NCBI GenBank assembly: GCA_020723285.1 | Contig: DYJE01000001.1 | Location: 373,509-437,508 of the forward strand | Direction of reading: 5' to 3' | DNA from: Desulforapulum autotrophicum | GTDB lineage: Bacteria; Desulfobacterota; Desulfobacteria; Desulfobacterales; Desulfolunaceae | DNA: 64,000 bases | In this document: one piece after another, positions 1 through 64,000 of the stretch | Position numbering within the stretch: the stretch's first letter is position 1 | Layout of the letters: each line of letters starts with the position of its first letter | The notes under the pieces: model-generated | What the model was told of the DNA's origin: nothing | What the model saw: the letters and a program-made list of their open reading frames with translations, nothing else | The model's database searches: none | Translations under genes and position numbers: made by a program

Positions 1-323
1 CCATGGGCTCCCGTGTATCGAGACTCAAAAGTCTGTCTCCCTTTTTAACCCGGACCCAGTCCTTGACATGGATGTCCCGGACAACGCCGGGGTATTCGGT
101 TTTCACATCGGTTCTGATTTTTGCAGAAAGCGTTCCCACAACCGCCACGGCGTCCTCAACGGTTCCAGGAGAAACCGTATACGTTTCCACCGGCACCACC
201 GGCTTATCCGGTTCTCTTCCGTGGCCAGCATGGGTGGGATTGTCCTTGATCAGGTGAAAGGCCACAACACCAATCATGGCCAGCAGAACGACAACAACAA
301 AAGGTTTCACAGTGCGTTTCATT
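1..323 (-). CDS. RND efflux periplasmic adaptor (HlyD/MFP family), N-terminal part
   Basis: The gene runs off the left edge, so only the first 107 residues are visible. They begin MKRTVKPFVV, followed by a hydrophobic anchor (residues 7-22) and the segment VETYTVSPGTVEDAVAVVGT, which is the first beta-strand region of membrane-fusion proteins. The segment VKTEYPGVVRDIHVKDWVRVKKGD is the start of the biotinyl-lipoyl-like hairpin domain. Proteins of this family join an inner-membrane RND pump to an outer-membrane channel. The MarR regulator at 519-995 lies upstream on the same strand, 195 bases away, so repression by it is likely. The start is the only ATG ahead of the hydrophobic segment. Confidence 0.8.
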
Positions 324-392
324 CTTACCTCATTTATCTGGGGGTGTATGTTTTCCCGGATCGCGCTCCGGCTTTTCTAATACAGATTTGAT

Positions 393-429
393 ATGAACGT
401 GACATGGCGTGACGTTTGCCATCGTTCAT
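393..429 (-). promoter_or_regulatory. nested inverted repeat between marR and the RND adaptor gene
   Basis: The outer arms ATGAACG (393-399) and CGTTCAT (423-429) pair perfectly. The inner arms ATGGC (404-408) and GCCAT (418-422) pair inside them, with one 4-base bulge. It sits 70 bases upstream of the adaptor start, so it could be an operator or an mRNA hairpin. A second perfect 7-bp repeat, TGGGCCC/GGGCCCA, lies just to the right at about 439-465. Confidence 0.35.
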
Positions 430-518
430 CATTCGTTGTGGGCCCCTTGTCAGGAGGAGGGCCCATGGGCGTTTACAGAACAGAGACATGCGACGGTCCG
501 GGACAGAGACCCCGGCCG

Positions 519-995
519 TTATAAGGATTTGAGCGTGTCCGGCCTTAGAATCATTTCCACTTTCTCAAGGACTTCACTCCAGGCTTTGGCCGTATCCGGC
601 CCCAGACGATCCACCAGGTCCATAAAAAAAACGAGAATCGCCTGTTCAATGGCCTCGATGTCTTTCAGGGCGTTTTTTGAAACGCTGATGGTCACTTTTC
701 GCCGGTCGTGAGGATTCACTGTCCGTTCCAGAATTTTTTTTTCCACAAGCCGGTCTGCCATGACCGAAGCCGATGGCGATGAGATCCCAAGGTGTTCGGC
801 CAGTTCGTTGATGCCGAGAGGGCCATTTTTTCTAATGACCCGGATGGATTCAAGCTGAGACTGTGTAAGCTCACCATAGCGCCTGGCCATGGTCCGTTGA
901 TTCATGGCCTGGGCCTGAACATCGTAGACCCTGTCTCTCATGAGCTTCCCGGTTTCGAGAATCCTTTGAGCAAGTTGTTTCGTTTCGTTGTTCAT
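519..995 (-). CDS. MarR family transcriptional regulator
   Basis: This 158-residue protein has the usual MarR length and layout. Helical dimer segments lie at both ends, and a winged helix-turn-helix spans about residues 42-110. The recognition segment is ISSPSASVMADRLVEKKILER and the wing carries DRRK at 97-100. MarR proteins bind palindromes as dimers and usually release DNA when they bind a small phenolic or lipophilic ligand. The downstream gene on the same strand is an RND adaptor, which fits local control of an efflux pump. The upstream region (996-1226) is AT-rich and holds a perfect palindrome at 1059-1073 that could be its own operator. The ligand cannot be read from the sequence. 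Confidence 0.85.
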   Translation of the reverse strand: MNNETKQLAQRILETGKLMRDRVYDVQAQAMNQRTMARRYGELTQSQLESIRVIRKNGPLGINELAEHLGISSPSASVMADRLVEKKILERTVNPHDRRKVTISVSKNALKDIEAIEQAILVFFMDLVDRLGPDTAKAWSEVLEKVEMILRPDTLKSL

Positions 996-1058
996 CCTGT
1001 CCCTTTTTAAAAAATAATGTTGAAATTACATGATATATTTTATATAGAGTTTCTAATT

Positions 1059-1073
1059 AATAGATATTCTATT
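1059..1073 (-). promoter_or_regulatory. candidate MarR operator palindrome
   Basis: AATAGA-TAT-TCTATT is a perfect 6+3+6 inverted repeat, 64 bases upstream of the marR start, in a very AT-rich stretch suited to promoter elements. The position and symmetry fit autorepression. No experiment is implied. Confidence 0.4.
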
Positions 1074-1164
1074 TATTATTTCGTTGAAGTCAACCTTTTT
1101 TTCGTGGATAAGAACACCTGGGGATACATTGTTACCTTGAAAAACATCATCCACCATCACTAAG

Positions 1165-1183
1165 CGTCACCCTTTTGGTGACG
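1165..1183 (+). promoter_or_regulatory. inverted repeat upstream of the sigma-54 activator gene
   Basis: CGTCACC (1165-1171) and GGTGACG (1177-1183) form a perfect 7-bp inverted repeat around CTTTT. The repeat ends 43 bases before the activator start at 1227. It could be a regulator site controlling the activator, or a leader hairpin. It differs from the GTGGAA-type sites at 3479-3584. Confidence 0.4.
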
Positions 1184-1226
1184 TTCTGTTGATAATCAAT
1201 GTCTAAGCACCTATTGAAAGTGTAAA

Positions 1227-3422
1227 ATGATGAACTCACAAAATTATTCACCATCCGAGCCATGCCATTTCTCCAATGGATTCGAAACATTGTTTGAAAA
1301 CAAGGGAACGGCCGTGATGGTTATCGATGAAGACATGACCATTCTCCGCGTGAACGATATCCTTGAAAAACTATCCGGTTATACTAAAAAGGATATCCTG
1401 AACCAGAAAAACATGACGCGGTTCGTTCACCCCGATGACCTGGACACACTGATTTTTCATCATAAAATCAGACGGATCGATCCGCAAAGCGTACCGTCTG
1501 TCTGTCAGTGTCGCCTGGTTCACAAGGACGAACAGATCAAAACTTACACGCTTCGCGTTTCATTGATCCCCAACACGAAAAAATCCATCATCTCATTCCA
1601 AGACAGCCTTCCAGCCCCTGTGATCCGGCCTCTTAAAACCTCAAAGGCACAGATGTTCCAACTGATGGCCGAAAATACCACGGATCAGGTTTTCATCGCG
1701 GATCTCGACGCCAATATCCTTTACATCAGCCCGTCTGTTGAAAAAATCTCCGGATACACACAGGAAGAATTCAAACTCCTGACCCCCAGGGAATATTTTG
1801 CCCCGGCGTCCTACGAAAAGGCAAAACGGAAAATTCTCAAAGGCATCGAGGGGAGATACGACATCACCCGGCCTTTTCTCACCGAATACGAGATCATCCA
1901 CAAGAACGGAGAGTACAAGTGGATTGAGACCCTTGTCCAATTCATCGTCGACGATCATGGAAAACCGGTGGAAATCACCGGAGCATCCAGGGACATCACG
2001 CGCAAGAAAAAAGCGGAAGAAGACCTGAAAGCCAGCGAAGCCAAATACCGTCAGCTTACCGAAGGTTTGAGGGACGTGGTCCTGGTGGTTCTGCCGGACT
2101 TCACCATCGATTACATCAGTCCCGCAGTGATCGAACTTGGCGGTTACAATCCCGAAGAAATGACCGGACGGCATTTTTCCGATTATTTTGTCTATGAGGA
2201 CGAATACCGGCTGGCCATCACCCTTCTCGAAGACATCATCCGGTATAAGAAACCCACCACCAACCTGGAGTTCCTTTTCAAAGCCAGAAACAAGGACCCG
2301 CTTTACGTTGAAATCACGGCCAAACCCATTGTCAAGGACGATAAAGTTGTTCTGATTCAATGTGTGGCCCGTGATATTTCCGAACGGAAAAAAGCGGAAA
2401 ACGATTTAAAAAAACGCGAAGAACGGCTGAGTTGTGAAAACATGAGTCTCAGGAAATCCATCCGGCAGAGTGGCCGTTTCGCAAACATCATCGGACGGAG
2501 CAAGGCCATGATGGATGTGTACGATCTGCTCCTTAAATCGGCTCCATCCAACCTCAACACCATCATTTACGGAGAGTCGGGTACAGGCAAGGAGCTAGTC
2601 GCCCGGGCCATTCACGACCTCAGCGACAGGAACCGAGGGGCCTTCGTTCCTGTCAACTGCGGAGCCATTGCTGAAAACATCATCGAAAGCGAATTTTTCG
2701 GAGCCTGCAAAGGCGCGTTTACCGGGGCAGAAAGAGACCGGGAAGGCTTTCTGGATCTTGCGGACGGAGGGACCCTTTTTCTCGACGAAATCGGAGAAAT
2801 CGGCCTCAACATGCAGGTGAAACTCCTCCGGGCCATCGAAGGCGGAGGTTACACCCCGGTTGGAAGCAACAAGCTTAAAAAACCGGATATCCGCATTGTT
2901 GCAGCGACGAACCGTGATCTTGTGGAGCATGTGAAAAACCAGAAAATGAGGGCGGATTTCTTCTTCAGGATAAACATTATCCGAATCGATCTGCCGCCTT
3001 TACGTGAACGAAAGGAAGACATCCCCCTTCTTGTCGATCATTTTATAAGGCAGAGTCGTCATATCTCGCCGATCACATGCTTTCCCAAGGATGTCATGGA
3101 TTACATGGTCTCTTACAAATGGCCGGGTAACGTCCGTGAGCTCCAGAACGTGGTGAATCAGTACCTCGCACTGAAACGGATCGTTTTCTCCTCTTTCGGT
3201 CCTGAGAGTGGAGAACGTAATCCCGAGTCCCATACCGCCAACCCACCCTCAGGGACTCTGGCATCCATGGTCAACGATTTTGAACGAAAAATCATTGTTC
3301 AGCAACTGAACGACTGCGGCTGGAACAAAAGCAAAGTAGCTAAATCGCTCAACATTGACCGTAAAACACTGGACACAAAAATTAAAAAATTTAAGATCGA
3401 CTTTAAATCCGAACCGTCATGA
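1227..3422 (+). CDS. PAS-domain sigma-54 dependent transcriptional activator
   Basis: This 731-residue enhancer-binding protein has three N-terminal PAS segments (about 18-125, 141-262 and 267-392); the second and third end in typical PAC strands (ASRDITRKKKAE, ARDISERKKAE). The central AAA+ domain is complete. It has Walker A GESGTGKE at 449-456, the sigma-54 contact loop GAFTGA at 496-501, Walker B LFLDE near 517-521 and WPGNVREL at 632-639. A Fis-type helix-turn-helix lies at about 690-724. There is no receiver domain, so activity is probably set by ligands or redox state sensed by the PAS domains. A -24/-12 promoter and repeated palindromes lie just downstream, ahead of the aconitase X operon. 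I infer that operon is its target. Confidence 0.92.
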   Translation: MMNSQNYSPSEPCHFSNGFETLFENKGTAVMVIDEDMTILRVNDILEKLSGYTKKDILNQKNMTRFVHPDDLDTLIFHHKIRRIDPQSVPSVCQCRLVHKDEQIKTYTLRVSLIPNTKKSIISFQDSLPAPVIRPLKTSKAQMFQLMAENTTDQVFIADLDANILYISPSVEKISGYTQEEFKLLTPREYFAPASYEKAKRKILKGIEGRYDITRPFLTEYEIIHKNGEYKWIETLVQFIVDDHGKPVEITGASRDITRKKKAEEDLKASEAKYRQLTEGLRDVVLVVLPDFTIDYISPAVIELGGYNPEEMTGRHFSDYFVYEDEYRLAITLLEDIIRYKKPTTNLEFLFKARNKDPLYVEITAKPIVKDDKVVLIQCVARDISERKKAENDLKKREERLSCENMSLRKSIRQSGRFANIIGRSKAMMDVYDLLLKSAPSNLNTIIYGESGTGKELVARAIHDLSDRNRGAFVPVNCGAIAENIIESEFFGACKGAFTGAERDREGFLDLADGGTLFLDEIGEIGLNMQVKLLRAIEGGGYTPVGSNKLKKPDIRIVAATNRDLVEHVKNQKMRADFFFRINIIRIDLPPLRERKEDIPLLVDHFIRQSRHISPITCFPKDVMDYMVSYKWPGNVRELQNVVNQYLALKRIVFSSFGPESGERNPESHTANPPSGTLASMVNDFERKIIVQQLNDCGWNKSKVAKSLNIDRKTLDTKIKKFKIDFKSEPS

Positions 3423-3478
3423 TTCAAATCTCCAATCCGCTCAATGTGTACCTCATTGAACACAACAAAACATCAATC

Positions 3479-3584
3479 GTGGAATATTTCCACTTCAGTG
3501 TGGCATTTTTCCACAAATGTCATTATTACTTTTGAATTCAGACTATTGGAAATTTATATCTATTTTTAAGTGGAATAATTCCCC
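3479..3584 (+). promoter_or_regulatory. three enhancer-like sites (candidate UAS for the PAS/sigma-54 activator)
   Basis: Three related 15-bp elements follow the pattern GTGGAA-N3-TTCCAC. Site 1 (3479-3493) is a perfect inverted repeat. Site 2 (3500-3514, GTGGCA-TTT-TTCCAC) has one change. Site 3 (3570-3584, GTGGAA-TAA-TTCCCC) has one changed base. The centres of sites 1 and 2 are 21 bp apart, two helical turns, so both face the same side of the DNA. They lie about 100-200 bp upstream of the -24/-12 promoter at 3665-3680, the usual enhancer distance. Site 3 overlaps another perfect palindrome, TTCCCCATGGGGAA (3579-3592). Confidence 0.6.
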
Positions 3585-3664
3585 ATGGGGAACCTGATTC
3601 TCAGAATAGGTAATTAATGTATTTATATTTTTGATTTTAGCATGTTATTTATTTAATCACACAT

Positions 3665-3680
3665 TGGCACAGCTCCTGCT
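3665..3680 (+). promoter_or_regulatory. sigma-54 (-24/-12) promoter of the aconitase X operon
   Basis: TGGCAC-AGCTC-CTGCT has the exact GG-to-GC spacing of a sigma-54 promoter and matches the consensus TGGCAC-N5-TTGCW at all but one position. It points toward the operon at 4039-7599. Transcription would start near 3692, giving a leader of about 345 bases. The leader contains the hairpin CAGATCCAT/ATGGATCTG (3892-3900 with 3919-3927). Confidence 0.6.
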
Positions 3681-4038
3681 TTTGATGAAACCAAGAAAAC
3701 AGATCAAAGCTCTTCAGGCAAACGGGGCGGGGGAGCAATCTTTATCTATACTATACGTACAAGCAGACGGGTGACCTTAGCCTGTGTCTCGGCTTCTTTC
3801 GGTTCCGCTGCTGCCGGAATGTAATTTATCATTAACGATTCCAGTTTCTGATCAAGACGGGTTCAACCCTTTTCAGCCAGACTGTTCATCACAGATCCAT
3901 CCTTTTTAAGGTCACCTTATGGATCTGGGGCGCAGCCTCTTTCTGACAGTTTTTTGAACCCCCGGTAAAGTTATCATTAATGGATCAACAATAAACTTAC
4001 ATATCAATATATTACAATACGATTGCATGGAGGAACGT

Positions 4039-4800
4039 ATGAAGCGAAACGATTACCACCCCGACCTGTATCTAAAACCCACATTTTTTGTGGACAGCGA
4101 CGCGCCTGAAATCGTCGATTACGCACAGAAGACCTGCAAGGACGTCACGGGCGACAGACAAAAAGCCATCGCCCTGTTCTATGCGGTAAGGGACGATATC
4201 CGTTACGACCTTTTCGGATTTGAAGTCAATCTGAACTACATGAAAGCGAGCTATATTCTAAAAAAACAAAGCGGATACTGCGTTTCCAAAGCACTTGTCC
4301 TTGCCGCAACTGCACGCGCCGCCGGTATTCCGTCGCGTCTGGGCTTCGCCGATGTGATCAACCACCTGAATCCCGGAAAACTCCACGAAATGATGCGAAC
4401 GAATATTTTCGCGTACCATGGTTTCGCTGAGCTTTTCATTGACGGACGATGGATCAAGGCCACACCGTCCCTGGATTCAAGGCTCTGCGAAAAAATGGGG
4501 TATGTGAAACCGGAATTTGACGGCATCCATGACACAGTCTACCCGGAAAAGAATCTCGACGGCGACAGGCATATGGAATACGTGCGCTTTTACGGCAGTT
4601 ACCCCGACCTGCCCATCGAAGATCTGATCAAATCCGTGGAAACGTATTACCCCCATTTCTTTAATGGAAAACGCATCACGGCCCGAATGCTCGCGAAAGT
4701 CCAGAACCTTGATTACGACAACGTGGTTTTATATCAAAATATGCTTCCTGTACCGCCTGAAACACCGAGAGAGCATTATTTCTTTAAAAAAGCCAGCTGA
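4039..4800 (+). CDS. transglutaminase-like (papain-fold) protein
   Basis: This 253-residue cytoplasmic protein has no signal peptide. The core of the transglutaminase-like superfamily is visible. The nucleophile is Cys81 in SGYCVSKALVLAATARAAGIPSR, the catalytic His127 is in AYHGFAELFIDGRW, and Asp146 is in ATPSLDS. Such proteins act as cysteine proteases, amidases or acyltransferases on small or peptide substrates. An in-frame ATG exists at 4027, but GGAGG at 4029-4033 sits 5 bases before the ATG at 4039, so I chose the latter. It is the first gene after the sigma-54 promoter, 150 bases ahead of the aconitase X genes, and is probably co-transcribed with them. Its substrate is unknown. Confidence 0.8.
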   Translation: MKRNDYHPDLYLKPTFFVDSDAPEIVDYAQKTCKDVTGDRQKAIALFYAVRDDIRYDLFGFEVNLNYMKASYILKKQSGYCVSKALVLAATARAAGIPSRLGFADVINHLNPGKLHEMMRTNIFAYHGFAELFIDGRWIKATPSLDSRLCEKMGYVKPEFDGIHDTVYPEKNLDGDRHMEYVRFYGSYPDLPIEDLIKSVETYYPHFFNGKRITARMLAKVQNLDYDNVVLYQNMLPVPPETPREHYFFKKAS

Positions 4801-4950
4801 CAAGCTTCGTTTAAAACCTTAATTCGGGGAATCCTGAACCTGCTTACGAAAGCGCCGCCAACCGGTCTCGGACCGGAACGCCCCCCTTGCGCCATCTGCG
4901 CAGGTCAGGCATTCCCCCAACTTAACACACTCAAACAACAGGTATTCAGA

Positions 4951-6219
4951 ATGTTATTAACAGACAGCGAAAAACGAATGTTAAACGGAGAAGAGGGACC
5001 GGGTGTTCAGAAAGCCATGCAGTTCATCATCGATTACGGAGAGGCCTTCGATGCAAGAAAGCTGGTGGATGTCCACAGCGCCCATATCCTCCAGGACCCC
5101 CTTGAAATGCTTGAAGGACTTTCAAGCGGGGTAAAACATGTTAGACCCCTGACCACGCTCCACTCCAATCCCCCGCTGGGAACCCGCTGGGCGGACAAAC
5201 TGGGGCTCTCCATGGAAGACGCCGGTCCGGTCATCGAAAACAACGCCAGGGTTCTTGATGTGTATAAAAGCCTGGGTTGCCTGATGACCCTGACCTGCGC
5301 CCCCTATGTCATGGGGAATATCCTGAAAAAAAACCAGGTCTTTTCTTGGGCGGGGTCATCCGGTGTGATCATCAACAACTCCCTGTTCGGAGCCAGGGGT
5401 AACCGTGACTCAGGGCTCGCCATGACCGCCAGTGCCATTACGGGTAAAGCCCCGGAAATCGGACGGATCAGGAATGATGGAAGACTGGGGGACATTCTGT
5501 TCCGCTTCCAGAAAGTGGAGCTGGATAAACTCACCCAGGCGGACCTTGGGGCCATGGGCTACCATATCGGAGCCATGGCCCAGACAAAGAACGTGGTAAT
5601 TGAAGGACTTCCGGATACCCTACCCTTTGAAATGCTCAAGTATCTCCTGTCACCCATGCCTGTTTCAGGAGCTGTCAGCCTCTGTCATATCGTGGGCCTC
5701 ACACCTGAAGCACCCGATGTGGCTAAGGCTTTCGGAAACAGGAAACCAGAAATGGAACTGACCATCACTCCCGATGATATTAAAAACGGTGCCGAACAGC
5801 TCTGCGGATATGAATCCAACGACGTGGAGGTGGTCATGATGGGCTGTCCCCATCTCACCATTCGTGAACTCAGGGAAATCGCGGCACTGCTTGAAGGCAG
5901 GAAAGTATCGGGCAACACCCGGCTGTTTCTTGCCACCAACGAAGGCGTCTCTGAACTGGCCCGGCGCATGGGGTATCTTGAGATCATCGAAAAAGCGGGG
6001 GGGCTTGTCATCACCGATTCGTGCATCGCCGTCTTTCCTTTTGCGAAAATGAAAACACATGTCAGCCGGGCAGCCACAAATTCGGCCCGATGCGCACATT
6101 ATCTGCTTCGAGGCGGTGCCGGAGAAATTGTGGGTGGAAAAGTGATGCAGACATATTACGGAGAAACTGCGCGGTGCATTCGCGCCGCCATAACAGGAAC
6201 ATGGGAGGACGCATCATGA
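4951..6219 (+). CDS. aconitase X catalytic (large) subunit, DUF521 family
   Basis: This 422-residue protein matches the aconitase X large domain over its whole length. Recognisable motifs are LTTLHSNPP, TCAPYVMGN (Cys116), WAGSSGVIINNSLFGARGNR, MGCPHLTIRE (Cys299), ITDSCIAVFPF (Cys358) and SARCAHYL (Cys381). The cysteines are candidates for iron-sulfur cluster ligands and the active site. Characterised aconitase X enzymes dehydrate cis-3-hydroxy-L-proline in bacteria or mevalonate 5-phosphate in archaea. Here the neighbours fit neither pathway: no proline reductase or isoprenoid gene is present. Its stop overlaps the ATG of the small subunit (ATGA at 6216-6219), which suggests translational coupling. 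Dehydratase activity is a family inference; the substrate is open. Confidence 0.88.
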   Translation: MLLTDSEKRMLNGEEGPGVQKAMQFIIDYGEAFDARKLVDVHSAHILQDPLEMLEGLSSGVKHVRPLTTLHSNPPLGTRWADKLGLSMEDAGPVIENNARVLDVYKSLGCLMTLTCAPYVMGNILKKNQVFSWAGSSGVIINNSLFGARGNRDSGLAMTASAITGKAPEIGRIRNDGRLGDILFRFQKVELDKLTQADLGAMGYHIGAMAQTKNVVIEGLPDTLPFEMLKYLLSPMPVSGAVSLCHIVGLTPEAPDVAKAFGNRKPEMELTITPDDIKNGAEQLCGYESNDVEVVMMGCPHLTIRELREIAALLEGRKVSGNTRLFLATNEGVSELARRMGYLEIIEKAGGLVITDSCIAVFPFAKMKTHVSRAATNSARCAHYLLRGGAGEIVGGKVMQTYYGETARCIRAAITGTWEDAS

Positions 6220-6632
6220 TGATCAAAGGACACACCATCCAGCCCGGTGTTGTGGAAGGCGAAGCGGTTGTTTCAAACATGCCGTTCTCATTTCTCGGGG
6301 ATTTCGACATCACAAGCGGCCTTGTCAACGAACGCCATGAACTGGCAGGTGAAAGCATCGCCGGAAAAATCCTTGTCTTTCCTTCAGGACGCGGATCGAC
6401 AACAGGAGCCCTTGTGGGCTACTACGCCAAAATGTTCAACACAGCCCCGGCCGGCATGATCTGCCGTGAGGCGGAGCCGGTGATCGCGCTGAACGCCTTG
6501 AGCAACCGAATCCCCATGGTGGACCGGACAGATCAGGACCCGATATCAGCCATCAGGACCGGAGACCGCATCCTGCTCGACGCCACTCAGGGCCTTATTA
6601 CCATTCTTACACAAAATACCAACAAGGAGTAA
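6216..6632 (+). CDS. aconitase X swivel (small) subunit, DUF126 family
   Basis: This 138-residue protein is the swivelling beta-barrel domain that closes the active site of aconitase X. The signature segment LVFPSGRGSTTGALVGYYAK holds the conserved Ser and Arg of the swivel domain. It is followed by PAGMICREAEPVIALNA and IPMVDR. The reading frame stays open further upstream, but GGGAGG at 6203-6208, 7 bases before the ATG at 6216, and the 4-base overlap with the large subunit fix the start. Separate large and small subunits match the two-gene type of aconitase X. The MaoC-like gene follows after 4 bases. Confidence 0.88.
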   Translation: MMIKGHTIQPGVVEGEAVVSNMPFSFLGDFDITSGLVNERHELAGESIAGKILVFPSGRGSTTGALVGYYAKMFNTAPAGMICREAEPVIALNALSNRIPMVDRTDQDPISAIRTGDRILLDATQGLITILTQNTNKE

Positions 6633-6636
6633 CACC

Positions 6637-7599
6637 ATGGACCACAAATTCAAATTTTTCTCATCGATGATTTTCAGCCGCAAAGTGATGGGCACCATCT
6701 TCGGCAAACAGGAATTCACGCTTCCCGAAGCCATCAACGGAATCTATATCCCCAGGAATCATCAGTTCCAGTTGTCGGACAGTTATCGTGACGAATGGAA
6801 CAACCTGTTGACCACCCGTCATCACCGGGGCGTTCTTCCCTATTCCTATTACTGGCCCTGGATGATGGATTACACCATGAAAAACCTTCTCCCGGACCTT
6901 GGCATCGCCCTTAAGAACGTCCTTCACCTGGGTCACGAAGCTCGGATCGGTGAAGATTTTGAATCGATTCGCCAGAACATGAGCGTTCTGAAAAACAGGC
7001 TCGTGGACCTCTGCGCCCTCAGCAAAAACAAGATCGTTCTGGTCACCGAAACAGCCATCGAGGATGAAAAAGGAAAGGTTCTCTATCTGGCCAGAGATTT
7101 CACCGTGATTCTGAACATGAAATCCCATGAAATGGACATGCTTAAGAACACGCCGGTCTGGGACCATGAAGAAGTCCCGTTCCGGACAGAAAGTTTCAGA
7201 ACCCGGGCATCGCAATTCCGGGATGACCGGAATGCCCGGCGGAAATCTTTCTATTGCAACGCAGACCTCGCCAACAGATTCGGAAGCGTGGCCGGTGCCT
7301 TGAGTGTGACCCATGCGTCGGTTCTGACGGCGAAGATCTTCAGACAGGGCAAAGTGTTCCTGCAGGGGATGTGTACCGCCAACATCGTGCTCAAAATACT
7401 CTGCGATGAACTGAGCGAGGATGTCTCTAACTTCAGCATCTACTTCACCAACCAGCTCCCCTTTCCCCAGCGGATCGAGGTCCGGTTCGATGACACGGTG
7501 TTCGAAGTTTTCGATGAGTCGAACACCATGGTGGCCTACGGCCAAAGAGTCAACCGCCATGTCGCCGCAGCGTCCGTCATCCGGAAAAAAGCGGCCTGA
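6637..7599 (+). CDS. MaoC-like double hotdog protein, possibly acyl dehydratase
   Basis: The 320 residues have the layout of two hotdog folds. An N-terminal half of about 160 residues contains RGVLPYSYYWPWMMDYTM. A C-terminal half contains FGSVAGALSVTHASVLTAKIF and FLQGMCTANIV, which correspond to the MaoC hydratase signature (usually GDxNPxH and HGM). His226 is kept, but the catalytic Asp position reads Ala and the HG of the second motif reads QG. It may therefore bind an acyl group without classic hydratase chemistry, or use other residues. It is the last gene of the operon, 4 bases after the aconitase X small subunit, with a good Shine-Dalgarno (AAGGAG). The role is inferred from fold and context only. 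Confidence 0.65.
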   Translation: MDHKFKFFSSMIFSRKVMGTIFGKQEFTLPEAINGIYIPRNHQFQLSDSYRDEWNNLLTTRHHRGVLPYSYYWPWMMDYTMKNLLPDLGIALKNVLHLGHEARIGEDFESIRQNMSVLKNRLVDLCALSKNKIVLVTETAIEDEKGKVLYLARDFTVILNMKSHEMDMLKNTPVWDHEEVPFRTESFRTRASQFRDDRNARRKSFYCNADLANRFGSVAGALSVTHASVLTAKIFRQGKVFLQGMCTANIVLKILCDELSEDVSNFSIYFTNQLPFPQRIEVRFDDTVFEVFDESNTMVAYGQRVNRHVAAASVIRKKAA

Positions 7600-7675
7600 C
7601 CGAAACCGTGCCTGGCACTGAAGCCGCCCCCCCCTCCTGTGATCCGCCTGACCGGCTGAACCCAGGCACAAAAAA

Positions 7676-7697
7676 GCCCCGGACCACTGTCCGGGGC
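7676..7697 (-). terminator. Rho-independent terminator of the lipoprotein gene
   Basis: GCCCCGGAC (7676-7684) and GTCCGGGGC (7689-7697) form a perfect 9-bp stem with a 4-base loop. Read on the minus strand it is followed by six T, so it ends transcription coming from 8322. It may also block read-through from the convergent aconitase X operon. Confidence 0.85.
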
Positions 7698-7728
7698 TAT
7701 CACCTTTCATGCAATCAATCATCGTCTG

Positions 7729-8322
7729 TCAGTGCGAAGGATTCTTCTCAAAGGTCTTCACATAGGAAACACCCGCATCCTCTTTGACAAAGACGTTAAA
7801 ACTGTTCTCACCCTTGGGCATGGTTTCAAGAAACGTCAGGGGAATCATTCCTTTCTGATCTGTTTTTACATGTTTGACCTCGGTGCTGGCAGGAAACTGG
7901 ATAATCAGATCCTCGTCCGGAGCAAAGGCAAGATTGCCGCAGACGATCAGGTCAGATCCTTTCACATACCCACCGTCCGTTTCTTCCACGGTAGCCCTTG
8001 TAAAAACACCGGCCAGCACGAGATCAGCGATGCCCAGACCGAAAAAAGGAATCTCCACCATGGCCGGAATAACGCCATGGAGCTGTTTCCTTTTCACGTT
8101 GATGACCTTGATATCCTGAGAACAGAGCGGCTCTTTCTGGAGAAGCAGATGATCTTTCCCCTCGCTCATCACATAATGGAAAGCCACCTGAGTCCCCTGT
8201 TTCGCCTCTGCGTGACGGGTTTCTTCGACGGGCGGATAAGCCACCGTCAGAACCGTGGCGCATCCGCTTGTCCAAAGGCAGCTTAAAGCAACGATCAACA
8301 TAGTAAGAGTTCTGTAGTTCAT
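7729..8322 (-). CDS. predicted lipoprotein of unknown function
   Basis: The 197-residue product starts MNYRTLTMLIVALSCLW and has the lipobox TSGC, giving an acylated Cys near residue 21. A short hydrophobic stretch, IPFFGLGIADLVLAGVF, lies in the middle and may touch the membrane. I do not recognise a named domain. The frame is open to an ATG at 8343, but the ATG at 8322 has a ribosome site (AGGATAA) and gives a proper signal peptide. It is followed by its own strong terminator, and the PstS-like gene lies 48 bases upstream on the same strand. Confidence 0.7.
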   Translation of the reverse strand: MNYRTLTMLIVALSCLWTSGCATVLTVAYPPVEETRHAEAKQGTQVAFHYVMSEGKDHLLLQKEPLCSQDIKVINVKRKQLHGVIPAMVEIPFFGLGIADLVLAGVFTRATVEETDGGYVKGSDLIVCGNLAFAPDEDLIIQFPASTEVKHVKTDQKGMIPLTFLETMPKGENSFNVFVKEDAGVSYVKTFEKNPSH

Positions 8323-8370
8323 AACTTTATCCTGTATGATCAACCCGGCATTCCAGGTTTTGGATTAACG

Positions 8371-9171
8371 TTATTGGATGATGGGAGTCATGCCACGCTC
8401 AATCATCCGCTGTTTCGCCTTGTCCGAATTCATGTAGTTGATGACCTGCTTCATCATGGGATCGGGATCTCCCTTGATGACCAGATAAAAAATCTGATGG
8501 AAGGGGTATCCGGTGTCGTTGGGATACAGCCCATCCAGGTTGAGAACAGACACTTCCTTGTGCTGACGGGCAATACTGTTTGCAATGAACGAAACGGAGC
8601 CCGGGATGTGTTTGACACCGACCACAGCGGTGAACGAGGCGCTGGCGGTAAGTTCATCCTTGATCTCAAAGGGTCCCATGACGGTTCGCATGAAATTCTG
8701 ATACGCTCCGGTTTTTTTGGATGGGATGATCAGCATAATGGGAAGATCGTCTCCACCGTATGCTTTCCAGTTTGTCATGTGCGCACTGAACACTTCACGA
8801 ACCTGATTATGGGTCAGATTTTTGACCTTGCTGCTGGGATGGGTGATCACCGCCATGGGGTCCTTGCACATGGGGATTTCGATCAGTCCCGCATCGCGGT
8901 CCGACTTTGAAATCCGGATCGTGGAGCCAGCAAGGTTTGAAAAACCATTTTTCAGACGGTCAATGCAGACCTCTGAAGAAAAAACGTGAACTTTCACCTT
9001 GACACCGCTTTCCTGCATGAATGCCTCAAGGGCTTCACGGCCGAAGGCTTCGGCAATCTGCGACGAACAGCTGGCGTTCAGAACAAACTCGGCACGGGCC
9101 GCCGCAGCAGACCAGAGAATGGCCGCCGCAGATAAAAACAATGCGACAAGGGGTTTGATCGTGGACTTCAT
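8371..9171 (-). CDS. PstS-like periplasmic substrate-binding protein
   Basis: The 266-residue protein has a Sec signal peptide ending around ARA-EF (residue 27). Its layout is that of the PstS/phosphate-binding superfamily: FVLNASCSSQIAEAF at the first lobe, GSTIRISKSDRDAG, and LTHNQVREVFSAHMTNW, which is typical of PstS-like proteins. IIPSKKTGAYQNFMRTVMG and YPFHQIFYLVIKGDPDP follow. No permease or ATPase genes lie nearby, so it may be an orphan binding or sensory protein rather than part of an uptake system. AGGAGA ahead of ATG 9171 sets the start; the frame is open to 9213. The ligand cannot be told. Confidence 0.75.
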   Translation of the reverse strand: MKSTIKPLVALFLSAAAILWSAAAARAEFVLNASCSSQIAEAFGREALEAFMQESGVKVKVHVFSSEVCIDRLKNGFSNLAGSTIRISKSDRDAGLIEIPMCKDPMAVITHPSSKVKNLTHNQVREVFSAHMTNWKAYGGDDLPIMLIIPSKKTGAYQNFMRTVMGPFEIKDELTASASFTAVVGVKHIPGSVSFIANSIARQHKEVSVLNLDGLYPNDTGYPFHQIFYLVIKGDPDPMMKQVINYMNSDKAKQRMIERGMTPIIQ

Positions 9172-9328
9172 GGCATTCAATCTCCTTTTAAGTATTCGTA
9201 TCATCCACTGCAATCAGGATTTTAAAAAACAGCACGAGATTTTTTTGCATACGCTATTTCCGTTCCTTTATCAAGCCATGAAAAAACCAAGTGTAAAATT
9301 CATGATAAACATTACAGTCTATTTTTTT

Positions 9329-10069
9329 TTATTCTCCTTCGGTCACACCGGAATCAACAATCACTGAAACACGTCTGTTGCGCGCACGTCCCTCTTCCAG
9401 ATGGTTTGATTCCACAGGCTTCTGATCTGCGTAACCCACCACGGTCAGTCGTGATGGCTCCACACCGCTGTCGATGAAAAGACGAACCACACTGCTGGCC
9501 CGTGCTGAAGACAGTTCCCAATTTGAAGGGTAAACCGAGGTGCTGATGGGCGTGTCATCGGTATGGCCCTCGATCACGATTTTATTGGGTTTCTTTTTGA
9601 GTTTTTCTGCCACGGATTGCATGATCGCCGCCGGTTTTTCTCCAAGGGCCGCCTCTCCGGCATTGAAAAGAACTCCGGCGTTGATATCCACCGTAACCCC
9701 CTTACGGCTGATTTTCACCCGGACCTGCCCTTCCTTCACCAGGTTATCCATGACAGACAAAATATCGTTGGCGATCTCACGCATACGTTCGTCAAAAACC
9801 GTATACCCCTCCGTGGTGGCCCCATCTTTTCGGAATGTTTCATAATTGCCGGAATTAAATTCCATGATGGTGTCCCCGGTGTACATGCCCGCCTGATTCT
9901 TGTTGAACGCCTCGACCATGGAGTTGCTTAAAACCCTGTATTTCCCTTCATTCACCGACGATATGGCGTACATGACCACGAAAAACGCAAAAAGGAGGGT
10001 GATAAAGTCGGCGTAGGAAACAAGCCACCGCTCATGGTTTTCATGCTCTTCCGGTTTCTTTTTTTTCAC
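9329..10069 (-). CDS. motB: flagellar motor stator protein MotB (OmpA-like C-terminus)
   Basis: The 246 residues show the MotB layout. There is a short basic cytoplasmic N-terminus, then one membrane helix, WLVSYADFITLLFAFFVVMY, with the proton-path Asp at residue 21. A linker is followed by an OmpA-like peptidoglycan-binding domain (about 125-240) with VIEGHTDDTPI and NWELSSARASSVV. MotB anchors the stator to the cell wall and works with MotA. The motA gene lies 15 bases upstream on the same strand. No other flagellar genes are in the window, so whether the pair serves the flagellum or gliding cannot be decided here. Confidence 0.88.
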   Translation of the reverse strand: MKKKKPEEHENHERWLVSYADFITLLFAFFVVMYAISSVNEGKYRVLSNSMVEAFNKNQAGMYTGDTIMEFNSGNYETFRKDGATTEGYTVFDERMREIANDILSVMDNLVKEGQVRVKISRKGVTVDINAGVLFNAGEAALGEKPAAIMQSVAEKLKKKPNKIVIEGHTDDTPISTSVYPSNWELSSARASSVVRLFIDSGVEPSRLTVVGYADQKPVESNHLEEGRARNRRVSVIVDSGVTEGE

Positions 10070-10084
10070 GGCGGCCCTCTTTGC

Positions 10085-10837
10085 CTAAACGATATAGGCT
10101 TCCAGCTTTTTTTCGATATTCTTGGGGTTGTCGCCGTTTGAAATGGAACAGAGCCCCTCGATGGTCATTTCCATCAGCGTCACCTGCCGGGCGATGATGG
10201 TTTTAAGCTTGTTGGCCACAGGAAGAAAAATCATGTTGGCCGATCCCACACCGTAAATCGTGGCCACAAAGGCCACGGCAATGCCGCCGCCAAGCTTGGC
10301 CGGATCGGACAGGTTTTCCATGACATGAATCAAACCGAGAACAGCTCCCAATATCCCGATGGTGGGTGCGTAGCCCCCGGCCCCTTCCCAGATTTTAGCG
10401 GCCTGGCGCATGTGTTCATCGTATGCTGCGATTTCGATGCCCAGATCCGTCCGAATCCGGTCGGGTTCGGCACCGTCCACCACCATCTGAAGCCCTTTCC
10501 GGCAGAACAGGTCCTCAACACTGTCAATCCGTGAGTCCAGTTCGAGAATTCCGTATTTCCGCGCCGTCAGGCTCCAGTTGATGATGTCTTTGATGATGTC
10601 GGAATAAGGAACAAGGGGGGGAACGAACACCCATTTCATCAGTTTCATGCCCAGGATGAACGTGGGCATGCGGGTCTGAACCATAACCGCACCCATGGTG
10701 CCTCCAATGACAATCAGCACCGGGGTGAAGTGAAGCAAAGATCCCACATGCCCCCCCTCCAGAATCTGACCCACAAGGATGGCTCCAAGGGCCAGCACCA
10801 GTCCGGCAACGCTTATAAAATCAATTCGTTTGAACAT
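10085..10837 (-). CDS. motA: flagellar motor stator protein MotA
   Basis: The 250-residue inner-membrane protein has four hydrophobic segments: about 7-25, 33-50, 147-170 and 180-205. It has the MotA/TolQ/ExbB signature GGYAPTIGILGAVLGLIHVMENLSDPAKLGGGIAVAFVATIYGVG. It forms the ion channel of the stator with MotB, encoded directly downstream. Its upstream region carries a perfect 14-bp palindrome at 10861-10874. The length is slightly below classical MotA (about 285) but typical of this subfamily. Confidence 0.88.
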   Translation of the reverse strand: MFKRIDFISVAGLVLALGAILVGQILEGGHVGSLLHFTPVLIVIGGTMGAVMVQTRMPTFILGMKLMKWVFVPPLVPYSDIIKDIINWSLTARKYGILELDSRIDSVEDLFCRKGLQMVVDGAEPDRIRTDLGIEIAAYDEHMRQAAKIWEGAGGYAPTIGILGAVLGLIHVMENLSDPAKLGGGIAVAFVATIYGVGSANMIFLPVANKLKTIIARQVTLMEMTIEGLCSISNGDNPKNIEKKLEAYIV

Positions 10838-10860
10838 GAGCCCCCCGACAGGATGTCTCG

Positions 10861-10874
10861 ATGAAACGTTTCAT
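10861..10874 (-). promoter_or_regulatory. perfect palindrome upstream of motA
   Basis: ATGAAACGTTTCAT reads the same on both strands and lies 24 bases upstream of the motA start. It is a strong operator candidate for a dimeric regulator, but the regulator is not identified. Confidence 0.4.
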
Positions 10875-11029
10875 GAAAACACTACGAATAAATGATTGAT
10901 CCAAATGATCAAAAGGCGAGCGATGATTTTTCGAATGATAACCTGTACATTCAGTTTGGCGTTATTTTATCTGACACAGGATTCAAAATCAAGATGAGTC
11001 TCTATCCGGGTGAAGGATTGATGGTAAAC

Positions 11030-11060
11030 CCAGGGCGCTGTAGGATATCCAGCGCCCTGG
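11030..11060 (-). terminator. long hairpin downstream of the TRAP operon, likely terminator
   Basis: CCAGGGCGCTG (11030-11040) pairs perfectly with CAGCGCCCTGG (11050-11060), an 11-bp GC-rich stem with a 9-base loop, 25 bases after the dctM stop. The T-tract on the minus side is weak, so it may act partly as an mRNA-stabilising hairpin. Confidence 0.6.
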
Positions 11061-11084
11061 AATTTCTTTCATACCATGGCCGGA

Positions 11085-12389
11085 TTAACCGGTCATGAGC
11101 GAAGGTAAAAACAGGGCAAGCTGCGGAAACAGGATCAAAATGAAGGTAATCAGAATGATGGCGAAAAGCAGCGGCATGGCTCCCTTGAATATCGTCTCAA
11201 GGGGTACGTCCGTGGCCACGGTCTGGACCACGTAGACATTGAGTCCCACAGGAGGTGTGATCACGCCCATCTGGGTTACGAGAACAATGATCACCCCGAA
11301 CCACACACTGTCAAATCCCATGGATGTCACCACCGGATAAAAAATCGGCACCGTCAGCATGATCAAGGCCAGGGCATCGATAAAGCACCCGCCAATCAGA
11401 TACACAAGGATGATCAGTGACATAATGACAAAATGAGGAAGTTCCAGATGACCGACCATCTGCGCGATATCGAAGGGCAGCCGGGTCAGGGCGAGAAAAT
11501 GACCGAAAATCGTGGCACCCGCGACGATCACAAGAATCATGGCTGTAATCCGGGTGGTTTCGAACAACGCCTCCCTGACCCCCTTGAACGTGATGTTCCG
11601 CTGCACGAGGGCGATGACAAGGGTTCCCATGGCCCCCACACCGCCGGCTTCCGTGGGGGTAAAAAGCCCGCCGAAAAGCCCACCCATGACCAGAATGAAC
11701 AGGAGAAGGGTTTCCATGACGCCCGAAAGGGCCTTCATTTTTTCTCTGAACGTGAAACGCGGACCACGCGGGGCGACTTCAGGATCCATGATGGCCCAGA
11801 TCATCACCACCGCCATGAACAAAAGAGTGAGAACGACGCCAGGCAAAACCCCAGCCACAAACAGTTTCCCGATGCTCTGTTCGGTCATGATGCCGTAAAG
11901 GATAAAAATCACGCTGGGTGGGATCAGAATGCCCAGACTTCCTCCGGCGGCCACCACGCCGGTGGCGATGCTGTCCTTGTATCCGTATTTCTTCATTTCC
12001 GGCAACGTCACCGAAGCCATGGTGGCCGCCGTGGCATTGGTGGAACCGCAGATGGCGGAAAAACCGGCACAGGCCCCGATGGTGGCGATGGCCATGCCTC
12101 CGGGCCAGTGGCCGATCATCTTATATGCCATGTTGAACAGCCGTGAACTGATCCCCGCATGAAACGCCAGCTGCCCCATGAGGATAAACAGAGGGATCAC
12201 CGTGAGGTTGTAAGAGCCGAACACGTCGAACACGTCTTTGACCATCATGCTCATGGCCGCGTCCACATTGGCGATTAAAGAAAAACCAACCACCCCCACA
12301 AGGGCCATGACGAATCCCACGGGAATCCGCGAAAAAATCAGGATGAACAAAGCGGCGATGCCGAGGACACCCATAAGGGTCATAGACAT
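11085..12389 (-). CDS. dctM: TRAP transporter large permease subunit (DctM family)
   Basis: The 434-residue protein is almost entirely hydrophobic, with about 12 membrane helices. It shows the family's glycine-rich loops: FSAICGSTNATAATM, GGSLGILIPPSVIFILYG and TPTEAGGVGAMG. In TRAP systems this subunit moves the substrate, driven by a sodium or proton gradient, after delivery by the periplasmic DctP protein. It overlaps the dctQ gene by 10 bases and forms an operon dctP-dctQ-dctM read leftward. The substrate is probably an organic acid, but the genes nearby do not narrow it. Confidence 0.92.
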   Translation of the reverse strand: MSMTLMGVLGIAALFILIFSRIPVGFVMALVGVVGFSLIANVDAAMSMMVKDVFDVFGSYNLTVIPLFILMGQLAFHAGISSRLFNMAYKMIGHWPGGMAIATIGACAGFSAICGSTNATAATMASVTLPEMKKYGYKDSIATGVVAAGGSLGILIPPSVIFILYGIMTEQSIGKLFVAGVLPGVVLTLLFMAVVMIWAIMDPEVAPRGPRFTFREKMKALSGVMETLLLFILVMGGLFGGLFTPTEAGGVGAMGTLVIALVQRNITFKGVREALFETTRITAMILVIVAGATIFGHFLALTRLPFDIAQMVGHLELPHFVIMSLIILVYLIGGCFIDALALIMLTVPIFYPVVTSMGFDSVWFGVIIVLVTQMGVITPPVGLNVYVVQTVATDVPLETIFKGAMPLLFAIILITFILILFPQLALFLPSLMTG

Positions 12390-12904
12390 TTTTCACCTCC
12401 GTTTTCCATCTCTTTCAAACCGGCCGTCGATGTGAATGACAGCAGAAAATGAAGCAGGCAGACAAGAAAAAGAAGGCCGAAGCTAACGGAAATACCCATA
12501 ATGAACGGGTAAAACGGAACCTGAAGGGTCATGGATCCTTCGGCGTTGGCTTTTGACGACAGGGCCAGCATAAACGAATGCCATGAAATCAGGGCAAACA
12601 GCACGGCCAGGATGACATCATTCACCCGTTCAACCCAGTTACGGACGTTTTCCGAAAGTTTCCTGACGATAAAATCCACGGCGATGTGGCCTTTCTCCAG
12701 CGTGGTCTGGGCCAGGGCAAAGGACACGGCCACCGCCCCTGAAAGTCCCACCAGTTCAAAGGTGCCTGTGAGCGGATGGCGAAAATACCTCAAAAAAACA
12801 TCGGCGCAGGTGATGGACATCATAAAGAACACAGCCACTGCGGCGATACCGTTCATGCCCTTTGAAAGGGCATGAACGAAACGGTGCGCTTTATTCAAAA
12901 ACAT
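12380..12904 (-). CDS. dctQ: TRAP transporter small permease subunit (DctQ family)
   Basis: The 174-residue protein has four membrane helices, starting at about residues 20, 50, 95 and 135. It carries the family segment MSITCADVFLRYFRHPLTGTFELVGLSGAVAV and LEKGHIAVDFI. It pairs with the DctM subunit encoded directly downstream. Its start abuts the stop of dctP at 12904, a one-base overlap that indicates tight coupling. Confidence 0.9.
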   Translation of the reverse strand: MFLNKAHRFVHALSKGMNGIAAVAVFFMMSITCADVFLRYFRHPLTGTFELVGLSGAVAVSFALAQTTLEKGHIAVDFIVRKLSENVRNWVERVNDVILAVLFALISWHSFMLALSSKANAEGSMTLQVPFYPFIMGISVSFGLLFLVCLLHFLLSFTSTAGLKEMENGGEKCL

Positions 12905-13923
12905 TACTTTTTCCCCTTGATCAGACTCTTCAAAGTCGCCACGCAGGCTTTGCCGTCGATGCCTTTTTTACCTGCCTCTGCGACATATTCACTGATCACG
13001 GGCTCAACAGCCTTGACCCAGACTTCACTTTCCTTGGATGAAAGAGTAACCAGACCATTTTTCAGACTTTTGCTGAATTCCAGTCCCTGCTTGTCCGCAG
13101 CATCCCATTCCTTTCCGTGAACGTCCGCCCATTCGCTGCTGACCTGGGTAAACACCTTTTTCAGGTCTTCGGGAAGGGCTTCCCATTTTTTCTTGTTCAT
13201 CACCACAAACATGGTGGTGGTGTAGCCCACGTCATTGCAGTCCGTGGTGGATTTGATCACTTCCCCCTGACGCCAGCCCTTGAGAACCTCTACCGGACCG
13301 ATGGTGCCTTCGACCACGCCTTTCTGAAGGGCTTCATACGTTTCACCCTGTTCCATGGCCACGGGAACCGCGCCAAGGGCCGAGACCACTTTGGCACTGA
13401 GACCTGTGGAACGGATTTTCATGCTTTTAAGGTCAGCCAGGGTTTTCACAGGTTTTTTCGTATGAAGAAGGCCTGGACCATGGGCGTGAAGGTAAAGGAC
13501 TTTCACGTCAGACAGTTCTTTGGGCTGCATTTTTTTGTAATAGGCGTTAACAGCCTTTGTCGCCACCATGCCGTTGGGGTAGCCCAGGGGAAGGTCTGCG
13601 GCTTCCATCACAGGAAAACGGCCGCGGGTGTATGCGAAGCAGCTCATGCCGATATCGGATATCCCGGTGACCACCCCGTCATAACAGGTGTTGGCCTTGG
13701 TCAGGGTGCCGCCCGGGAACACGTTGATGGTCACCCGGCCCTTGCTCCGTTTCTCGATTTCTTTTGCCCAGCTTTCAGCCGCCTTGCACTGGCCGTGGGT
13801 CGGAGGAAAAAAAACGCTGTAGGACAACTTGACGGATGAATCCGCCGCAGATGCAGTTGAAGAACATACACCCAAAATCCAAAAACTTGCCGCAACAGAT
13901 AATAACCATGTGATTCGTTTCAT
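12904..13923 (-). CDS. dctP: TRAP transporter substrate-binding protein (DctP family)
   Basis: The 339-residue protein has a Sec signal peptide, with cleavage after about TASAA near residue 27. The mature part follows the DctP fold: [23 protein letters not shown] and [25 protein letters not shown]. The segment [23 protein letters not shown] contains the conserved Arg that contacts a carboxylate. It is the first gene of the TRAP operon. The family preference for carboxylates is known; the specific ligand here is not. Confidence 0.92.
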
Positions 13924-14047
13924 GCACTATCTCCCCTGTTCATGATGATTTTGACATGGCGTGGCCATGCTCCCCCCTTGGGGCACCTCACGTTAACGTA
14001 AAAACCATAACACAAGACGCCATAAAAACGCTTTTCACGGACGTCTG

Positions 14048-14320
14048 TCAAGTTTTTTTCCAGGCTTCAGACGGAAGAAGGAGATAACCGGAGTCCTTCT
14101 CATCACTCATTTCGAGGATGCCGTGGTCTTTGAGTACACTTAACCCTATTCTAAGGTCCTGGCTGTTTCCGTTCCAGACCGCCTCCATTTTTTCCAGCGT
14201 CAGAACCTCCCCCATGTCCGCAAGCCCGGTCATCATCAAATACAGGGAAACAGTCTCAACCGGAAAACCCTGCTCAAAGATCTTCTGGTCCATGGCTGAT
14301 TTAAAATTTTGTTTTGTCAT
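14048..14320 (-). CDS. small hypothetical protein, possibly winged-helix
   Basis: This 90-residue protein starts MTKQNFKSAMDQKIFEQGF and is mostly helical. It ends with a segment that could form a wing: LRIGLSVLKDHGILEMSDEKDSGYLLL. I do not recognise the family. The frame is open to 14458, but AAAGGA just before ATG 14320 gives a better start. It is divergent from the glutamate racemase gene. Confidence 0.55.
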   Translation of the reverse strand: MTKQNFKSAMDQKIFEQGFPVETVSLYLMMTGLADMGEVLTLEKMEAVWNGNSQDLRIGLSVLKDHGILEMSDEKDSGYLLLPSEAWKKT

Positions 14321-14474
14321 AATGATCCTTTCGGTTGTGCTCCCATCATTTTTAAGATATTCAAGACACGTTTTCAAACAGGGGGTTACCCTCACGTCCG
14401 GGCGATATCGGATGCTTTGAAATTCAGTGAATTTCGTACATGTGAACCTTAAAAGCAAGCGTTAGTTGAGAACC

Positions 14475-15254
14475 ATGATTGGAATTTTTGATTCAGGAAT
14501 AGGCGGGCTTACCACTGTAAAAGCCCTCATGGACACCCTTGACGGTCACGACCTGATCTATTTCGGGGATACGGCAAGGACTCCCTACGGTTCGAAAAGC
14601 CGGGACACCGTGGCGCGCTACGCCATTGAAAACACCGAGTTTCTTCTGGGCAAGGGGGCAAAAATCATCGTCATGGCCTGCAACACGGCGTCCAGCGTGG
14701 CGACGGAAATTCTGAAGGAAAAATTTCACGTACCGGTGTTCGAGGTCATAACCCCGGCGGTGGAACAGGCGGTGTCCCAGAAGAACCGTTCACGCATCGG
14801 AGTGATCGGAACACGGGGCACCATCAACAGCGGTATCTATGAACGACTCATCAAGGAAAAGCTTCCGGATTCCAGTGTTTTTTCGACACCGTGCCCCCTT
14901 CTGGTCCCACTTGTGGAAGAAGGGTGGTTTGACAAGCCCGAAACACGGATGATTGTGAAAAAATACCTTCACCCTTTAAAAGTAAGGCAAGTGGAATCCC
15001 TGATTCTTGGATGCACCCACTACCCACTTCTAAAAACCATCATTCAGGAAAAAATCGGCAAGCGGGTGAAGATCATCGATTCGTCGGTGGCTGTTGCGGA
15101 AAAAATCAGGGAGTTTTTCTTGTCCCATCCGGAAACAGACGGAACCATCGCTAAAAACGGGCTGGCCGAACTTTTTGTTTCGGACATTACCGCGCAGTTT
15201 GAAACCACGGCATCGACCATTCTCAAACGCAAGGTGAGCCTGACCAAAGTCTGA
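14475..15254 (+). CDS. murI: glutamate racemase
   Basis: The 259-residue cytoplasmic enzyme interconverts L- and D-glutamate for peptidoglycan synthesis. The family motifs are all present: GIFDSGIGGLTTVKAL at the N-terminus, YFGDTARTPYGSKS, catalytic Cys69 in VMACNTAS and Cys180 in LGCTHYPLL. The length is normal. I chose the ATG at 14475; a TTG three codons earlier (14466) is possible. It ends one base before the convergent stop of the LpxR-like gene. Confidence 0.95.
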   Translation: MIGIFDSGIGGLTTVKALMDTLDGHDLIYFGDTARTPYGSKSRDTVARYAIENTEFLLGKGAKIIVMACNTASSVATEILKEKFHVPVFEVITPAVEQAVSQKNRSRIGVIGTRGTINSGIYERLIKEKLPDSSVFSTPCPLLVPLVEEGWFDKPETRMIVKKYLHPLKVRQVESLILGCTHYPLLKTIIQEKIGKRVKIIDSSVAVAEKIREFFLSHPETDGTIAKNGLAELFVSDITAQFETTASTILKRKVSLTKV

Positions 15255-15255
15255 A

Positions 15256-16317
15256 TCAGAAGCTGAACCCTAAGGTCATGGAACCGTATTTCAATGGATT
15301 TTTCTGGGCTTCATGAATTTTCGTCCCCCTGACCATGACGAGGGAGGCCCACACACCTTTGAACCCGAATCCCAGCCCGCCAAACACATCGCCGCAAAAA
15401 GGCACCCTTTCAAGCTCCGGCCCTTCTTTGAATGTATTTCCGTCAACGATCATGGAATGCAGGACATATGAAATTTCAATCCCTCCCATCAGATTGATAA
15501 GGAAGGGGTATCTTCGGTCATAGTCGATATCGGGGATAAAACCCACCCCGCCTTTGTAAGGAGCCGAAGGGTATCTATTCGCCCCGTTGCCGATACGGAA
15601 AATAGCCCCGACGTCCACATCGGTCAGCAGATTTCCGGCATCCCCACCGGTATAACCTGTGAGATCCCAACCCGGCTCGCGTCCGTTCAATGGCGTCAGA
15701 GTGTCGAATATTTTCCATTTGTTAACATAGCTGACGTTCAATATCGGTTCGTCCTTGAGCTGATACTTCCAACCCTTGGGCCTTGTCACGCCAATCATTT
15801 TATGAATGGCTTTCTGGGATTCTTCACCACGGGCACAGGGGCCGACAACACCCACCAGAGCCCCGAATGAATCGGATGTCTTTTCGTTCTGATACTGGAC
15901 CATCATTTTGGCTGTCAAAAAAGCTGCATAGGGGAGTTCATCGCTCGGGGGGATCTCTTTTTCAATATCATCCGGCGTGATGAGTGTCTGGCCAAATGCA
16001 AAAGAAACACGTCGTTCACGGTTTATGTTTTCAACCTGGGTCATGGAATCTGTTAATCGATGCAGCAAACCCAGACGCTTCGCATCTTCTCCATCAGAGT
16101 CCGGTTTCTCCCAAGGCAGGGATAAAGCGGCGAACAGGCCGCTGGTATAGGCCCTGTCCGTATCCATAAAGGAGTCGTTCTCAAAAATGACGGCAAAGGA
16201 GTAACGGTATCCGGCAGAGGACTGGCTTTCTGCCCAGGCTGATTCAAAGGGTTGAAAAAAAACTGAGGCTGCACCCATGAGCATAAACATCCATACAGCC
16301 TTGCCTTTTCCGATCAT
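15256..16317 (-). CDS. LpxR-like lipid A deacylase, outer membrane beta-barrel (DUF2219)
   Basis: The 353-residue precursor has a signal peptide ending near AWA-ES (residue 29). The LpxR/DUF2219 signature is FENDSF at 45-50 and TDRAYTSG at 53-60, where the conserved Asn, Asp and Ser of the active site lie. The protein ends in SMTLGFSF; a C-terminal Phe is the usual outer-membrane barrel signal. LpxR removes the 3'-acyloxyacyl chain of lipid A, changing outer-membrane charge and immune recognition. Whether this homologue has the same substrate is inferred only. It stands alone and converges with murI. Confidence 0.8.
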   Translation of the reverse strand: MIGKGKAVWMFMLMGAASVFFQPFESAWAESQSSAGYRYSFAVIFENDSFMDTDRAYTSGLFAALSLPWEKPDSDGEDAKRLGLLHRLTDSMTQVENINRERRVSFAFGQTLITPDDIEKEIPPSDELPYAAFLTAKMMVQYQNEKTSDSFGALVGVVGPCARGEESQKAIHKMIGVTRPKGWKYQLKDEPILNVSYVNKWKIFDTLTPLNGREPGWDLTGYTGGDAGNLLTDVDVGAIFRIGNGANRYPSAPYKGGVGFIPDIDYDRRYPFLINLMGGIEISYVLHSMIVDGNTFKEGPELERVPFCGDVFGGLGFGFKGVWASLVMVRGTKIHEAQKNPLKYGSMTLGFSF

Positions 16318-16410
16318 ACCCTCTCCCCGTCATAAAAAAACTACCGATTAGCGGCATCCTGAAAAAATATCAATAGAAAACATTCATGATGTCAACCTTA
16401 AACCCCAATT

Positions 16411-18135
16411 TCATACCGAATCGGTCTGTACCCGCAACTCCCTCCTGTAATGTTCAAAAAGCGTCGCCCTGTATATCATACCTGCATAATATCCCTTGTC
16501 GACCACCGGGACACTGCCCAGGCTGCGCCTGTCCATGATATCCAGAACGGTCGCCACTGAATCTGTGATCTCTGCAGTTTCAAAGTCCACATTCATGATC
16601 TGGTCGACGAACACGGCGTCATACATCCATGCATCAAACAGATAAGGACGGATATCCTCGAACGTCACCAGGCCAAGATACATGCCGGTTAAACCATCCC
16701 GAACAGGATATTCATTACGTATCGAGCATGTGACCGTTTTCACCAGCGCTCCCAGTGTTGTCCCTGCTTCAATCACCGTGCAGTCATGATCGATCAGTTC
16801 TGAAATACTGAGATCCGAAAGAACCCGTGCATCGGTCCCCGGCTTAAGAAAATGCCCCTTTTCGACCAGATCTTTCATATAGATCGAAGCTGGTTCGAAA
16901 AAATAACACACTGTGGCGGAAATGGACGATACGATGATCAGCGGGAGAATGACTTCATACCCTCCGGTGATTTCGACGATCAGGAATATGCCCGTCAAAG
17001 GGGCCTGAAGAATTCCACCCACCAGACCGGCCATCCCCAAAAGGGCATAGCCGCCCTCCCCCATCCAGTGGGCCGAAGGGAATAATAAAACCAGAAGACG
17101 GTGATACACCAGCCCGGCGAAGCTCCCCGCCACCAGGCTTGGGGCGAAAATCCCGCCTGAACCACCCCATCCCAGCGTGAAAGAGGTCGCAAGGACCTTG
17201 AGACAGCAGGCGATCATGACGATACGTATTCCCGGAGAGTACACCCCCTCGATCATGTCCCTGATGGAGTGGTATCCTTCCCCAAGAACATCGGGGACCG
17301 CAAGCCCCAAGAGCCCCACCGCACATCCCCCGATAGCCGCCTTGATCCACGTCGGCACATGGATTTCTCCGGACCTTTCATGCATAAACCGTATGGATCG
17401 TGTCAATGCGACGGAGATCATGGCAGTCAACAATGCAAGGCCTGTACATCCCAGGGTATCGTAATATGACACCTGAAAACTGTGATGACCAAATGCGATC
17501 TGATTCCCCGATAAAAACCGGCTCAATTCGGTTCCTGCAACGGAAGCCACGGCCACCGGCACAATATGAACCTTGGACCATTCACCCAGAACCACCTCAA
17601 GGACAAACACAAGCCCGGCGATGGGGGCGTTGAATATCGAGGATATGGCACCTGCCGCCCCGCATCCCAGAAGGGTGACACGCTGCCTTTCGTTCATGAA
17701 GAAAAACCGGGCAATGTTGGAACCAATGGCGGCACCACTGATGACCACCGGGGATTCCGGCCCTGCGGAACCGCCGCTACCGATGGTGAGACAACTGGCC
17801 ACAAGCCTCGAAAACATTGATCGTCTCCGGAGCTTTCCGCCAAGCCTGGAAACCGAATAGATCACCTCGGGAACCCCATGTCCCCCTTTTTCCCTGACGA
17901 CATGGCTGAGAAACAGCACGGAAAGGGCGGCCCCGATTCCAGGAAGTACAAAGGCCCAGTAACTTGCCCTCAAAGAATGAAGAACTTCGAACGATGCGTT
18001 CAATCCTTTGTTCAGTAGAAACGCGGCCAGGCCTCCGGCCAGACCTGTGACTGCACCGAGAATAATCAAGAGAAGCCGGTCGTCATACCGGAGTAAAGAT
18101 CCCGCAACGGAAAACATCCAGCTCCGCCGTCTCAT
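16411..18135 (-). CDS. CLC family chloride channel/transporter with C-terminal CBS pair
   Basis: The 574-residue protein has a CLC membrane core (about 1-420) and two CBS domains (about 440-560). The anion-path motifs are GSGGSAGPESP at 119-129, with gating Glu127, and GGIFAP at 327-332. The helix after APIAGLVF reads VLEVV: the position of the proton-path glutamate of CLC antiporters (Glu203 in E. coli ClcA) is Val, as in channel-type CLC proteins. The EIIA-like gene upstream overlaps it by 4 bases (ATGA, 18132-18135), so the two proteins are made together and may be linked in function through the CBS domains. Confidence 0.88.
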   Translation of the reverse strand: MRRRSWMFSVAGSLLRYDDRLLLIILGAVTGLAGGLAAFLLNKGLNASFEVLHSLRASYWAFVLPGIGAALSVLFLSHVVREKGGHGVPEVIYSVSRLGGKLRRRSMFSRLVASCLTIGSGGSAGPESPVVISGAAIGSNIARFFFMNERQRVTLLGCGAAGAISSIFNAPIAGLVFVLEVVLGEWSKVHIVPVAVASVAGTELSRFLSGNQIAFGHHSFQVSYYDTLGCTGLALLTAMISVALTRSIRFMHERSGEIHVPTWIKAAIGGCAVGLLGLAVPDVLGEGYHSIRDMIEGVYSPGIRIVMIACCLKVLATSFTLGWGGSGGIFAPSLVAGSFAGLVYHRLLVLLFPSAHWMGEGGYALLGMAGLVGGILQAPLTGIFLIVEITGGYEVILPLIIVSSISATVCYFFEPASIYMKDLVEKGHFLKPGTDARVLSDLSISELIDHDCTVIEAGTTLGALVKTVTCSIRNEYPVRDGLTGMYLGLVTFEDIRPYLFDAWMYDAVFVDQIMNVDFETAEITDSVATVLDIMDRRSLGSVPVVDKGYYAGMIYRATLFEHYRRELRVQTDSV

Positions 18136-18827
18136 CGCCCACCTGCATCCAGACGTTCTTCGCGTTCCTTGACCGCATCAAACAGAAGATGTTCCGAAGG
18201 AGATCCGTTCAAAAGCTCCACAAACCCCTCATCCCGAAGGCAAAACGAGATGCGTGAAAGAAGGGTCAGATGCTTTTTGACATCCGGGCAGACCATCATG
18301 AAAACAACATGAACAGGCATACGATCGATGGCATTGAAATCGATCGCTTTTTCAAGAAAACAGGTGGTGATGGCGGCATCATTCAGCAGGGTCCCCGAAA
18401 GAGGGTTTCTGGGATGGGGAATGGCCACACCCCTTCCAATCCCAGTCGAAGAGAGATTTTCCCTCTCGATCAGTTTGGTGAACAACTCGGCCTTCCGTTC
18501 GTCATTCAGCCAGGAGATCCGGTTGACCGACGTTTCCAGAACTTCTTCCACCGTGTTTCCCCTCACGCCGTAATGAATCCCTCCACGCATCAGCGCTGCG
18601 AGAAGCGGACCTTCCCCATGACTCAACGGTGAAGGGACCGTGTCCGGAGCTGTGTCCAGTTTCAGGCTGATTTGATGTCTGATCGCCCAATCCGTCAGAT
18701 TTTTTTTCTTGAAATCACACAGGCCCTCGGATTTTGTAACCGGTATTCGACCCTGCCTGATCCAGCGGTCCAGCGTATCGGTGGGCAGACCGAGACTCTT
18801 CGCCAGTTTTTCAAGTTCCAGTTTCAT
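18132..18827 (-). CDS. PTS EIIA (EIIA-Ntr/fructose type) with N-terminal helix-turn-helix
   Basis: The 231-residue protein has an excisionase/MerR-like helix-turn-helix at its N-terminus (LAKSLGLPTDTLDRWIRQGRIPV, residues 8-30). A linker leads to an EIIA domain from about residue 80 to the end. The phosphorylated His138 sits in GVAIPHPRNP. EIIA-Ntr proteins signal phosphoenolpyruvate or nitrogen state and often control potassium transport. The tight coupling to a CLC gene suggests regulation of anion flux here, which is an inference. GAGGA precedes ATG 18827; the frame is open to 18851. Confidence 0.8.
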   Translation of the reverse strand: MKLELEKLAKSLGLPTDTLDRWIRQGRIPVTKSEGLCDFKKKNLTDWAIRHQISLKLDTAPDTVPSPLSHGEGPLLAALMRGGIHYGVRGNTVEEVLETSVNRISWLNDERKAELFTKLIERENLSSTGIGRGVAIPHPRNPLSGTLLNDAAITTCFLEKAIDFNAIDRMPVHVVFMMVCPDVKKHLTLLSRISFCLRDEGFVELLNGSPSEHLLFDAVKEREERLDAGGR

Positions 18828-18884
18828 GCCCGGGTATCCTCGTCTATCCACGAATAATGTTTCTTTTCAACCGGCATGGACGTC

Positions 18885-19355
18885 CTATGAATTTTGATGT
18901 TTTGAAAGTTCCGCGATTCGCTGCTCTGCCCGTGTCAGCTGATCTTTCAAACGTTTGATCCTTAAAAGAGAATTCACCCTGGCCATGATCTCGTTTCGTG
19001 AAAAAGGTTTCATCAGGTATTCATCAGCGCCGGCCCTGAATCCTTCCACCATGTCTTCCGAATCCACTTCCATCCCGGTCACGAGCATGAAGATCACGTC
19101 ACCAAGCAACGCTTCGTCCTTTATTTTCCTGCAAAAATCGATACCGTTCATTCCGGGCAGAAGGACATCGCAGATAATCAGGTCAGGAAGAAAGGCCATG
19201 GCTTCCGTGTATCCCTGTTCGGCGCTCAGCGCCGTGCGAAGTTCGTAATCCGATTCTTCGAAAAAACGGATATAGATCGATACAAGATCGTTGTCATCAT
19301 CAATATAAAGAACCTTGGCCTGTTTTTTCTGATCACCGGAATCATGTCTTTCCAT
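18885..19355 (-). CDS. response regulator, receiver domain plus short coiled coil
   Basis: The 156 residues form one receiver domain: acidic pocket DDD at 20-22, phosphoacceptor Asp63 in ICDVLLPGMNG, Thr in LVTGME and Lys in LMKPF. A basic coiled-coil tail (KRLKDQLTRAEQRIAELSK) follows. There is no output domain, so it probably acts by protein contact or phosphotransfer. No histidine kinase is adjacent. GGAAGG lies 6 bases before ATG 19355. The start falls 3 bases after the stop of the upstream HD gene, so the two are co-transcribed. Confidence 0.88.
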   Translation of the reverse strand: MERHDSGDQKKQAKVLYIDDDNDLVSIYIRFFEESDYELRTALSAEQGYTEAMAFLPDLIICDVLLPGMNGIDFCRKIKDEALLGDVIFMLVTGMEVDSEDMVEGFRAGADEYLMKPFSRNEIMARVNSLLRIKRLKDQLTRAEQRIAELSKHQNS

Positions 19356-19357
19356 AG

Positions 19358-19912
19358 TCATCCTTCCACATAATGGGTTCTCCACCATTCATCCCAGCGT
19401 GTTTCGATGATGCTCCGGGCGATGCGTTTCCCTGTGTCTGTCACAAGTCTGGCCATCACAATGGGGAGCCAGTCGTCCGGCCCTTGCCGCCCTGTATCGG
19501 AAAGGGTCTTAAGTTCAAGAATGAACGAAAGCTGGTCCGCATCCCTTGCAAGCCGGGATTCTTTTGTTTTACCTTCGTTGAATTCCTCGATGAGGTCACG
19601 GATGGTTTCGCCAAAAGGGATATTTTTGATCAAATCCCTCACGGCTTTCTTTTCATCGGCAAGAACATATTTTTTCTGAACATAATTCAGATCTCCGGTT
19701 CTCGATTCCGGCAGATCATGCACAAGACACATGCTGATCAGTCGTCTTGCGTCCACATCCGGTTCCAGCTGAGTCATGACAAAAGCGATCATGCTGATCA
19801 TGAACGAATGCTCGGCCACGGACTCATGACCCGAACCCAGAAAATGATATCCGGACCGAGGGATGTTCTTGAGAATTTTCGCTTCAAAAAGTAGATTTGC
19901 AATGTGTTTCAT
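19358..19912 (-). CDS. HD domain phosphohydrolase, YfbR-like
   Basis: The 184-residue protein has the metal ligands of HD-domain 5'-nucleotidases: H and E in GSGHESVAEHSF (His35), the HD pair at 65-66 in MCLVHDLPESRTGD, and Asp74. YfbR-type enzymes dephosphorylate deoxynucleoside monophosphates. The end carries WDEWWRTHYVEG. It forms a two-gene unit with the response regulator downstream. Substrate specificity is inferred from family resemblance only. Confidence 0.8.
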   Translation of the reverse strand: MKHIANLLFEAKILKNIPRSGYHFLGSGHESVAEHSFMISMIAFVMTQLEPDVDARRLISMCLVHDLPESRTGDLNYVQKKYVLADEKKAVRDLIKNIPFGETIRDLIEEFNEGKTKESRLARDADQLSFILELKTLSDTGRQGPDDWLPIVMARLVTDTGKRIARSIIETRWDEWWRTHYVEG

Positions 19913-20135
19913 CAGGATTTCTCCGCTGCATCCGGGTCGTCAGGATAAGGATTGTCACAAGAATCAACCGTGCCCCATGTCATGTCCCATGTATAGAAAA
20001 GTCAGTCTTGACGGGGTTCTCTCTGTTTAGTCCAAGACGAATGAATTTGCAATCGCTTTGTCTTGCCAGACTTTGAGCATCCGGGTTCTCCGATGATGCA
20101 TCGACCCGGGATTCCTGATCATTTTATCGGAAACC

Positions 20136-20165
20136 TTGACAAATCAGCAAAGTACGGGTTATAGA
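20136..20165 (+). promoter_or_regulatory. sigma-70 type promoter of the LysM gene
   Basis: TTGACA (20136-20141) matches the -35 consensus and TATAGA (20160-20165) lies 18 bases on. The gene starts at 20226, about 55 bases after the expected transcription start. The rest of the 19913-20225 gap shows nothing else I can name. Confidence 0.6.
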
Positions 20166-20225
20166 TGGGTTGATTATCACAGCCTGATTATTTTTCCACA
20201 ATAACCAACACAACTGGGGCGTCTG

Positions 20226-21431
20226 ATGAACATCAAAATCAAAGCATCTTTGTTAGTCATTTTCAGTATATTGAGCATTACCCTCGTTTTTTCCCCTTCA
20301 TTTGCTGAAACGTCCGAAAGCCCTGATAGCAAAGCATCGTCCTCTGACAATTCCTCATCGGTCAATGGATCATCCTCCACAAAAGCTGGCAGCGAATCCG
20401 GTGTATACTACACAGTCAAAAAAGGCGACACCCTCTGGGATCTTTCCAAACGGTTCAACAACAGCGCATGGAAATGGCCGGGCATGTGGAGCGACAATAA
20501 AATGTCAAACCCGCACCTGATTTATCCCGGCCAGAAAATCAAGCTGTTTTACAGAAACGATATGGAACGGCTCAAAAAACTGCATGCCGGAATGGACTCT
20601 CTGAAAAACGAATCGGGCAAGACAGTGGATGCCGTGGAACCCGTAAAAATGGACGGTGGCATGGATACCCAGGACAGCAGCAACACCGGCCTGTCCCTTC
20701 CGTTCTATCGCTACTCGAAAATCGGTGGTGCCGGATTCATGAAAGAAAAGCCTTCCGAAGCCCATGGATATATTTTCAAAGTCAAGGGGCCTGACCACCT
20801 GATGATCAACAAAGGCGACGAAGTTTTCATCAAGGACATGAATAAAAAATCACTTGTCCCCGGTGCGAAATATTACTGCTACCAGATCATCAATCCCAAA
20901 CTGATCAAAAAAAGGGTCGCCGAAGGTAAAAAACTGAGCAAGCTTGACCGTATCGTCAAAAAAACGGAAGTGGGCAACCAGCATTACATCACCGGTGTAA
21001 TCCAGATCACCAGCCTGAAATCCGGTTACGCCCTTGGAACAGTGATCCAGTCCTACAAGCCCATCGCCCTTAAAGACTATCTCATTCCCTACACCCTGAG
21101 GTCCCAGGACATCACCCTGGCCCCCAGTGTCGAAGGACTTTCTGGTGCCATCATCACTTCCGAGGAAGGTGAAAGCCTGTTCGGCGATGACAAGATCGCC
21201 TTCATCGACAAAGGACGGGAAGACGGGATAAAACCCGGCCAGATGTACAATATCTATTACCCTGAGGAAAAGGATGCCGCAGAACTCATCGGAGGGAAAA
21301 AACTGTTCGTGCCTGTGGATTTCGCATCCTTTCTCGTTCTCCTTGCCGAGGATCACATGTCGACGGTACTTATCACAAGCGCCTATCAGGGTGTTTCTGC
21401 CGGAGATTCGTGGCACTATCCTGAAAAATAA
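20226..21431 (+). CDS. LysM peptidoglycan-binding protein, secreted
   Basis: The 401-residue protein has a Sec signal peptide ending near SFA-ETS (residue 28). A Ser-rich linker and one LysM domain (about 59-110) follow: YYTVKKGDTLWDLSKRFNN, then YPGQKIKLF. The remaining 290 residues have repeated beta-rich segments with DEVFIKDM-type and KIAFIDKGREDGIKPGQMY patterns. These resemble the lid-like FlgT-C or LysM-associated domains often found in deltaproteobacterial LysM proteins. It likely binds the cell wall in the periplasm. It is a single gene with its own promoter and a strong terminator. Confidence 0.85.
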   Translation: MNIKIKASLLVIFSILSITLVFSPSFAETSESPDSKASSSDNSSSVNGSSSTKAGSESGVYYTVKKGDTLWDLSKRFNNSAWKWPGMWSDNKMSNPHLIYPGQKIKLFYRNDMERLKKLHAGMDSLKNESGKTVDAVEPVKMDGGMDTQDSSNTGLSLPFYRYSKIGGAGFMKEKPSEAHGYIFKVKGPDHLMINKGDEVFIKDMNKKSLVPGAKYYCYQIINPKLIKKRVAEGKKLSKLDRIVKKTEVGNQHYITGVIQITSLKSGYALGTVIQSYKPIALKDYLIPYTLRSQDITLAPSVEGLSGAIITSEEGESLFGDDKIAFIDKGREDGIKPGQMYNIYYPEEKDAAELIGGKKLFVPVDFASFLVLLAEDHMSTVLITSAYQGVSAGDSWHYPEK

Positions 21432-21454
21432 TATCCGCTGAACGATTGAAACAT

Positions 21455-21491
21455 AAAAGCCCCGGCGACAAGTCTTTGCGCCGGGGCTTTT
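21455..21491 (+). terminator. Rho-independent terminator of the LysM gene
   Basis: AAAAGCCCCGGCG (21455-21467) pairs with CGCCGGGGCTTTT (21479-21491) and runs into a T-tract. It lies 24 bases after the LysM stop and also faces the convergent PP-loop gene, so it may serve both. Confidence 0.9.
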
Positions 21492-21511
21492 TTTTTCGCG
21501 GCAATGGTCAG

Positions 21512-22498
21512 CTACAGCATCTCACCCCGGCAGCCTGGTTCAATGGGTTTGACGGACAGAATCTCGGAGCCTTGACGACCTCGGACACACACCTGGGCCG
21601 ACTCATCCCTTGGGGTTTTCGTGTAACCCAGACAAATGGATGCGGCGGTTTTCACCTCTTCGGGGCTTGCCATCTGCGGAACCAGTACCGTGGGGCTGCC
21701 CATTCCCACGGCATCGAGTTCCAGATATCTATGATCATCATTCAACGCCAGAATGGACTGGTTATCCCACTTCGTCCTACCGACGACAATCTTCATTCCC
21801 TCGCTCAGACGGATGTGCCTTCCGAATTTCAGAAGATGGATATCGTTAACCCGGAGTTCCTCATCATGATCAAAAAGATCCTTCAAACGCCGAGAAAAAT
21901 TCGTGTCGGTAAGAAGACAGCCTCCGGCAGGAGATGGGTATTTTGTTATCCCCATGACCCTGGCCAGTTCCATCTGGGGTTTACGTGATCTCCCGGAGAA
22001 ATCCATGAGGGCCAGGCGGTCAACAAGGCCTGATTTTTCCATATCCGTTTCAGGAAGAACGCGGGCGCTCAATGGCCGAAGGATTTTCCCGTCATAACCA
22101 GACTGCTTTTCAACATAACGCAGAGCCTGCCGAGTCTGGGACAAAGGCCTCTGTCCCATGACCTCTCCGCTGAATATAAAATCGTACCCTTCGTTTTCCA
22201 TCATCTGGCCTGCAAGACGAAACATCAGGGAATGACAGTCCCTGCACGGGTTCATGTTTTTTCCATAGCCCAGCCTCGGGTTCCTCAGCATGGCGAGATA
22301 CACGTCGGAAATATCTTTTCTGATCAGGGGAATACCCGTCTGCCGGGCAGCAATTTCTGCTTTATCACCGTTGAAGAATGGAGTTTCGAAACTGATCCAT
22401 GTGACATCGATGCCCTGACGGGCCAGAAGGATCCCGGCGAGAATGCTGTCAAGACCGCCGGAGCATAGCCCCAGAGCTTTTACTTTTTGATTTCCCAT
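21512..22498 (-). CDS. PP-loop ATPase, tRNA thiolation-like (MnmA/ThiI related)
   Basis: The 328-residue protein has the PP-loop SGGLDS at 13-18, which binds ATP and adenylates a substrate, and CRDC at 85-88, a CxxC pair suited to sulfur transfer. FIFSGEVMGQRPLSQT and SPAGGCLLTD match the tRNA thiouridylase-like proteins of deltaproteobacteria. The C-terminal 120 residues (LLKFGRHIRLSEGMKIVVGR onwards) form a second domain seen in the same family. It probably modifies tRNA with sulfur; the exact base is not known. No thiamine or cysteine desulfurase gene is adjacent. Confidence 0.75.
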   Translation of the reverse strand: MGNQKVKALGLCSGGLDSILAGILLARQGIDVTWISFETPFFNGDKAEIAARQTGIPLIRKDISDVYLAMLRNPRLGYGKNMNPCRDCHSLMFRLAGQMMENEGYDFIFSGEVMGQRPLSQTRQALRYVEKQSGYDGKILRPLSARVLPETDMEKSGLVDRLALMDFSGRSRKPQMELARVMGITKYPSPAGGCLLTDTNFSRRLKDLFDHDEELRVNDIHLLKFGRHIRLSEGMKIVVGRTKWDNQSILALNDDHRYLELDAVGMGSPTVLVPQMASPEEVKTAASICLGYTKTPRDESAQVCVRGRQGSEILSVKPIEPGCRGEML

Positions 22499-22546
22499 GA
22501 TTTCCTTTAATGGTTTAAGTGGAGAACGTTTTTTCGCCAGCAGGAT

Positions 22547-23710
22547 TCAGAAAACTTCCGGTTTTTTTCCGGAATGCGGTTTGAGGGCGATATTCCCGGA
22601 CTTTTCGAATCGTGAGCTCCAGGATTTGACATAATCCACAATCAAGGCCGAACTCAACTCCGCCCGTGAAAGAGAATTCACGTAATCGCTGAGATCATCA
22701 GCAGACGTGATCATTCTGGGACAGGACAAGCCAGATCCGCATTTGTTGTGAAGCCCCTGGATAATACGGATCACCCGTCGCTTCATCTCCTCGGTGGAAA
22801 AGTGACTCATGGTATTGCAGACCTCCGCCAGGTCTTCAGGACTGGGAAGGTTCTTTTTCCCCATGAGATTTTGAAATTCATTGGCGTATTTTTCCATGCC
22901 CGCTTTCATCTGGGCCTTGCTGACGATATTGTTTCCGGCCCAGCCCGCACGGATCCATTTGAACACACCGCAACGAAGAAGATCGCCGCCTTTTTTATCT
23001 TCAATAAAGACGGAAACGGAAAAAGAATCGTAAAGATACGATTTCACCCAGCCAAGGCCTTTCAGAGCCAGACCCGTCTCATGGGTATACAGATAGTCCA
23101 TGTCCGATTCATTGCCTATGATGAATCCTTTTTTACCCACCTCTGAAACATCTTTCTGTTTGAGTATGGAAACGAGAGCATTTCGGCCTTTGTAATTCAT
23201 GAGGATAACGACTCTGTCCGAATCATAGCCGTAATACGCGCCGGTTTTCACGTCAGGGGTGTTCTGCATATAATACCCGCCCCTGACCACCACGGGTTTC
23301 GCGTCTGTTTCCATACGCTGCCACAAAGAGGGTGAGAAGGTCATGGCATTCCCTCCGGGATCTTTCCAGACGGAAAGCCGTATCACCGAAGGCATCACGG
23401 CGCATGACGGGATGTCGGGGTTGTAGCAGTAATTCAACAGCCGGGCGAGACCGCCTTCCGACTCATACCCGCAGTAAGCGTAAGTGGCTTTGTCAAACCC
23501 CGAAATCTGGGGCTTTGGCTCAATGGTGTAGTGGTCGGAAACCACGTAATCAAGCAATGGAAGGATTTTTTCCGCATCAAAGCACACACGGTCGCTTCGC
23601 ACAACCTGAAGGAGATGGTCAAAACCTGGAAGGGGGACGGATGAACCGGAGCAAAAAACCGGTGCCATAAGCACCGCGACCAAAACGACAGCGAATTTTT
23701 TTGAAATCAT
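22547..23710 (-). CDS. secreted protein of unknown function
   Basis: The 387-residue product has a signal peptide (MISKKFAVVLVAVLMAPVF, cleavage near residue 24). A mature domain rich in Cys and aromatic residues follows, including YAYCGYESEGGLARLLNYCYNPDIPSCAV. The even number of cysteines suggests disulfides in the periplasm. I do not recognise a family. The frame is open to 23764, but the ATG at 23710 is the one that gives a signal peptide. It stands alone between the PP-loop gene and ubiB. Confidence 0.6.
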   Translation of the reverse strand: MISKKFAVVLVAVLMAPVFCSGSSVPLPGFDHLLQVVRSDRVCFDAEKILPLLDYVVSDHYTIEPKPQISGFDKATYAYCGYESEGGLARLLNYCYNPDIPSCAVMPSVIRLSVWKDPGGNAMTFSPSLWQRMETDAKPVVVRGGYYMQNTPDVKTGAYYGYDSDRVVILMNYKGRNALVSILKQKDVSEVGKKGFIIGNESDMDYLYTHETGLALKGLGWVKSYLYDSFSVSVFIEDKKGGDLLRCGVFKWIRAGWAGNNIVSKAQMKAGMEKYANEFQNLMGKKNLPSPEDLAEVCNTMSHFSTEEMKRRVIRIIQGLHNKCGSGLSCPRMITSADDLSDYVNSLSRAELSSALIVDYVKSWSSRFEKSGNIALKPHSGKKPEVF

Positions 23711-23872
23711 ATTTCGTTTCTTAACCGAATCAGTGTAAAACCGCCATGTCACACTTCGAGCCATCTTCCCACGGCCTGTTAATCAGGCGCATCGGATTTA
23801 TCCCAAAGAATTCATGCTTCTTTGTTTTTTACACCAAGTTTCCTTCAAAATCAATCGATTGATGGCTTTCGT

Positions 23873-25570
23873 TCACAGCATGTTCTTTTTGAGAATAGCC
23901 AGCAAAAGCCAGATGCCGAGAACCGCCGCCACGGAAAAGCCGAGCATCCCCACCAGTGAAACGCCGTAAAGCAGGGGCGGAGTTCCGAAAGCCAGCAACA
24001 GGGCCGAACCGATGATCAATGAACCGGTGATGATAGCAAAGGCGAGCCGGTTGCTGACCTGATCGTTTGCTCTTAAAAGAACATCAAGATCCTTGATTTC
24101 CACACCCACGGCCAACTTGCTCTGCCGGGTGAGCCTCGTCAGATGGAGCAATTCCCTTGGGAGATCCTGAAAAACAGTGAGGGAATCGGAAATCGTGGTG
24201 AACAATTCACGAACCATTCTTTTTGGATTGTACCGCGAAAGTTTGGCCTTTCGGATAAACGGCTCAGCATGGTCGATCATGTCGAATTCAGGGTAAAGAA
24301 GACGCGCAATACCCTCAACGGCTGCAAACGCTTTCATCATCAGGAAGATGACCGGAGGAATGCGGACCTTGTTCCGGGTGGCAATATCGAGAAAATCCTG
24401 AATCAGACGGCCCACATCCACATCCTTCAAAGATTTGAACAGATGCTTGCCCATGAAATCGTCAATTTCTTTTTCAAAACGGCGGATATCCGGTTCTTCG
24501 TCGTATTCCCCCAACTCCAGAAGCAGTCGTGCGCTTCGTTCCGAATCTTTAAGCGCCACGCTCTCAAGGATGTCGACGAAAAGATCACGCTTTCGTTTGT
24601 CCACACATCCGGTCATGCCGAAATCAATGGGACAGATTACGTTGTTCTGAAGCACAAAAATATTGCCGGGATGCGGATCGGCGTGAAAAAAACCGAACTC
24701 GAACACCTGCTTCATGATAAAGTCGGCCCCCCGGCGGGTGATGGTCCGCAGATCAAGTCCCGCCGCAGTCAGCTTCTCCGTCTCGGACACCTTGATTCCC
24801 CCGACGTACTCCATGGTCAGAACCTTGACACCGGAATACTCCGAGTAAACCTTGGGCACATAGACGGTCCTGTCTTTGATGAACTGAACGGCGACCCGCT
24901 CCATGTTGGAAGCTTCGATGCTGTAGTCCAGTTCCCTGCCCAGGGTTCGCGCAAACTCCTCCACCACCTGAACCGGTCTGTGCAGGGCGGCTTCCTCGAT
25001 ATGGCGTTCAGTCAAGGTGGCCAGATGGAGAAGAATTTCCAGATCCACTTCGATGATTCTTCGAACTCCCGGCCTCTGGATTTTTACGGCCACCACGTCC
25101 CCATCTTTTAAAACAGCCTTGTGAACCTGTCCGATGGATGCCGAAGCAAGGGGGATTGTTTCAAATGTACTGAAAAGAGCGTCGATGGAATCGCCGAGCT
25201 CGAATTCCACGATGCGTTTCGCATCGTCATAGGAAAATGGAGGCACTTCATCCTGAAGCTTTTCAAATTCACGGATCACATCCGAGGGTATGATGTCGGG
25301 ACGGGTGGAAAGAATCTGTGCGAACTTGATGAACGTGGGTCCCAGCTCTTCAAAAAGAAGACGGATCCGTTCGGCCCGTGAGAGTTTTTCCACATTTTCC
25401 CGTCGCTGCCGGGATATCATCTGAAGTCCGACTTCGATGTATTGATCGATTTTCAGACGTTCCACCAGATCCCCGAACCCGTATCGGAACAGGATGCCAA
25501 GAATCTGGCGGTAACGGTTGAAATGCCGGTAGGTTCGTCCGAGAACACCTATTTTCCTGATGCTCAGCAT
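23873..25570 (-). CDS. ubiB: ABC1/UbiB family atypical kinase, membrane-anchored
   Basis: The 565-residue protein has the UbiB/ADCK kinase-like core. Its signatures are FIKFAQILSTRPDIIP (the KxGQ-type motif, here KFAQ), ASIGQVHKA, VAVKIQRPGV, FFHADPHPGNIF and CPIDFGMTG. Two membrane helices close the C-terminus (about 505-560). Members support quinone biosynthesis and lipid homeostasis as ATPases. The phasin-like coiled-coil gene directly upstream ends 3 bases before it, a pairing common in related bacteria. A quinone-linked role is family knowledge; the target is not shown here. Confidence 0.88.
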   Translation of the reverse strand: MLSIRKIGVLGRTYRHFNRYRQILGILFRYGFGDLVERLKIDQYIEVGLQMISRQRRENVEKLSRAERIRLLFEELGPTFIKFAQILSTRPDIIPSDVIREFEKLQDEVPPFSYDDAKRIVEFELGDSIDALFSTFETIPLASASIGQVHKAVLKDGDVVAVKIQRPGVRRIIEVDLEILLHLATLTERHIEEAALHRPVQVVEEFARTLGRELDYSIEASNMERVAVQFIKDRTVYVPKVYSEYSGVKVLTMEYVGGIKVSETEKLTAAGLDLRTITRRGADFIMKQVFEFGFFHADPHPGNIFVLQNNVICPIDFGMTGCVDKRKRDLFVDILESVALKDSERSARLLLELGEYDEEPDIRRFEKEIDDFMGKHLFKSLKDVDVGRLIQDFLDIATRNKVRIPPVIFLMMKAFAAVEGIARLLYPEFDMIDHAEPFIRKAKLSRYNPKRMVRELFTTISDSLTVFQDLPRELLHLTRLTRQSKLAVGVEIKDLDVLLRANDQVSNRLAFAIITGSLIIGSALLLAFGTPPLLYGVSLVGMLGFSVAAVLGIWLLLAILKKNML

Positions 25571-25573
25571 GAT

Positions 25574-25873
25574 TTACTTGCCGCAGGACTGCTTGAGTTC
25601 TTCAATCTCCTTCTTAAGGGCATCCAGCTCCTTCTTGCTCGCGATATCGGCCTTGTCCATGTATTCGGCGATTCCGTCGCGGATTTTCTTTTCCATGTCC
25701 TTTCTCGCGTCTTCATATTTCTTCACCATATCGTCGAAAAATTTCCGGCCTTCTTCTTCGCTCATCTTGGTCTTGTCAACAAATTCTTTGGTGAGTTCCT
25801 CGATTTCCGCCTGGGTTTTCATAGCCAGTCCAACTCCGATCATCATGGCTTTCTTCATGAATTCAAAGGGCAT
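25574..25873 (-). CDS. phasin-like coiled-coil protein
   Basis: The 99-residue protein is almost wholly helical and charged. A short hydrophobic patch (MKKAMMIGVGLAMK) precedes a long amphipathic coiled coil (EIEELTKEFVDKT to the end). Its pattern fits the phasin-related (PhaF/PhaI-like) small proteins found beside ubiB. AAGGAG precedes both a GTG (25876) and the ATG I chose. It likely forms oligomers or coats a membrane or granule surface. No PHA synthase is present in the window. Confidence 0.7.
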   Translation of the reverse strand: MPFEFMKKAMMIGVGLAMKTQAEIEELTKEFVDKTKMSEEEGRKFFDDMVKKYEDARKDMEKKIRDGIAEYMDKADIASKKELDALKKEIEELKQSCGK

Positions 25874-26012
25874 CACGACACTCCTTTTCGTTAATTGTTA
25901 GTCTTGTCCGCGTATGTGATTCGTAATTGATGATGACAACCTCATCAAGGCCTGTTCAGCCTTGAGTTTTAAGCATTTTAGGTGGAACAGGTGTGGAAAG
26001 TAAAGAAAAAAA

Positions 26013-26036
26013 AGGGACGGGCCAAAGCCCGTCCCT
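26013..26036 (-). terminator. Rho-independent terminator of the acyl-CoA dehydrogenase gene
   Basis: AGGGACGGGC (26013-26022) pairs with GCCCGTCCCT (26027-26036) around a 4-base loop. On the minus strand it is followed by a run of eight T. It lies 28 bases after the stop. Confidence 0.92.
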
Positions 26037-26063
26037 CTGATATTCGCAGAAGATGAAAAGGAA

Positions 26064-27866
26064 CTATTTGGTTCCGAAAGCGTCTTCGCTGATTTCGACC
26101 ACCGCGCCGTTCATGTTTTTAATGGCGTTCAGGCGGCCTTCGGTGATGAACAGGGTGTTGTTGACGAAGAATTCACAGGTCTTGATCTGGCCTTCGTAGA
26201 AAGCGGCGTCTTTGCCTTTGGCTTTGGCAAGGGCATCGGAAGCCACTGCGGCTCTCCAGAGAAGCATCCAGGCCATGGTCAGATCGCCGGTGGCGGTCAG
26301 AAGAGGATGGCTCTGGGCGAACGCGTTGAGCACTTTTTCGCCCATGGCGGCTTTGGCGATTTCGCCCACCACTTCCGTATAAAGGGTGTAGGTTTTTTCA
26401 GCTTTGGCGGCCATGGCTTCGAGACCCTGGATGCCTTTGGCTTTGTCAATGGCTTCCTTGATTCTTCCCAGGAATCCCATGAAAGGTTTGCCTTTGTTCA
26501 TTCCGATTTTCCGGCCTAGAAGGTCCATGCTCTGAATACCGTTGGTGCCTTCGTAAATCTGGAAAATCCGGCTGTCACGGAGAAGCTGCTCCACCGGAAA
26601 ATCCTTGCAGAAACCGTAACCGCCGTAAACCTGTACGCCGTGGCTGCAGACTTCGTTAGCTTTGTCGGTGACGTAGCCTTTGATAATGGGCGTTAAAATT
26701 TCAAGAAGTTCGCTGTATTCCGCTTTTTCAGCAGCGTCTTTGGCCAGTTTCACGCGGTCATGGCACATGCCTGAGAAGTAGATCAGACTTCTTATACCTT
26801 CCACCATGGATTTCATTTCAAGCAACTGACGGCGAACGTCGGGATGCTGAATGATGGGAACACCGCCGTCCTGGGGTTTCAACATGTTGGCACCCTGAAT
26901 ACGTTCGCGGGCATAGGCCAGAGCGTGCATGTAGGACGTGGTGGCCACGGCAAAGCCCTGGAGACCCACGAGCTGGCGGGCGTCATTCATCATGATGAAC
27001 ATGGAGCGCATGCCTTTGTTTTCTTCACCCAGAAGAGTACCGATACATTTGCCTGCGCCGCCCAGGGTGAGGGAACAGGTGGCACTGCCGTTGATACCCA
27101 TTTTGTGTTCGATACCGGTGCAGACCACATCGTTGAACTCGCCAAGGCTTCCGTCGGCGTTCACTCTGAATTTGGGAACAAGGAACAGTGAAATCCCGCG
27201 CGTACCTGCGGGTGCTCCTTTGATACGGGCGAGAACGGGATGGACGATGTTTTCCGTCATGTTCTGCTCACCGCCGGAGATGAAGATCTTGTTACCCACG
27301 ATGCTGTAGGTGCCGTCGGCATTTTTTTCCGCGACGGTTTCAAGGGCTCCAACGTCCGAACCCGCACAGGCTTCGGTGAGAAGCATGGTGCCGGCCCATT
27401 TACCGGAGTACAGGTTTTTAAGGTAGAGTTTTTTCTGTTCGTCGTCGCCGATTTCCTCGATCATCTTGGCGGCCCCGTGGGTCAGACCGTGGTACAGCAT
27501 GAACGCCACGTTGGCACCCTGGAAATACTCACTTGCGGCAAGTGCCACAGTCTTGGGCATTCCGCCGCCGCCCCATTTGGGATCGTCGCTCATTCCCAGC
27601 CATTCACCTTCCATGAAAAGATCCCAGGGTCGTTTGAAGCATTCGGGCAGAGTCACCTGCCCGCCTTCGAACACGCAGCCTTCGTCGCTGGGCTGCTGGG
27701 TCGGCATGATTTCTTTGATAGCCAGTGAACGTGCTTCGGATACAATCATGTCCACCGTTTTTTTGTTGAAATCCGCGAAAAGATCGTTTTCCGTCAGCTG
27801 AGTCACATTGAGTTGTTCATGAAGAACAAAGTCCACATCACGTCGGTCGGCAATTGGTTGTGCCAT
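26064..27866 (-). CDS. acyl-CoA dehydrogenase, long form
   Basis: The 600-residue flavoenzyme oxidises acyl-CoA to enoyl-CoA, passing electrons to ETF. It shows MLLTEACAGSDVG in the FAD-binding middle domain. GLQGFAVATTSYMHALAYARERIQG and VQVYGGYGFCKDFPVEQLLRDSRIFQIYEGTNGIQ carry the C-terminal helices with the catalytic glutamate. The extra about 150 C-terminal residues (VVGEIAKAAMG onwards) are typical of the roughly 600-residue class. It is transcribed alone, with a strong terminator. No other beta-oxidation gene is close, although the SDR at 29726-30520 might belong to the same metabolism. Confidence 0.93.
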   Translation of the reverse strand: MAQPIADRRDVDFVLHEQLNVTQLTENDLFADFNKKTVDMIVSEARSLAIKEIMPTQQPSDEGCVFEGGQVTLPECFKRPWDLFMEGEWLGMSDDPKWGGGGMPKTVALAASEYFQGANVAFMLYHGLTHGAAKMIEEIGDDEQKKLYLKNLYSGKWAGTMLLTEACAGSDVGALETVAEKNADGTYSIVGNKIFISGGEQNMTENIVHPVLARIKGAPAGTRGISLFLVPKFRVNADGSLGEFNDVVCTGIEHKMGINGSATCSLTLGGAGKCIGTLLGEENKGMRSMFIMMNDARQLVGLQGFAVATTSYMHALAYARERIQGANMLKPQDGGVPIIQHPDVRRQLLEMKSMVEGIRSLIYFSGMCHDRVKLAKDAAEKAEYSELLEILTPIIKGYVTDKANEVCSHGVQVYGGYGFCKDFPVEQLLRDSRIFQIYEGTNGIQSMDLLGRKIGMNKGKPFMGFLGRIKEAIDKAKGIQGLEAMAAKAEKTYTLYTEVVGEIAKAAMGEKVLNAFAQSHPLLTATGDLTMAWMLLWRAAVASDALAKAKGKDAAFYEGQIKTCEFFVNNTLFITEGRLNAIKNMNGAVVEISEDAFGTK

Positions 27867-28267
27867 AGTTCATGTTCCCTTTCGTTAAATTAATCCTGTG
27901 TGTAATTATGTAATATGCTTAAAACACTTCAAAATCTATTTACAAATACGATCCTGAAAAACCATTCATACTAAAATATAGATCCCGGCTTGTCAAGACT
28001 GTGTAAACACGGGCAAAAAGATCATTTGACTGAGCTGCTTAAACAGTTTATCATGAATCCATTATTTTTCCTGATGACGCACCGATTCCATCATCCCCCT
28101 GGGGTAAATAACACGAAATCACATGACAGGCCTAAACGTTACGACGTTTTTACAATCGGTTTGTCCGCATGCATCCACTTACATCGACCCAATGCGACAA
28201 ATCCATAAAGCCATCAGTTCATAGCCACCCGCATACGATACCACGACGCAACACATGGAGGAAAAAC
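27867..28267. other. divergent promoter region with a palindrome
   Basis: This 400-base gap separates the leftward acyl-CoA dehydrogenase from the rightward small-protein/FIST pair and has no gene. AAACGT-TACG-ACGTTT (28134-28149) is a perfect 6+4+6 inverted repeat and the best operator candidate in it. Nothing else stands out. Confidence 0.4.
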
Positions 28268-28468
28268 ATGGCAGGAATGATCAAACGGATGATAGACAAC
28301 ATCATCGAAAAAAAGACCAAAGGTAATCCCACCCTTGTTCTGACCACAAAAACAAAATTCATCCTCAAGGGCCTTGATCCTGATTTCTACACCGCCTCGT
28401 CCCCTGATGACCCGGCCATCATTGCCAAACTGAAGACCATCGCCTCTGAAATGGGGATCACGCTGTAA
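28268..28468 (+). CDS. small hypothetical protein upstream of FIST
   Basis: The 66-residue protein starts MAGMIKRMIDNIIEKKTKGN and ends IAKLKTIASEMGITL. It begins with an amphipathic helix and then has a short beta segment (TLVLTTKTKFILKGLDPDFY). GGAGG precedes the ATG by 7 bases. It lies 54 bases before the FIST gene and probably shares its transcript. I do not recognise it; the length and composition are compatible with a small regulatory partner. Confidence 0.6.
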   Translation: MAGMIKRMIDNIIEKKTKGNPTLVLTTKTKFILKGLDPDFYTASSPDDPAIIAKLKTIASEMGITL

Positions 28469-28522
28469 ACGGGAAACAAAAACTCTTTATCATCATTAAA
28501 ACAGATTTCACGGAGGAATCCC

Positions 28523-29632
28523 ATGCATCATATCAAGACAGCCTACTCGACCCAAAAAAATCCGGCTGAAGCCGCAAACGATATCAAAACCATCCTGGGA
28601 GATCATCCTGTCCATACCCTTTTGTATTTCGCATCGTCCTTTTATAACCAGAAAGATCTCAACGATTGCATGAAGCAGGCTTACCCGGAGTCTGTACTTT
28701 TCGGGTGTTCAACAGCCGGCGAAATCGTCAGCGGCCACATGATGAAACACTCGGTGGTGGTTATGGCCTTTCACCCCGAGACCATCAGCGACATAAGGGT
28801 GGAAGTGGTTGAAAACATCCAAAACACAGAAAACATAGTCAAAGCGTTTCAATCTTTCGAGAGTCATTTCGGCGAATCGTTAAGCGACATGGATTATAAA
28901 CGGTATGTCGGAATCGTCCTCATGGACGGCATGAGCCGGGCCGAGGAAAAATTTCTCGATAAAATCGGGGATCTGACCAACGTAACCTTCATCGGAGGGT
29001 CTGCCGGCGATGACCTTCGTTTCGAAAAAACCCATGTTTACGCCGACGGGAAAACGTATGAAAACGCGGCTGTCCTTGCTTTGATCAAACCTGCAGTACC
29101 ATTCGGCATCATCAAAACCCAGAGTTTCAAAAGTCTCGGTAAAAAACTGTCCGTGACCCGTTCCAACGAGGCAACCCGAGAAGTCCTCCAGTTCAACGGG
29201 AAACCCGCGGTGGAGGCTTATGCGGAATCCCTTGGCGAAAACCTCGCGAACATCGATGACCGTTTCATGACAAACCCTCTTGGACTCATGGTGAACGGCA
29301 CACCCTTTGTGAGAAGCCCCCAACAGGCGAAAGACGGTTCCATGGTGTTTTACTGCAACATGATCGAAGGCATGGAACTGGAAATCCTCGAATCCACGGA
29401 CATCATCAGCGAAACCAAAAAAGCCGTCAGCGATAAAGCCATGGAGATGGGGAGCATCAACGCCATCATCAACTTCAACTGCATACTAAGGACCCTTGAT
29501 CTTGAGAAAAAAGGGCTGACCCAGGATTACGCGGACATTTTCCTCAAAATTCCGACCATAGGCTTCAGCACTTACGGTGAAGCCTATATCGGCCATATCA
29601 ACCAGACGGCCACCATGCTGGTTTTCGGCTAA
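28523..29632 (+). CDS. FIST domain signal-sensing protein (FIST N and C)
   Basis: The 369-residue protein covers the two-part FIST module. FIST_N is about residues 25-220, with LFGCSTAGEIVSG and FIGGSAGDD. FIST_C is about 225-360, with the cluster NPLGLMVNGTPFVRSP and TIGFSTYGEAYIGHINQTATMLVFG. FIST domains bind small ligands, probably amino acids, and usually feed histidine kinases or cyclic-di-GMP enzymes. This one stands free with no output domain, so it must work with a separate partner. A strong terminator follows. Confidence 0.88.
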   Translation: MHHIKTAYSTQKNPAEAANDIKTILGDHPVHTLLYFASSFYNQKDLNDCMKQAYPESVLFGCSTAGEIVSGHMMKHSVVVMAFHPETISDIRVEVVENIQNTENIVKAFQSFESHFGESLSDMDYKRYVGIVLMDGMSRAEEKFLDKIGDLTNVTFIGGSAGDDLRFEKTHVYADGKTYENAAVLALIKPAVPFGIIKTQSFKSLGKKLSVTRSNEATREVLQFNGKPAVEAYAESLGENLANIDDRFMTNPLGLMVNGTPFVRSPQQAKDGSMVFYCNMIEGMELEILESTDIISETKKAVSDKAMEMGSINAIINFNCILRTLDLEKKGLTQDYADIFLKIPTIGFSTYGEAYIGHINQTATMLVFG

Positions 29633-29665
29633 ATCCACCAGTTTTCAAACATCAACACACAGAAA

Positions 29666-29697
29666 GGGGCGAACACTCAGTTCGCCCCACTTTTTTT
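29666..29697 (+). terminator. Rho-independent terminator of the FIST gene
   Basis: GGGGCGAAC (29666-29674) pairs with GTTCGCCCC (29680-29688) and is followed by AC and seven T. It is 34 bases after the stop. Confidence 0.92.
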
Positions 29698-29725
29698 ACC
29701 ATCATGATTGCGACATGGAACACGT

Positions 29726-30520
29726 TTATCCTTTGGAACCCATGCGCAAGCCGCCGTGAATGAAATACGTGTCCCCTGTCATCGCTTCGTTCCTGTACAT
29801 TTCACAGACAAGTGACGCCACTTCTTCAGGTTCGATGAGCCTGCCAATGGGGACATTGCCAAGGATCTTCTCAAGGGCCTCCTGATTCATGTTCTTGACC
29901 ATGTCCGTACCCACGTAACCCGGCGCGATGGCCACACAGCGGATCTTGTCTGAAAAACCACGTCTGAAAAATTCCGCCGTGATGACCTTGGGCATGACGC
30001 TCATGGCTGCTTTGGTGGACGAATAGTTGATCTGACCGGCAGTTCCCAGGGAACCGGTGGATGAAACAAGACAGATCAGGCCTTTGCAGTCGTTGTTGAT
30101 CATCCGCTCCGCACATTCACGCACGGTGAGAAAAACCCCGGTCAGGTTGATGTCAATGACGAACTGGAAATCCTTGAGTGACATTTTCCGGTTCACCTTG
30201 CCCGTGTCTTTGTCCGTCGCCACCATCATGCCGTCTTTGATCACCCCGGCGAAAGGCGCCACCAGGTTGATTTTTCCGAAGGCTTCAATGGCTGAATCCG
30301 CCAGTTTTCCGCAATCTTCCTCTTTGGTCACGTTGCCGGGAACGATCACCACCTGCCCACCCAGAGCCTTGATTTCAGTTTCAGCCTTTTTAAGAGCCTC
30401 TTCGGACACATCGCCCAGAACCACCTTTCCTCCACGTTCCACCCAGTATCTTGCCAGTGCAAGACCGATACCGCTCCCACCGCCAGTGATCACAGCCACA
30501 GCATCTTTGATATCCAGCAT
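29726..30520 (-). CDS. short-chain dehydrogenase/reductase
   Basis: The 264-residue NAD(P)-dependent oxidoreductase has the Rossmann motif GGGSGIG at 13-19. Asp in LGDVSEEA suggests NAD preference. The catalytic Ser is in CLVSSTGSLG and the Tyr/Lys pair in INYSSTKAA. IAPGYVGTDMV follows. The insertion ATDKDTGKVNRKMSLKDF between strands is longer than usual. A partner acyl-CoA or alcohol substrate is possible but not shown. Confidence 0.9.
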   Translation of the reverse strand: MLDIKDAVAVITGGGSGIGLALARYWVERGGKVVLGDVSEEALKKAETEIKALGGQVVIVPGNVTKEEDCGKLADSAIEAFGKINLVAPFAGVIKDGMMVATDKDTGKVNRKMSLKDFQFVIDINLTGVFLTVRECAERMINNDCKGLICLVSSTGSLGTAGQINYSSTKAAMSVMPKVITAEFFRRGFSDKIRCVAIAPGYVGTDMVKNMNQEALEKILGNVPIGRLIEPEEVASLVCEMYRNEAMTGDTYFIHGGLRMGSKG

Positions 30521-30697
30521 AAAGGCCTCCTTTGGTTTTCTTTTTTTTAAATGATAAAATAAGGGTTGATTAAGGCAACAAAAAAACAGATATGTATTTA
30601 TCGTTTACCGATAGATTGAAAGGAACATTATAGGTTTGCGGGCTGTATTTATCAAGACAAAACATGCTGATCATTCCGAGGCAAGGAGGCCGACTCC

Positions 30698-32248
30698 ATG
30701 ACACCTCCCCTTACACCCTACGAAAAACCCCGCGTAACTGGGGGTATCTACGGGCGCTGCTTCCTTAGCCTTACCCTGGGAATGATCATTTTCCAGATTT
30801 TTTCCACACTATCCGTTTACCTGGCCAACAGCCGGGTCATTCGAACCGTGGACGTCATTTCCCGTGAAGGATACCTCGCCGTTCCCAACGCCAGAATTCT
30901 TCCCGGCCTTGAAACAACCGCCAACGCCTGGTGCGGCGGCCTGTTCTTCACTGTGACCGTGGGGTCCCTGATCTGCCTTCTGGCACTCGGCTGTGCCCTT
31001 GTTTCATCAGCCCGTCCGGGCCTTAAAAAAACCATCAGCCAGGGACTCGCCACCTTTATTCTCATCACGGCATTGGCCATAAACGTCAAGGGTTTCCTTA
31101 TGATCGAGACTTCTGCCCTGATCATATGCTCCTGCATCGTTTTTTTCTCGGCCCGTTATCTTTTAAAAAATGTCACACACGTCTTTTCGATCTCGCGAAC
31201 AGCACGGCACGGGATTCCCCTGCTCGTCCTCGCGGGTCTTCTCGCATTGTCCGCCAGATCCGGTGACAGCCGCCTGTTCACGGATTTCAGGGACACCTTT
31301 CTCATGACAAACCCCTTGGGAATGGTCGTCAACGACTTCTATTACACGTACACCCTTTCTCCGGCGGAAGTGTTCAAATCCCTGGAACAAAAACAGATCA
31401 AGACATGTCTTCTCACTCTGGACAAGGACGACGAACCCCATCGTTCAGAGCTTGAACGGATACTTGCTTCCAATGACTATCTGGTGGTCAGCACTTATGA
31501 TTCCCCGGACCTTGCCCTGCTTTCCCAAAGCGGCAAGCTGATGTATTTCCATGGAAAAACAAAAATCATGGAATCGAGGATCATCGATTTCATCGCCACA
31601 CCTTCAGACCTTCTGAAAAACTATTCACAAAAAACAGACCGGTATTCATTTTACAGAAAGCTGACAGGCCTGTCCCTGCTCAGCGGTTTTCCCCTGTTCA
31701 TGTACCTGATGCTTCACGCGGCACTCTACGCCGTTGCCCGCATGTTCATCCCGGCTTCAAGGGCGGCTGTCGCCTCTTCGGCGGCCTGCTTCTTCATCGG
31801 TCTTTCCGGTTTCGGGGTTCTTCTGATCCAGAAAGCAGACCCCGTCACAAAGGCCAGCCTGCGTGAAGCTCTGGGGTCGCCCACGGTTTCCCGACGTGTT
31901 TCAGGCCTTCAGTTCCTGGCCGACCATCCCTTTGATCCGGCTCTTTATCCGTCTCTGTTCACCTCCATGGCAAGCCCGTCTCCCGTGGAGAGGTACTGGT
32001 TTGCACGGGCCGCTGCCAAAAGCACGGATCCGTCGATCGTAGGAAAGCTCACCGAACTGATCACCGATTCCCAGCCCAATGTGGCGTGCCAGGCCATCTA
32101 TGCCCTGGGCATGCAGGCGAACAAAGGCACCCTTCCGGTCATCGTTGAAAAAATCAAGATATCCGGCAACTGGTATGTTCAATGGTATGCGTACAAAGCC
32201 CTCAAGAGGATCGGATGGACACAGCAACGGTCAAACGCGAAACCCTGA
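30698..32248 (+). CDS. polytopic membrane protein with C-terminal HEAT-like repeats
   Basis: The 516-residue protein has at least six membrane helices (about 20-45, 80-100, 110-150, 175-190, 325-350, 360-380). A loop of about 130 residues between them carries LLTLDKDDEPHRSELERIL. The last 130 residues (about 385-510) form HEAT or PBS-lyase-like repeats: VSRRVSGLQFLADHPF, VERYWFARAAAKSTDPS, VACQAIYALGMQAN. These probably form a cytoplasmic docking surface. It overlaps the CPBP gene by 34 bases. I do not recognise a named family. Confidence 0.65.
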   Translation: MTPPLTPYEKPRVTGGIYGRCFLSLTLGMIIFQIFSTLSVYLANSRVIRTVDVISREGYLAVPNARILPGLETTANAWCGGLFFTVTVGSLICLLALGCALVSSARPGLKKTISQGLATFILITALAINVKGFLMIETSALIICSCIVFFSARYLLKNVTHVFSISRTARHGIPLLVLAGLLALSARSGDSRLFTDFRDTFLMTNPLGMVVNDFYYTYTLSPAEVFKSLEQKQIKTCLLTLDKDDEPHRSELERILASNDYLVVSTYDSPDLALLSQSGKLMYFHGKTKIMESRIIDFIATPSDLLKNYSQKTDRYSFYRKLTGLSLLSGFPLFMYLMLHAALYAVARMFIPASRAAVASSAACFFIGLSGFGVLLIQKADPVTKASLREALGSPTVSRRVSGLQFLADHPFDPALYPSLFTSMASPSPVERYWFARAAAKSTDPSIVGKLTELITDSQPNVACQAIYALGMQANKGTLPVIVEKIKISGNWYVQWYAYKALKRIGWTQQRSNAKP

Positions 32249-32862
32249 TACTTTCAGCCGCGACGGTTTTCCTTCTGGACCCGCTGCTCCTGGAACTGTT
32301 CAAAACCCTTAACACCCCCAATCTGGTGGCTCTGGGCCTCACACGGCTGCTCCAGACCCTTGCGGTGCTAGCCGTTGTCCGTTTCTTCCAGAAAGATCTG
32401 GCCTGCATCGGGCTCGATATCCCAAACACCCTTAACGGTTTGTTCAAAGGCACTGTATGGTCACTGATCACTGGGGCCGTCACCCTTGCCGTTTTTCTCG
32501 GCCTGTATGTTTCGGGGGTCAATCCCCTTAAACTGTTCAGAACCTCCCTGCCCGGCTCCACGATACAGACCGTGTCCTATTTCATTGTCGGGGGTCTGAT
32601 CGCGCCGGTGGCTGAAGAAGTCTTTTTCAGAGGGGTGCTTTACCGTTTTTTAAGGCCCTGGGGATTCGCTTTTGCCCTGGCCGTGAGCACGGCGGTGTTC
32701 GCCTCGTTTCATGTGCTGTTTTCAGGACAGACCTTTCCCGTGACCCAGATTGCCGGGGGAATTCTTTTCGCCGCATGCTTTGAGAACGTCAAATCCCTCT
32801 GGGCCCCCATCGTCATACATTCCACAGGAAACATTGCAATTTTCACCCTGTCTTTGTTATAA
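32215..32862 (+). CDS. CPBP family intramembrane glutamic protease
   Basis: The 215-residue protein has six or so membrane helices. The three CPBP motifs are EEVFFR at 134-139, FxxxH in FASFHVLF, and HSTGN near the C-terminus (preceded by LWAPIVI). These are the catalytic residues of ABI/Rce1-type proteases. AAGAGGA precedes ATG 32215, which lies inside the end of the HEAT-repeat gene. The frame is open to 32182. Such coupling suggests the two membrane proteins work together. The substrate is unknown. Confidence 0.85.
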   Translation: MDTATVKRETLILSAATVFLLDPLLLELFKTLNTPNLVALGLTRLLQTLAVLAVVRFFQKDLACIGLDIPNTLNGLFKGTVWSLITGAVTLAVFLGLYVSGVNPLKLFRTSLPGSTIQTVSYFIVGGLIAPVAEEVFFRGVLYRFLRPWGFAFALAVSTAVFASFHVLFSGQTFPVTQIAGGILFAACFENVKSLWAPIVIHSTGNIAIFTLSLL

Positions 32863-32931
32863 GGTGATGACATGAATTCAGGGCGGAACATTGAATACAA
32901 AACATCACCCGAAGCTTAAGGAAACGCCACC

Positions 32932-34158
32932 ATGCCTGTCTATGAATACACGGCCTTGAACGACAAGGGCAAACACGTCTCGGGAATCATCGATTGTGAC
33001 AGCGCCAGAACCGCACGTCAGAAGCTAAGAGCCACACGGATTTACACCGTCAGCATCAAGGAAATGGACAGTCCCTCACATAAAAAGGAAAAAGGGGCAC
33101 TTCCCTCCTTAAGGCCATTTGCACGGGTGAGCAGTGCGGAAATATCCATGATGACCCGCCAGCTTTCGACCCTTCTGGTGGCCGGTTTCCCCCTGGTCAC
33201 AGCCCTCGACACCTTGATCAAGCAGACCGCATCCCCGGTCCTTAAAAAAACCATGTCTCGCATCAAGGATTCCGTGGAGGAAGGCAAAAGTTTCGCGGCG
33301 GCCCTTTCCGAATACCCGGGCATCTTTTCCCAGATCTACATCAACATGATCAAGGCTGGGGAGGCCTCGGGAACACTTGAAATCGTCCTCGAACGGCTGG
33401 CCGACATCAGTGAAAGCCAGGCGGCTCTGATGTCCAAAATCAAAGGAGCCCTGGCCTATCCGATTTTCATGGCGCTCATCGGCTGCGTCGTTCTGTTTCT
33501 CCTCCTGACGTTTGTCGTCCCCAATATGACCTCCATTTTCAGCGACATGGGCAAAGCCCTGCCGCTGCCTACACGGGTGCTGATCGGGACAAGCAATTTC
33601 CTCAGCACCTGGTGGTGGGTCATCGCCATATTCATCGCCACCGCCATCATCGGATTCTCAGGCTTCAGGACATCTGAAAAAGGGAAAAAAACCATCGACA
33701 GAACCATCATGACCCTCCCCATCTTCGGAGATCTGGCCATTAAACTCGCCGTGGCGCGGTTCAGCAGGACTTTAGGATCCCTTCTGGAAAACGGGGTGTC
33801 CATGATGAACGCCCTTGATGTTGTCAAAAACGTCGCCGGAAACATCCTGATTTCCGAAACCATCGCATCCGCCGCCAAAGAAGTGGAGCAAGGCCACGAA
33901 CTGGGGGCGGCCCTTGGCGCGTCCAAAATCTTTCCTTTTCTGTCCATCCAGATGATCAAGGTGGGAGAGCAGAGCGGGGAACTTGAGACCATGTTGAACA
34001 AAGTGGCCGATGTATACGAAAAGGAGGTGGAATCCAGCCTGGTGAGCATGACGGCCCTTCTGGAACCCACCATCATTCTTCTCATGGGCGTTGTGGTGGG
34101 ATTCATCGTTTTTTCGATCTGTCTGCCCATCTTCGAAATGAACCAGCTGATCAAATAA
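32932..34158 (+). CDS. type II secretion / type IV pilus inner-membrane protein (GspF/PilC family)
   Basis: The 408-residue protein has the duplicated GspF/PilC domain: one copy about 75-200 (MTRQLSTLLVAGFPLVTALDTLI), the second about 275-400 (FSRTLGSLLENGVSMMNALDVV). Each is followed by a membrane helix. The N-terminal YEYTALNDKGKHVSGIID is diagnostic. It forms the platform for pseudopilus assembly. No GspE, GspD or pilin gene is nearby; it sits between a CPBP protease and a nuclease, so it is an orphan in this window. Confidence 0.92.
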   Translation: MPVYEYTALNDKGKHVSGIIDCDSARTARQKLRATRIYTVSIKEMDSPSHKKEKGALPSLRPFARVSSAEISMMTRQLSTLLVAGFPLVTALDTLIKQTASPVLKKTMSRIKDSVEEGKSFAAALSEYPGIFSQIYINMIKAGEASGTLEIVLERLADISESQAALMSKIKGALAYPIFMALIGCVVLFLLLTFVVPNMTSIFSDMGKALPLPTRVLIGTSNFLSTWWWVIAIFIATAIIGFSGFRTSEKGKKTIDRTIMTLPIFGDLAIKLAVARFSRTLGSLLENGVSMMNALDVVKNVAGNILISETIASAAKEVEQGHELGAALGASKIFPFLSIQMIKVGEQSGELETMLNKVADVYEKEVESSLVSMTALLEPTIILLMGVVVGFIVFSICLPIFEMNQLIK

Positions 34159-34169
34159 GGAGTCACGAC

Positions 34170-35747
34170 ATGATCGTCACATTTTACGGGGCCGCACGGG
34201 AAGTCACAGGGTCCATGCATCTGATATCCGCAAACAAGGATCATATCCTGCTCGACTGCGGCATGTTCCAGGGGCGGCGGAAAGAAAGTGAAATGAAAAA
34301 CAGGATTTTCCCCATCGACCCGAAAATGATCACCAACACGGTTCTTTCCCATGCCCATATCGACCACTCCGGAAGGCTTCCCCTTCTCACCGCGGGTGGT
34401 TTCAACGGACGGATTGTTTCAACACGGACAACCGCCGACGCCTGCGAATACCTTCTCATGGATGCCGCCAAAATCCAGGAGTCCGACGCATCGTACCTCA
34501 ATTACAAAACCCTGAGGTCCCACCTTTACAAAATCCAGGAAAGAAATCCAAAGGGAATGACCCACAGGGAAAAAGCGGAAATCCAGAAAATCCTCAAGAA
34601 AGACCGGCATGAGCTCAACGTGGAAACCATCGGGAATCTCATGGCCGAATACAACCTCAAAACTGTGGAGCCCCTTTTCACCAGCATGGAGGCCCAGAAA
34701 TCCCTCTCGTTTTTCGACGGTTACCCGTATGAAACTCCGGTAACCATCGGCAAAGGCATGACCGTCACCTTTTTCGACGCCGGTCACATCCTCGGATCGG
34801 CCATGTGCCTGATCCGTTTCCGGGAAAACGGAAAAACCTTCACCGTGTGCTACACCGGGGATATCGGCCGGTTCAACAGACCCATACTCAAGGACCCCAC
34901 CTTGAATTTCCCGGAAGAAGACCGGAACATCGACCTGATGATCATGGAAAGCACCTACGGGGCGCGGCATCATGAAAACGTCGACGATCTCAAGGACAGG
35001 ATGAAGGCCTCCATCAACGAGACCCTGGACAAGGGAGGTTCCGTCCTCATCCCGGCGTTTGCATACGGCCGGACCCAGGACGTGATCTATGTGCTCCATG
35101 AACTTTACGACGAAGGCAAGGTCCCGAGAATCCCGATTTACGTCGATTCCCCCCTGGCCTCAAGGCTGACCAAAGTGTTCGCCGAACACCCGGAAGTCTA
35201 TGACCGGGAAACCCACCAGACCTTTCTTGAACGCGGCAAAAACCCCTTCATGTTTCCCGAACTTCAGTACACGGAAACGGTGGAGGAATCCATGAACATC
35301 ATGAAAGAGACAAGGCCTCACATCGTGATATCCTCATCGGGCATGTGTGAAGCGGGCCGCATCCTCCACCACCTCCGATGGAAAATCCACAACCCGAAAA
35401 ACACCATACTCATCGTGGGGTACATGGCGGAGCACACCCTGGGACGCCGCATCGTGGACCTGGGCTGGGACTACGAACAGTCGGGCCGTTCCGGTGCCGC
35501 CCCGGAACTGTCCATCCTCGGAAAAACCTACCCCTTGAACGCCAGGGTCGTCAAACTCGGCGGGTTCAGCGCCCACGCCGATCAGGATGAAATGACCCGT
35601 TTCCTGAAAAAAGGAAACCTCAGGGTAAAACGCATCGCCGTGGTTCATGGCGAAGAAGACCAGGCCCTGAAATTCGCCGACTACCTCAACGACAGCGGCT
35701 TCAAGGCCAGTGTGCCGCAACGGGGAGAATCCATCCGGCTGAGCTGA
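34170..35747 (+). CDS. metallo-beta-lactamase/beta-CASP fold RNA nuclease
   Basis: The 525-residue protein has the zinc-binding HAHIDH at 61-66 and DAGHILGSAM. CYTGDIGR, then the beta-CASP insert with VLIPAFAYGRTQ, SSSGMCEAGRILHHLR and the C-terminal GGFSAHADQDEM complete the family set. These are the hallmarks of CPSF73-like RNA endonucleases or exonucleases. AAGGAG precedes the ATG. The start is 11 bases after gspF, so they are probably co-transcribed. A role in mRNA or tRNA processing is family knowledge. Confidence 0.92.
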   Translation: MIVTFYGAAREVTGSMHLISANKDHILLDCGMFQGRRKESEMKNRIFPIDPKMITNTVLSHAHIDHSGRLPLLTAGGFNGRIVSTRTTADACEYLLMDAAKIQESDASYLNYKTLRSHLYKIQERNPKGMTHREKAEIQKILKKDRHELNVETIGNLMAEYNLKTVEPLFTSMEAQKSLSFFDGYPYETPVTIGKGMTVTFFDAGHILGSAMCLIRFRENGKTFTVCYTGDIGRFNRPILKDPTLNFPEEDRNIDLMIMESTYGARHHENVDDLKDRMKASINETLDKGGSVLIPAFAYGRTQDVIYVLHELYDEGKVPRIPIYVDSPLASRLTKVFAEHPEVYDRETHQTFLERGKNPFMFPELQYTETVEESMNIMKETRPHIVISSSGMCEAGRILHHLRWKIHNPKNTILIVGYMAEHTLGRRIVDLGWDYEQSGRSGAAPELSILGKTYPLNARVVKLGGFSAHADQDEMTRFLKKGNLRVKRIAVVHGEEDQALKFADYLNDSGFKASVPQRGESIRLS

Positions 35748-35793
35748 AAAGCCTCTCAGTTTTCGATCCAATCACGACGAACTGGAATCCCCC

Positions 35794-35822
35794 TTGACTT
35801 GTACGGCTCATTGCCGTATTTT
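35794..35822 (+). promoter_or_regulatory. promoter with embedded operator of the GNAT toxin-antitoxin operon
   Basis: TTGACT (35794-35799) and TATTTT (35817-35822) are spaced by 17 bases. TACGGC (35802-35807) and GCCGTA (35813-35818) form a perfect 6-bp inverted repeat around TCATT, filling the spacer and touching the -10. That is the expected arrangement for autorepression by a DUF1778 antitoxin or the antitoxin-toxin complex. Confidence 0.65.
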
Positions 35823-35843
35823 TCAATAAACAGGAGATGGAAA

Positions 35844-36128
35844 ATGAGATCAAAAACACCAGCAACCGCAAGGCTTGAAGCGCGTATCAGCAAGGAGCTT
35901 CACACCACTCTGAAAAGAGCTGCCGAGCTTCAAAACAGAACCATGACAGATTTTATCATCACGGCCGTTCAGGAAGCCGCTCTGCACGCCATCGAACAGG
36001 CGGAAATGATCCGGATTTCCCTGGCCGATCAGGAAAACTTTGCCCAGGCTCTTATATCTCCTCCCAAAGCCACGGACGCCTTGGAACGAGCTTTTTCCCG
36101 TCATAAAAAACTGGTCAGCACCGAATGA
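35844..36128 (+). CDS. DUF1778 antitoxin (ribbon-helix-helix, TacA-like)
   Basis: The 94-residue protein starts with the DUF1778 pattern ATARLEARISKELHTTLKRAAELQNRTMTDFIITAVQEAA. This is a ribbon-helix-helix DNA-binding fold in the first 50 residues, with a C-terminal toxin-neutralising segment. AGGAG precedes ATG 35844. The ATGA overlap (36125-36128) with the GNAT gene is typical for these modules. Confidence 0.9.
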   Translation: MRSKTPATARLEARISKELHTTLKRAAELQNRTMTDFIITAVQEAALHAIEQAEMIRISLADQENFAQALISPPKATDALERAFSRHKKLVSTE

Positions 36129-36631
36129 GCGGCAATCCTTTTCGTGTAGTTACATTCAACCCAACCTTTGACAGAAGCACCTTCAATTGCGGAACCCAAG
36201 CCCTCGATGACTACTTCAAAAACCAGCTTTCCCAGGATATTCGACGCCGGATAACCGCCTGTTTCATAGCTCTTTCAAACGATCGCCGCGTTGCAGGTTT
36301 CTACACATTGGCCTCATCCAGCGTGTTTCTGGGAGACCTGCCTGAAAACTTAAAAAAGAAACTTCCCCGTTATCCTTCTGTTCCCGTAGTTAGAATGGGA
36401 CGGCTTGCAGTGGATCAGGCATTCAAAGGGCAAGGATTGGGTGGGGCATTGCTTGCGGATGCCCTCTCTCGGGTGCTTCATTCCGAAATAGCGGCATATG
36501 CCCTGGTTGTGGACGCAAAAGACAATACTTCGGCAGATTTTTATCGTCACCATGGTTTTATGACGACCACCCGGGATGATTTGACACTGTTTCTGCCGAT
36601 GACCACAGCTCAAGTATTAGCGGATAAATAA
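36125..36631 (+). CDS. GNAT acetyltransferase toxin (TacT-like)
   Basis: The 168-residue GNAT protein has RMGRLAVDQAFKGQGLGGALL, the acetyl-CoA binding loop. The C-terminal segment YRHHGFMTTTRD has the Tyr/His of TacT-type toxins. TacT toxins acetylate aminoacyl-tRNA and stop translation. The overlapping DUF1778 antitoxin gene upstream makes this assignment strong. The N-terminal SGNPFRVVTFNPTFDRSTFNCG is also typical of the class. Confidence 0.88.
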   Translation: MSGNPFRVVTFNPTFDRSTFNCGTQALDDYFKNQLSQDIRRRITACFIALSNDRRVAGFYTLASSSVFLGDLPENLKKKLPRYPSVPVVRMGRLAVDQAFKGQGLGGALLADALSRVLHSEIAAYALVVDAKDNTSADFYRHHGFMTTTRDDLTLFLPMTTAQVLADK

Positions 36632-36707
36632 TAAAAAAAAGGCAAAACAATGACGTTTGTATTGACTTGAATTCGGTATGGTGTTCCCGGAAATCACGTA
36701 AAATAAT

Positions 36708-37004
36708 TCATTCTGCGATTTCATCTATAGGCAATATCTGCTTTCCGTGCCTGACCGTAAGAACGGCTATCTTTTCTGGTTCAGCACGGTATATGATCCT
36801 GTAGTTGCCGTATAGAATCTCTCTTAATTGACTGTTTCCAATCTCGGGAACGATTCTTCCGATCTCGGGCGAAGACTTAAGATTCTCAACTTTTGAAAAA
36901 ACGGTTTTAATCCATCGTTCAGCCGCCGAGGGCTTATCCTGGGCAATATATGAGGCAATTTCAGAAATTCTATCCACGGCCAGCGGTGACCAGACGATCT
37001 TCAT
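36708..37004 (-). CDS. RelE/ParE family toxin
   Basis: The 98-residue basic protein has the RelE/ParE fold pattern MKIVWSPLAVDRISEIASYIAQDKPSAAERW and, near the end, ILYGNYRIIYRAEPEKIAVLTVRHGKQ. RelE-type members cleave ribosome-bound mRNA and ParE-type members block gyrase; the sequence does not decide. It overlaps its antitoxin gene by 4 bases (37001-37004). Confidence 0.88.
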   Translation of the reverse strand: MKIVWSPLAVDRISEIASYIAQDKPSAAERWIKTVFSKVENLKSSPEIGRIVPEIGNSQLREILYGNYRIIYRAEPEKIAVLTVRHGKQILPIDEIAE

Positions 37005-37282
37005 TTAACAGTCCTTTTCAAGACCATTTCCATGGCGTCTCCATGGTCAATACCCTGACCGTTTTCGATTTGGCTCAAGGACTTCTGAATTTCGGTCAAC
37101 AGCTCGATTTTTTCCTGCATGGCTTCGTATTCAATCGAATCCACAAGAACCGCGACACTTTTCCCATGTTGAGTGATGATGATCGGTCTTTTTGTATCTC
37201 GGACTTGCCGGATATAATTGGCGATTCCCGTCCTGACTTCAGACAGCGGCTTTATATCGTCGTTTATTCTCAATCTTTGCAT
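37001..37282 (-). CDS. Phd/YefM family antitoxin
   Basis: The 93-residue protein starts MQRLRINDDIKPLSEVRTGIANYIRQVRDTKRPIIITQHGKSVAVLVDSIEYEAM, the Phd/YefM DNA-binding fold. A helical tail that should wrap the toxin follows. GGAGGT precedes ATG 37282. The frame is open to 37390, but the extra part runs through the promoter. The toxin gene overlaps its end. Confidence 0.9.
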   Translation of the reverse strand: MQRLRINDDIKPLSEVRTGIANYIRQVRDTKRPIIITQHGKSVAVLVDSIEYEAMQEKIELLTEIQKSLSQIENGQGIDHGDAMEMVLKRTVK

Positions 37283-37303
37283 AGCACCTCCAAATATAAT
37301 AAT

Positions 37304-37347
37304 TACGTACAATGTAACGTACATAAAATATAATAACAAACATTTTT
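37304..37347 (-). promoter_or_regulatory. promoter/operator of the Phd-RelE module
   Basis: On the minus strand TTGTTA and TACATT are spaced by 17 bases, 20-60 bases upstream of the antitoxin start. The -10 region lies inside a symmetrical element with two ACGTACA copies (37304-37310 and 37316-37322) separated by 5 bases, a probable antitoxin operator. Confidence 0.5.
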
Positions 37348-37379
37348 TGACACCCGAAACCGTTCTAATGTTTTGATAA

Positions 37380-37502
37380 TCAAAACCCAATCAGGAGGGC
37401 ACAACGGATGGGCTCAAAGCCGGGGACCTTGCGTGGTGTGAAGAAGATTGCGGAAACGTCGTGAGGATCTGGAATGCGGTTGTCAACGCCCAGAAGATTT
37501 AA
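37380..37502 (+). pseudogene. decayed C-terminal gene fragment
   Basis: An open stretch of 40 codons reads GTTDGLKAGDLAWCEEDCGN, then VVRIWNAVVNAQKI and a stop. The composition is that of a folded protein, but it is blocked by a stop on its 5' side and has no start. I do not recognise the parent protein. It lies between the Phd module and the palindromic repeat, in a zone of insertions. Confidence 0.35.
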
Positions 37503-37579
37503 GAACAACAGGCCTTGGGTTACACTCATGTCGACGAAAAAATGATAAGGTAGATCTTTTTTGCAATTGAAATCAAACT

Positions 37580-37617
37580 TTAAACCGGCATTTTCGGGGG
37601 TGAAATTGTCGGTTTAA
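37580..37617. repeat. palindromic repeat, copy A
   Basis: This 38-bp imperfect hairpin has arms starting TTAAACCGGCATTTTC and ending GAAATTGTCGGTTTAA around GGGGGT. It is closely related to copy B at 40115-40152, with which it also shares about 8 bases of right flank (AAGxTCATT). It lies 80 bases downstream of the lipoprotein gene on the minus strand. Confidence 0.75.
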
Positions 37618-37696
37618 GATCATTATAATGCCATATTTGATGATATTTATACTGATTTTAAATTGTTTCCATGGCCCGACCCCGCGCCTCTTTTTT

Positions 37697-38665
37697 TTAT
37701 GTATTTGTCATCTGGCTATTTGCCGTTCGATGATTCCAAATCCACACTCCTACAGGTAAAAAAACTGAAGCCCACAACCACTGCCAATATTTCTTAATAA
37801 ATTCTTTAATCTCATCCCAATGCGTTACATCCACGACTATCTTATAATCAAACGTTTTAATTGATCTGTGTACTTCCCTACCATCTACTTTGAAAATTGC
37901 AGTTAGTGTTAGATGCAAAGTATGAGTGCCAGTTAAAAGAGGGTTTATAGCCCACAGCCATTCTACAGTATCATTTATTCCTATAGCTTGCTCCGCCGTT
38001 GTGATGTCATTTATTTTAAAAGTGTTAATACTTGTTAGTTGTGCTTTCATGAGTGCTGCTACCTTTACAACGGCTCCTTCTATCTGTCCTTCCGATTCAG
38101 GAGAAACTTCATGCTTGAGTTCCTCAATTGATTTTTTCAGACTAAGAAGAAGCTGAATTTTTGCCGTTTTATTTAAATAAAGTATTTCCGGTTTATTGAA
38201 CACTATATTTGCAATACTCATCGAGTCGAGAATTTTATCAACTAATCTTAATGACTTTTCCTGATTTGATGTCGGAGTTGGAACTGTAGTTTTTGTAGTG
38301 GATGTCACATCATTTAGTACTGACGCTTTTGTATCTGGTGATACATCATCGTGTGGTGATATTGATGATACATCACCATGGGGTGATATTGATACTACAT
38401 CATCGTGTGGTGATACTGTAGTGTCTTGTGGTGCTGATGTAGCATCTGATACATCAGCATCTGAGCCTGGTTCAGCTACATTAATGGGTTCAGAAGAGTC
38501 TAAATGGGTTTCTATGATCATATCACTTGGTGAATCGTCTACACTTGCAACTTTTTTCTTACCGCACGACGAAATCGTTAATATAATCAGGCAAGCAAAG
38601 ATCAATCTTATAAAAAATGTTTGTGATTTTATTATTTTATTCATATGTTTCTTATAGACACACAT
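37697..38665 (-). CDS. lipoprotein with tandem SPHDD repeats and C-terminal membrane helix
   Basis: The 322-residue product has an N-terminal signal with lipobox ISSC (about residues 32-35). An acidic Ser/Thr/Asp-rich linker follows with three tandem copies of a repeat: SPHDDVVSI, SPHGDVSSI, SPHDDVSPD. A helical region (about 135-215) is followed by a beta-rich domain (TAEQAIGINDTVEWLWAINP to VDVTHWDEI, about 215-290). The final helix is WQWLWASVFLPVGVWIW. It starts at the stop of the upstream hydrolase (TAATG), so it is translationally coupled. An alternative start is at 38644. I do not recognise the family. The region is AT-rich compared with the neighbours. Confidence 0.7.
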   Translation of the reverse strand: MCVYKKHMNKIIKSQTFFIRLIFACLIILTISSCGKKKVASVDDSPSDMIIETHLDSSEPINVAEPGSDADVSDATSAPQDTTVSPHDDVVSISPHGDVSSISPHDDVSPDTKASVLNDVTSTTKTTVPTPTSNQEKSLRLVDKILDSMSIANIVFNKPEILYLNKTAKIQLLLSLKKSIEELKHEVSPESEGQIEGAVVKVAALMKAQLTSINTFKINDITTAEQAIGINDTVEWLWAINPLLTGTHTLHLTLTAIFKVDGREVHRSIKTFDYKIVVDVTHWDEIKEFIKKYWQWLWASVFLPVGVWIWNHRTANSQMTNT

Positions 38666-39459
38666 TATAAATATTTTCGTATTTCATTAACCAATGGTCG
38701 AATAACATCTTTATCTGTCCAATATTTTCCGTGGCTCCACGGAGTCCAGCTTGAAAAAATCCCACCAGCATTAATTTCATGATCAGTAACAAGTTTTTGA
38801 TAAGACTCACTAAGTGGGGTTAGCGGCCAACCCAGCACATCGTCTCGATCAAAATAATTATCCCACGTAAAACTTTCACTCGGCTTGCTGATTGCTAGAA
38901 TTGGATCTAATCCACCAACAAACATTGGAATATTACATCCTGTGGTCACTAAATGTACGCAGCTTTTTAAACGTCTGAAAGTTTTGAGTGATTCTGTCGC
39001 TTCAGTCTCAAAACCATTAAAAATACCCAAGTTTTTATTTGCATCCCATAAGTAATTGGATATAACTTGACAACCCAATGATTGCGCAATAATTATTACA
39101 GGTTTATTGCCTTCAAGCTGAACATAAACCTGATCCAATGCATTCATAATTTCTTTTTGAACTTTGATGTATTGATCGCTAACATTAGACCTCGCACTGT
39201 ACTCTAAAGATCCTGCATCTGAAAAACCAAAAAGTAAAAATCTTCTGAGCATTGAGCCATCCAGAGGAAATCTATTCATTCTCTGCCATATATCATTCTG
39301 ATTATTTTGCAATATGGGCTGATACTGGATGGGTTCGAATGCAATCTTGTACCAGTCATCACCAAGTCTCTCAATTAATTCATCTTGCAATTCTTGAAAA
39401 TATGTTGGTTTGTAATCACCCATCCCATGCAAGGTAAGGATTGCTAAATTTTTTGGCAT
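38665..39459 (-). CDS. predicted alpha/beta serine hydrolase
   Basis: The 264-residue cytoplasmic protein has an alpha/beta-hydrolase outline. The oxyanion loop is HGMGDYKP near the N-terminus and the nucleophile elbow is IIAQSLGCQVISNYLW, with Ser as likely nucleophile. An Asp in FDRDDVLGWPL and a His in WTPWSHGKYW are candidates for the rest of the triad. It has no signal peptide. The coupled downstream gene encodes a lipoprotein/membrane protein, which suggests a two-component system at the membrane. AT-rich base composition and an insertion sequence nearby point to horizontal acquisition. The substrate is unknown. Confidence 0.75.
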   Translation of the reverse strand: MPKNLAILTLHGMGDYKPTYFQELQDELIERLGDDWYKIAFEPIQYQPILQNNQNDIWQRMNRFPLDGSMLRRFLLFGFSDAGSLEYSARSNVSDQYIKVQKEIMNALDQVYVQLEGNKPVIIIAQSLGCQVISNYLWDANKNLGIFNGFETEATESLKTFRRLKSCVHLVTTGCNIPMFVGGLDPILAISKPSESFTWDNYFDRDDVLGWPLTPLSESYQKLVTDHEINAGGIFSSWTPWSHGKYWTDKDVIRPLVNEIRKYL

Positions 39460-40172
39460 AATTTTATCCCTTCAAGTGAGAAAATTTAATAAAATTACAG
39501 TTATTAAGAATGAATAAAAAAATGTTAGAAGCAATAATCAATCAGAAAGGTCGTAAACTGAAAAAGTGTGCAAATCCCCCTTTAGAAATAAAAGGGCCCT
39601 ATCCCCCTTGAATCCTAATAAGGCCCAGTGCGCATAAACGCTTGATTTGCATCAGCAGCTTGTGGATGGAAGCTGATAGATTGGGTGACCGAACGGGCGC
39701 TCTGGTCAATCATTTATCAATGTGTTATAAAAATTCCTATCTGATTGTTATGGGATTGTCCAGTTAATTTCTTTACATTGTTAAATTTTTTTTACGAATT
39801 TTTAATATTGACTGCATTGGAACATTTAGATTTAACGTAAAGCCCTCAATGATTTGATTATGTGAGCTGTGGGCGTTCATGGCATGCAGATTGGATGAAG
39901 GTGGATGGGAAAAGCGGATCGTGAATCGGGCGTAAAATGTCATAGCGGAATGGGGAATGTGTCATTACATGGGTCTTTGCCCTGCCCTTTACATCACTGG
40001 ATATAATGATTGGTTTTGCCTGTTTCACAATGTTTGTGTGTCCATTATCCAACGGCACACCGGAGGCGTCATCATTATCATTTGAATTAGACTTCTGCAC
40101 GTTGTATTCAATTATTAAACCGACATTTTCTGGGGTGAAAATGTCGGTTTAAGGTCATTTTTAACCTAAATT
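39460..40172. other. AT-rich region without intact genes
   Basis: This 713-base stretch shows no convincing gene. On the minus strand near 39745-39790 a fragment reads VKKLTGQSHNNQ, matching VKKITGQPLVNQ near 46550-46600. Both look like relics of one old coding sequence. The palindromic repeat B (40115-40152) closes the region next to the IS element. Confidence 0.4.
40115..40152. repeat. palindromic repeat, copy B
   Basis: A perfect 16-bp inverted repeat: TTAAACCGACATTTTC (40115-40130) pairs with GAAAATGTCGGTTTAA (40137-40152), loop TGGGGT. It ends 20 bases left of the insertion sequence. With copy A it brackets the hydrolase/lipoprotein pair. Confidence 0.8.
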
Positions 40173-40178
40173 CCCGAG

Positions 40179-41786
40179 CTATTGTAACGAGGCTGGCGGG
40201 CTGCATTCCAAATTTGAGTAAAGATCCATCTGCCGCTTTGTGATTTCGCCAATGTGTAAATCCCGCCCCGGGACGTTAAAACATTCAATGGTGTCGAGTT
40301 CATCCAGGATGTCTTGGAGGGTATGGTCTTTGAACAGGTTGTTTTCATGCATTTTACGAGTGATGAAAGATAAGAAGATGAGAGAGATAAATTGCACGAA
40401 GAGTTTTCCATCCAGGCTTTGTTCTGATGAAACGACCAATCGCCTTAAATTCAATCGCTCTTTCAGGTTGTCGAAGGCTTTTTCAACCAGATCCTTGTTC
40501 CTGTAAACAGCAAGAGCTTCGGCAGCGTCTTTTATCTCGTTGCTGAAAAGACAGAAATAGCCGTAATTGCGCTTTGCTTCGGCCAGGGCATCTTCTTTGG
40601 CAATCACCTTCAAACCTCGAACCGGTGTGTTTTTTACATCAAAATATTTTAAATACTGTGTCTCATGATCAGGCCTGCGTTGGCCGCTTTCCAATTCCCC
40701 CTGCAACACAGTAAGCCAGCTGTTGAAGGCTTTTTCGTCTTCCAACGCTCTTTCCGGGGAAAAGTAGAGGTGAAGATACAATCGACGATCAGCCTTGATC
40801 GTATCACCTTTATAGGGACGATCCCGACTGTAATCCCATGTCACCGGAAGAGAATGCATATAGAGCTGATAGGTCTGGTTGTAGGAGGACCAGGTGCGCA
40901 TCGTGTCCCGAACCGTATCAAGGTTTGTCTGAACGAGTTTCAACGATAGTTTTGCGGCAATCAAGAACTTCATGTGGTTCTTGTATAGGTCGTTGATATT
41001 GGCTGCACTGAAGAAACCACGATCCAAAACGACCTTGATTTTCTCATATCCCAACGTATTCATGTCAACCAGAAGCTTGCGCAGGGTTTTCACATCAGGA
41101 ATGTTTCCGGAAAGCTTTCGGTAATAAAACGGAAGGCGGGAATGCTGCCCAAAAAGCAGGGATAGGTTGATCTGTGTCAGGGGTTCATGATCCTTGTTTT
41201 TACCGTAGCGGACCTGCCGGAGGCATTTTGAATAACTGGAAACAGACGTGCTGTCATAGGCGAGGTACTCGCGGTCCACACGGCGTTTTCCCTGAAGATG
41301 AAAGAATCGCTGCCGGGCATCTTCAGTAATAGATGCAAAGAGTTCGCTGCTCCGCTGAGAGGGGATAACGTCGCCATGGGGATGGCGGTGGAGAGCCGCC
41401 CATCTGGGAAAGCGACTCAAAGGGTTCCTATCCTCAAGAATCAGGTAATAGACAATTGACAGAATCTGAAGGTAGGTATTGGGAAAACATTTCTTCAGAT
41501 CCTCCGTCACTCCGGTCTCTGCCCCGATCTGATCAAAAAGGTATGTGGCTCCGTAAAAGCAGCGGGATGCGGGTTTGATAGACACAGAGCCCCGATCTGT
41601 TTTTTCAATAACGGCAGACAAGGCCTTCTTTCTTGTCGGAATGATCTGATTCGTTTCAGGATCGACTCGCCCGATACATACACGTTTTGCTCGGGACTGT
41701 TGCTTTTCCTTATCCCAATGCGAAATGGATTTGTAAGCATAAATAACGCCGGATTTTTTATTGGTCTGATAGACGATTGCAGCCAT
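40179..41786 (-). CDS. IS1634/IS4 family DDE transposase
   Basis: The 535-residue protein has the features of long IS4-superfamily transposases. An early domain carries YGATYLFDQIGAETGV. The first Asp is in YDSTSVSSYSK and the second in VVLDRGFFSAANI. The YREK-type glutamate is in KDLVEKAFDNLKERLNLRRL. AAGGAGG precedes ATG 41786; the frame is open to 41864 across the repeat region. The gene appears intact, so the element may still be active. Confidence 0.88.
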   Translation of the reverse strand: MAAIVYQTNKKSGVIYAYKSISHWDKEKQQSRAKRVCIGRVDPETNQIIPTRKKALSAVIEKTDRGSVSIKPASRCFYGATYLFDQIGAETGVTEDLKKCFPNTYLQILSIVYYLILEDRNPLSRFPRWAALHRHPHGDVIPSQRSSELFASITEDARQRFFHLQGKRRVDREYLAYDSTSVSSYSKCLRQVRYGKNKDHEPLTQINLSLLFGQHSRLPFYYRKLSGNIPDVKTLRKLLVDMNTLGYEKIKVVLDRGFFSAANINDLYKNHMKFLIAAKLSLKLVQTNLDTVRDTMRTWSSYNQTYQLYMHSLPVTWDYSRDRPYKGDTIKADRRLYLHLYFSPERALEDEKAFNSWLTVLQGELESGQRRPDHETQYLKYFDVKNTPVRGLKVIAKEDALAEAKRNYGYFCLFSNEIKDAAEALAVYRNKDLVEKAFDNLKERLNLRRLVVSSEQSLDGKLFVQFISLIFLSFITRKMHENNLFKDHTLQDILDELDTIECFNVPGRDLHIGEITKRQMDLYSNLECSPPASLQ

Positions 41787-41805
41787 TACAACCCCTCCTT
41801 TCATC

Positions 41806-41828
41806 GTTACAATTATATATATTGTAAC
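41806..41828. promoter_or_regulatory. palindrome upstream of the transposase gene
   Basis: GTTACAAT (41806-41813) and ATTGTAAC (41821-41828) are perfect inverted arms around TATATAT, 20 bases upstream of the transposase start. The same motif forms part of the IS ends, so transposase could bind here and repress its own promoter. Confidence 0.5.
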
Positions 41829-41948
41829 GATATAAAAGGCAAGGGAAATCGTAACATTAATCAATATTTTAAATTGTTACTGGATTTTCATCGTTATAAT
41901 TTTCGGGCACTCAGGGGAAATGGCCCGCCCCTACTCCATGGGGAGGCA

Positions 41949-42440
41949 TCAAAGCGTCATTTGGCAATACACCACATCAAACGTTTTCCCCTGTTTTTGG
42001 ACTATCCCCTTAAACCTGCCGCACTCGGCGAATCCATGTTTCAAATGAAACCGGAGACTGCCCTCGTTCAGTGAGGAAATGCTGGCAAGAATGTTTGTGA
42101 TTCCCTTTTTTCTTCCCTTGTCGCAAAGGTCATCAAGAAGCTTTTTGCCGATCCCCTGCCCCGTAAAACCAGGACGGATAAAATAGGTGATTTCGGCTGT
42201 TCTTATAAAAGCCGGAAAAGGATTGTACGCGCGAAGCATTCCAAAGCCGATCACCTCACCAGACTCATCCCGCACAGCCACAGACGGATACCCCTGGCAC
42301 GCATTCATGAGCATATCAAAGAATTCATTCGGTAATTTTTTCTCCGGATAGGCCGCAAAACTGTTTTCGATATAATAATTGAAAATGTCCATGACGGATT
42401 CACGGTCATCCATCGTCATGGGTGTCAACACTGGTTTCAT
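41949..42440 (-). CDS. GNAT family N-acetyltransferase
   Basis: The 163-residue protein has the GNAT core: RESVMDIFNYYIENSFAAYPE at the N-terminus and the acetyl-CoA loop PGFTGQGIGKKLLDDL. SISSLNEGSLRFHLKHGF and FDVVYCQM at the end complete the fold. It resembles phosphinothricin-type acetyltransferases. GGGAGA precedes ATG 42440; the frame is open to 42524. The acceptor is unknown. Confidence 0.85.
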   Translation of the reverse strand: MKPVLTPMTMDDRESVMDIFNYYIENSFAAYPEKKLPNEFFDMLMNACQGYPSVAVRDESGEVIGFGMLRAYNPFPAFIRTAEITYFIRPGFTGQGIGKKLLDDLCDKGRKKGITNILASISSLNEGSLRFHLKHGFAECGRFKGIVQKQGKTFDVVYCQMTL

Positions 42441-42547
42441 TTTTTTCTCCCAAAGCCCTGTCACATCAGGAACGCCATTTATCCAGCGCCCCAGTACAAA
42501 CCTGGACGCGAAGTTTCCCCGCATCCGTCTGCATGATCATGCCTGCC

Positions 42548-43303
42548 CTACACGGAACCCTTCCTGAACACATAAACCGCCCAGCCCAGGGTTTCCCTTC
42601 CCCACTTCAGATACGCGTTCTTCCCCTCACGCACCCGCTTCAAAACGGCCGCAACATCCGGATCATCAAGGTGGTCACCCGCCCAGGTTTCCGCTGCAAA
42701 CCACTGCAACCCTTCATACCGGTCCCAGTCGTCCTGACTGCTCACAAGGGTGTAAACAAGCTCCAGTCCAAACTCCCGTCCGGCCTCGGCATTCTGATCA
42801 TGGGTTCCAAAGTCGTTCCGTTCCGCTTCGATCGCCTCCAGGTATTCCCTTTCCGGTTCTCGCCGCCAGTAAGGTTCACCCACAACGATCCAGCTGTCCT
42901 TCGCCGCCATCTTCCGGAGCGCGTCCAGCGTTCCCCGATGCCCGCCATAAATCCAGCTCGCGCCGATGCAGGCTACCAGATCAAAGCTCTCCAAAGTCTC
43001 CGGAGCATATTTGGCCCCGTCCATCTCCAGCACATGGAGCCGGGCTTCCGGAACACGCTCCTGATGCTTCCTGCTGACATCGTCAATGAAATAGGGAGAC
43101 AAATCAACACCTGTCCCTGTTATATGCGGATACCGTTCTGCAAGCCGGATGAGAAACTCACCCTTTCCTGTGGCGATATCAAGCACCCTCGCCCCGGGTT
43201 CAAGTGAAAAGAGCGTGATCAGCTGATCCAGCTTCTCAACACTCATCGGGTTGCAGACTGTGTGATTCAGATGGGTGATGTTAAAAAATTTCCACATGTC
43301 CAT
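42548..43303 (-). CDS. class I SAM-dependent methyltransferase
   Basis: The 251-residue protein has the SAM-binding motif VLDIATGKGEFLIRLAERYP, then GTGVDLSPYFID and VACIGASWIYGGHRGTLDAL. Motif VGEPYW follows. The C-terminal part has many Trp, Tyr and Glu residues. GGAGGT lies 6 bases before ATG 43303. The methyl acceptor is not indicated by the sequence. Confidence 0.85.
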   Translation of the reverse strand: MDMWKFFNITHLNHTVCNPMSVEKLDQLITLFSLEPGARVLDIATGKGEFLIRLAERYPHITGTGVDLSPYFIDDVSRKHQERVPEARLHVLEMDGAKYAPETLESFDLVACIGASWIYGGHRGTLDALRKMAAKDSWIVVGEPYWRREPEREYLEAIEAERNDFGTHDQNAEAGREFGLELVYTLVSSQDDWDRYEGLQWFAAETWAGDHLDDPDVAAVLKRVREGKNAYLKWGRETLGWAVYVFRKGSV

Positions 43304-43408
43304 GGGTCTACCTCCACAATCTTTCACAGCTCAACGGTCAAGCCAGTCCCCGCCAGCCTTGAATTTTAATTTATATGGACGTTTCACAGCATCCCGACCA
43401 GCTGCCCG

Positions 43409-44035
43409 CTATGCATTGGACCTTCGATATAGCGCCAAAAACACTGCCAGCGACAGCAATGCCGATGCACATGCCCGGTTTAGTTTGCGTAAACCCCTGA
43501 TGGTCAGAAACCGGGCCGCTTGCGCACCCCCTGTTGCATAGCAGGCCATGACAATAATATCCTGCACGGCCGTAAGCACGGCGAGAATGACATATTGGAG
43601 CGCCTGGGGTTCTGCGGTGTTGATAAATTGCGGCAGAAAAGCGGAAAAAAACAACAAACCTTTAGGGTTGGAGAGTGCCACCAAAAGGCTTCGGAAAAAT
43701 GCCTTTGACGCCGTCGAACTGGGGTTGTGGATGTTCGACGTCAGTTCGGAAGGTTGATGAAACCACAGCTGTACCGCAAGCCATGCAAGATAGAGAACAC
43801 CCACCCATTTGACGATTGAAAACAGGGCTTCGGATGCAGACAGCAACGCCCCCAACCCCACCGCCACCCCGCCGATCAGCAGAAGATCGGAAAGCGCGGC
43901 ACCCAGAATACCCATAACCGTGATTCGCCAGTTGCGGGATGTCCCGTTTGCCAGCGCCAAAAGCATGGTAGGCCCCGGGATAATAGTCACTGCAAAACAT
44001 GCGGCAAAATAAAGGCAGATGGTGGAAAGTGTCAT
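43409..44035 (-). CDS. LysE/RhtB family amino acid exporter
   Basis: The 208-residue protein has five to six membrane helices and the family opening LYFAACFAVTIIPGPTMLLALANGTSRNWR. NPKGLLFFSAFLPQFI follows in the fourth helix region. These proteins export amino acids or homoserine lactones. The start at 44035 gives the canonical N-terminus; the frame is open to 44155. Confidence 0.9.
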   Translation of the reverse strand: MTLSTICLYFAACFAVTIIPGPTMLLALANGTSRNWRITVMGILGAALSDLLLIGGVAVGLGALLSASEALFSIVKWVGVLYLAWLAVQLWFHQPSELTSNIHNPSSTASKAFFRSLLVALSNPKGLLFFSAFLPQFINTAEPQALQYVILAVLTAVQDIIVMACYATGGAQAARFLTIRGLRKLNRACASALLSLAVFLALYRRSNA

Positions 44036-44054
44036 TTTTCGGGCCCTTAAGGTT

Positions 44055-44519
44055 TCAATATATGAGATTGGGATTCCTGGTGATATAATCCCTGGCCCAG
44101 ATAGCCAGCCTGTATGAGACTTTTTTGCCGTTTTCAACAAGACCCGTTTTGACAAGTATTTTATTTGCCAGCAACCATTCAGCGCGCAGATCTTCTATGG
44201 AAAGAGAGATTTCCCGTCTCTCATCATTTACAAACTTACTTAAAATATGTTTGTCATGAGGTTTTAATTCCCGAACAATTTTTACCAGTTTTTTGGAATA
44301 GATTTTCTCCATAAACAACCCGAACACCCAGTCAATGAATATGACCAGAGGCTGGAATATCGACAAAGATAAAACAAATCCAAAAAAAACAACCCAAACT
44401 GTATGATTGCCCGAAACAAAACCCGCCAGATCACCATCCATTCGCAGCGTTGAAAAAATCCAAAGAACAGTTTGTGTCAACCACAAAAATTGAGCCAATC
44501 GAGTTATCATCTTAATCAT
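44055..44519 (-). CDS. SieB-like two-helix membrane protein
   Basis: The roughly 154-residue protein has two membrane helices (LAQFLWLTQTVLWIF and VFFGFVLSLSIFQPLVIFIDWVFGLF). A cytoplasmic tail follows: KIVRELKPHDKHILSKFVNDERREISLSIEDLRAEWLLANKILVKTG. This layout resembles superinfection exclusion protein B of prophages, with two helices and then a domain containing an L-x4-K-x-I-L-x-x-F pattern. The start is uncertain: ATG 44519 was chosen and GTG 44579 is possible. It neighbours a dGTPase across a 230-base gap, in AT-rich DNA. The resemblance is by eye only. Confidence 0.5.
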   Translation of the reverse strand: MIKMITRLAQFLWLTQTVLWIFSTLRMDGDLAGFVSGNHTVWVVFFGFVLSLSIFQPLVIFIDWVFGLFMEKIYSKKLVKIVRELKPHDKHILSKFVNDERREISLSIEDLRAEWLLANKILVKTGLVENGKKVSYRLAIWARDYITRNPNLIY

Positions 44520-44811
44520 AAATTCAACAAAACCATAGATTATACATATTAATGTTCGGTGTCCTCTGAACTCGGACACGGCGAACCTCCAATATAGTTT
44601 AGGTCATCCAACCAAGCATGAATATTGATGAGAATAAATCCTTTTGGACAATAGCATCCCTCATTTTTAGAGAATTATTTATTAGGTTCACGTTAATTAA
44701 TACGGGCCACGCTAAAACAACAATCGGTTAACATAACCTACGCCAATATAATAGCTTCATAATTATGGCCACTCACCTTCTATCCATATTCGTTATGATT
44801 TTGGAATATAA

Positions 44812-46137
44812 TTAGACGCCCATTCCACCAATTTGTTTTGCCATATGGGTCGCATAGTTGTCAGTCATTCCAGATATGTAATCTGTAGCTTTCAGTAGTG
44901 ACTTATATAAATCATTCCCTTTTTTTGGAGCGTTAATTCCCATCATAGCAAGAACTCTTGAGCTCTTATAAGAAATTTTTTCCCCAGACAGAACCTGCTC
45001 TCTTACTGCAGAACAAAAAGCGTTAAGAAGAATCCCTATTACTGTATAACACCCGATTTCAAGTTCAATTTTTCTTGGTTCATTAAACACTTTTTCTCTG
45101 GATAATTTTTTGGCTGCATCAAGCGGAGATTTGATTTGTGCATCACTATCATTTATCAAATCACCCTCAAACTTTCCTTCCATAATTTTTTTATAATTTT
45201 TTGTAAAGGATCCAACCACCCCGTCTATTGCCGTACCAATAGCTTTGGCTCGAATAAATGACATTTTTCTTCTATTTGATATTCCAGAATCAATTATATC
45301 TCTGTAATGATTATCTTTTTCGCAGAGACCTTCAAGAGTTTCTTTGATTTCATGGTAAGAAAGTATGTTCATTTCATGAGCATCTTCAAGATCAAGAATT
45401 CTATAACAAATATCATCTGCTGCCTCTGCAAGATAGGCTAAAGGGTGGCGATAATATAGATGATGATCTTTTTTTATTAGCTTAACCTCTTCTGAAATTT
45501 GTTTTAAGTAATCGATTTCTGACTGGAAACAACAAAATTTTTTAATTTTTTTTGTTTCCATTGAAGTCCAAGGGTATTTTAACATCGAAGCTAAAGTGGC
45601 ATATGTCAGTCTCATGCCTCCATCATCGACGTTATACTCAAGCCTGGTAAGTATCCTGAAACCTTGAGCATTTCCTTCAAAATTTTTAAAATCATCTTGG
45701 TGTGCTTCGCTAAGACCTTCCAAAATGCGAGCGTTGTCCGAATGTGAAAACCAAGATTTTATTGCTTCTTCACCGGCATGCCCAAATGGGGGGTTACCAA
45801 TGTCATGTGACAAGCAAGCAGCCTGCAATATTTGACCAATTTGGGTAGGATGTATATTTTTAGGCAAGTCATCCGCTATTTTTTCAGCACACCTAATCCC
45901 TAAGCTTCTGCCAACACTCGCAACCTCTATGCTATGTGTTAATCTTGTGTGAACATGATCATTTTGAGCTAACGGATGAACTTGTGTTTTTTTACCTAAT
46001 CTTCGAAAAGAGCTTGAAAAAATGATTCTATCACAATCTTTATGGAAACTTGTTCTTCCAGGATCTTTTTCATCAGGCCATTTCTCTGCCCCAAACCTTT
46101 TTGAGCAGAGAAGATCATTCCAATTCATTTTATTCAT
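44812..46137 (-). CDS. dgt: deoxyguanosinetriphosphate triphosphohydrolase (dGTPase)
   Basis: The 441-residue HD-superfamily enzyme hydrolyses dGTP to deoxyguanosine and triphosphate. The ligands are His68 in RLTHSIEVASVGR, His111-Asp112 in LSHDIGNPPFGHAGEEAI and a later Asp in EAADDICYRILD. The opening SKRFGAEKW and RIIFSSSFRRLGKKTQV are typical of Dgt. Base composition is clearly more AT-rich than in the flanking genes, pointing to acquisition. Dgt-type enzymes can protect cells from phages by depleting dNTPs; that role here is an inference, supported by the SieB-like neighbour. Confidence 0.93.
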   Translation of the reverse strand: MNKMNWNDLLCSKRFGAEKWPDEKDPGRTSFHKDCDRIIFSSSFRRLGKKTQVHPLAQNDHVHTRLTHSIEVASVGRSLGIRCAEKIADDLPKNIHPTQIGQILQAACLSHDIGNPPFGHAGEEAIKSWFSHSDNARILEGLSEAHQDDFKNFEGNAQGFRILTRLEYNVDDGGMRLTYATLASMLKYPWTSMETKKIKKFCCFQSEIDYLKQISEEVKLIKKDHHLYYRHPLAYLAEAADDICYRILDLEDAHEMNILSYHEIKETLEGLCEKDNHYRDIIDSGISNRRKMSFIRAKAIGTAIDGVVGSFTKNYKKIMEGKFEGDLINDSDAQIKSPLDAAKKLSREKVFNEPRKIELEIGCYTVIGILLNAFCSAVREQVLSGEKISYKSSRVLAMMGINAPKKGNDLYKSLLKATDYISGMTDNYATHMAKQIGGMGV

Positions 46138-46780
46138 AACCCTCCTTGAATATAGAATTCATCCGACTGATATTATATGATTTATAAATATTAACCAAAA
46201 TCAGCATACCAAAATCTTCGTTGCTATCGGGTTGTATTTTGCTCCCTCAGCAATTATACCGAATTCTCCACATACTGCAGCAACCACGAATCGTTTTGTT
46301 CAGGAGATTGAAATAACAGGACGGATGTTGCGGAAAGCCTGAACCCGTCGTTGAAAACTGCGCCATGATGTCTCCTGTTCATTATCGCACAGGAATCCGG
46401 AACAAACAGTTTATCCACGTGGAATGAACGGGCAATTCCTGTCTGCCGGATTCGAATTGTCGCAATTAATGAGCCGGGCTTGGCCCCCCATAGACTGAGC
46501 CCGGGCGCACCTTCATTAATCAGGTTAAGTCGTTGATCCATAGCTGATTGACAAGGGGTTGTCCAGTAATTTTTTTTACCTTCTTCAACGTCTTTTCGCG
46601 GATGTATTCTTGACTGTTTTTATGGGAAAACACTGCCCGCGATGCTGGCAGCACACTGGATGATGACGGCTTTTTCTAAAAAGGAACGGGCGCTGCCCGC
46701 TCCTGCAGGGCATCTTCAGGTTCATCTATCATTGCTGCTTTCACGTCCGTTGCCGGTTTCAATGGCGGCCTGTGCCCGAT
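46138..46780. other. non-coding or decayed region
   Basis: I see no intact gene. A 95-codon frame on the minus strand (46541-46254) lacks a recognisable family or clear ribosome site. Inside it a second short frame starts with AGGAG-ATG (MAQFSTTGSGFPQHPSCYF), but ends after 38 codons. A fragment reading VKKITGQPLVNQ (near 46550-46600) matches a relic at 39745-39790. An imperfect GC-rich palindrome lies at about 46680-46703. Confidence 0.4.
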
Positions 46781-47047
46781 TTACGGACAGACCCCGATTC
46801 CGTCACAATCGAAATCCGCGCAATCGATGGAGGCGTCGCCATCGTTGGATATTCCGTCGGAACACGTAGCCTCTGTATTTTCAGCACCCGGACACGGACC
46901 CAGTCCACTGCAATTCCAATCGTCACAATCCGTAAAGCCGTCACCGCCATTGTCCTTACCGTCCGAACACCTTGACACTGTGTTTTCAGCCACGGCACAA
47001 GCGCCTTGCCCGGTGCAGTCCGTATCGTTGCAGTTTAGGGGTATCAC
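46781..47047 (-). pseudogene. fragment of a Cys-rich repeat protein
   Basis: The 88 codons contain tandem copies of a Cys/Asp repeat: CSDGKDNGGDGFTDCDDWNC and CSDGISNDGDASIDCADFDC, with a third partial copy, LNCNDTDC, in front. Such repeats (C-S-D-G-x-D-N-D-G-D-G-x-x-D-C) occur in surface or lipoprotein genes of deltaproteobacteria. There is no start codon of quality. In the adjacent frame the sequence upstream continues as ESIPKGDTP, so the gene is broken by at least one frameshift. The parent gene probably extended to the right. Confidence 0.6.
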
Positions 47048-47247
47048 CTTTCGGAATCGATTCCAGATTGCGGACGATATGGCGGAAAGCGATCAAAGGG
47101 CTCCCCTTTTTTGGCTGAAGTCACATCGTTATCCTTGATAAAACAAGAACTTTTTTCCCAAAGTGTCAAGGCTAAAATTGACTCAGGTCAATGACATGCA
47201 CTTTCACTCCGCGTATCCTTTTTTAAAAAAACTGCAAAGAGGTGCTT

Positions 47248-47856
47248 ATGAATTCAAAGAATGCGTGCAGCCAGTGCCCCGTCGATATTTCGGAAAAAGA
47301 TATTCTCGAAGCCATGACTGAGATCGGCGACTATCTTGACATCACACCGGCGGATTTCATCCTGATATATAAAACAGCCTATCAGCATGCGGTCCATCGC
47401 CTGGCCGGACATGTGAAGGCCGGAGACGTCATGAGCCGCCGGGTCATTTCTGCGTCTGAGGATACTTCGCTGAAAGAGGCGGCCCGGTTGATGGCCGAAA
47501 ACAACATCACAGGACTTCCGGTGATCGATCACGAGTCCCGGCTGGTGGGAGTCGTTTCCGAAAAGGATTTTTTACGGGAAGCCGGTATGGGCATGGACCT
47601 TTCGTTCATGTCGGTCATTGCCCGGTGCATGACGGACAGCGGCTGCAGAGTCTCATCCTTAAACAGCAGAAAAATCAGGGATATCATGACAGCTCCGGCG
47701 GTCACCGTATCTGAAAACACGTCCCTTTCAGAAATCGCCGACATCCTGAATGAAAGAAAAATCAACCGGGTTCCGGTCATCGGCATGAATTCAAAGCTTT
47801 GCGGTATCGTCACCCGGTCGGATATCGTGTCATCCTGTTGCGCGAAAATCGTTTGA
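47248..47856 (+). CDS. CBS-domain pair protein linked to HPP protein
   Basis: The 202-residue protein has an N-terminal Cys-containing helical part (CSQCPVDISEKDIL, about 1-60). Two CBS domains follow, about 62-120 (AGDVMSRRVISASEDTSLKEAARLM, ITGLPVID) and 142-200 (IRDIMTAPAVTVSENTSLSEIADIL, INRVPVIG). CBS pairs bind adenosine nucleotides and control a partner. The HPP membrane gene starts 12 bases later, so it is the likely partner. AGAGGTGC precedes ATG 47248. Confidence 0.88.
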   Translation: MNSKNACSQCPVDISEKDILEAMTEIGDYLDITPADFILIYKTAYQHAVHRLAGHVKAGDVMSRRVISASEDTSLKEAARLMAENNITGLPVIDHESRLVGVVSEKDFLREAGMGMDLSFMSVIARCMTDSGCRVSSLNSRKIRDIMTAPAVTVSENTSLSEIADILNERKINRVPVIGMNSKLCGIVTRSDIVSSCCAKIV

Positions 47857-47868
47857 AAGGGTTTTCCC

Positions 47869-48405
47869 ATGCCATACTTCAGCAAAATGAAAGGAATAAC
47901 AAAAAGCCCGCCCGCCGTGAAACCAGCCGAAATCATCTGGTCATGGATCGGCGCATTTTTCGGGATCATCCCCATGGCTTGTATGGACGACAGACTGTTC
48001 AGCCAGGGCGATGTTGTCATGGTCATCGGGTCATTCGGGGCAAGCGCGGTTCTGGTTTACGGAGCGATACGAAGCCCCCTTGCACAACCGAGGAATGTCC
48101 TTGGCGGCCATGTCATTTCCGCGCTGATCGGTGTCTCACTTTACAAACTGCTTCCCGGTCACCTGTGGCTTGCCTCGCCCCTGGCGGTTGCGACGTCCAT
48201 CGCCGCCATGCACGCCACCCGGACGCTTCATCCTCCAGGTGGTGCCACGGCCCTGATCGCCGTCACAGGAAGCCCGAAAATCCATGCCATGGGTTATCTG
48301 TACGCGGTGGTGCCTGTGGCCCTGGGCGCGCTGATCATGGTCTTCGTGGCCCTTCTCGTCAACAACCTGTCAAAACACAGGAGGTATCCCGAATTCTGGT
48401 GGTGA
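47869..48405 (+). CDS. HPP family integral membrane protein
   Basis: The 178-residue protein has four membrane helices and the family signature HATRTLHPPGGATALIA (HPP at 121-123). HPP proteins include nitrite transporters of plastids and cyanobacteria. A nitrite role here is only suggested by the family. The CBS protein just upstream forms a two-gene operon, the same coupling seen in proteins where CBS and HPP are fused. Confidence 0.85.
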   Translation: MPYFSKMKGITKSPPAVKPAEIIWSWIGAFFGIIPMACMDDRLFSQGDVVMVIGSFGASAVLVYGAIRSPLAQPRNVLGGHVISALIGVSLYKLLPGHLWLASPLAVATSIAAMHATRTLHPPGGATALIAVTGSPKIHAMGYLYAVVPVALGALIMVFVALLVNNLSKHRRYPEFWW

Positions 48406-48623
48406 CAAAAAATTTCGATCTTTTTCTGCAATAATTGTAGTTTTCTTTGGATACTTATCAATGAATCGAAGTGATTGCTATAATTCGCATGTTATGTTAC
48501 TTTTTTACAGCGTTTTTAAATCATGACAACAGCATGCGTATTACACATAAACTCCTGAATATATTTTCAATAAATTCGCAATTATTATAACGACATATTT
48601 TACCTGATACGAATAATGTCGGT
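48406..48623. other. AT-rich gap before the broken phosphatase gene
   Basis: The 218 bases show no gene, terminator or recognisable motif. They probably mark the boundary where the 5' part of the phosphatase gene was lost. Confidence 0.4.
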
Positions 48624-50281
48624 TTGCACGGTTTCAGAGGAAAGCTCTCTTCATTCCCAATAATCGGGCATCCGCTCGGGTATGGCATATATTACGGCAT
48701 CATGGTGGTCATGATGCTCTACAATCTTTTTTCTATACATCGGGATTCGGGACCGGGCCTATCTCTATTATGTTTTATTCATTTTTACCTTCACATGGGC
48801 CCAAATGTCGCTCAACGGGCTCGCGTATGAATATATCTGGTTCTCTTTTCCGACATGGTGGAACGTCAGTGTCGTATTCAGTATTTTTACCAGTCTGATC
48901 TTTATGCCCGCTTTCAGCCGGCAATTTCTCAATCTCAAGGTCAATGCCCCGATCCTTGATAAGATAGCACTTGCAGCCATGGCGGCGGCCGGTACCGGAG
49001 CAATCCTCTCGTTGTTTGTCCCCTATGCTCTCGGGGTTCGCCTGGTTGCGGTCCTGGGGGCCTCTGCGCCCCTCATTTTTCTCGTTGCGGGGATCATCTG
49101 CTGGAAAAAAGGCGTTCCCGCCGCCCGCTACTACACTATTGCATGGATTCTATATCTTACCGGCATTTTATTAATTTCGTTCCGGAACCTCGGTTTGTTA
49201 CCCCACATGTTTGTCACCACCTATTCGATTCAAATTGGCTCTGCCGTCGAGGTTATTTTACTTTCCCTCGGCCTCGCTGACAGAATCAATGTGATGCGCA
49301 GGGAAAAATTCATGGCCCAAAGGGAGGCGCTTTTATCACAAGCAAAAACGCTTGAGGCACAGGAGAAGCTGGTTATCAACCATAGGGAAATTGATAAATT
49401 AAAAGATGAAATGAACCTGAACCTGGAAAACAAAGTCAGGGAACGTACCGAGGAACTCAATTCAGCCATGGAAGAGCTTGTTTTAAAAAACGATCATATC
49501 ATGGACAGCATCAGGTATTCGAGAATCATCCAGAAAGCCATTCTTCCTGACCCGGAAAGGGTTAAAACCCTTCTGCCCCAGAGTTTTTTCATCTGGCAGC
49601 CCAGGGATCTGGTGGGCGGGGACACTTACTACTGTGAACGATTCGACACAGGTATCATTATTGTCATAATCGACTGCACTGGCCACGGCATACCCGGAGC
49701 TTTCATGACAATGCTTGCCAGTTCAGGCCTTCAGAGAATTGTAAGCGAAGAAAAAATTCTTGAGCCTGCGACAATCCTCAAACACATGAACCGCATCATC
49801 AAAACATCGCTGCGGCAAAAGGATGGCCATTCCAAATCCGACGATGGCCTGGACGCCGCCGTGTGTTTCTTTGAATTTGAATCCAGGGATCTTTTGTTTG
49901 CGGGGGCACGTCTTCATCTGTACTACATTGAAGATAATGCACTCCACACGATCAAAGGCGACAGCCAGAGCATCGGCTATGTGTCCTCCGATCTGTTATA
50001 CAAATTCACCACCCACCGTATCGCAAACGGTCATCGTGAAAAAAAATTCTATCTCTCAACCGACGGTTTTATCGATCAACATGGGCAGAGAAAACTACAA
50101 ACGTTTCGGCAGCAAACGGTTCAAGCAGATGCTCCTCAACCATCACGCCCTCTCCTTCGACAATCAGAAGGAAACCTTCCTCGCAGAGTTTGAAATCCAC
50201 AAAGGAGACAACCCCAGCGTGATGAACCTTCCCAAGATCGTTATACCCGGAAAAGACGATGAAGCGGATCAGGGACAATAA
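48624..50281 (+). pseudogene. 7TM-receptor/SpoIIE phosphatase gene broken by two frameshifts
   Basis: Read with two corrections, the gene encodes a 7TMR-DISM-type membrane part, a coiled coil (about 49310-49480) and a PP2C/SpoIIE phosphatase domain (VGGDTYYCERFDTGIIIVIIDCTGHGIPGAF, STDGFIDQ). At a run of six T (48727-48732) the frame shifts: MMLYNLF is followed in the next frame by LYIGIRDRAYLYY and then SLNGLAYEYIWF. At GGG (50083-50085) it shifts again: DQHG continues as GRENYKRFGSKRF. Each needs one base fewer to restore the frame. The 5' end is also incomplete: the usual extracellular domain is absent and a stop lies near 48585. Two sequencing errors are possible but would not explain the missing 5' part. 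Confidence 0.7.
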
Positions 50282-50312
50282 TAAAAGGCACACAAGAAAG
50301 GCACAAAATAAA

Positions 50313-50342
50313 AAGGCTCTTGAAGTTTCCTTCAAGAGCCTT
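50313..50342 (-). terminator. terminator of the tRNA-Glu gene
   Basis: AAGGCTCTTGAAG (50313-50325) pairs with CTTCAAGAGCCTT (50330-50342) around TTTC. On the minus strand it is followed by a T-rich tract. It lies 8 bases after the tRNA CCA end and is the host terminator left behind with the attachment site. Confidence 0.85.
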
Positions 50343-50349
50343 GATATTG

Positions 50350-50393
50350 TGGCGTCCCCAAGGGGATTCGAACCCCTGTCGTCGCCGTGAAAG
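50350..50393 (-). other. prophage attachment site: displaced 3' half of tRNA-Glu (TTC)
   Basis: On the minus strand the sequence from CTTTCAC (anticodon loop, anticodon TTC) through the T-arm, GGGGTTCGAATCCCC, to GGGGACGCCA is the 3' half of a tRNA-Glu gene with encoded CCA. To its right there is no D-arm or 5' acceptor strand; the sequence changes to unrelated AT-rich DNA. The expected 5' partner of the anticodon stem is also mismatched (CCGTT). This is the remnant left when a phage integrates into the 3' part of a tRNA and supplies a new 3' half. The intact tRNA-Glu should lie at the other end, beyond the window. Confidence 0.8.
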
Positions 50394-50540
50394 AACGGCA
50401 AACATCACCCTTAGATAAATAAATCAGATACTTATTCACACATAAATTTATGTTTTTCGCTTATAAAACATTATAATTTGTGTCCGAATTTGTGTCCAGA
50501 CATTACCAACTCAACAGCCATCTCCCCCAAGAAAGAAAGA

Positions 50541-50963
50541 CTATATTTTAGACAACTGAAAATGCATCCCGTCGGGCCGCGACCAGGACCCGCCCCAATC
50601 AAAACCGGCGTCCGTAAAACATTTTACAAGCTCTTTTGTCATCGCTGGCTTTTTCCCAAAACCATTCCATGCAGCGTTGATATCAATGGCGATGCCCCAT
50701 GAGTGCAACGACATGGACACAGCTCCGCGTTTCTTGCGGATATTGAAGCAGCCGTCCCATGTTTTCAGCTCACCCACAAGACCACGGTTGATGATGTTTT
50801 TAAATGCCTGCTCAAGAGGCTTGACCATATCCTGGTTGCAGTACACCTTTTTAGGAATAACCCCGATCTCAAGTGCCGTGGGAACGTCCCACACAACCAT
50901 GTTTTTCTGTAGCTCAGGGTCCCCGTATTTTTTTAAACAAGCCGATGATTTGACCATTTTCAT
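50541..50963 (-). CDS. phage endolysin, M15 family peptidase
   Basis: The 140-residue protein has the zinc site of VanY/M15 peptidases: His87 and Asp94 in SLHSWGIAIDIN and His134 in PDGMHFQ. It cuts the peptide cross-links of the host wall at lysis. It is the last prophage gene before the attachment site, and no holin or spanin is visible next to it. The downstream gap (50400-50540) is AT-rich and holds two copies of TTTGTGTCC near 50477 and 50490. Confidence 0.88.
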   Translation of the reverse strand: MKMVKSSACLKKYGDPELQKNMVVWDVPTALEIGVIPKKVYCNQDMVKPLEQAFKNIINRGLVGELKTWDGCFNIRKKRGAVSMSLHSWGIAIDINAAWNGFGKKPAMTKELVKCFTDAGFDWGGSWSRPDGMHFQLSKI

Positions 50964-50987
50964 TCCTTATATTCGTTTTGAGTTCAG

Positions 50988-51749
50988 CTACTCATGCCTC
51001 GGACACGAACTGAGTGTTGATAGATGTCTATTTTCGTCTGTTGACATGACAATGTTGTCAAAAATTTGCGTTGACTCAACAGTTGGGTTTGAATAACTGT
51101 TTGTCCCTGGGACTATTCTGTTCACGATACCCTCTGTTGTTGTTGGTACATTTACTAACCCCACCAGCACCCCGTCGATAAAAACAGAATGGTCCCCGGT
51201 CGTGTGATTCCATGCGAACTCGATAAAATATTCTGTGCCCTGCACCAGGGAGAACGGAAGGGTGATCACCACTCCGGCATCAGGCCAACCGTAGATAATC
51301 CCCCCACGGATGGCCAGAGTATCCGGCGTGGCCCCGACCTCAATGGATATCCCATACGGGTCAGCACGGGTCCCCTCGATGGTAATTACAGGGGCCTCAC
51401 CGGATGCCGCCGTGAATGTCACCACGGCATGGTAGATTGCCGGGCCACCGTAGACAATGGAGATAACCACACGTTGAGATGATCTCGCCGGAATGGTGAG
51501 CGGCGTTGAGGTGTCCGTTAAAATCCCGGCTGAATCGCCGGTCATGGCGACGGATGATATGGAGTCATTGACATCAGTACCGTTATGCAAGTAGACCGTG
51601 GCCCGTTTCTCGATAAGGGCACGACCGGCATCAATATTCCGCGCCTTGAGCGGTGTGAAGAGTTGCGCCTGATAATCCGTGACTCTATCAGCAACCCCGC
51701 CCATATAAGGTCCGATCTCGATTATCCCGTTTCCGGTCAGTTCAGCCAT
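50988..51749 (-). CDS. phage tail-associated protein, receptor-region type
   Basis: The 253-residue protein starts MAELTGNGIIEIG and is rich in Gly, Thr, Ile and Val, as expected for a beta-structured fibre or adhesin. The C-terminal half (SGEAPVITIEG, GWPDAGVVITLPFSLVQGTEYFIEFAWNHTTGDHSVFIDGVLVG) looks like a concanavalin-type lectin domain that would bind sugars. The first six residues match the neighbour at 51751. No database family recognised by eye. Confidence 0.6.
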   Translation of the reverse strand: MAELTGNGIIEIGPYMGGVADRVTDYQAQLFTPLKARNIDAGRALIEKRATVYLHNGTDVNDSISSVAMTGDSAGILTDTSTPLTIPARSSQRVVISIVYGGPAIYHAVVTFTAASGEAPVITIEGTRADPYGISIEVGATPDTLAIRGGIIYGWPDAGVVITLPFSLVQGTEYFIEFAWNHTTGDHSVFIDGVLVGLVNVPTTTEGIVNRIVPGTNSYSNPTVESTQIFDNIVMSTDENRHLSTLSSCPRHE

Positions 51750-51750
51750 A

Positions 51751-52023
51751 TCACAACCTCATCAATACGACCATGTTGCCGTCATACGGGGATACAGGTG
51801 CGAAAATGCCGCATGCCTGAACACCCCAATGAACAAACTCAATCGGCTGGGTTGAAATGACCTGCCCGATGGCATATGGGGTCGTTGCCAATGACATATC
51901 CCGGTAATACAGATCATCCAGCCACCATGGATCTGTGTTGTCCCATTGGTCGATGTTTATGGTTTTATCCGGGTTATCGTACCACCCGCCAACGCTCGCC
52001 AGTTGTCCAGTTAATTCAGCCAT
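51751..52023 (-). CDS. small phage tail protein
   Basis: The 90-residue protein starts MAELTGQLASVGGWYDNPDK and is rich in Trp, Tyr and Asp. It shares its start with the 253-residue protein that follows it one base downstream, so the two may be paralogues or carry a common attachment segment. Function unknown; probably a small tip component. Confidence 0.5.
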   Translation of the reverse strand: MAELTGQLASVGGWYDNPDKTINIDQWDNTDPWWLDDLYYRDMSLATTPYAIGQVISTQPIEFVHWGVQACGIFAPVSPYDGNMVVLMRL

Positions 52024-52025
52024 AT

Positions 52026-52796
52026 TTATTCCAGTTTGATCAACATGTGACGTTCGGTATCGTGAGACACTGCGAGGTATTCGGAACCATTGATCGTAAT
52101 CACATCGCCATGATTGTACATGCGAGTGAGGCGGACTCTGTAGACATTTTCAAGACATCCAACAGGTCGGAGATACGCTGTGTCCGTGTGGACCTTAAAC
52201 ATGTAAACCGGGACCAACATCAGCCCCCCATTGTATTGCATGGGTTGCTGATTAGCCACATACGAGTCATTGGTACCCAACCCAACTATTTGTCCTGCGG
52301 TCAGTGTCGAGGATGCCGCTGTCCACGCACCGTCAATGTAAAACGTTGAATATGTGCTGATGTCTCGCGCAAAGGGAGAAACTGATGACGACGAGCTTCC
52401 AATACCGTTACCATTGCAAATCAACCCCGCACCACCCGTCACTCCTTGCATAGGGCCTAAAAACGATAAACCTCCCCATAGCCATATACTATTGGTGGTA
52501 TTGTAATACCCAACAAGCAGTGATCTACCAGCACTCACAAATAGGTACGGTTGGCCCGCTTGGAACATGATTCCTACTGATGTTGTTGTTCGAATCCCTC
52601 CAGACATGGTGGCATACAGGCGGGTAGCCGTGTCACTGTAACGCACCACCTCAAAGATCGTTCCACTCTTCTCGATAGCTAAAGCCGTTGAAGTTTGGCT
52701 ATTTATAGTCCAACCGTTCCCCGCCGCGAAAGTGGCCAACTGAGGGATAAGATTGCCGACGGTTGTGAAAGACGTAAACGCTTGATATTTTGCCAT
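52026..52796 (-). CDS. phage tail tip/receptor-region protein
   Basis: The 256-residue protein has an N-terminal LIPQLATFAAGNGWTI segment that matches the next upstream protein (KIVTFASANGWTV). The rest is Gly/Ser/Tyr-rich with a repeated beta pattern. It is overlapped by one base with the upstream gene. It is likely part of the host-recognition tip. I do not recognise a family. Confidence 0.55.
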   Translation of the reverse strand: MAKYQAFTSFTTVGNLIPQLATFAAGNGWTINSQTSTALAIEKSGTIFEVVRYSDTATRLYATMSGGIRTTTSVGIMFQAGQPYLFVSAGRSLLVGYYNTTNSIWLWGGLSFLGPMQGVTGGAGLICNGNGIGSSSSSVSPFARDISTYSTFYIDGAWTAASSTLTAGQIVGLGTNDSYVANQQPMQYNGGLMLVPVYMFKVHTDTAYLRPVGCLENVYRVRLTRMYNHGDVITINGSEYLAVSHDTERHMLIKLE

Positions 52797-53659
52797 CAGT
52801 TACACCTCATCGCGCAATACACGCCGTAAGTCGCACGGTGAATATCCTGAAAAACAACATATTCAACACCATCAATTGTCAGAGTATTTTCAGATGCGTT
52901 GTTGTATCCAGATATTTGAAACAACCCATCGATTTGCCCATAAATCTCAGGAAAATCTGTATTGAGCACATAAATCGGGAACAGCATGTATGTGTCGTCA
53001 GGGCACGTTATGATGTTGCTCTTTTTCGCGTGTATCGGCGACCATGAATTAAGGCTTACAAGTGTGGCCGACGATCCATCCGTGGATATTTTCCCCCATC
53101 CTCCACCCGGCAACGATAAATTTCCACTGCCGGTACTCCCATTGTATGCCCAATACGCGGTGACATCCGATGTGGTTGCGTAATTATAGGTATCAGTTGA
53201 CCCGCAACCCCCAATCAGTAGCGGATACGGATACTGGTTGTTCGTGGCAGGCGGATTTATAAACCCGAGGTGTATATGCTGATAGACCGTGTTCACCTTG
53301 GCAACACAGATGATTCGGCGTCCAGTCACAGACAACCAGTAGGGTATTTCGCTGTTCCAGAGATATGTGTAAACATATTTTCCTGACATGGGACCTGCTG
53401 CCATGGGCATACTGTTGTATGTTTTCCCTGCAACATATCCCCATGACCCATACAGCTCAAAATTATATCTGTTGCTCGCTGTGACCTCGTATGCACGTAT
53501 CCCGGCATAAATCTCATCAAGGCCTGATGCCCCAGCACCCCTCATGTAGACCTGAGTGCTGGACTGTTCGAGCACTGTCCACCCGTTGGCTGACGCGAAC
53601 GTGACGATTTTCGCCAACAGGTCGAGGTAGTTGCTGGCCGTACCATTTTCAAATGCCAT
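52796..53659 (-). CDS. phage tail tip/receptor-region protein, paralogue of the downstream gene
   Basis: The 287-residue protein starts MAFENGTASNYLDLLAKIVTFASANGWTVLEQSSTQVYM and is rich in Tyr, Gly and Asn. Its N-terminal layout matches the downstream 256-residue protein, suggesting an old tandem duplication with diverged bodies. Its stop overlaps the next start by one base. The role in host binding is inferred from position behind the tail-tip gene. Confidence 0.55.
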   Translation of the reverse strand: MAFENGTASNYLDLLAKIVTFASANGWTVLEQSSTQVYMRGAGASGLDEIYAGIRAYEVTASNRYNFELYGSWGYVAGKTYNSMPMAAGPMSGKYVYTYLWNSEIPYWLSVTGRRIICVAKVNTVYQHIHLGFINPPATNNQYPYPLLIGGCGSTDTYNYATTSDVTAYWAYNGSTGSGNLSLPGGGWGKISTDGSSATLVSLNSWSPIHAKKSNIITCPDDTYMLFPIYVLNTDFPEIYGQIDGLFQISGYNNASENTLTIDGVEYVVFQDIHRATYGVYCAMRCN

Positions 53660-53668
53660 CATTGCTCC

Positions 53669-54373
53669 TTACATCGATTTAGTTAATGTTATGATGGATT
53701 GGCCAACAGGGCTTCCTGTGGCCGTCCATTTGAAGCCAACCCGCCCCTTGCTCGACGATACAGTCTCGATAGGGATTGACGTGTTGTTTTCGATGGTAGA
53801 CCCAGCAATCGATTTTAAACCAGCCAATACCCCTGGCCCACTTATGATATTTTCCCCCTGCATAGGGTAGCTATGAGACACAGGCCAGCTTGTTGCTGGT
53901 GACGTATACATTCCATCAACAAGCTGGCCCTCAAAGCCATCCCAAAAAACAATATCCATAAATGTATCTAAAAATGGGTCAATTATACGGTCAAGTTCTT
54001 CTTCATTCATGACCAAAAGTTCATCGACTTCAATCTTACCTGAAACAATCCATGCCAATGGCCCACACCGCCTAACAGAGCATTTACCTACGTACCTCCC
54101 CATATACTCAACCAATCCCATACCCGTATCAAGCGCAACAGAAAACCAGTCAGATCCACCGCTCAATTGATATTTAAACCAGGTCTCAAAAATTTTGAGA
54201 TGGTCATTGGTCATTTTTGAACTCACATCGAAAACAACACTTGTCTGTGCAGACCGTCGCCTTACTCTATATGGACCAACATCAATATCAGTTCGAAGAA
54301 TATTATTTTCTTCATCGTATCCATAAGACTCAATCAAAAACGGGGGCAACATTTCTGGATACTCACTGGCCAT
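53669..54373 (-). CDS. phage tail protein, longer member of a tandem duplicate
   Basis: The 234-residue protein starts MASEYPEMLPPFLIESYGYDEENN. Its first 120 residues match the protein at 54433-54801 closely (WFSVALDTGMGLVEYMGRYVGKCSVRR vs WFSVSLDTGSGLVEYTGRYVGKCSVRR). The C-terminal 100 residues are extra: an acidic segment EEELDRIIDPFLDTFMDIVFWDGF and a beta-rich end. The shared part is of a type common beside lambda-like tail-tip genes (WFsvpL-tG pattern). Start codon ATG 54373; the frame is open to 54385. Confidence 0.7.
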   Translation of the reverse strand: MASEYPEMLPPFLIESYGYDEENNILRTDIDVGPYRVRRRSAQTSVVFDVSSKMTNDHLKIFETWFKYQLSGGSDWFSVALDTGMGLVEYMGRYVGKCSVRRCGPLAWIVSGKIEVDELLVMNEEELDRIIDPFLDTFMDIVFWDGFEGQLVDGMYTSPATSWPVSHSYPMQGENIISGPGVLAGLKSIAGSTIENNTSIPIETVSSSKGRVGFKWTATGSPVGQSIITLTKSM

Positions 54374-54801
54374 TGAACGCTCCATCTGCCGAATGCACGG
54401 CGCTTATTTCAACAACACATAATATTTTTATTTTAAATGACCAAAAGTTCAGGGACTTCAATCTTACCTGAAACAATCCAAGATCCCGCCCCACCGCGCC
54501 TAACAGAACATTTACCAACATACCGTCCAGTGTACTCAACCAATCCGCTGCCCGTATCAAGCGAAACCGAAAACCAGTCAGCTCCACCGCTTATTTTATA
54601 CTTAACCCAAGACTCAAAAATTTTAAGCTGGTCATTGGTCATTTTTGAACTCACGGCGAAAATAGTGCCTGCCTGAGTAGATCTGCGCCTTACCCGTGAT
54701 GGCCCGGCCTCCATATCGGTGCGAATAATATTATTTTCTTCATCGTATCCATAAGACTCAATCAAAAAAGGAGGCAATATTTCTGGATACTCACTGGCCA
54801 T
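54374..54801. repeat. first unit of a roughly 428-bp tandem duplication
   Basis: The distance between the two ATGs (54801 and 54373) equals the period. The flank GTGTTGTTGAAA and GCGCCGTGCATTCGGC, in the 3' end of the tail-tip gene just before ATG 54801, recurs just before ATG 54373. The copies have diverged at many third positions, so the event is not recent. Confidence 0.7.
54433..54801 (-). CDS. phage tail protein, shorter member of a tandem duplicate
   Basis: The 122-residue protein starts MASEYPEILPPFLIESYGYDEENN and ends IEVPELLVI. It matches the N-terminal half of the next gene almost throughout, at DNA level too, and lacks the C-terminal half. Its start overlaps the end of the tail-tip gene by 11 bases. 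After its stop the sequence repeats the 3' end of the tail-tip gene, which reveals a tandem copy event. Confidence 0.75.
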   Translation of the reverse strand: MASEYPEILPPFLIESYGYDEENNIIRTDMEAGPSRVRRRSTQAGTIFAVSSKMTNDQLKIFESWVKYKISGGADWFSVSLDTGSGLVEYTGRYVGKCSVRRGGAGSWIVSGKIEVPELLVI

Positions 54802-57460
54802 TGGGAACCCCATCCGCCGAATGCACGGCGCTGTTTTCAACAACACATAGAATTTCTATTTTATGTGTTGCACGCGGGGTTGCAGACAAAACAAGGCAGC
54901 GCCTTTCAAAAAGACTACCCGTTCCAAACTGATAATGCGTTCGCTCCCGAGAATAGCCATAATATACATGATTAGGTATAAGGTCAGTCATTACAACGTG
55001 ATATGAGTCATCACCTTCAGTTATTAGGTACGGTCCATCCTGAGATCCATCAGGCTTTCTGAAACTGATATAGTGATCTCCTGATCCAAATGCTACCGGC
55101 TCTGACAGTTCAAGAACCTGGCCGGAAACGCCCCGGATCTCACCGGATGATCCCCATGATGGAAGGGGATGAGAAACAGACACAAGATCACCCCGAAGAA
55201 TAATCCTGGCATCCATTTCAGTTTGAAACGTCACAAATGTTCGCCTGTGCATATTACATGCAGCGTCATAAAGCCCTTCACGCCGGGCTTGATCAGCTTG
55301 AGCAATGCCCCATTTTTTGATGGACGCAGGAGAATCAGACGATGATCCAGGGAGTGTGCATACCACACTTTTCCACACCCATGAGTCTTCATCGAAGTAT
55401 TCAACCTCAATATCATCAGGCGTGTCAGGATCGAACATGAGATAATCGATAGAAAAGGAACCACGGACGATGTTACGAACCCCAAAAACGCCTTTAATGA
55501 CGGTCTGTTCCTGATCCCTGCTAAACGTTATCGAGCCTCCAACCATGTGGGGTTGTGCCCGACCTGTCCGGAGAATTGTTTTAATGGAATCCCAGAATGT
55601 TGCCTTTGTATCAAAAATACCGTCACAAAGATCACCACGATTCGTCCAGAGTGCATCGAGCGCAAGAAGTTGATCAAGATCGATTGAGGAATCATTCAGA
55701 CCGATGGAATATATTGCATTTCGACACGCATCAGCCGCCGCCCATGCGATAGAACGTGTGGCCGTTGGCGCACTCCAAACAGTCCCGTTCCATATGGGGA
55801 GTCTCCTTGTTGAAAGTACACTTATTCTACTTAAAAAATCATTATTAAATCCGGCAGATGCCTTTGCTTTTAAAGCCACAGACGTAACGTCATTATACAC
55901 CAGTCTATGCTCCATAAAAACACGTAGACCAGCCCATATGCAATCATCGCACAAATTACCATTTGGAGGAACGGCACTCCTTGAAACGCTTACTTGATAT
56001 GATACATTTGTATTTGTTCCATCTTGAATATAAATTGGTAACGTTATCGTTCTTCGAACTGGAGTTCTACCAGCACCTGTTATTACAAAATCACCTCCAT
56101 ACGAATGTGGTACATCGTCAATAAAAAGTCCTGTTGTTGGATTTACCAATTTAACATATATATTAACAGTGACTTCAGCGGATTGCAAATCGCCCGTGTC
56201 TGGATTAACGCTGTATAAACCATTTGGAAATACAATATCAAACGAGTATGTTTGTCCGTAATTCACCGAACCCAAACTCGGGTATCCAGCATAATAAATA
56301 ATATCTCTAGAACCCAGTGTTAAAACATTGTTGTTTGAGCTTTGATAATTATCACAGTTGACACCCCAACAATATTCCAAATCAGGCAATGGCTCTACCA
56401 CTTTAATAAAAAATCCCCACATCTCATTATAAAAATACACATCAACTTGCTCAACTGTGTAATTATCGTATATATTCATAGGATTAATGTCGCCACCAGA
56501 CACCTTGAACGTATCCCCCGCTGATATTATACAGCCACCATCACCATCTCTCAGGTCCCATCCATTATTGGACACTCCAGAAGGGACAAAAAGCGTAAAG
56601 ACACCATTCACCATACGAGGCTCATTTACATTGCTTAAATTCGTAGAATCGTAAATAAAATAGCACTTTCCAGGTTCCGTTTCTGCCCCAGCTACTTCTC
56701 TTGCAATCTCTTGTCCCGTTATATATGGAGATGTATACACATTATCATGATACGGGCATGCTTCGCCGGGGTTTACTACTTCAAACTCGATGCCTGGAAT
56801 CTGGTTTATTGACAAATCATCAAATAATATATCCTCTATTTCGTAATACCCTTGGCCTATACATAATAAAATGTAAACAAATTGGTCATTATCAATATAT
56901 TCAGACCACGGTTGAGATATTAAAGGTGGAGTTGTTTTTAATCGTCCATATTGGACAGGTATAACCTGGCCAAAACGTGGCGCATTTGTAGGCGATGACA
57001 AAGAATAAACGGAGGTGCTATTTGCATATGAAATCTGACGTTGCGCAGAATCAGGATTTTTAATCGGCATAACAGCGTTCATGATGGCAGAACCTGCCAT
57101 CATAACCCCGGCGCTGATTAGTGACCCACCAAATCCGCCCCCCCACGCGGCAATAGAAGGCACAAGCTGAGGGGCGTACAAACTCAGTGCAATCAAACCT
57201 ATCATAGCGACTATACGAACCGGGCTTGACCCACCATCACCACCCTGGGGAAGATGGATAAAAACAACCACATCATGTTCAAGAATCACAAGCCCAGGCC
57301 ATTCAGAACGAAACGCAGGCCTGCCATTAAATGAACAGACAACAGGGCCGCGACTGTCAAGGCCAGTCGTACCCACATAATCAGCCACAGAAATACCATC
57401 AGCCACCTGCCGTTTATGCCCAGCCGATACAGGATAATATGTATGAACAACACTGGCCAT
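54791..57460 (-). CDS. phage tail tip / host specificity protein
   Basis: The 889-residue protein is the tip protein of a siphovirus tail (gpJ/TipJ-like central part). The start has YVGTTGLDSRGPVVCSFNGRP, then a hydrophobic, Gly-rich region (IAMIGLIALSLYAPQLVPSIAAWGGGFGGSLISAGVMMAGSAIM). NAPRFGQVIPVQYGRLKTTPPLISQPWSEYI follows, a segment characteristic of the family. The C-terminal part has IRILRGDLVSVSHPLPSWG-type patterns typical of tail-tip beta domains. Start ATG 57460 overlaps the stop of the NlpC gene (TGATG). Confidence 0.8.
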   Translation of the reverse strand: MASVVHTYYPVSAGHKRQVADGISVADYVGTTGLDSRGPVVCSFNGRPAFRSEWPGLVILEHDVVVFIHLPQGGDGGSSPVRIVAMIGLIALSLYAPQLVPSIAAWGGGFGGSLISAGVMMAGSAIMNAVMPIKNPDSAQRQISYANSTSVYSLSSPTNAPRFGQVIPVQYGRLKTTPPLISQPWSEYIDNDQFVYILLCIGQGYYEIEDILFDDLSINQIPGIEFEVVNPGEACPYHDNVYTSPYITGQEIAREVAGAETEPGKCYFIYDSTNLSNVNEPRMVNGVFTLFVPSGVSNNGWDLRDGDGGCIISAGDTFKVSGGDINPMNIYDNYTVEQVDVYFYNEMWGFFIKVVEPLPDLEYCWGVNCDNYQSSNNNVLTLGSRDIIYYAGYPSLGSVNYGQTYSFDIVFPNGLYSVNPDTGDLQSAEVTVNIYVKLVNPTTGLFIDDVPHSYGGDFVITGAGRTPVRRTITLPIYIQDGTNTNVSYQVSVSRSAVPPNGNLCDDCIWAGLRVFMEHRLVYNDVTSVALKAKASAGFNNDFLSRISVLSTRRLPIWNGTVWSAPTATRSIAWAAADACRNAIYSIGLNDSSIDLDQLLALDALWTNRGDLCDGIFDTKATFWDSIKTILRTGRAQPHMVGGSITFSRDQEQTVIKGVFGVRNIVRGSFSIDYLMFDPDTPDDIEVEYFDEDSWVWKSVVCTLPGSSSDSPASIKKWGIAQADQARREGLYDAACNMHRRTFVTFQTEMDARIILRGDLVSVSHPLPSWGSSGEIRGVSGQVLELSEPVAFGSGDHYISFRKPDGSQDGPYLITEGDDSYHVVMTDLIPNHVYYGYSRERTHYQFGTGSLFERRCLVLSATPRATHKIEILCVVENSAVHSADGVPNGQ

Positions 57461-57861
57461 CAATCCACCCGCCGCCTGTAATACTCGATTCGTTCCCAAC
57501 CCATGGCCATCAATGCAAACGGCCTGTCAAATTGAACCCCGTTTTTCTGTGATGAATGAAGAACACCGCCACCATCGACATTAACCCAGACACCGATATG
57601 ATCCGCCTCAGCCTGCCTGTAAAGTTTCACAAGACAGCCATCTTCAGGGCTGTCAATCATGATCCATTCCAACCAGGCATCATGGCCTTTCATGGCTCGG
57701 ATGACCGAGATCAAACGTTCTGAATCAACGGATATTTCAGGGATTTTGATTCCGTATTTTTTCTTCTGGATTTCACGGGCAAGCCCAAGACAATCAAATC
57801 GATCAGGCCCGGCACACCCCAGCCCCCATTCTTTTCCTATGTACTCATTAATCCAATGCAT
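57460..57861 (-). CDS. phage NlpC/P60 tail peptidase
   Basis: The 133-residue protein has Cys24 in RFDCLGLAREI and His88 in ADHIGVWV, the catalytic pair of NlpC/P60 peptidases. It probably cuts peptidoglycan peptides during DNA entry, as the gpK-like tail protein does. Start ATG 57861 overlaps the upstream stop (TGATG), and its own stop overlaps the tip gene. The frame is open to 57972. Confidence 0.85.
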   Translation of the reverse strand: MHWINEYIGKEWGLGCAGPDRFDCLGLAREIQKKKYGIKIPEISVDSERLISVIRAMKGHDAWLEWIMIDSPEDGCLVKLYRQAEADHIGVWVNVDGGGVLHSSQKNGVQFDRPFALMAMGWERIEYYRRRVD

Positions 57862-58385
57862 CACGACCTCACCAATCCAGGAAAACGCTGGGCAGTAAAC
57901 AGAGGCCGTGGGAATGCCCTGTTGATGTAATCGCCGAATGTTGCCGCCCCTGTCACAGACGTATCCGTACACGTCACACGACGAAGCGTCAGGCCGTTCA
58001 ACACATAATGAGGCCCATGGACTTCAGCGTCCGTATTAAGATACTCTCTGTATGTGATTTCAATGGGCGCACGCTGGACCATGGCCGAATCAACATGGCC
58101 ACTGATTTCCCTGCTCACGTTATCAATTTTAATTTGTATCTCAGGAAGCTTGTCAGAGCTTTCAGGGGTAAGTGCCTCAAAAGCGCAGGCCAAGTAAGTT
58201 ACCGTTTCATTTTCATCAGAAGGCGCTCCATCCTCAATCAGCCCCACAAGATCAACTTTATCGCAAACCACGCGAACCGGGTCTGTCCATGATGGATGAC
58301 GGAGTTCAAGCGTTGCCAATATGATCACATTGACAGGGGCTGAGGCATACGCCTCTTTGATGGCATCTGACCAGGCATCTTCCAT
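57861..58385 (-). CDS. DUF1833 phage tail protein
   Basis: The 174-residue protein has the DUF1833 pattern: DAIKEAYASAPVNVIILATLELRHPSW, then YLACAFEALTPESSDKLPEIQIKIDNVS and ITYREYL. Members occupy the same place as the gpL-like minor tail proteins of lambda, between tape measure and NlpC. It is overlapped by the NlpC gene by one base. Confidence 0.85.
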   Translation of the reverse strand: MEDAWSDAIKEAYASAPVNVIILATLELRHPSWTDPVRVVCDKVDLVGLIEDGAPSDENETVTYLACAFEALTPESSDKLPEIQIKIDNVSREISGHVDSAMVQRAPIEITYREYLNTDAEVHGPHYVLNGLTLRRVTCTDTSVTGAATFGDYINRAFPRPLFTAQRFPGLVRS

Positions 58386-58387
58386 AA

Positions 58388-60925
58388 TTACCTCATTGAT
58401 CCATACGCACGGTTCAAGCCGTATTGAGATTCAAGAGCCCCAGAAAGAGCCGAACGCCCGGACCCGATTCCGCTGGCCATGGCTCCGTCGATCTGCTCGA
58501 TGATCACAGACAGATCAAGGCCACCGCTTTCGTTGGCTGTCATGGATTCCACGCGCCCGGTTGCACCCGTGGCCTGATTATTTATGGTCACATTGATAAT
58601 CGGCTTTGACCCACCGTTCGACCGAACCCCAAGATCACCGGATGATGTTCTGACCAGAGGCATGACCGCCTCTGCCCCTGCCTCACCCATGACACCAAAA
58701 GAGCCGCCCTGACCAAACCTGAAAACTGTAGGTTTTTGATAGATTTTATTTGAAAAAACTCCGCCCTTTGCAAAGGCTTTAATTCCGGAGTCGAAGATAT
58801 TGCCTTTGGCGTTGTATGTGGCAAATGTCGATGTCATGGACCCGTCAGGCGACGTATAAGAACCGGTTCCTGTTCCGGCCCATCCTGAAAACACGGATAC
58901 AAGTCCGGCTGCAAGCGGGGCCGTGATAGCCTGCCGAACCGCGATTCGTGCCATATCCGCGATAATTCCGTTTGCCAAATCCGTAAATGACAGTTTGCCC
59001 GTTTTTACAAAAGAAACAAGGGCATCCTCCATGCCTGAAAATGCATTACCCACAGCATTTTCAACACCTGACGCCATGTCATAAGCTGAATCCCTGTAGT
59101 CTATAAGACTACGGATCATACCATCCCTCCAATACGTGGATGCATCAAGGGTCTGTCTGTAATGCTCACGGATTTTCTCAAGTTCTTCATTGCGAATAGC
59201 GTCTGCCGAAACCATGTAGTATGCATTGATCATCGCTTCGTCTTGTTTTGTCTTTCTGAACCCCTCAACTTCCTTATTCAGCTGATCCATTGCATAATCA
59301 TACGTGCTCATGGTGGCCTTGTTGTAGGTATCTACAAACTGCTCGGTGGCCCGTTTTTTTTCTTCCAATTCCTCTTCAAGTCTTTTTTTCTGTTCATCTT
59401 TTTCGGCATCCAGTATTTTTTTCTTTTCTTCAGTGGCCCATTTATCGACTCGAACCTTGTTAACACCCAGTTCTTTATAATGCTTTGCCTCTTCATCAAC
59501 CATGTGAAGGGCGAAGTTTGTCGTAGACATAAATGTTTTATTGTAGGCTTTGTTGAACTCTGCAAGCGCTGCTTTTCTCCGCTTGAGTTCATCTTCAAGC
59601 CCAGGGCTCAAAGTTCCTTTTTTGTCGTCATTCTTGGGCTTATCATCGCCATTCGTATTTTTATCCGGATTGCTTTTATCAGGTTTTTTAGGAGCGTAAA
59701 GCTCGCTGATCTGCTGATTGATACTTTTCAACTGGATCAGTTTTGTTTTTAACTGTCTTTCAAGATCAGGAAGATAATCCGGCTCAAAAACATTAAACAT
59801 ATTTTTTGTCAAACTGCCAACATCGAGCTGATCCCGTAAACCTGATATTGCAATTTCAATACTTTTCTTTTTTGTTTCAAGGGCTGTAAGATCAAAGCTT
59901 TCAATATAGCGTCTCAAATCTTCACGATTTGCCGTTGCGAGTTGGTCAAAAGTCATTGCGCCACCTGCAACCATGCCAATTCCAGCACCGAGATCAGACA
60001 TCCAACCAGGAATCCACCCAACTTTATCAGCAGTCCACGCCGCTGCCACTCCCATACCTTTTATGGCAACACCAACGCCTTCAAAAAAAGAAATTACATC
60101 TTTCTTGTTAGCCGAAGTCCAATCTCCAATTTCACTGAGATTTTTCGAAAAATCATCAAGAACATCAGCAGCAACTTCCATAAAACCGGACTGGGCGATT
60201 TTATTAGACATATCAACCCAGGCCGTTGCCATCCGGTTCGATGCAGCCAAGGCCGAATCACCCGCTGATTTTGCAGCATTGCCGTATTTATCCTGAAGAG
60301 CCCTGGCCATTCGCGGCAACAGGTCTTCAGCAAGCAGCTCACCGTTAACGAGCATCTTATCAAGCTGCGCTGTTGAAACCCCCATGGCGTCAGCAGCAAT
60401 TTTGAAAGCACCAGGCAACCGTTCACCAAGTTGCCCCCTCAATTCCTCAGCACTGACTTTTCCCTTACTCATCATCTGAGTAACAGCATCAAGCATCCCA
60501 CCGATATCAGCCTGAGACTTGCCAAGAGCAACACCAGCCGATGTGATAGCAAGGAAAATATCCCTTGTTTTCTGCCCCTGCATCAATGTGTCCTGGGATG
60601 CAGCAAAAATACCGGCATACGCATCAGCCGTATCGTAAAACTCAGTTCCAAGCATCTTTGTAACACTTCGGACATAATCAAGTTCATCGGCGGCAAGCTT
60701 CGGTTTTCCGGCTATTGCCGTGAATGCACGGCCAAGACCTTCAACCCGCACCCCAGCATCAAAAATATTTTTGGCAAAAGCTCCAACACCGATTCCAGAA
60801 AGGACGCCCTGAACTGAAAATGCCGCCGATCTCAATTTTGAAACATTCGCTCCTAAAGATGCGAATGCTTTTCCTGTGATATCCTTGGCAGTAAGTACAA
60901 TTTCAAGAGCGACTTTATCGGACAT
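58388..60925 (-). CDS. tail tape measure protein
   Basis: The 845-residue protein sets tail length. The N-terminal part (about 70-215) holds a tape-measure domain with RDIFLAITSAGVALGKSQADIGGMLDAVTQMMSKGKVSAEELRGQLGERLPGA. A charged coiled coil (about 420-600) includes two related repeats (AYNKTFMSTTNFALHMVDEE and TYNKATMSTYDYAMDQLNKE). The end has the lambda-type C-terminal domain: GMEDALVSFVKTGKLSFTDLANGIIADMARIAVRQ. By the usual scale of 0.15 nm per residue the tail would be about 125 nm, which is an estimate only. Confidence 0.93.
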   Translation of the reverse strand: MSDKVALEIVLTAKDITGKAFASLGANVSKLRSAAFSVQGVLSGIGVGAFAKNIFDAGVRVEGLGRAFTAIAGKPKLAADELDYVRSVTKMLGTEFYDTADAYAGIFAASQDTLMQGQKTRDIFLAITSAGVALGKSQADIGGMLDAVTQMMSKGKVSAEELRGQLGERLPGAFKIAADAMGVSTAQLDKMLVNGELLAEDLLPRMARALQDKYGNAAKSAGDSALAASNRMATAWVDMSNKIAQSGFMEVAADVLDDFSKNLSEIGDWTSANKKDVISFFEGVGVAIKGMGVAAAWTADKVGWIPGWMSDLGAGIGMVAGGAMTFDQLATANREDLRRYIESFDLTALETKKKSIEIAISGLRDQLDVGSLTKNMFNVFEPDYLPDLERQLKTKLIQLKSINQQISELYAPKKPDKSNPDKNTNGDDKPKNDDKKGTLSPGLEDELKRRKAALAEFNKAYNKTFMSTTNFALHMVDEEAKHYKELGVNKVRVDKWATEEKKKILDAEKDEQKKRLEEELEEKKRATEQFVDTYNKATMSTYDYAMDQLNKEVEGFRKTKQDEAMINAYYMVSADAIRNEELEKIREHYRQTLDASTYWRDGMIRSLIDYRDSAYDMASGVENAVGNAFSGMEDALVSFVKTGKLSFTDLANGIIADMARIAVRQAITAPLAAGLVSVFSGWAGTGTGSYTSPDGSMTSTFATYNAKGNIFDSGIKAFAKGGVFSNKIYQKPTVFRFGQGGSFGVMGEAGAEAVMPLVRTSSGDLGVRSNGGSKPIINVTINNQATGATGRVESMTANESGGLDLSVIIEQIDGAMASGIGSGRSALSGALESQYGLNRAYGSMR

Positions 60926-60927
60926 GG

Positions 60928-61515
60928 CTAAATCCTTTTCCCCATCATTTTAAGACGGAAATTCCGTGCGATATTCTGCCTTATGGCCTCTTTTTCTTTT
61001 TCGTAGAAAGGATCAACAATCGGACGTTCAGGGATATCGAATTTTGTGGTTGTCTTTCGAATAAAAAAGTATTTACGAAGACTTGATCGTTTGCCAAGAG
61101 ACATTCCAAGCATCGTAAGCGCTTTACGTTTTTTTTCAGTAACAGGCGTTTCAAACCCCCTCTGATATCGGGTCATCAATCGTTTCAGGCCTGAATTTGT
61201 CTTTGATGTCCATCCAATATGAGCGACATTTTTCAATCGGTCAAAATCATACCGGACAGAATTAACCACGCCACGAAAGGGAAGGTTTGATCTGAATCTG
61301 CCTTTTTTAAGTCTTGCAATGGCCGTGAGCTTTTTTAAATCAGATCCACCAGGTTGCGCTGACCTGATACCACGCTTTAGGCCCTGAGAAAGGCGAAAAG
61401 ATTCAATTTTTATGACAGATGATAGCGCCTTTTCTTTTTTTGTCGCGGATTCATCAACCGCTTTTTTTACGGTATCGTATCCATTGGCTGCAACATTCAG
61501 AAGTCCGTCACTCAT
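60928..61515 (-). CDS. phage tail protein between chaperone and tape measure
   Basis: The 195-residue basic protein starts MSDGLLNVAANGYDTVKKAVDESATKKEKAL. It is rich in Lys and Arg, with a helical N-terminus and a middle segment HIGWTSKTNSGLKRLMTRYQRGFETPV. Overlap by 8 bases with the frameshift product upstream marks it as part of the tail operon. I do not recognise a named family. The ATG at 61515 was chosen; the frame is open to 61551. Confidence 0.6.
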   Translation of the reverse strand: MSDGLLNVAANGYDTVKKAVDESATKKEKALSSVIKIESFRLSQGLKRGIRSAQPGGSDLKKLTAIARLKKGRFRSNLPFRGVVNSVRYDFDRLKNVAHIGWTSKTNSGLKRLMTRYQRGFETPVTEKKRKALTMLGMSLGKRSSLRKYFFIRKTTTKFDIPERPIVDPFYEKEKEAIRQNIARNFRLKMMGKRI

Positions 61516-61828
61516 CGCTATCCATCCCGATTCTTTTAACCATCGACTCAAGCACCTTGATCTTTGACATCAGGCAAACGTCAAGATCAATCCCCATCCT
61601 TACAGCCTCTTGATGGACGGCCACATAATCCAGACCAATCAACCCACCAAACCCTGATCGCCATTGGGTTTTTACTTCAACCCACAAATCAAAGGCGTCA
61701 CGGTTTATCTCCATCAGCTCCGGCGGCTTACCCCATTCGCATTCAGAACATTCACGACCACGTTTCGGGCAATCACGACAATATTCAATCCGATCACTGT
61801 CCGCATGCCATGAAACGTGGTCTATGAG
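61508..61828 (-). CDS. -1 frameshift extension of the tail assembly chaperone (DUF1799, gpGT-like)
   Basis: After slipping at A AAA AAC, the ribosome would read 106 more residues: LIDHVSWHADSDRIEYCRDC, a Cys-rich stretch CRDCPKRGRECSEC, then the DUF1799 part (KTQWRSGFGGLIGLDYVAVHQEAV, LESMVKR). An ATG lies inside at 61714, but it has no convincing ribosome site. The open frame upstream of it, without a start, is explained only by frameshift fusion. The full product would be about 193 residues, with the 87-residue chaperone as N-terminus, as in lambda gpGT. Confidence 0.75.
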   Translation of the reverse strand, partial: LIDHVSWHADSDRIEYCRDCPKRGRECSECEWGKPPELMEINRDAFDLWVEVKTQWRSGFGGLIGLDYVAVHQEAVRMGIDLDVCLMSKIKVLESMVKRIGMDSDE

Positions 61829-61834
61829 TTTTTT
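61756..61834 (-). promoter_or_regulatory. programmed -1 ribosomal frameshift site with stimulatory stem
   Basis: The slippery heptamer A AAA AAC (61834-61828) sits exactly in the zero frame, two codons before the TAG stop of the chaperone gene. After 5 spacer bases comes GACCACGTTTC (61822-61812), which pairs perfectly over 11 bp with GAAACGTGGTC (61766-61756). The loop of 45 bases could hold a pseudoknot. This is the classic arrangement of a frameshift signal. Confidence 0.8.
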
Positions 61835-62088
61835 TCCTCATCCGGCGCTCCAAATGTCTCTTTAAGGCATGCCGACCAAACCGCGATAGAGCAACTGTTC
61901 TGCATATCTTCAAGCGCGGCCATATCCTCTTCACTGATTACAAGCTTAAACACCAAATCCATGGTTTCTTCAGCCGTATCAGGGTCAAGATAAATAAAAT
62001 TTACCTTTTTCGCCCTAAACTCACGGACTTCCGAACGTTTCAACCCTCTGACACTTATTTTCCGACCGTCGACTTCAACAATCCGCAT
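61822..62088 (-). CDS. tail assembly chaperone (gpG-like)
   Basis: The 88-residue protein starts MRIVEVDGRKISVRGLKRSEVREFRAKKVNFIYL and ends GAPDEEKNS. It lies between the tail tube and tape measure genes, the place of the gpG chaperone. It binds the tape measure during tail assembly. The A AAA AAC motif two codons before the stop allows a -1 extension, described separately. Confidence 0.8.
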   Translation of the reverse strand: MRIVEVDGRKISVRGLKRSEVREFRAKKVNFIYLDPDTAEETMDLVFKLVISEEDMAALEDMQNSCSIAVWSACLKETFGAPDEEKNS

Positions 62089-62116
62089 AAAACCCCTTTC
62101 AATCTGTTATCCGCTA

Positions 62117-63058
62117 TCAGGCATGCTCATCCGCATTGGTAAGCACAACCTGCATGGATGTTGCCTGTGACGCATTTTCATAATAGGCCACAAAAGGCAG
62201 GGTAACCTGAACACCTTTCGGGCCTTCAATCGCCGGCATATCTTCCTGATACTGCAACTCAGGCACCGTAAACGCCAGAACAGCCGCACCGTTTGTGAAT
62301 GTGGCCACAATGGAACTTTCCGTTGAGCTCTGAGCTTTGAGAATCAGGGCTGTGTCCTCGAACAGGGCCTTCAAACTTCCGTTCACGGTATAAAGCCCGT
62401 CCAGTATATTGTAGAGTTTTCCGGCACCGCCGATGCAGTAATTTTCAGTGTCCAGATTGAAATTCACATCAATACCAAAGGACATGGCGTTTTCAATCGC
62501 TGAACCACCTTCTGTTAGTGCAAGATGACTGTTTTTCATACGGTTCATGGATACAGCTGTTGGAGTTGCATCAAATGGCGCTGTTTCAATGCTGTAATCA
62601 GCACCCACAACACCCAGAGTTGCAACCAGCTCACCATCACCACCCATATCAATTTTCATGGTAGATATCTTACAGCCACGGTAGCGCATATACCGTGCTG
62701 ATCCCAAATCCGTGAACTGAAGCTCAAGTGTAAACGAAGGCCGCACACCCCCGAGACCATACGTGTGAACATACGGGCCTGTTCCGGTTGTTATCGGGCT
62801 ACCCATAGCCAGCCTGAGCCAGTACCAGAACGCCACGCTGTCAACCGGAACAACGATATCACCCGATGCGATCAGATTTCCGTCAAATGGCGCAGCGGGA
62901 TTCAGGTTCCCACGAATCGTTCCAGCCGTGTTTTTTGGCCTTGATGCCTTAACCGTGCATGAGTTTACGGGCATCAAAAACCCGTCGGCAGGCGCTGTCT
63001 TGAATACGCCTTCAAAGCCGATAACAACCTGTGATTTAACTCCTGTGGCCTGGGCCAT
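62117..63058 (-). CDS. phage major tail tube protein
   Basis: The 313-residue protein has the Gly/Val/Thr-rich beta pattern of tail tube proteins. It starts with QVVIGFEGVFKTAPADGFLMPVNSCTVKASRP and contains GSPITTGTGPYVHTYGLGG. ARYMRYRGCKISTMKIDMGGDGELVATLGVVG is the typical tail-tube core. A strong ribosome site (AAGGAGG) precedes the ATG, as expected for a protein made in many copies. Confidence 0.88.
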   Translation of the reverse strand: MAQATGVKSQVVIGFEGVFKTAPADGFLMPVNSCTVKASRPKNTAGTIRGNLNPAAPFDGNLIASGDIVVPVDSVAFWYWLRLAMGSPITTGTGPYVHTYGLGGVRPSFTLELQFTDLGSARYMRYRGCKISTMKIDMGGDGELVATLGVVGADYSIETAPFDATPTAVSMNRMKNSHLALTEGGSAIENAMSFGIDVNFNLDTENYCIGGAGKLYNILDGLYTVNGSLKALFEDTALILKAQSSTESSIVATFTNGAAVLAFTVPELQYQEDMPAIEGPKGVQVTLPFVAYYENASQATSMQVVLTNADEHA

Positions 63059-63070
63059 GGAATCCTCCTT

Positions 63071-63544
63071 TTAATACGGGCGTTGCCCGATGGTTCTTGG
63101 TTCATGAACAATGAATCTCATTCCGCACTGCAATAACGGCCAAGACTCAACAGGACTGTTATCAAGTTCAAGCTCATCCACGGTTGCATTGTTCGGCAAG
63201 ACACCCAGAAACGCATCAAGAACCAGTCCGTTGAACGTCTCCAATCTGTCAAGCCCTGCATTTTCGAAAACAAGCTGGCTTGAGTGCTTTACAATGTCCC
63301 TGTCATACAGATTACAGATGATGATAAATCTGTATTCAACAGGGTTTTTATCCGGGCCGGTTAACCGGCCTTCCGTCATGATTTCAACATAGGGGCAGTC
63401 GCGTTCACCGGGCGGCTTATCCTCATCCACACCGACAAACACCTTCATCAATCGCCCATAGGTTTGATAACTCCAGATCTGGATATCCGAATCCGTATCC
63501 ACCAGAGCAGCAACAAGCGCGTTTTTAAAAGCCGTGACATCCAT
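63071..63544 (-). CDS. phage tail terminator (gpU-like)
   Basis: The 157-residue protein precedes the tail tube gene, the place of the gpU terminator. It has VFVGVDEDKPPGERDCPYVEIMTEG and YRFIIICNLYDRDI, a mixed alpha/beta pattern as in gpU. Start ATG 63544 overlaps the upstream stop (TGATG). Assignment rests on position and length. Confidence 0.65.
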   Translation of the reverse strand: MDVTAFKNALVAALVDTDSDIQIWSYQTYGRLMKVFVGVDEDKPPGERDCPYVEIMTEGRLTGPDKNPVEYRFIIICNLYDRDIVKHSSQLVFENAGLDRLETFNGLVLDAFLGVLPNNATVDELELDNSPVESWPLLQCGMRFIVHEPRTIGQRPY

Positions 63545-63876
63545 CAACGGTTCCCCCTGTACCGGGATCTCTCATCATACACGATAGGTATTTTCCACCA
63601 GACCCCATCATGATTGATCCGTGTATCCCCGCCATTGTGGACATCAAACTGCTGTGATCCGATGGTGATGGTGTCCCCGCTCTCAGGTGCAGATATGGCC
63701 GTCTTAAGGATCTCAACCGTCCATGTAACAGCGTTCATGCTCCCGATCTTTTCATCACGGTTCACAAGGGCATCAAGTTCAACAGCAATGCCGTCAACGG
63801 GCGTGTATGTCACACGCTCCCCAAAAGCATTGAGCAATCCCTGTGCATCCCGTGCGGCGATTTCCTCAAGACCCAT
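63544..63876 (-). CDS. phage head-tail joining protein
   Basis: The 110-residue protein starts MGLEEIAARDAQGLLNAFGERVTYTP and ends WWKIPIVYDERSRYRGNR. The pattern FGExVTYxP ... GDTITIGSQQFDV is typical of head-tail joining (gpFII-like) proteins. AAAGGTG precedes ATG 63876; the frame is open to the window edge. Confidence 0.7.
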   Translation of the reverse strand: MGLEEIAARDAQGLLNAFGERVTYTPVDGIAVELDALVNRDEKIGSMNAVTWTVEILKTAISAPESGDTITIGSQQFDVHNGGDTRINHDGVWWKIPIVYDERSRYRGNR

Positions 63877-63878
63877 GG

Positions 63879-64000
63879 TTACACCTTTTTCTTTCGAAGT
63901 TTCCTGATCGACTCCATAGCCTTTGGGGCATCGTGGATAATCCTTACAACCAGGCTCACAAAAACAAGAATAACGGTCACTTTTTGCACCGCGCCACACG
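63879..64000 (-). CDS. partial phage gene, C-terminus of a small membrane protein
   Basis: The end of an open frame comes in from the right edge. It reads VTVILVFVSLVVRIIHDAPK and then MESIRKLRKKKV before a TAA two bases ahead of the joining-protein ATG. One membrane helix is followed by a basic tail. In the parallel frame the sequence is Cys-rich (CFCEPGCKDYPRCPKG), but it lacks a start. The membrane protein reading is favoured by the stop position; function unknown. Confidence 0.4.
   Translation of the reverse strand, partial: CGAVQKVTVILVFVSLVVRIIHDAPKAMESIRKLRKKKV

Follow-up and report, generated by a model that had tools for sequence, protein, structure and literature searches.

The aconitase X (AcnX) encoded in the window, by which we mean the whole 64,000-nucleotide stretch analyzed here, belongs on sequence grounds to a Gly/Ser clade separate from both characterised types and probably acts on a substrate new for aconitase X. 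We give a rough probability of 45% to the reading that it is part of an inducible catabolic operon in a sulfate reducer of the Desulfoluna family, in which a transglutaminase-like protein (TGL) acts first and AcnX then acts on a small hydroxy-carboxylate (Table 1).

Table 1. Positions of the operon genes, the probable regulator and candidate control sites in the window.
Feature	Position	Strand	Basis
PAS-domain sigma-54 activator, probable regulator	1227-3422	+	PF00158, PF02954
Palindrome GTGGAATATTTCCAC, possible activator site	3479-3493	none	GGAA-TTCC type
Second palindrome GGAATAATTCC	3572-3582	none	GGAA-TTCC type
Sigma-54 -24/-12 promoter-like site TTGGCACAGCTCCTGCT	3664-3680	+	12/13 scored positions
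TGL (transglutaminase-like protein)	4039-4800	+	PF01841 4.6e-14
AcnX large subunit	4951-6219	+	PF04412 2.6e-98
AcnX small subunit, swivel domain	6216-6632	+	PF01989 7.4e-25
MaoC-like protein, 320 aa, possibly double hotdog	6637-7599	+	PF01575 0.0018, below cut-off

The ORF positions and Pfam matches bear out the place and order of the four genes given in the initial annotation, namely TGL, AcnX large, AcnX small and MaoC-like on the plus strand. We set the TGL start at the ATG at 4039, although its ORF opens at 4027, because a GGAGG lies at 4029-4033. The small-subunit ORF overlaps that of the large subunit, and the MaoC-like gene starts four bases after the small; a 150 bp spacer separates TGL from AcnX large, the remaining three genes being packed, and co-transcription of all four is plausible. 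The family assignments of TGL (53 bits versus a cut-off of 23) and of the large (329.8 versus 31.5) and small (87 versus 27) AcnX subunits held, whereas the "double hotdog" of the annotation is a weak call, since PF01575 scores 18.3 bits, below its cut-off of 27. The reported lack of proline and isoprenoid genes nearby also holds among the 29 proteins of the window that were run against Pfam (9+10+10, a subset of the window ORFs that includes the four operon genes), none of which matched families of either pathway. The window genome (97% complete) has a single AcnX match, and a search for a paralogue returned none; Rfam over positions 3400-7800 and PADLOC on the four operon proteins gave no match.

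Cys116, Cys299 and Cys358 of the large subunit occupy the columns of the TkAcnX cluster cysteines Cys110, Cys283 and Cys342, Ser61 of the small subunit is the general-base serine, followed by Thr62-Thr63, and the carboxylate-binding Ser and Tyr are retained. For the substrate residues, we took the roles from PMC8184944, according to which Gly48-Val49-Ser50, Asn53, Asn79 and Lys361 bind mevalonate 5-phosphate (MVA5P) in type IIb. In our alignment, Gly135 replaces TkAcnX Glu129, Arg380 replaces the active-site Lys361, His71 replaces Asn79, and the phosphate loop 48-53 is missing or shortened; loop 47-53 and the Asn79 column are ambiguous, as phmmer pairs this stretch differently from MAFFT. Among the residues of the type I enzyme AtAcnX, Asp203 and Trp35 are both replaced by Leu, Glu292 and Lys530 are likewise changed, and the landmark columns read Leu, Leu, gap. 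PMC10040528 describes the Glu as highly conserved across all AcnX enzymes and cites complete inactivation for the same Glu in a type I enzyme; it also reports that a Glu to Ala mutant of ApPMDh retained 76% of its activity, so the Gly alone is no proof of another substrate. Taken together, the residues of the active site match neither substrate named for aconitase X (PMC8184944 and PMC10040528), which suggests that the enzyme probably handles a compound new to the family.

We class the window AcnX as a variant within AcnX type II. In a 52-row tree (mixture model), 22 Gly/Ser rows fall on one side of a branch with support 96, and the clade has support 97 in a 91-row tree; one Gly row outside the clade (L031) was left out of the former. 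While the large subunit alone as query found no relative in the genome collection, an alignment query did. The core genomes number six: the window genome, four Desulfoluna genomes and a sixth, G344. They represent about three lineages, since four belong to one genus. All five core relatives also have Gly at the conserved-Glu column, and the small subunit of G344 carries Thr in place of the base Ser.

The most constant partner of the core AcnX is TGL. Its Cys81 and His127, its TP motif and Thr142, the last placed by motif, are invariant in 19/19 aligned sequences; Thr142 would occupy the place of the third triad residue, which in transglutaminase-like proteins is Asp, and the structure model was unusable (AlphaFold2 with four relatives, pLDDT 38.9). 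PDB sequence and profile searches with TGL returned insignificant matches only, two of them transglutaminase-like (E 0.045 and 0.17). A TGL subclade with tree support 100 is present in all six core genomes and adjoins AcnX, in the order TGL-AcnX, in five; G344 carries TGL and the MaoC-like gene elsewhere. Genomes without a core AcnX (117 + 8) have TGL copies of at most 48% identity or none, and the paralogue in the window genome itself (contig C73) is 37% identical and lies outside this subclade. Of 118 genomes sampled from the phylum, 46 carry a member of the family as a whole, and the gene surroundings vary. We took 20 such ordinary regions, in 15 of which the TGL ORF was called. Across the 21 regions that were compared, no neighbour family recurs more than three times, except TGL and one ORF family that is probably TGL antisense and occurs in four regions where TGL itself was not called.

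The MaoC-like protein behaves differently. Of the six core genomes only two have it, the window genome and G344, and the latter, in which it directly follows TGL on a different contig from AcnX, holds its sole relative in the genomes searched (53-54% identical; PF01575 2.6e-4, 21 bits, likewise under the cut-off of 27). Searches covered 297 genomes of the phylum, 8 of the family and 389 of the order: the first two found it in the window genome only, the third in the window genome plus G344, and none of them in the four Desulfoluna genomes. Both members read GALSVTH (residues 220-226 in the window protein), keeping the His of the MaoC hydratase active-site motif GDxNPxH with Ala for its Asp. 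An AlphaFold2 model of the protein alone was unusable (pLDDT 35.5), and PDB sequence and profile searches gave no match. Of the four-gene order whose conservation the initial annotation proposed to check, the TGL-AcnX part stands and the MaoC-like part does not generalize. Its proposal of a substrate new to aconitase X gains from the active site and from a TGL partner conserved across genera; the acyl, peptide or hydroxy-acid conjugate that it put forward as the substrate class would be one possibility.

The remaining neighbours differ among the core genomes. In the four Desulfoluna genomes, a gene of the M28 peptidase family, whose product has an N-terminus resembling that of a secreted protein, lies between regulator and TGL. 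M28 homologues occur in all six core genomes, those of the window genome (51%) and G344 (47%) both away from the operon; two other genomes (G302, G303) have none and a third (G297) a partial match of 37%. The copy in the window genome was not counted in the set, since second, non-operon copies are nearer (57-58%), and the 700 bp upstream of four copies of this non-operon type contain neither a GGAA-TTCC palindrome nor a sigma-54 site scoring at least 10. In G344, an enolase-superfamily gene stands beside AcnX; among NCBIfam models it scores best with o-succinylbenzoate synthase and N-acetyl-Glu racemase, followed by dipeptide epimerase, in each case far under the cut-off. The M28 and enolase-superfamily context hints weakly at a peptide-type substrate.

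Upstream of the operon, the predicted activator combines three PAS stretches with a sigma-54 AAA+ domain (PF00158, 4.2e-61) and a Fis-type HTH (PF02954, 9.8e-12), and a member of its cluster precedes the operon in 4/4 Desulfoluna loci. The matching gap of all four loci contains one or two GGAAN1-5TTCC elements, which number 15 in the whole 64 kb window and are expected at 0.14 per 600 bp. The best sigma-54 sites in these gaps score 10-12; 12 sites of score at least 10 occur in the whole window on both strands. Upstream of TGL or AcnX in G344, we found no sigma-54 site of score at least 10 and no GGAA-TTCC palindrome.

From this anatomy, the activator may sense a small molecule and, in response, drive operon expression through the -24/-12 site. 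TGL, as a Cys-His enzyme, would act before AcnX, most likely freeing the acid from an amide or ester conjugate, as family and co-occurrence suggest. The AcnX heterodimer, with a predicted type IIb-like cluster, would then dehydrate or hydrate a small hydroxy-carboxylate other than cis-3-hydroxy-L-proline and mevalonate 5-phosphate: the Glu-to-Gly and Lys-to-Arg replacements may reshape the pocket around the hydroxyl, while the base Ser, the carboxylate Ser and Tyr and the cysteines stay. The MaoC-like protein, which lacks the Asp typical of such hydratases, would be an optional accessory. More tentatively, the operon may define a third aconitase X activity, induced through sigma-54 in marine sulfate reducers, in which the lost Glu and the new His and Arg admit a bulkier acid supplied by TGL as a dedicated Cys-His amidase; this acid, chelated on the cluster, might be a hydroxy-dicarboxylate, or else a hydroxy-acid that is N-acylated or comes from a peptide.

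The more distant relatives invite another interpretation. The 16 non-core loci of the clade have a carboxylate-type gene context, with DctM in nine, DctP in ten and a UxaA + SAF pair in six, versus nine, three and none in 51 other AcnX loci (49 typed Glu, two untyped). UbiD, our positive control because it is expected to accompany the archaeal enzymes, shows the converse (11/51 versus 0/16). AcnX could accordingly be a hydroxy-acid or sugar-acid dehydratase like these relatives, with TGL and the MaoC-like protein outside its reaction path, and the window does contain a TRAP operon (11085-13923), though on the opposite strand and beyond other genes. We regard this as less likely: the TGL subclade accompanies the core AcnX in 6/6 genomes, and no UxaA or TRAP parts occur in five core loci, one of which ends at a contig edge.

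An operon that makes or modifies an acyl-amide, TGL forming the amide, the MaoC-like protein binding an acyl thioester and AcnX preparing or finishing the acyl part, strikes us as improbable. Some TGL homologues form amides, and acyl-CoA ligase-like genes lie close to AcnX in 3/16 non-core clade loci; yet the 29 window proteins include no carrier protein, ligase or synthetase by Pfam, despite an acyl-CoA dehydrogenase at 26064-27866, and four of the six core genomes gave no MaoC-like protein. A hydroxyproline enzyme is less credible still. The NCBIfam model of cis-3-hydroxyproline dehydratase, NF051439, matches AcnX large at 3.9e-53, but its 180.7 bits fall well short of the cut-off, 700 (small subunit, 51.1 bits). 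In favour of this function, the regulator's best NCBIfam match is PrdR, though at 357.7 of 795 bits, and the G344 enolase-superfamily protein scores a weak 35.6 of 500 against the enolase-type cis-3-hydroxyproline dehydratase model. Against it, proline racemase reaches only 21.2 bits in the window genome, under its cut-off of 27. Besides the altered AtAcnX residues, the neighbourhoods argue against this function: proline genes beside orthologues, which the initial annotation had named as evidence against a new substrate, are absent from 10 proteins of two of the four Desulfoluna loci, and the ornithine-cyclodeaminase family had no match in 21 clade loci tested.

A literature search of limited range found no title or abstract on AcnX of the Gly type or on an operon joining TGL and AcnX, and PMC10040528 lists bacterial AcnX types IIc-IIf as having no known function. 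The operon offers a concrete entry: AcnX comes with a partner gene and a regulator as well as a promoter usable for finding the inducer, and near relatives occur in three named Desulfoluna species.

Among known systems, archaeal phosphomevalonate dehydratase (type IIb; TkAcnX 7CNR/7CNS, ApPMDh) shares with the window AcnX the large and small subunits, the three cluster cysteine columns, the base Ser and the carboxylate-binding Ser and Tyr, but differs at the Glu, Lys and Asn79 positions and in its phosphate loop, and its partner UbiD had no match in the 21 clade loci tested. Type I AcnX (AtAcnX) is alike in family fold, by sequence, and in the Thr at the Thr72 position; it is, however, a single chain in which residue 510 is a cysteine ligand, whereas the window enzyme has two subunits and changes at Asp203, Trp35, Glu292 and Lys530. 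Bacterial types IIc-IIf resemble the window enzyme in that they have two subunits and lack the landmark residues of both substrates (PMC8184944). Finally, TGL shares Cys, His and the TP motif with the widespread PF01841 family, while a longer C-terminus and a YDLFG stretch mark the AcnX-linked subclade.

The four genes that the initial annotation grouped together, encoding a transglutaminase-like protein (TGL), the large and small subunits of aconitase X (AcnX) and a MaoC-like protein, are indeed present, on one strand and at the positions it gave. AcnX is matched once in this 5.44 Mb genome (97% complete). Its closest relatives found are in the same family, in Desulfoluna limicola, D. spongiiphila, D. 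butyratoxydans and one Desulfoluna MAG (G298-G301; loci L066-L069; 65-68%), followed by a Desulfobacterales MAG of the same order (G344; L070; 55%). Elsewhere in the window, the DctM gene shares 53-58% identity with TRAP genes next to AcnX or in its vicinity at loci L059, L184 and L186.

Features of the window (window positions)
Feature	Position	Strand	Remark
PAS/sigma-54 activator	1227-3422		Pfam; upstream of the four-gene set
TGL	4039-4800	+	Pfam match above cut-off
AcnX large	4951-6219	+	Pfam match above cut-off
AcnX small	6216-6632	+	Pfam match above cut-off
MaoC-like	6637-7599	+	Pfam 18.3 bits, below cut-off 27
TRAP transporter DctMQP	11085-13923	-	
LpxR-like outer-membrane protein	15256-16317		
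DDE transposase	40179-41864		
Phage tail genes (tape measure, tail protein)	54791-60925		near the window's end

Aligned to the solved enzymes, with residue roles as described in PMC8184944, the large subunit carries Cys at all type IIb cluster positions (Cys116, Cys299, Cys358) and keeps Ser136 and Tyr384 (equivalent to Ser130 and Tyr365). The small subunit retains the base Ser (Ser61) and the following Thr; in G344, Thr replaces the base Ser. Relative to TkAcnX, an archaeal type IIb phosphomevalonate dehydratase, Glu129 is replaced by Gly135, Lys361 by Arg380 and Asn79 by His71, and the expected phosphate-loop stretch is shortened, the loop and the Asn79 column being ambiguous positions at which two alignments of the large subunit differ. 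Relative to the cis-3-hydroxyproline enzyme AtAcnX, both Asp203 and Trp35 are Leu. Gly135 should be read with caution, given that the Glu-to-Ala mutant of ApPMDh, another archaeal type IIb enzyme, retained 76% activity according to PMC10040528.

In a 91-row AcnX tree, 22 sequences with Gly (20) or Ser (2) at the Glu129 position group together (support 97), with both AtAcnX and TkAcnX outside. A further Gly row, L031, lies outside this Gly/Ser clade on a distant long branch, paired with L030 (Asp); Gly is thus present at least once elsewhere. Under a mixture model, a 52-row tree that omits 39 rows (37 with Glu, L030 and L031) places the 22 rows on one side of a single branch (support 96) and the window with its five relatives in a subclade (support 100); since this selection left out the exception L031, the 91-row tree is the fuller statement. 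Both trees were quick searches, and sequences shorter than 330 residues were kept out.

Members of the TGL family were found in 46 of the 118 genomes sampled across the phylum, one of them being the window's own. The AcnX-linked copies, 6 of the 19 rows in the TGL tree, branch off as a subclade of their own with support 100 and 59-64% identity to the window TGL, all other listed copies reaching at most 48%, and this subclade is present in all six genomes found with the core AcnX, that is, the Gly-type enzyme of the window and these five relatives. TGL lies immediately upstream of AcnX in the window and the four Desulfoluna genomes; in G344, the two are on different contigs and the MaoC-like gene directly follows TGL. 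Two further genomes of the genus, G302 (87% complete) and G303 (93%), have neither an AcnX match nor the AcnX-linked TGL subclade, TGL itself giving no match in one and a single 40% match in the other. Neither the window TGL nor the MaoC-like protein was matched at 67 further AcnX loci (16 non-core Gly/Ser and 51 other).

Across 389 genomes of the order, the MaoC-like gene turned up in two, each of which belongs to the six with core AcnX, and a search of 297 phylum genomes returned none beyond the window's genome. In G344, the order after the AcnX small subunit is unreadable because the contig ends 194 bases on. The four Desulfoluna genomes instead have an M28-family gene, sitting between activator and TGL; homologues occur at other sites in the window's genome and G344. 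The own-genome copy adjoins a GMC oxidoreductase (contig C70, L204:2094-5304). An enolase-superfamily gene lies divergent from AcnX in G344 (L050:2487-3653), its nearest models, o-succinylbenzoate synthase and N-acetyl-Glu racemase, all being below cut-off.

Within about 10 kb of AcnX, the 16 non-core Gly/Ser loci differ from the 51 others (49 typed as Glu, two not typed) in DctM-like TRAP genes (9/16 versus 9/51), DctP (10/16 versus 3/51), a UxaA-SAF pair (6/16 versus 0/51), acyl-CoA ligase (3/16 versus 0/51) and UbiD, expected with the archaeal enzymes (0/16 versus 11/51), the absences being soft because several loci are short contig pieces. This context suggests imported hydroxy-acids as substrates of the Gly/Ser clade; the core group carries TGL instead.

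At L071, L073, L074, L077, L082 and L096, the UxaA-like and SAF pair and TRAP genes adjoin AcnX. The base Ser is Gly (GGT) in five of these six loci and in L072; the Ser at L073 may come from a second AcnX copy. Two large-subunit genes lie in this neighbourhood (5605-6864 and 10001-11254). Outside the clade (for example L087, L091, L100, L111 and L121), 14 of 51 loci have trimethylamine methyltransferase-like (MTTB) genes near AcnX and 8 of 51 an aromatic amino acid lyase, which hints at the catabolism of methylated amines or betaines.

Between the activator and the operon, the window has a -24/-12 site scoring 12/13 and two GGAA-TTCC palindromes; in the corresponding gaps of the four Desulfoluna genomes, top scores are 10-12, with one or two palindromes each. 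As background, both strands of the 64 kb hold 12 sites scoring at least 10 (roughly 0.05 for every 500 bp of a single strand), and the palindrome occurs 15 times across the 64 kb. A second score-10 match in gaps L046 and L047, overlapping the next gene's ribosome-binding region, is likely due to chance. In G344, the 1127 bp preceding TGL and the 642 bp preceding AcnX contain no sigma-54 site scoring 10 or more and no palindrome. Scanning 3400-7800 for sigma-70 promoters gave four candidate sites against a shuffle mean of 4.0, and thus no excess.

From what was observed (the order of the genes, their families, the changed residues, the clade, the co-occurrence and the promoter anatomy), we tentatively propose, with a probability of roughly 45%, a sigma-54-induced catabolic operon whose AcnX takes a carboxylate distinct from both known substrates. 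The activator would induce the operon; TGL, as a putative hydrolase, would release an acid from a conjugate; AcnX would dehydrate (or hydrate) this acid, and the MaoC-like protein may be accessory. A search of one literature library did not recover the present variant. The AcnX family itself is already known; this variant is directly testable.
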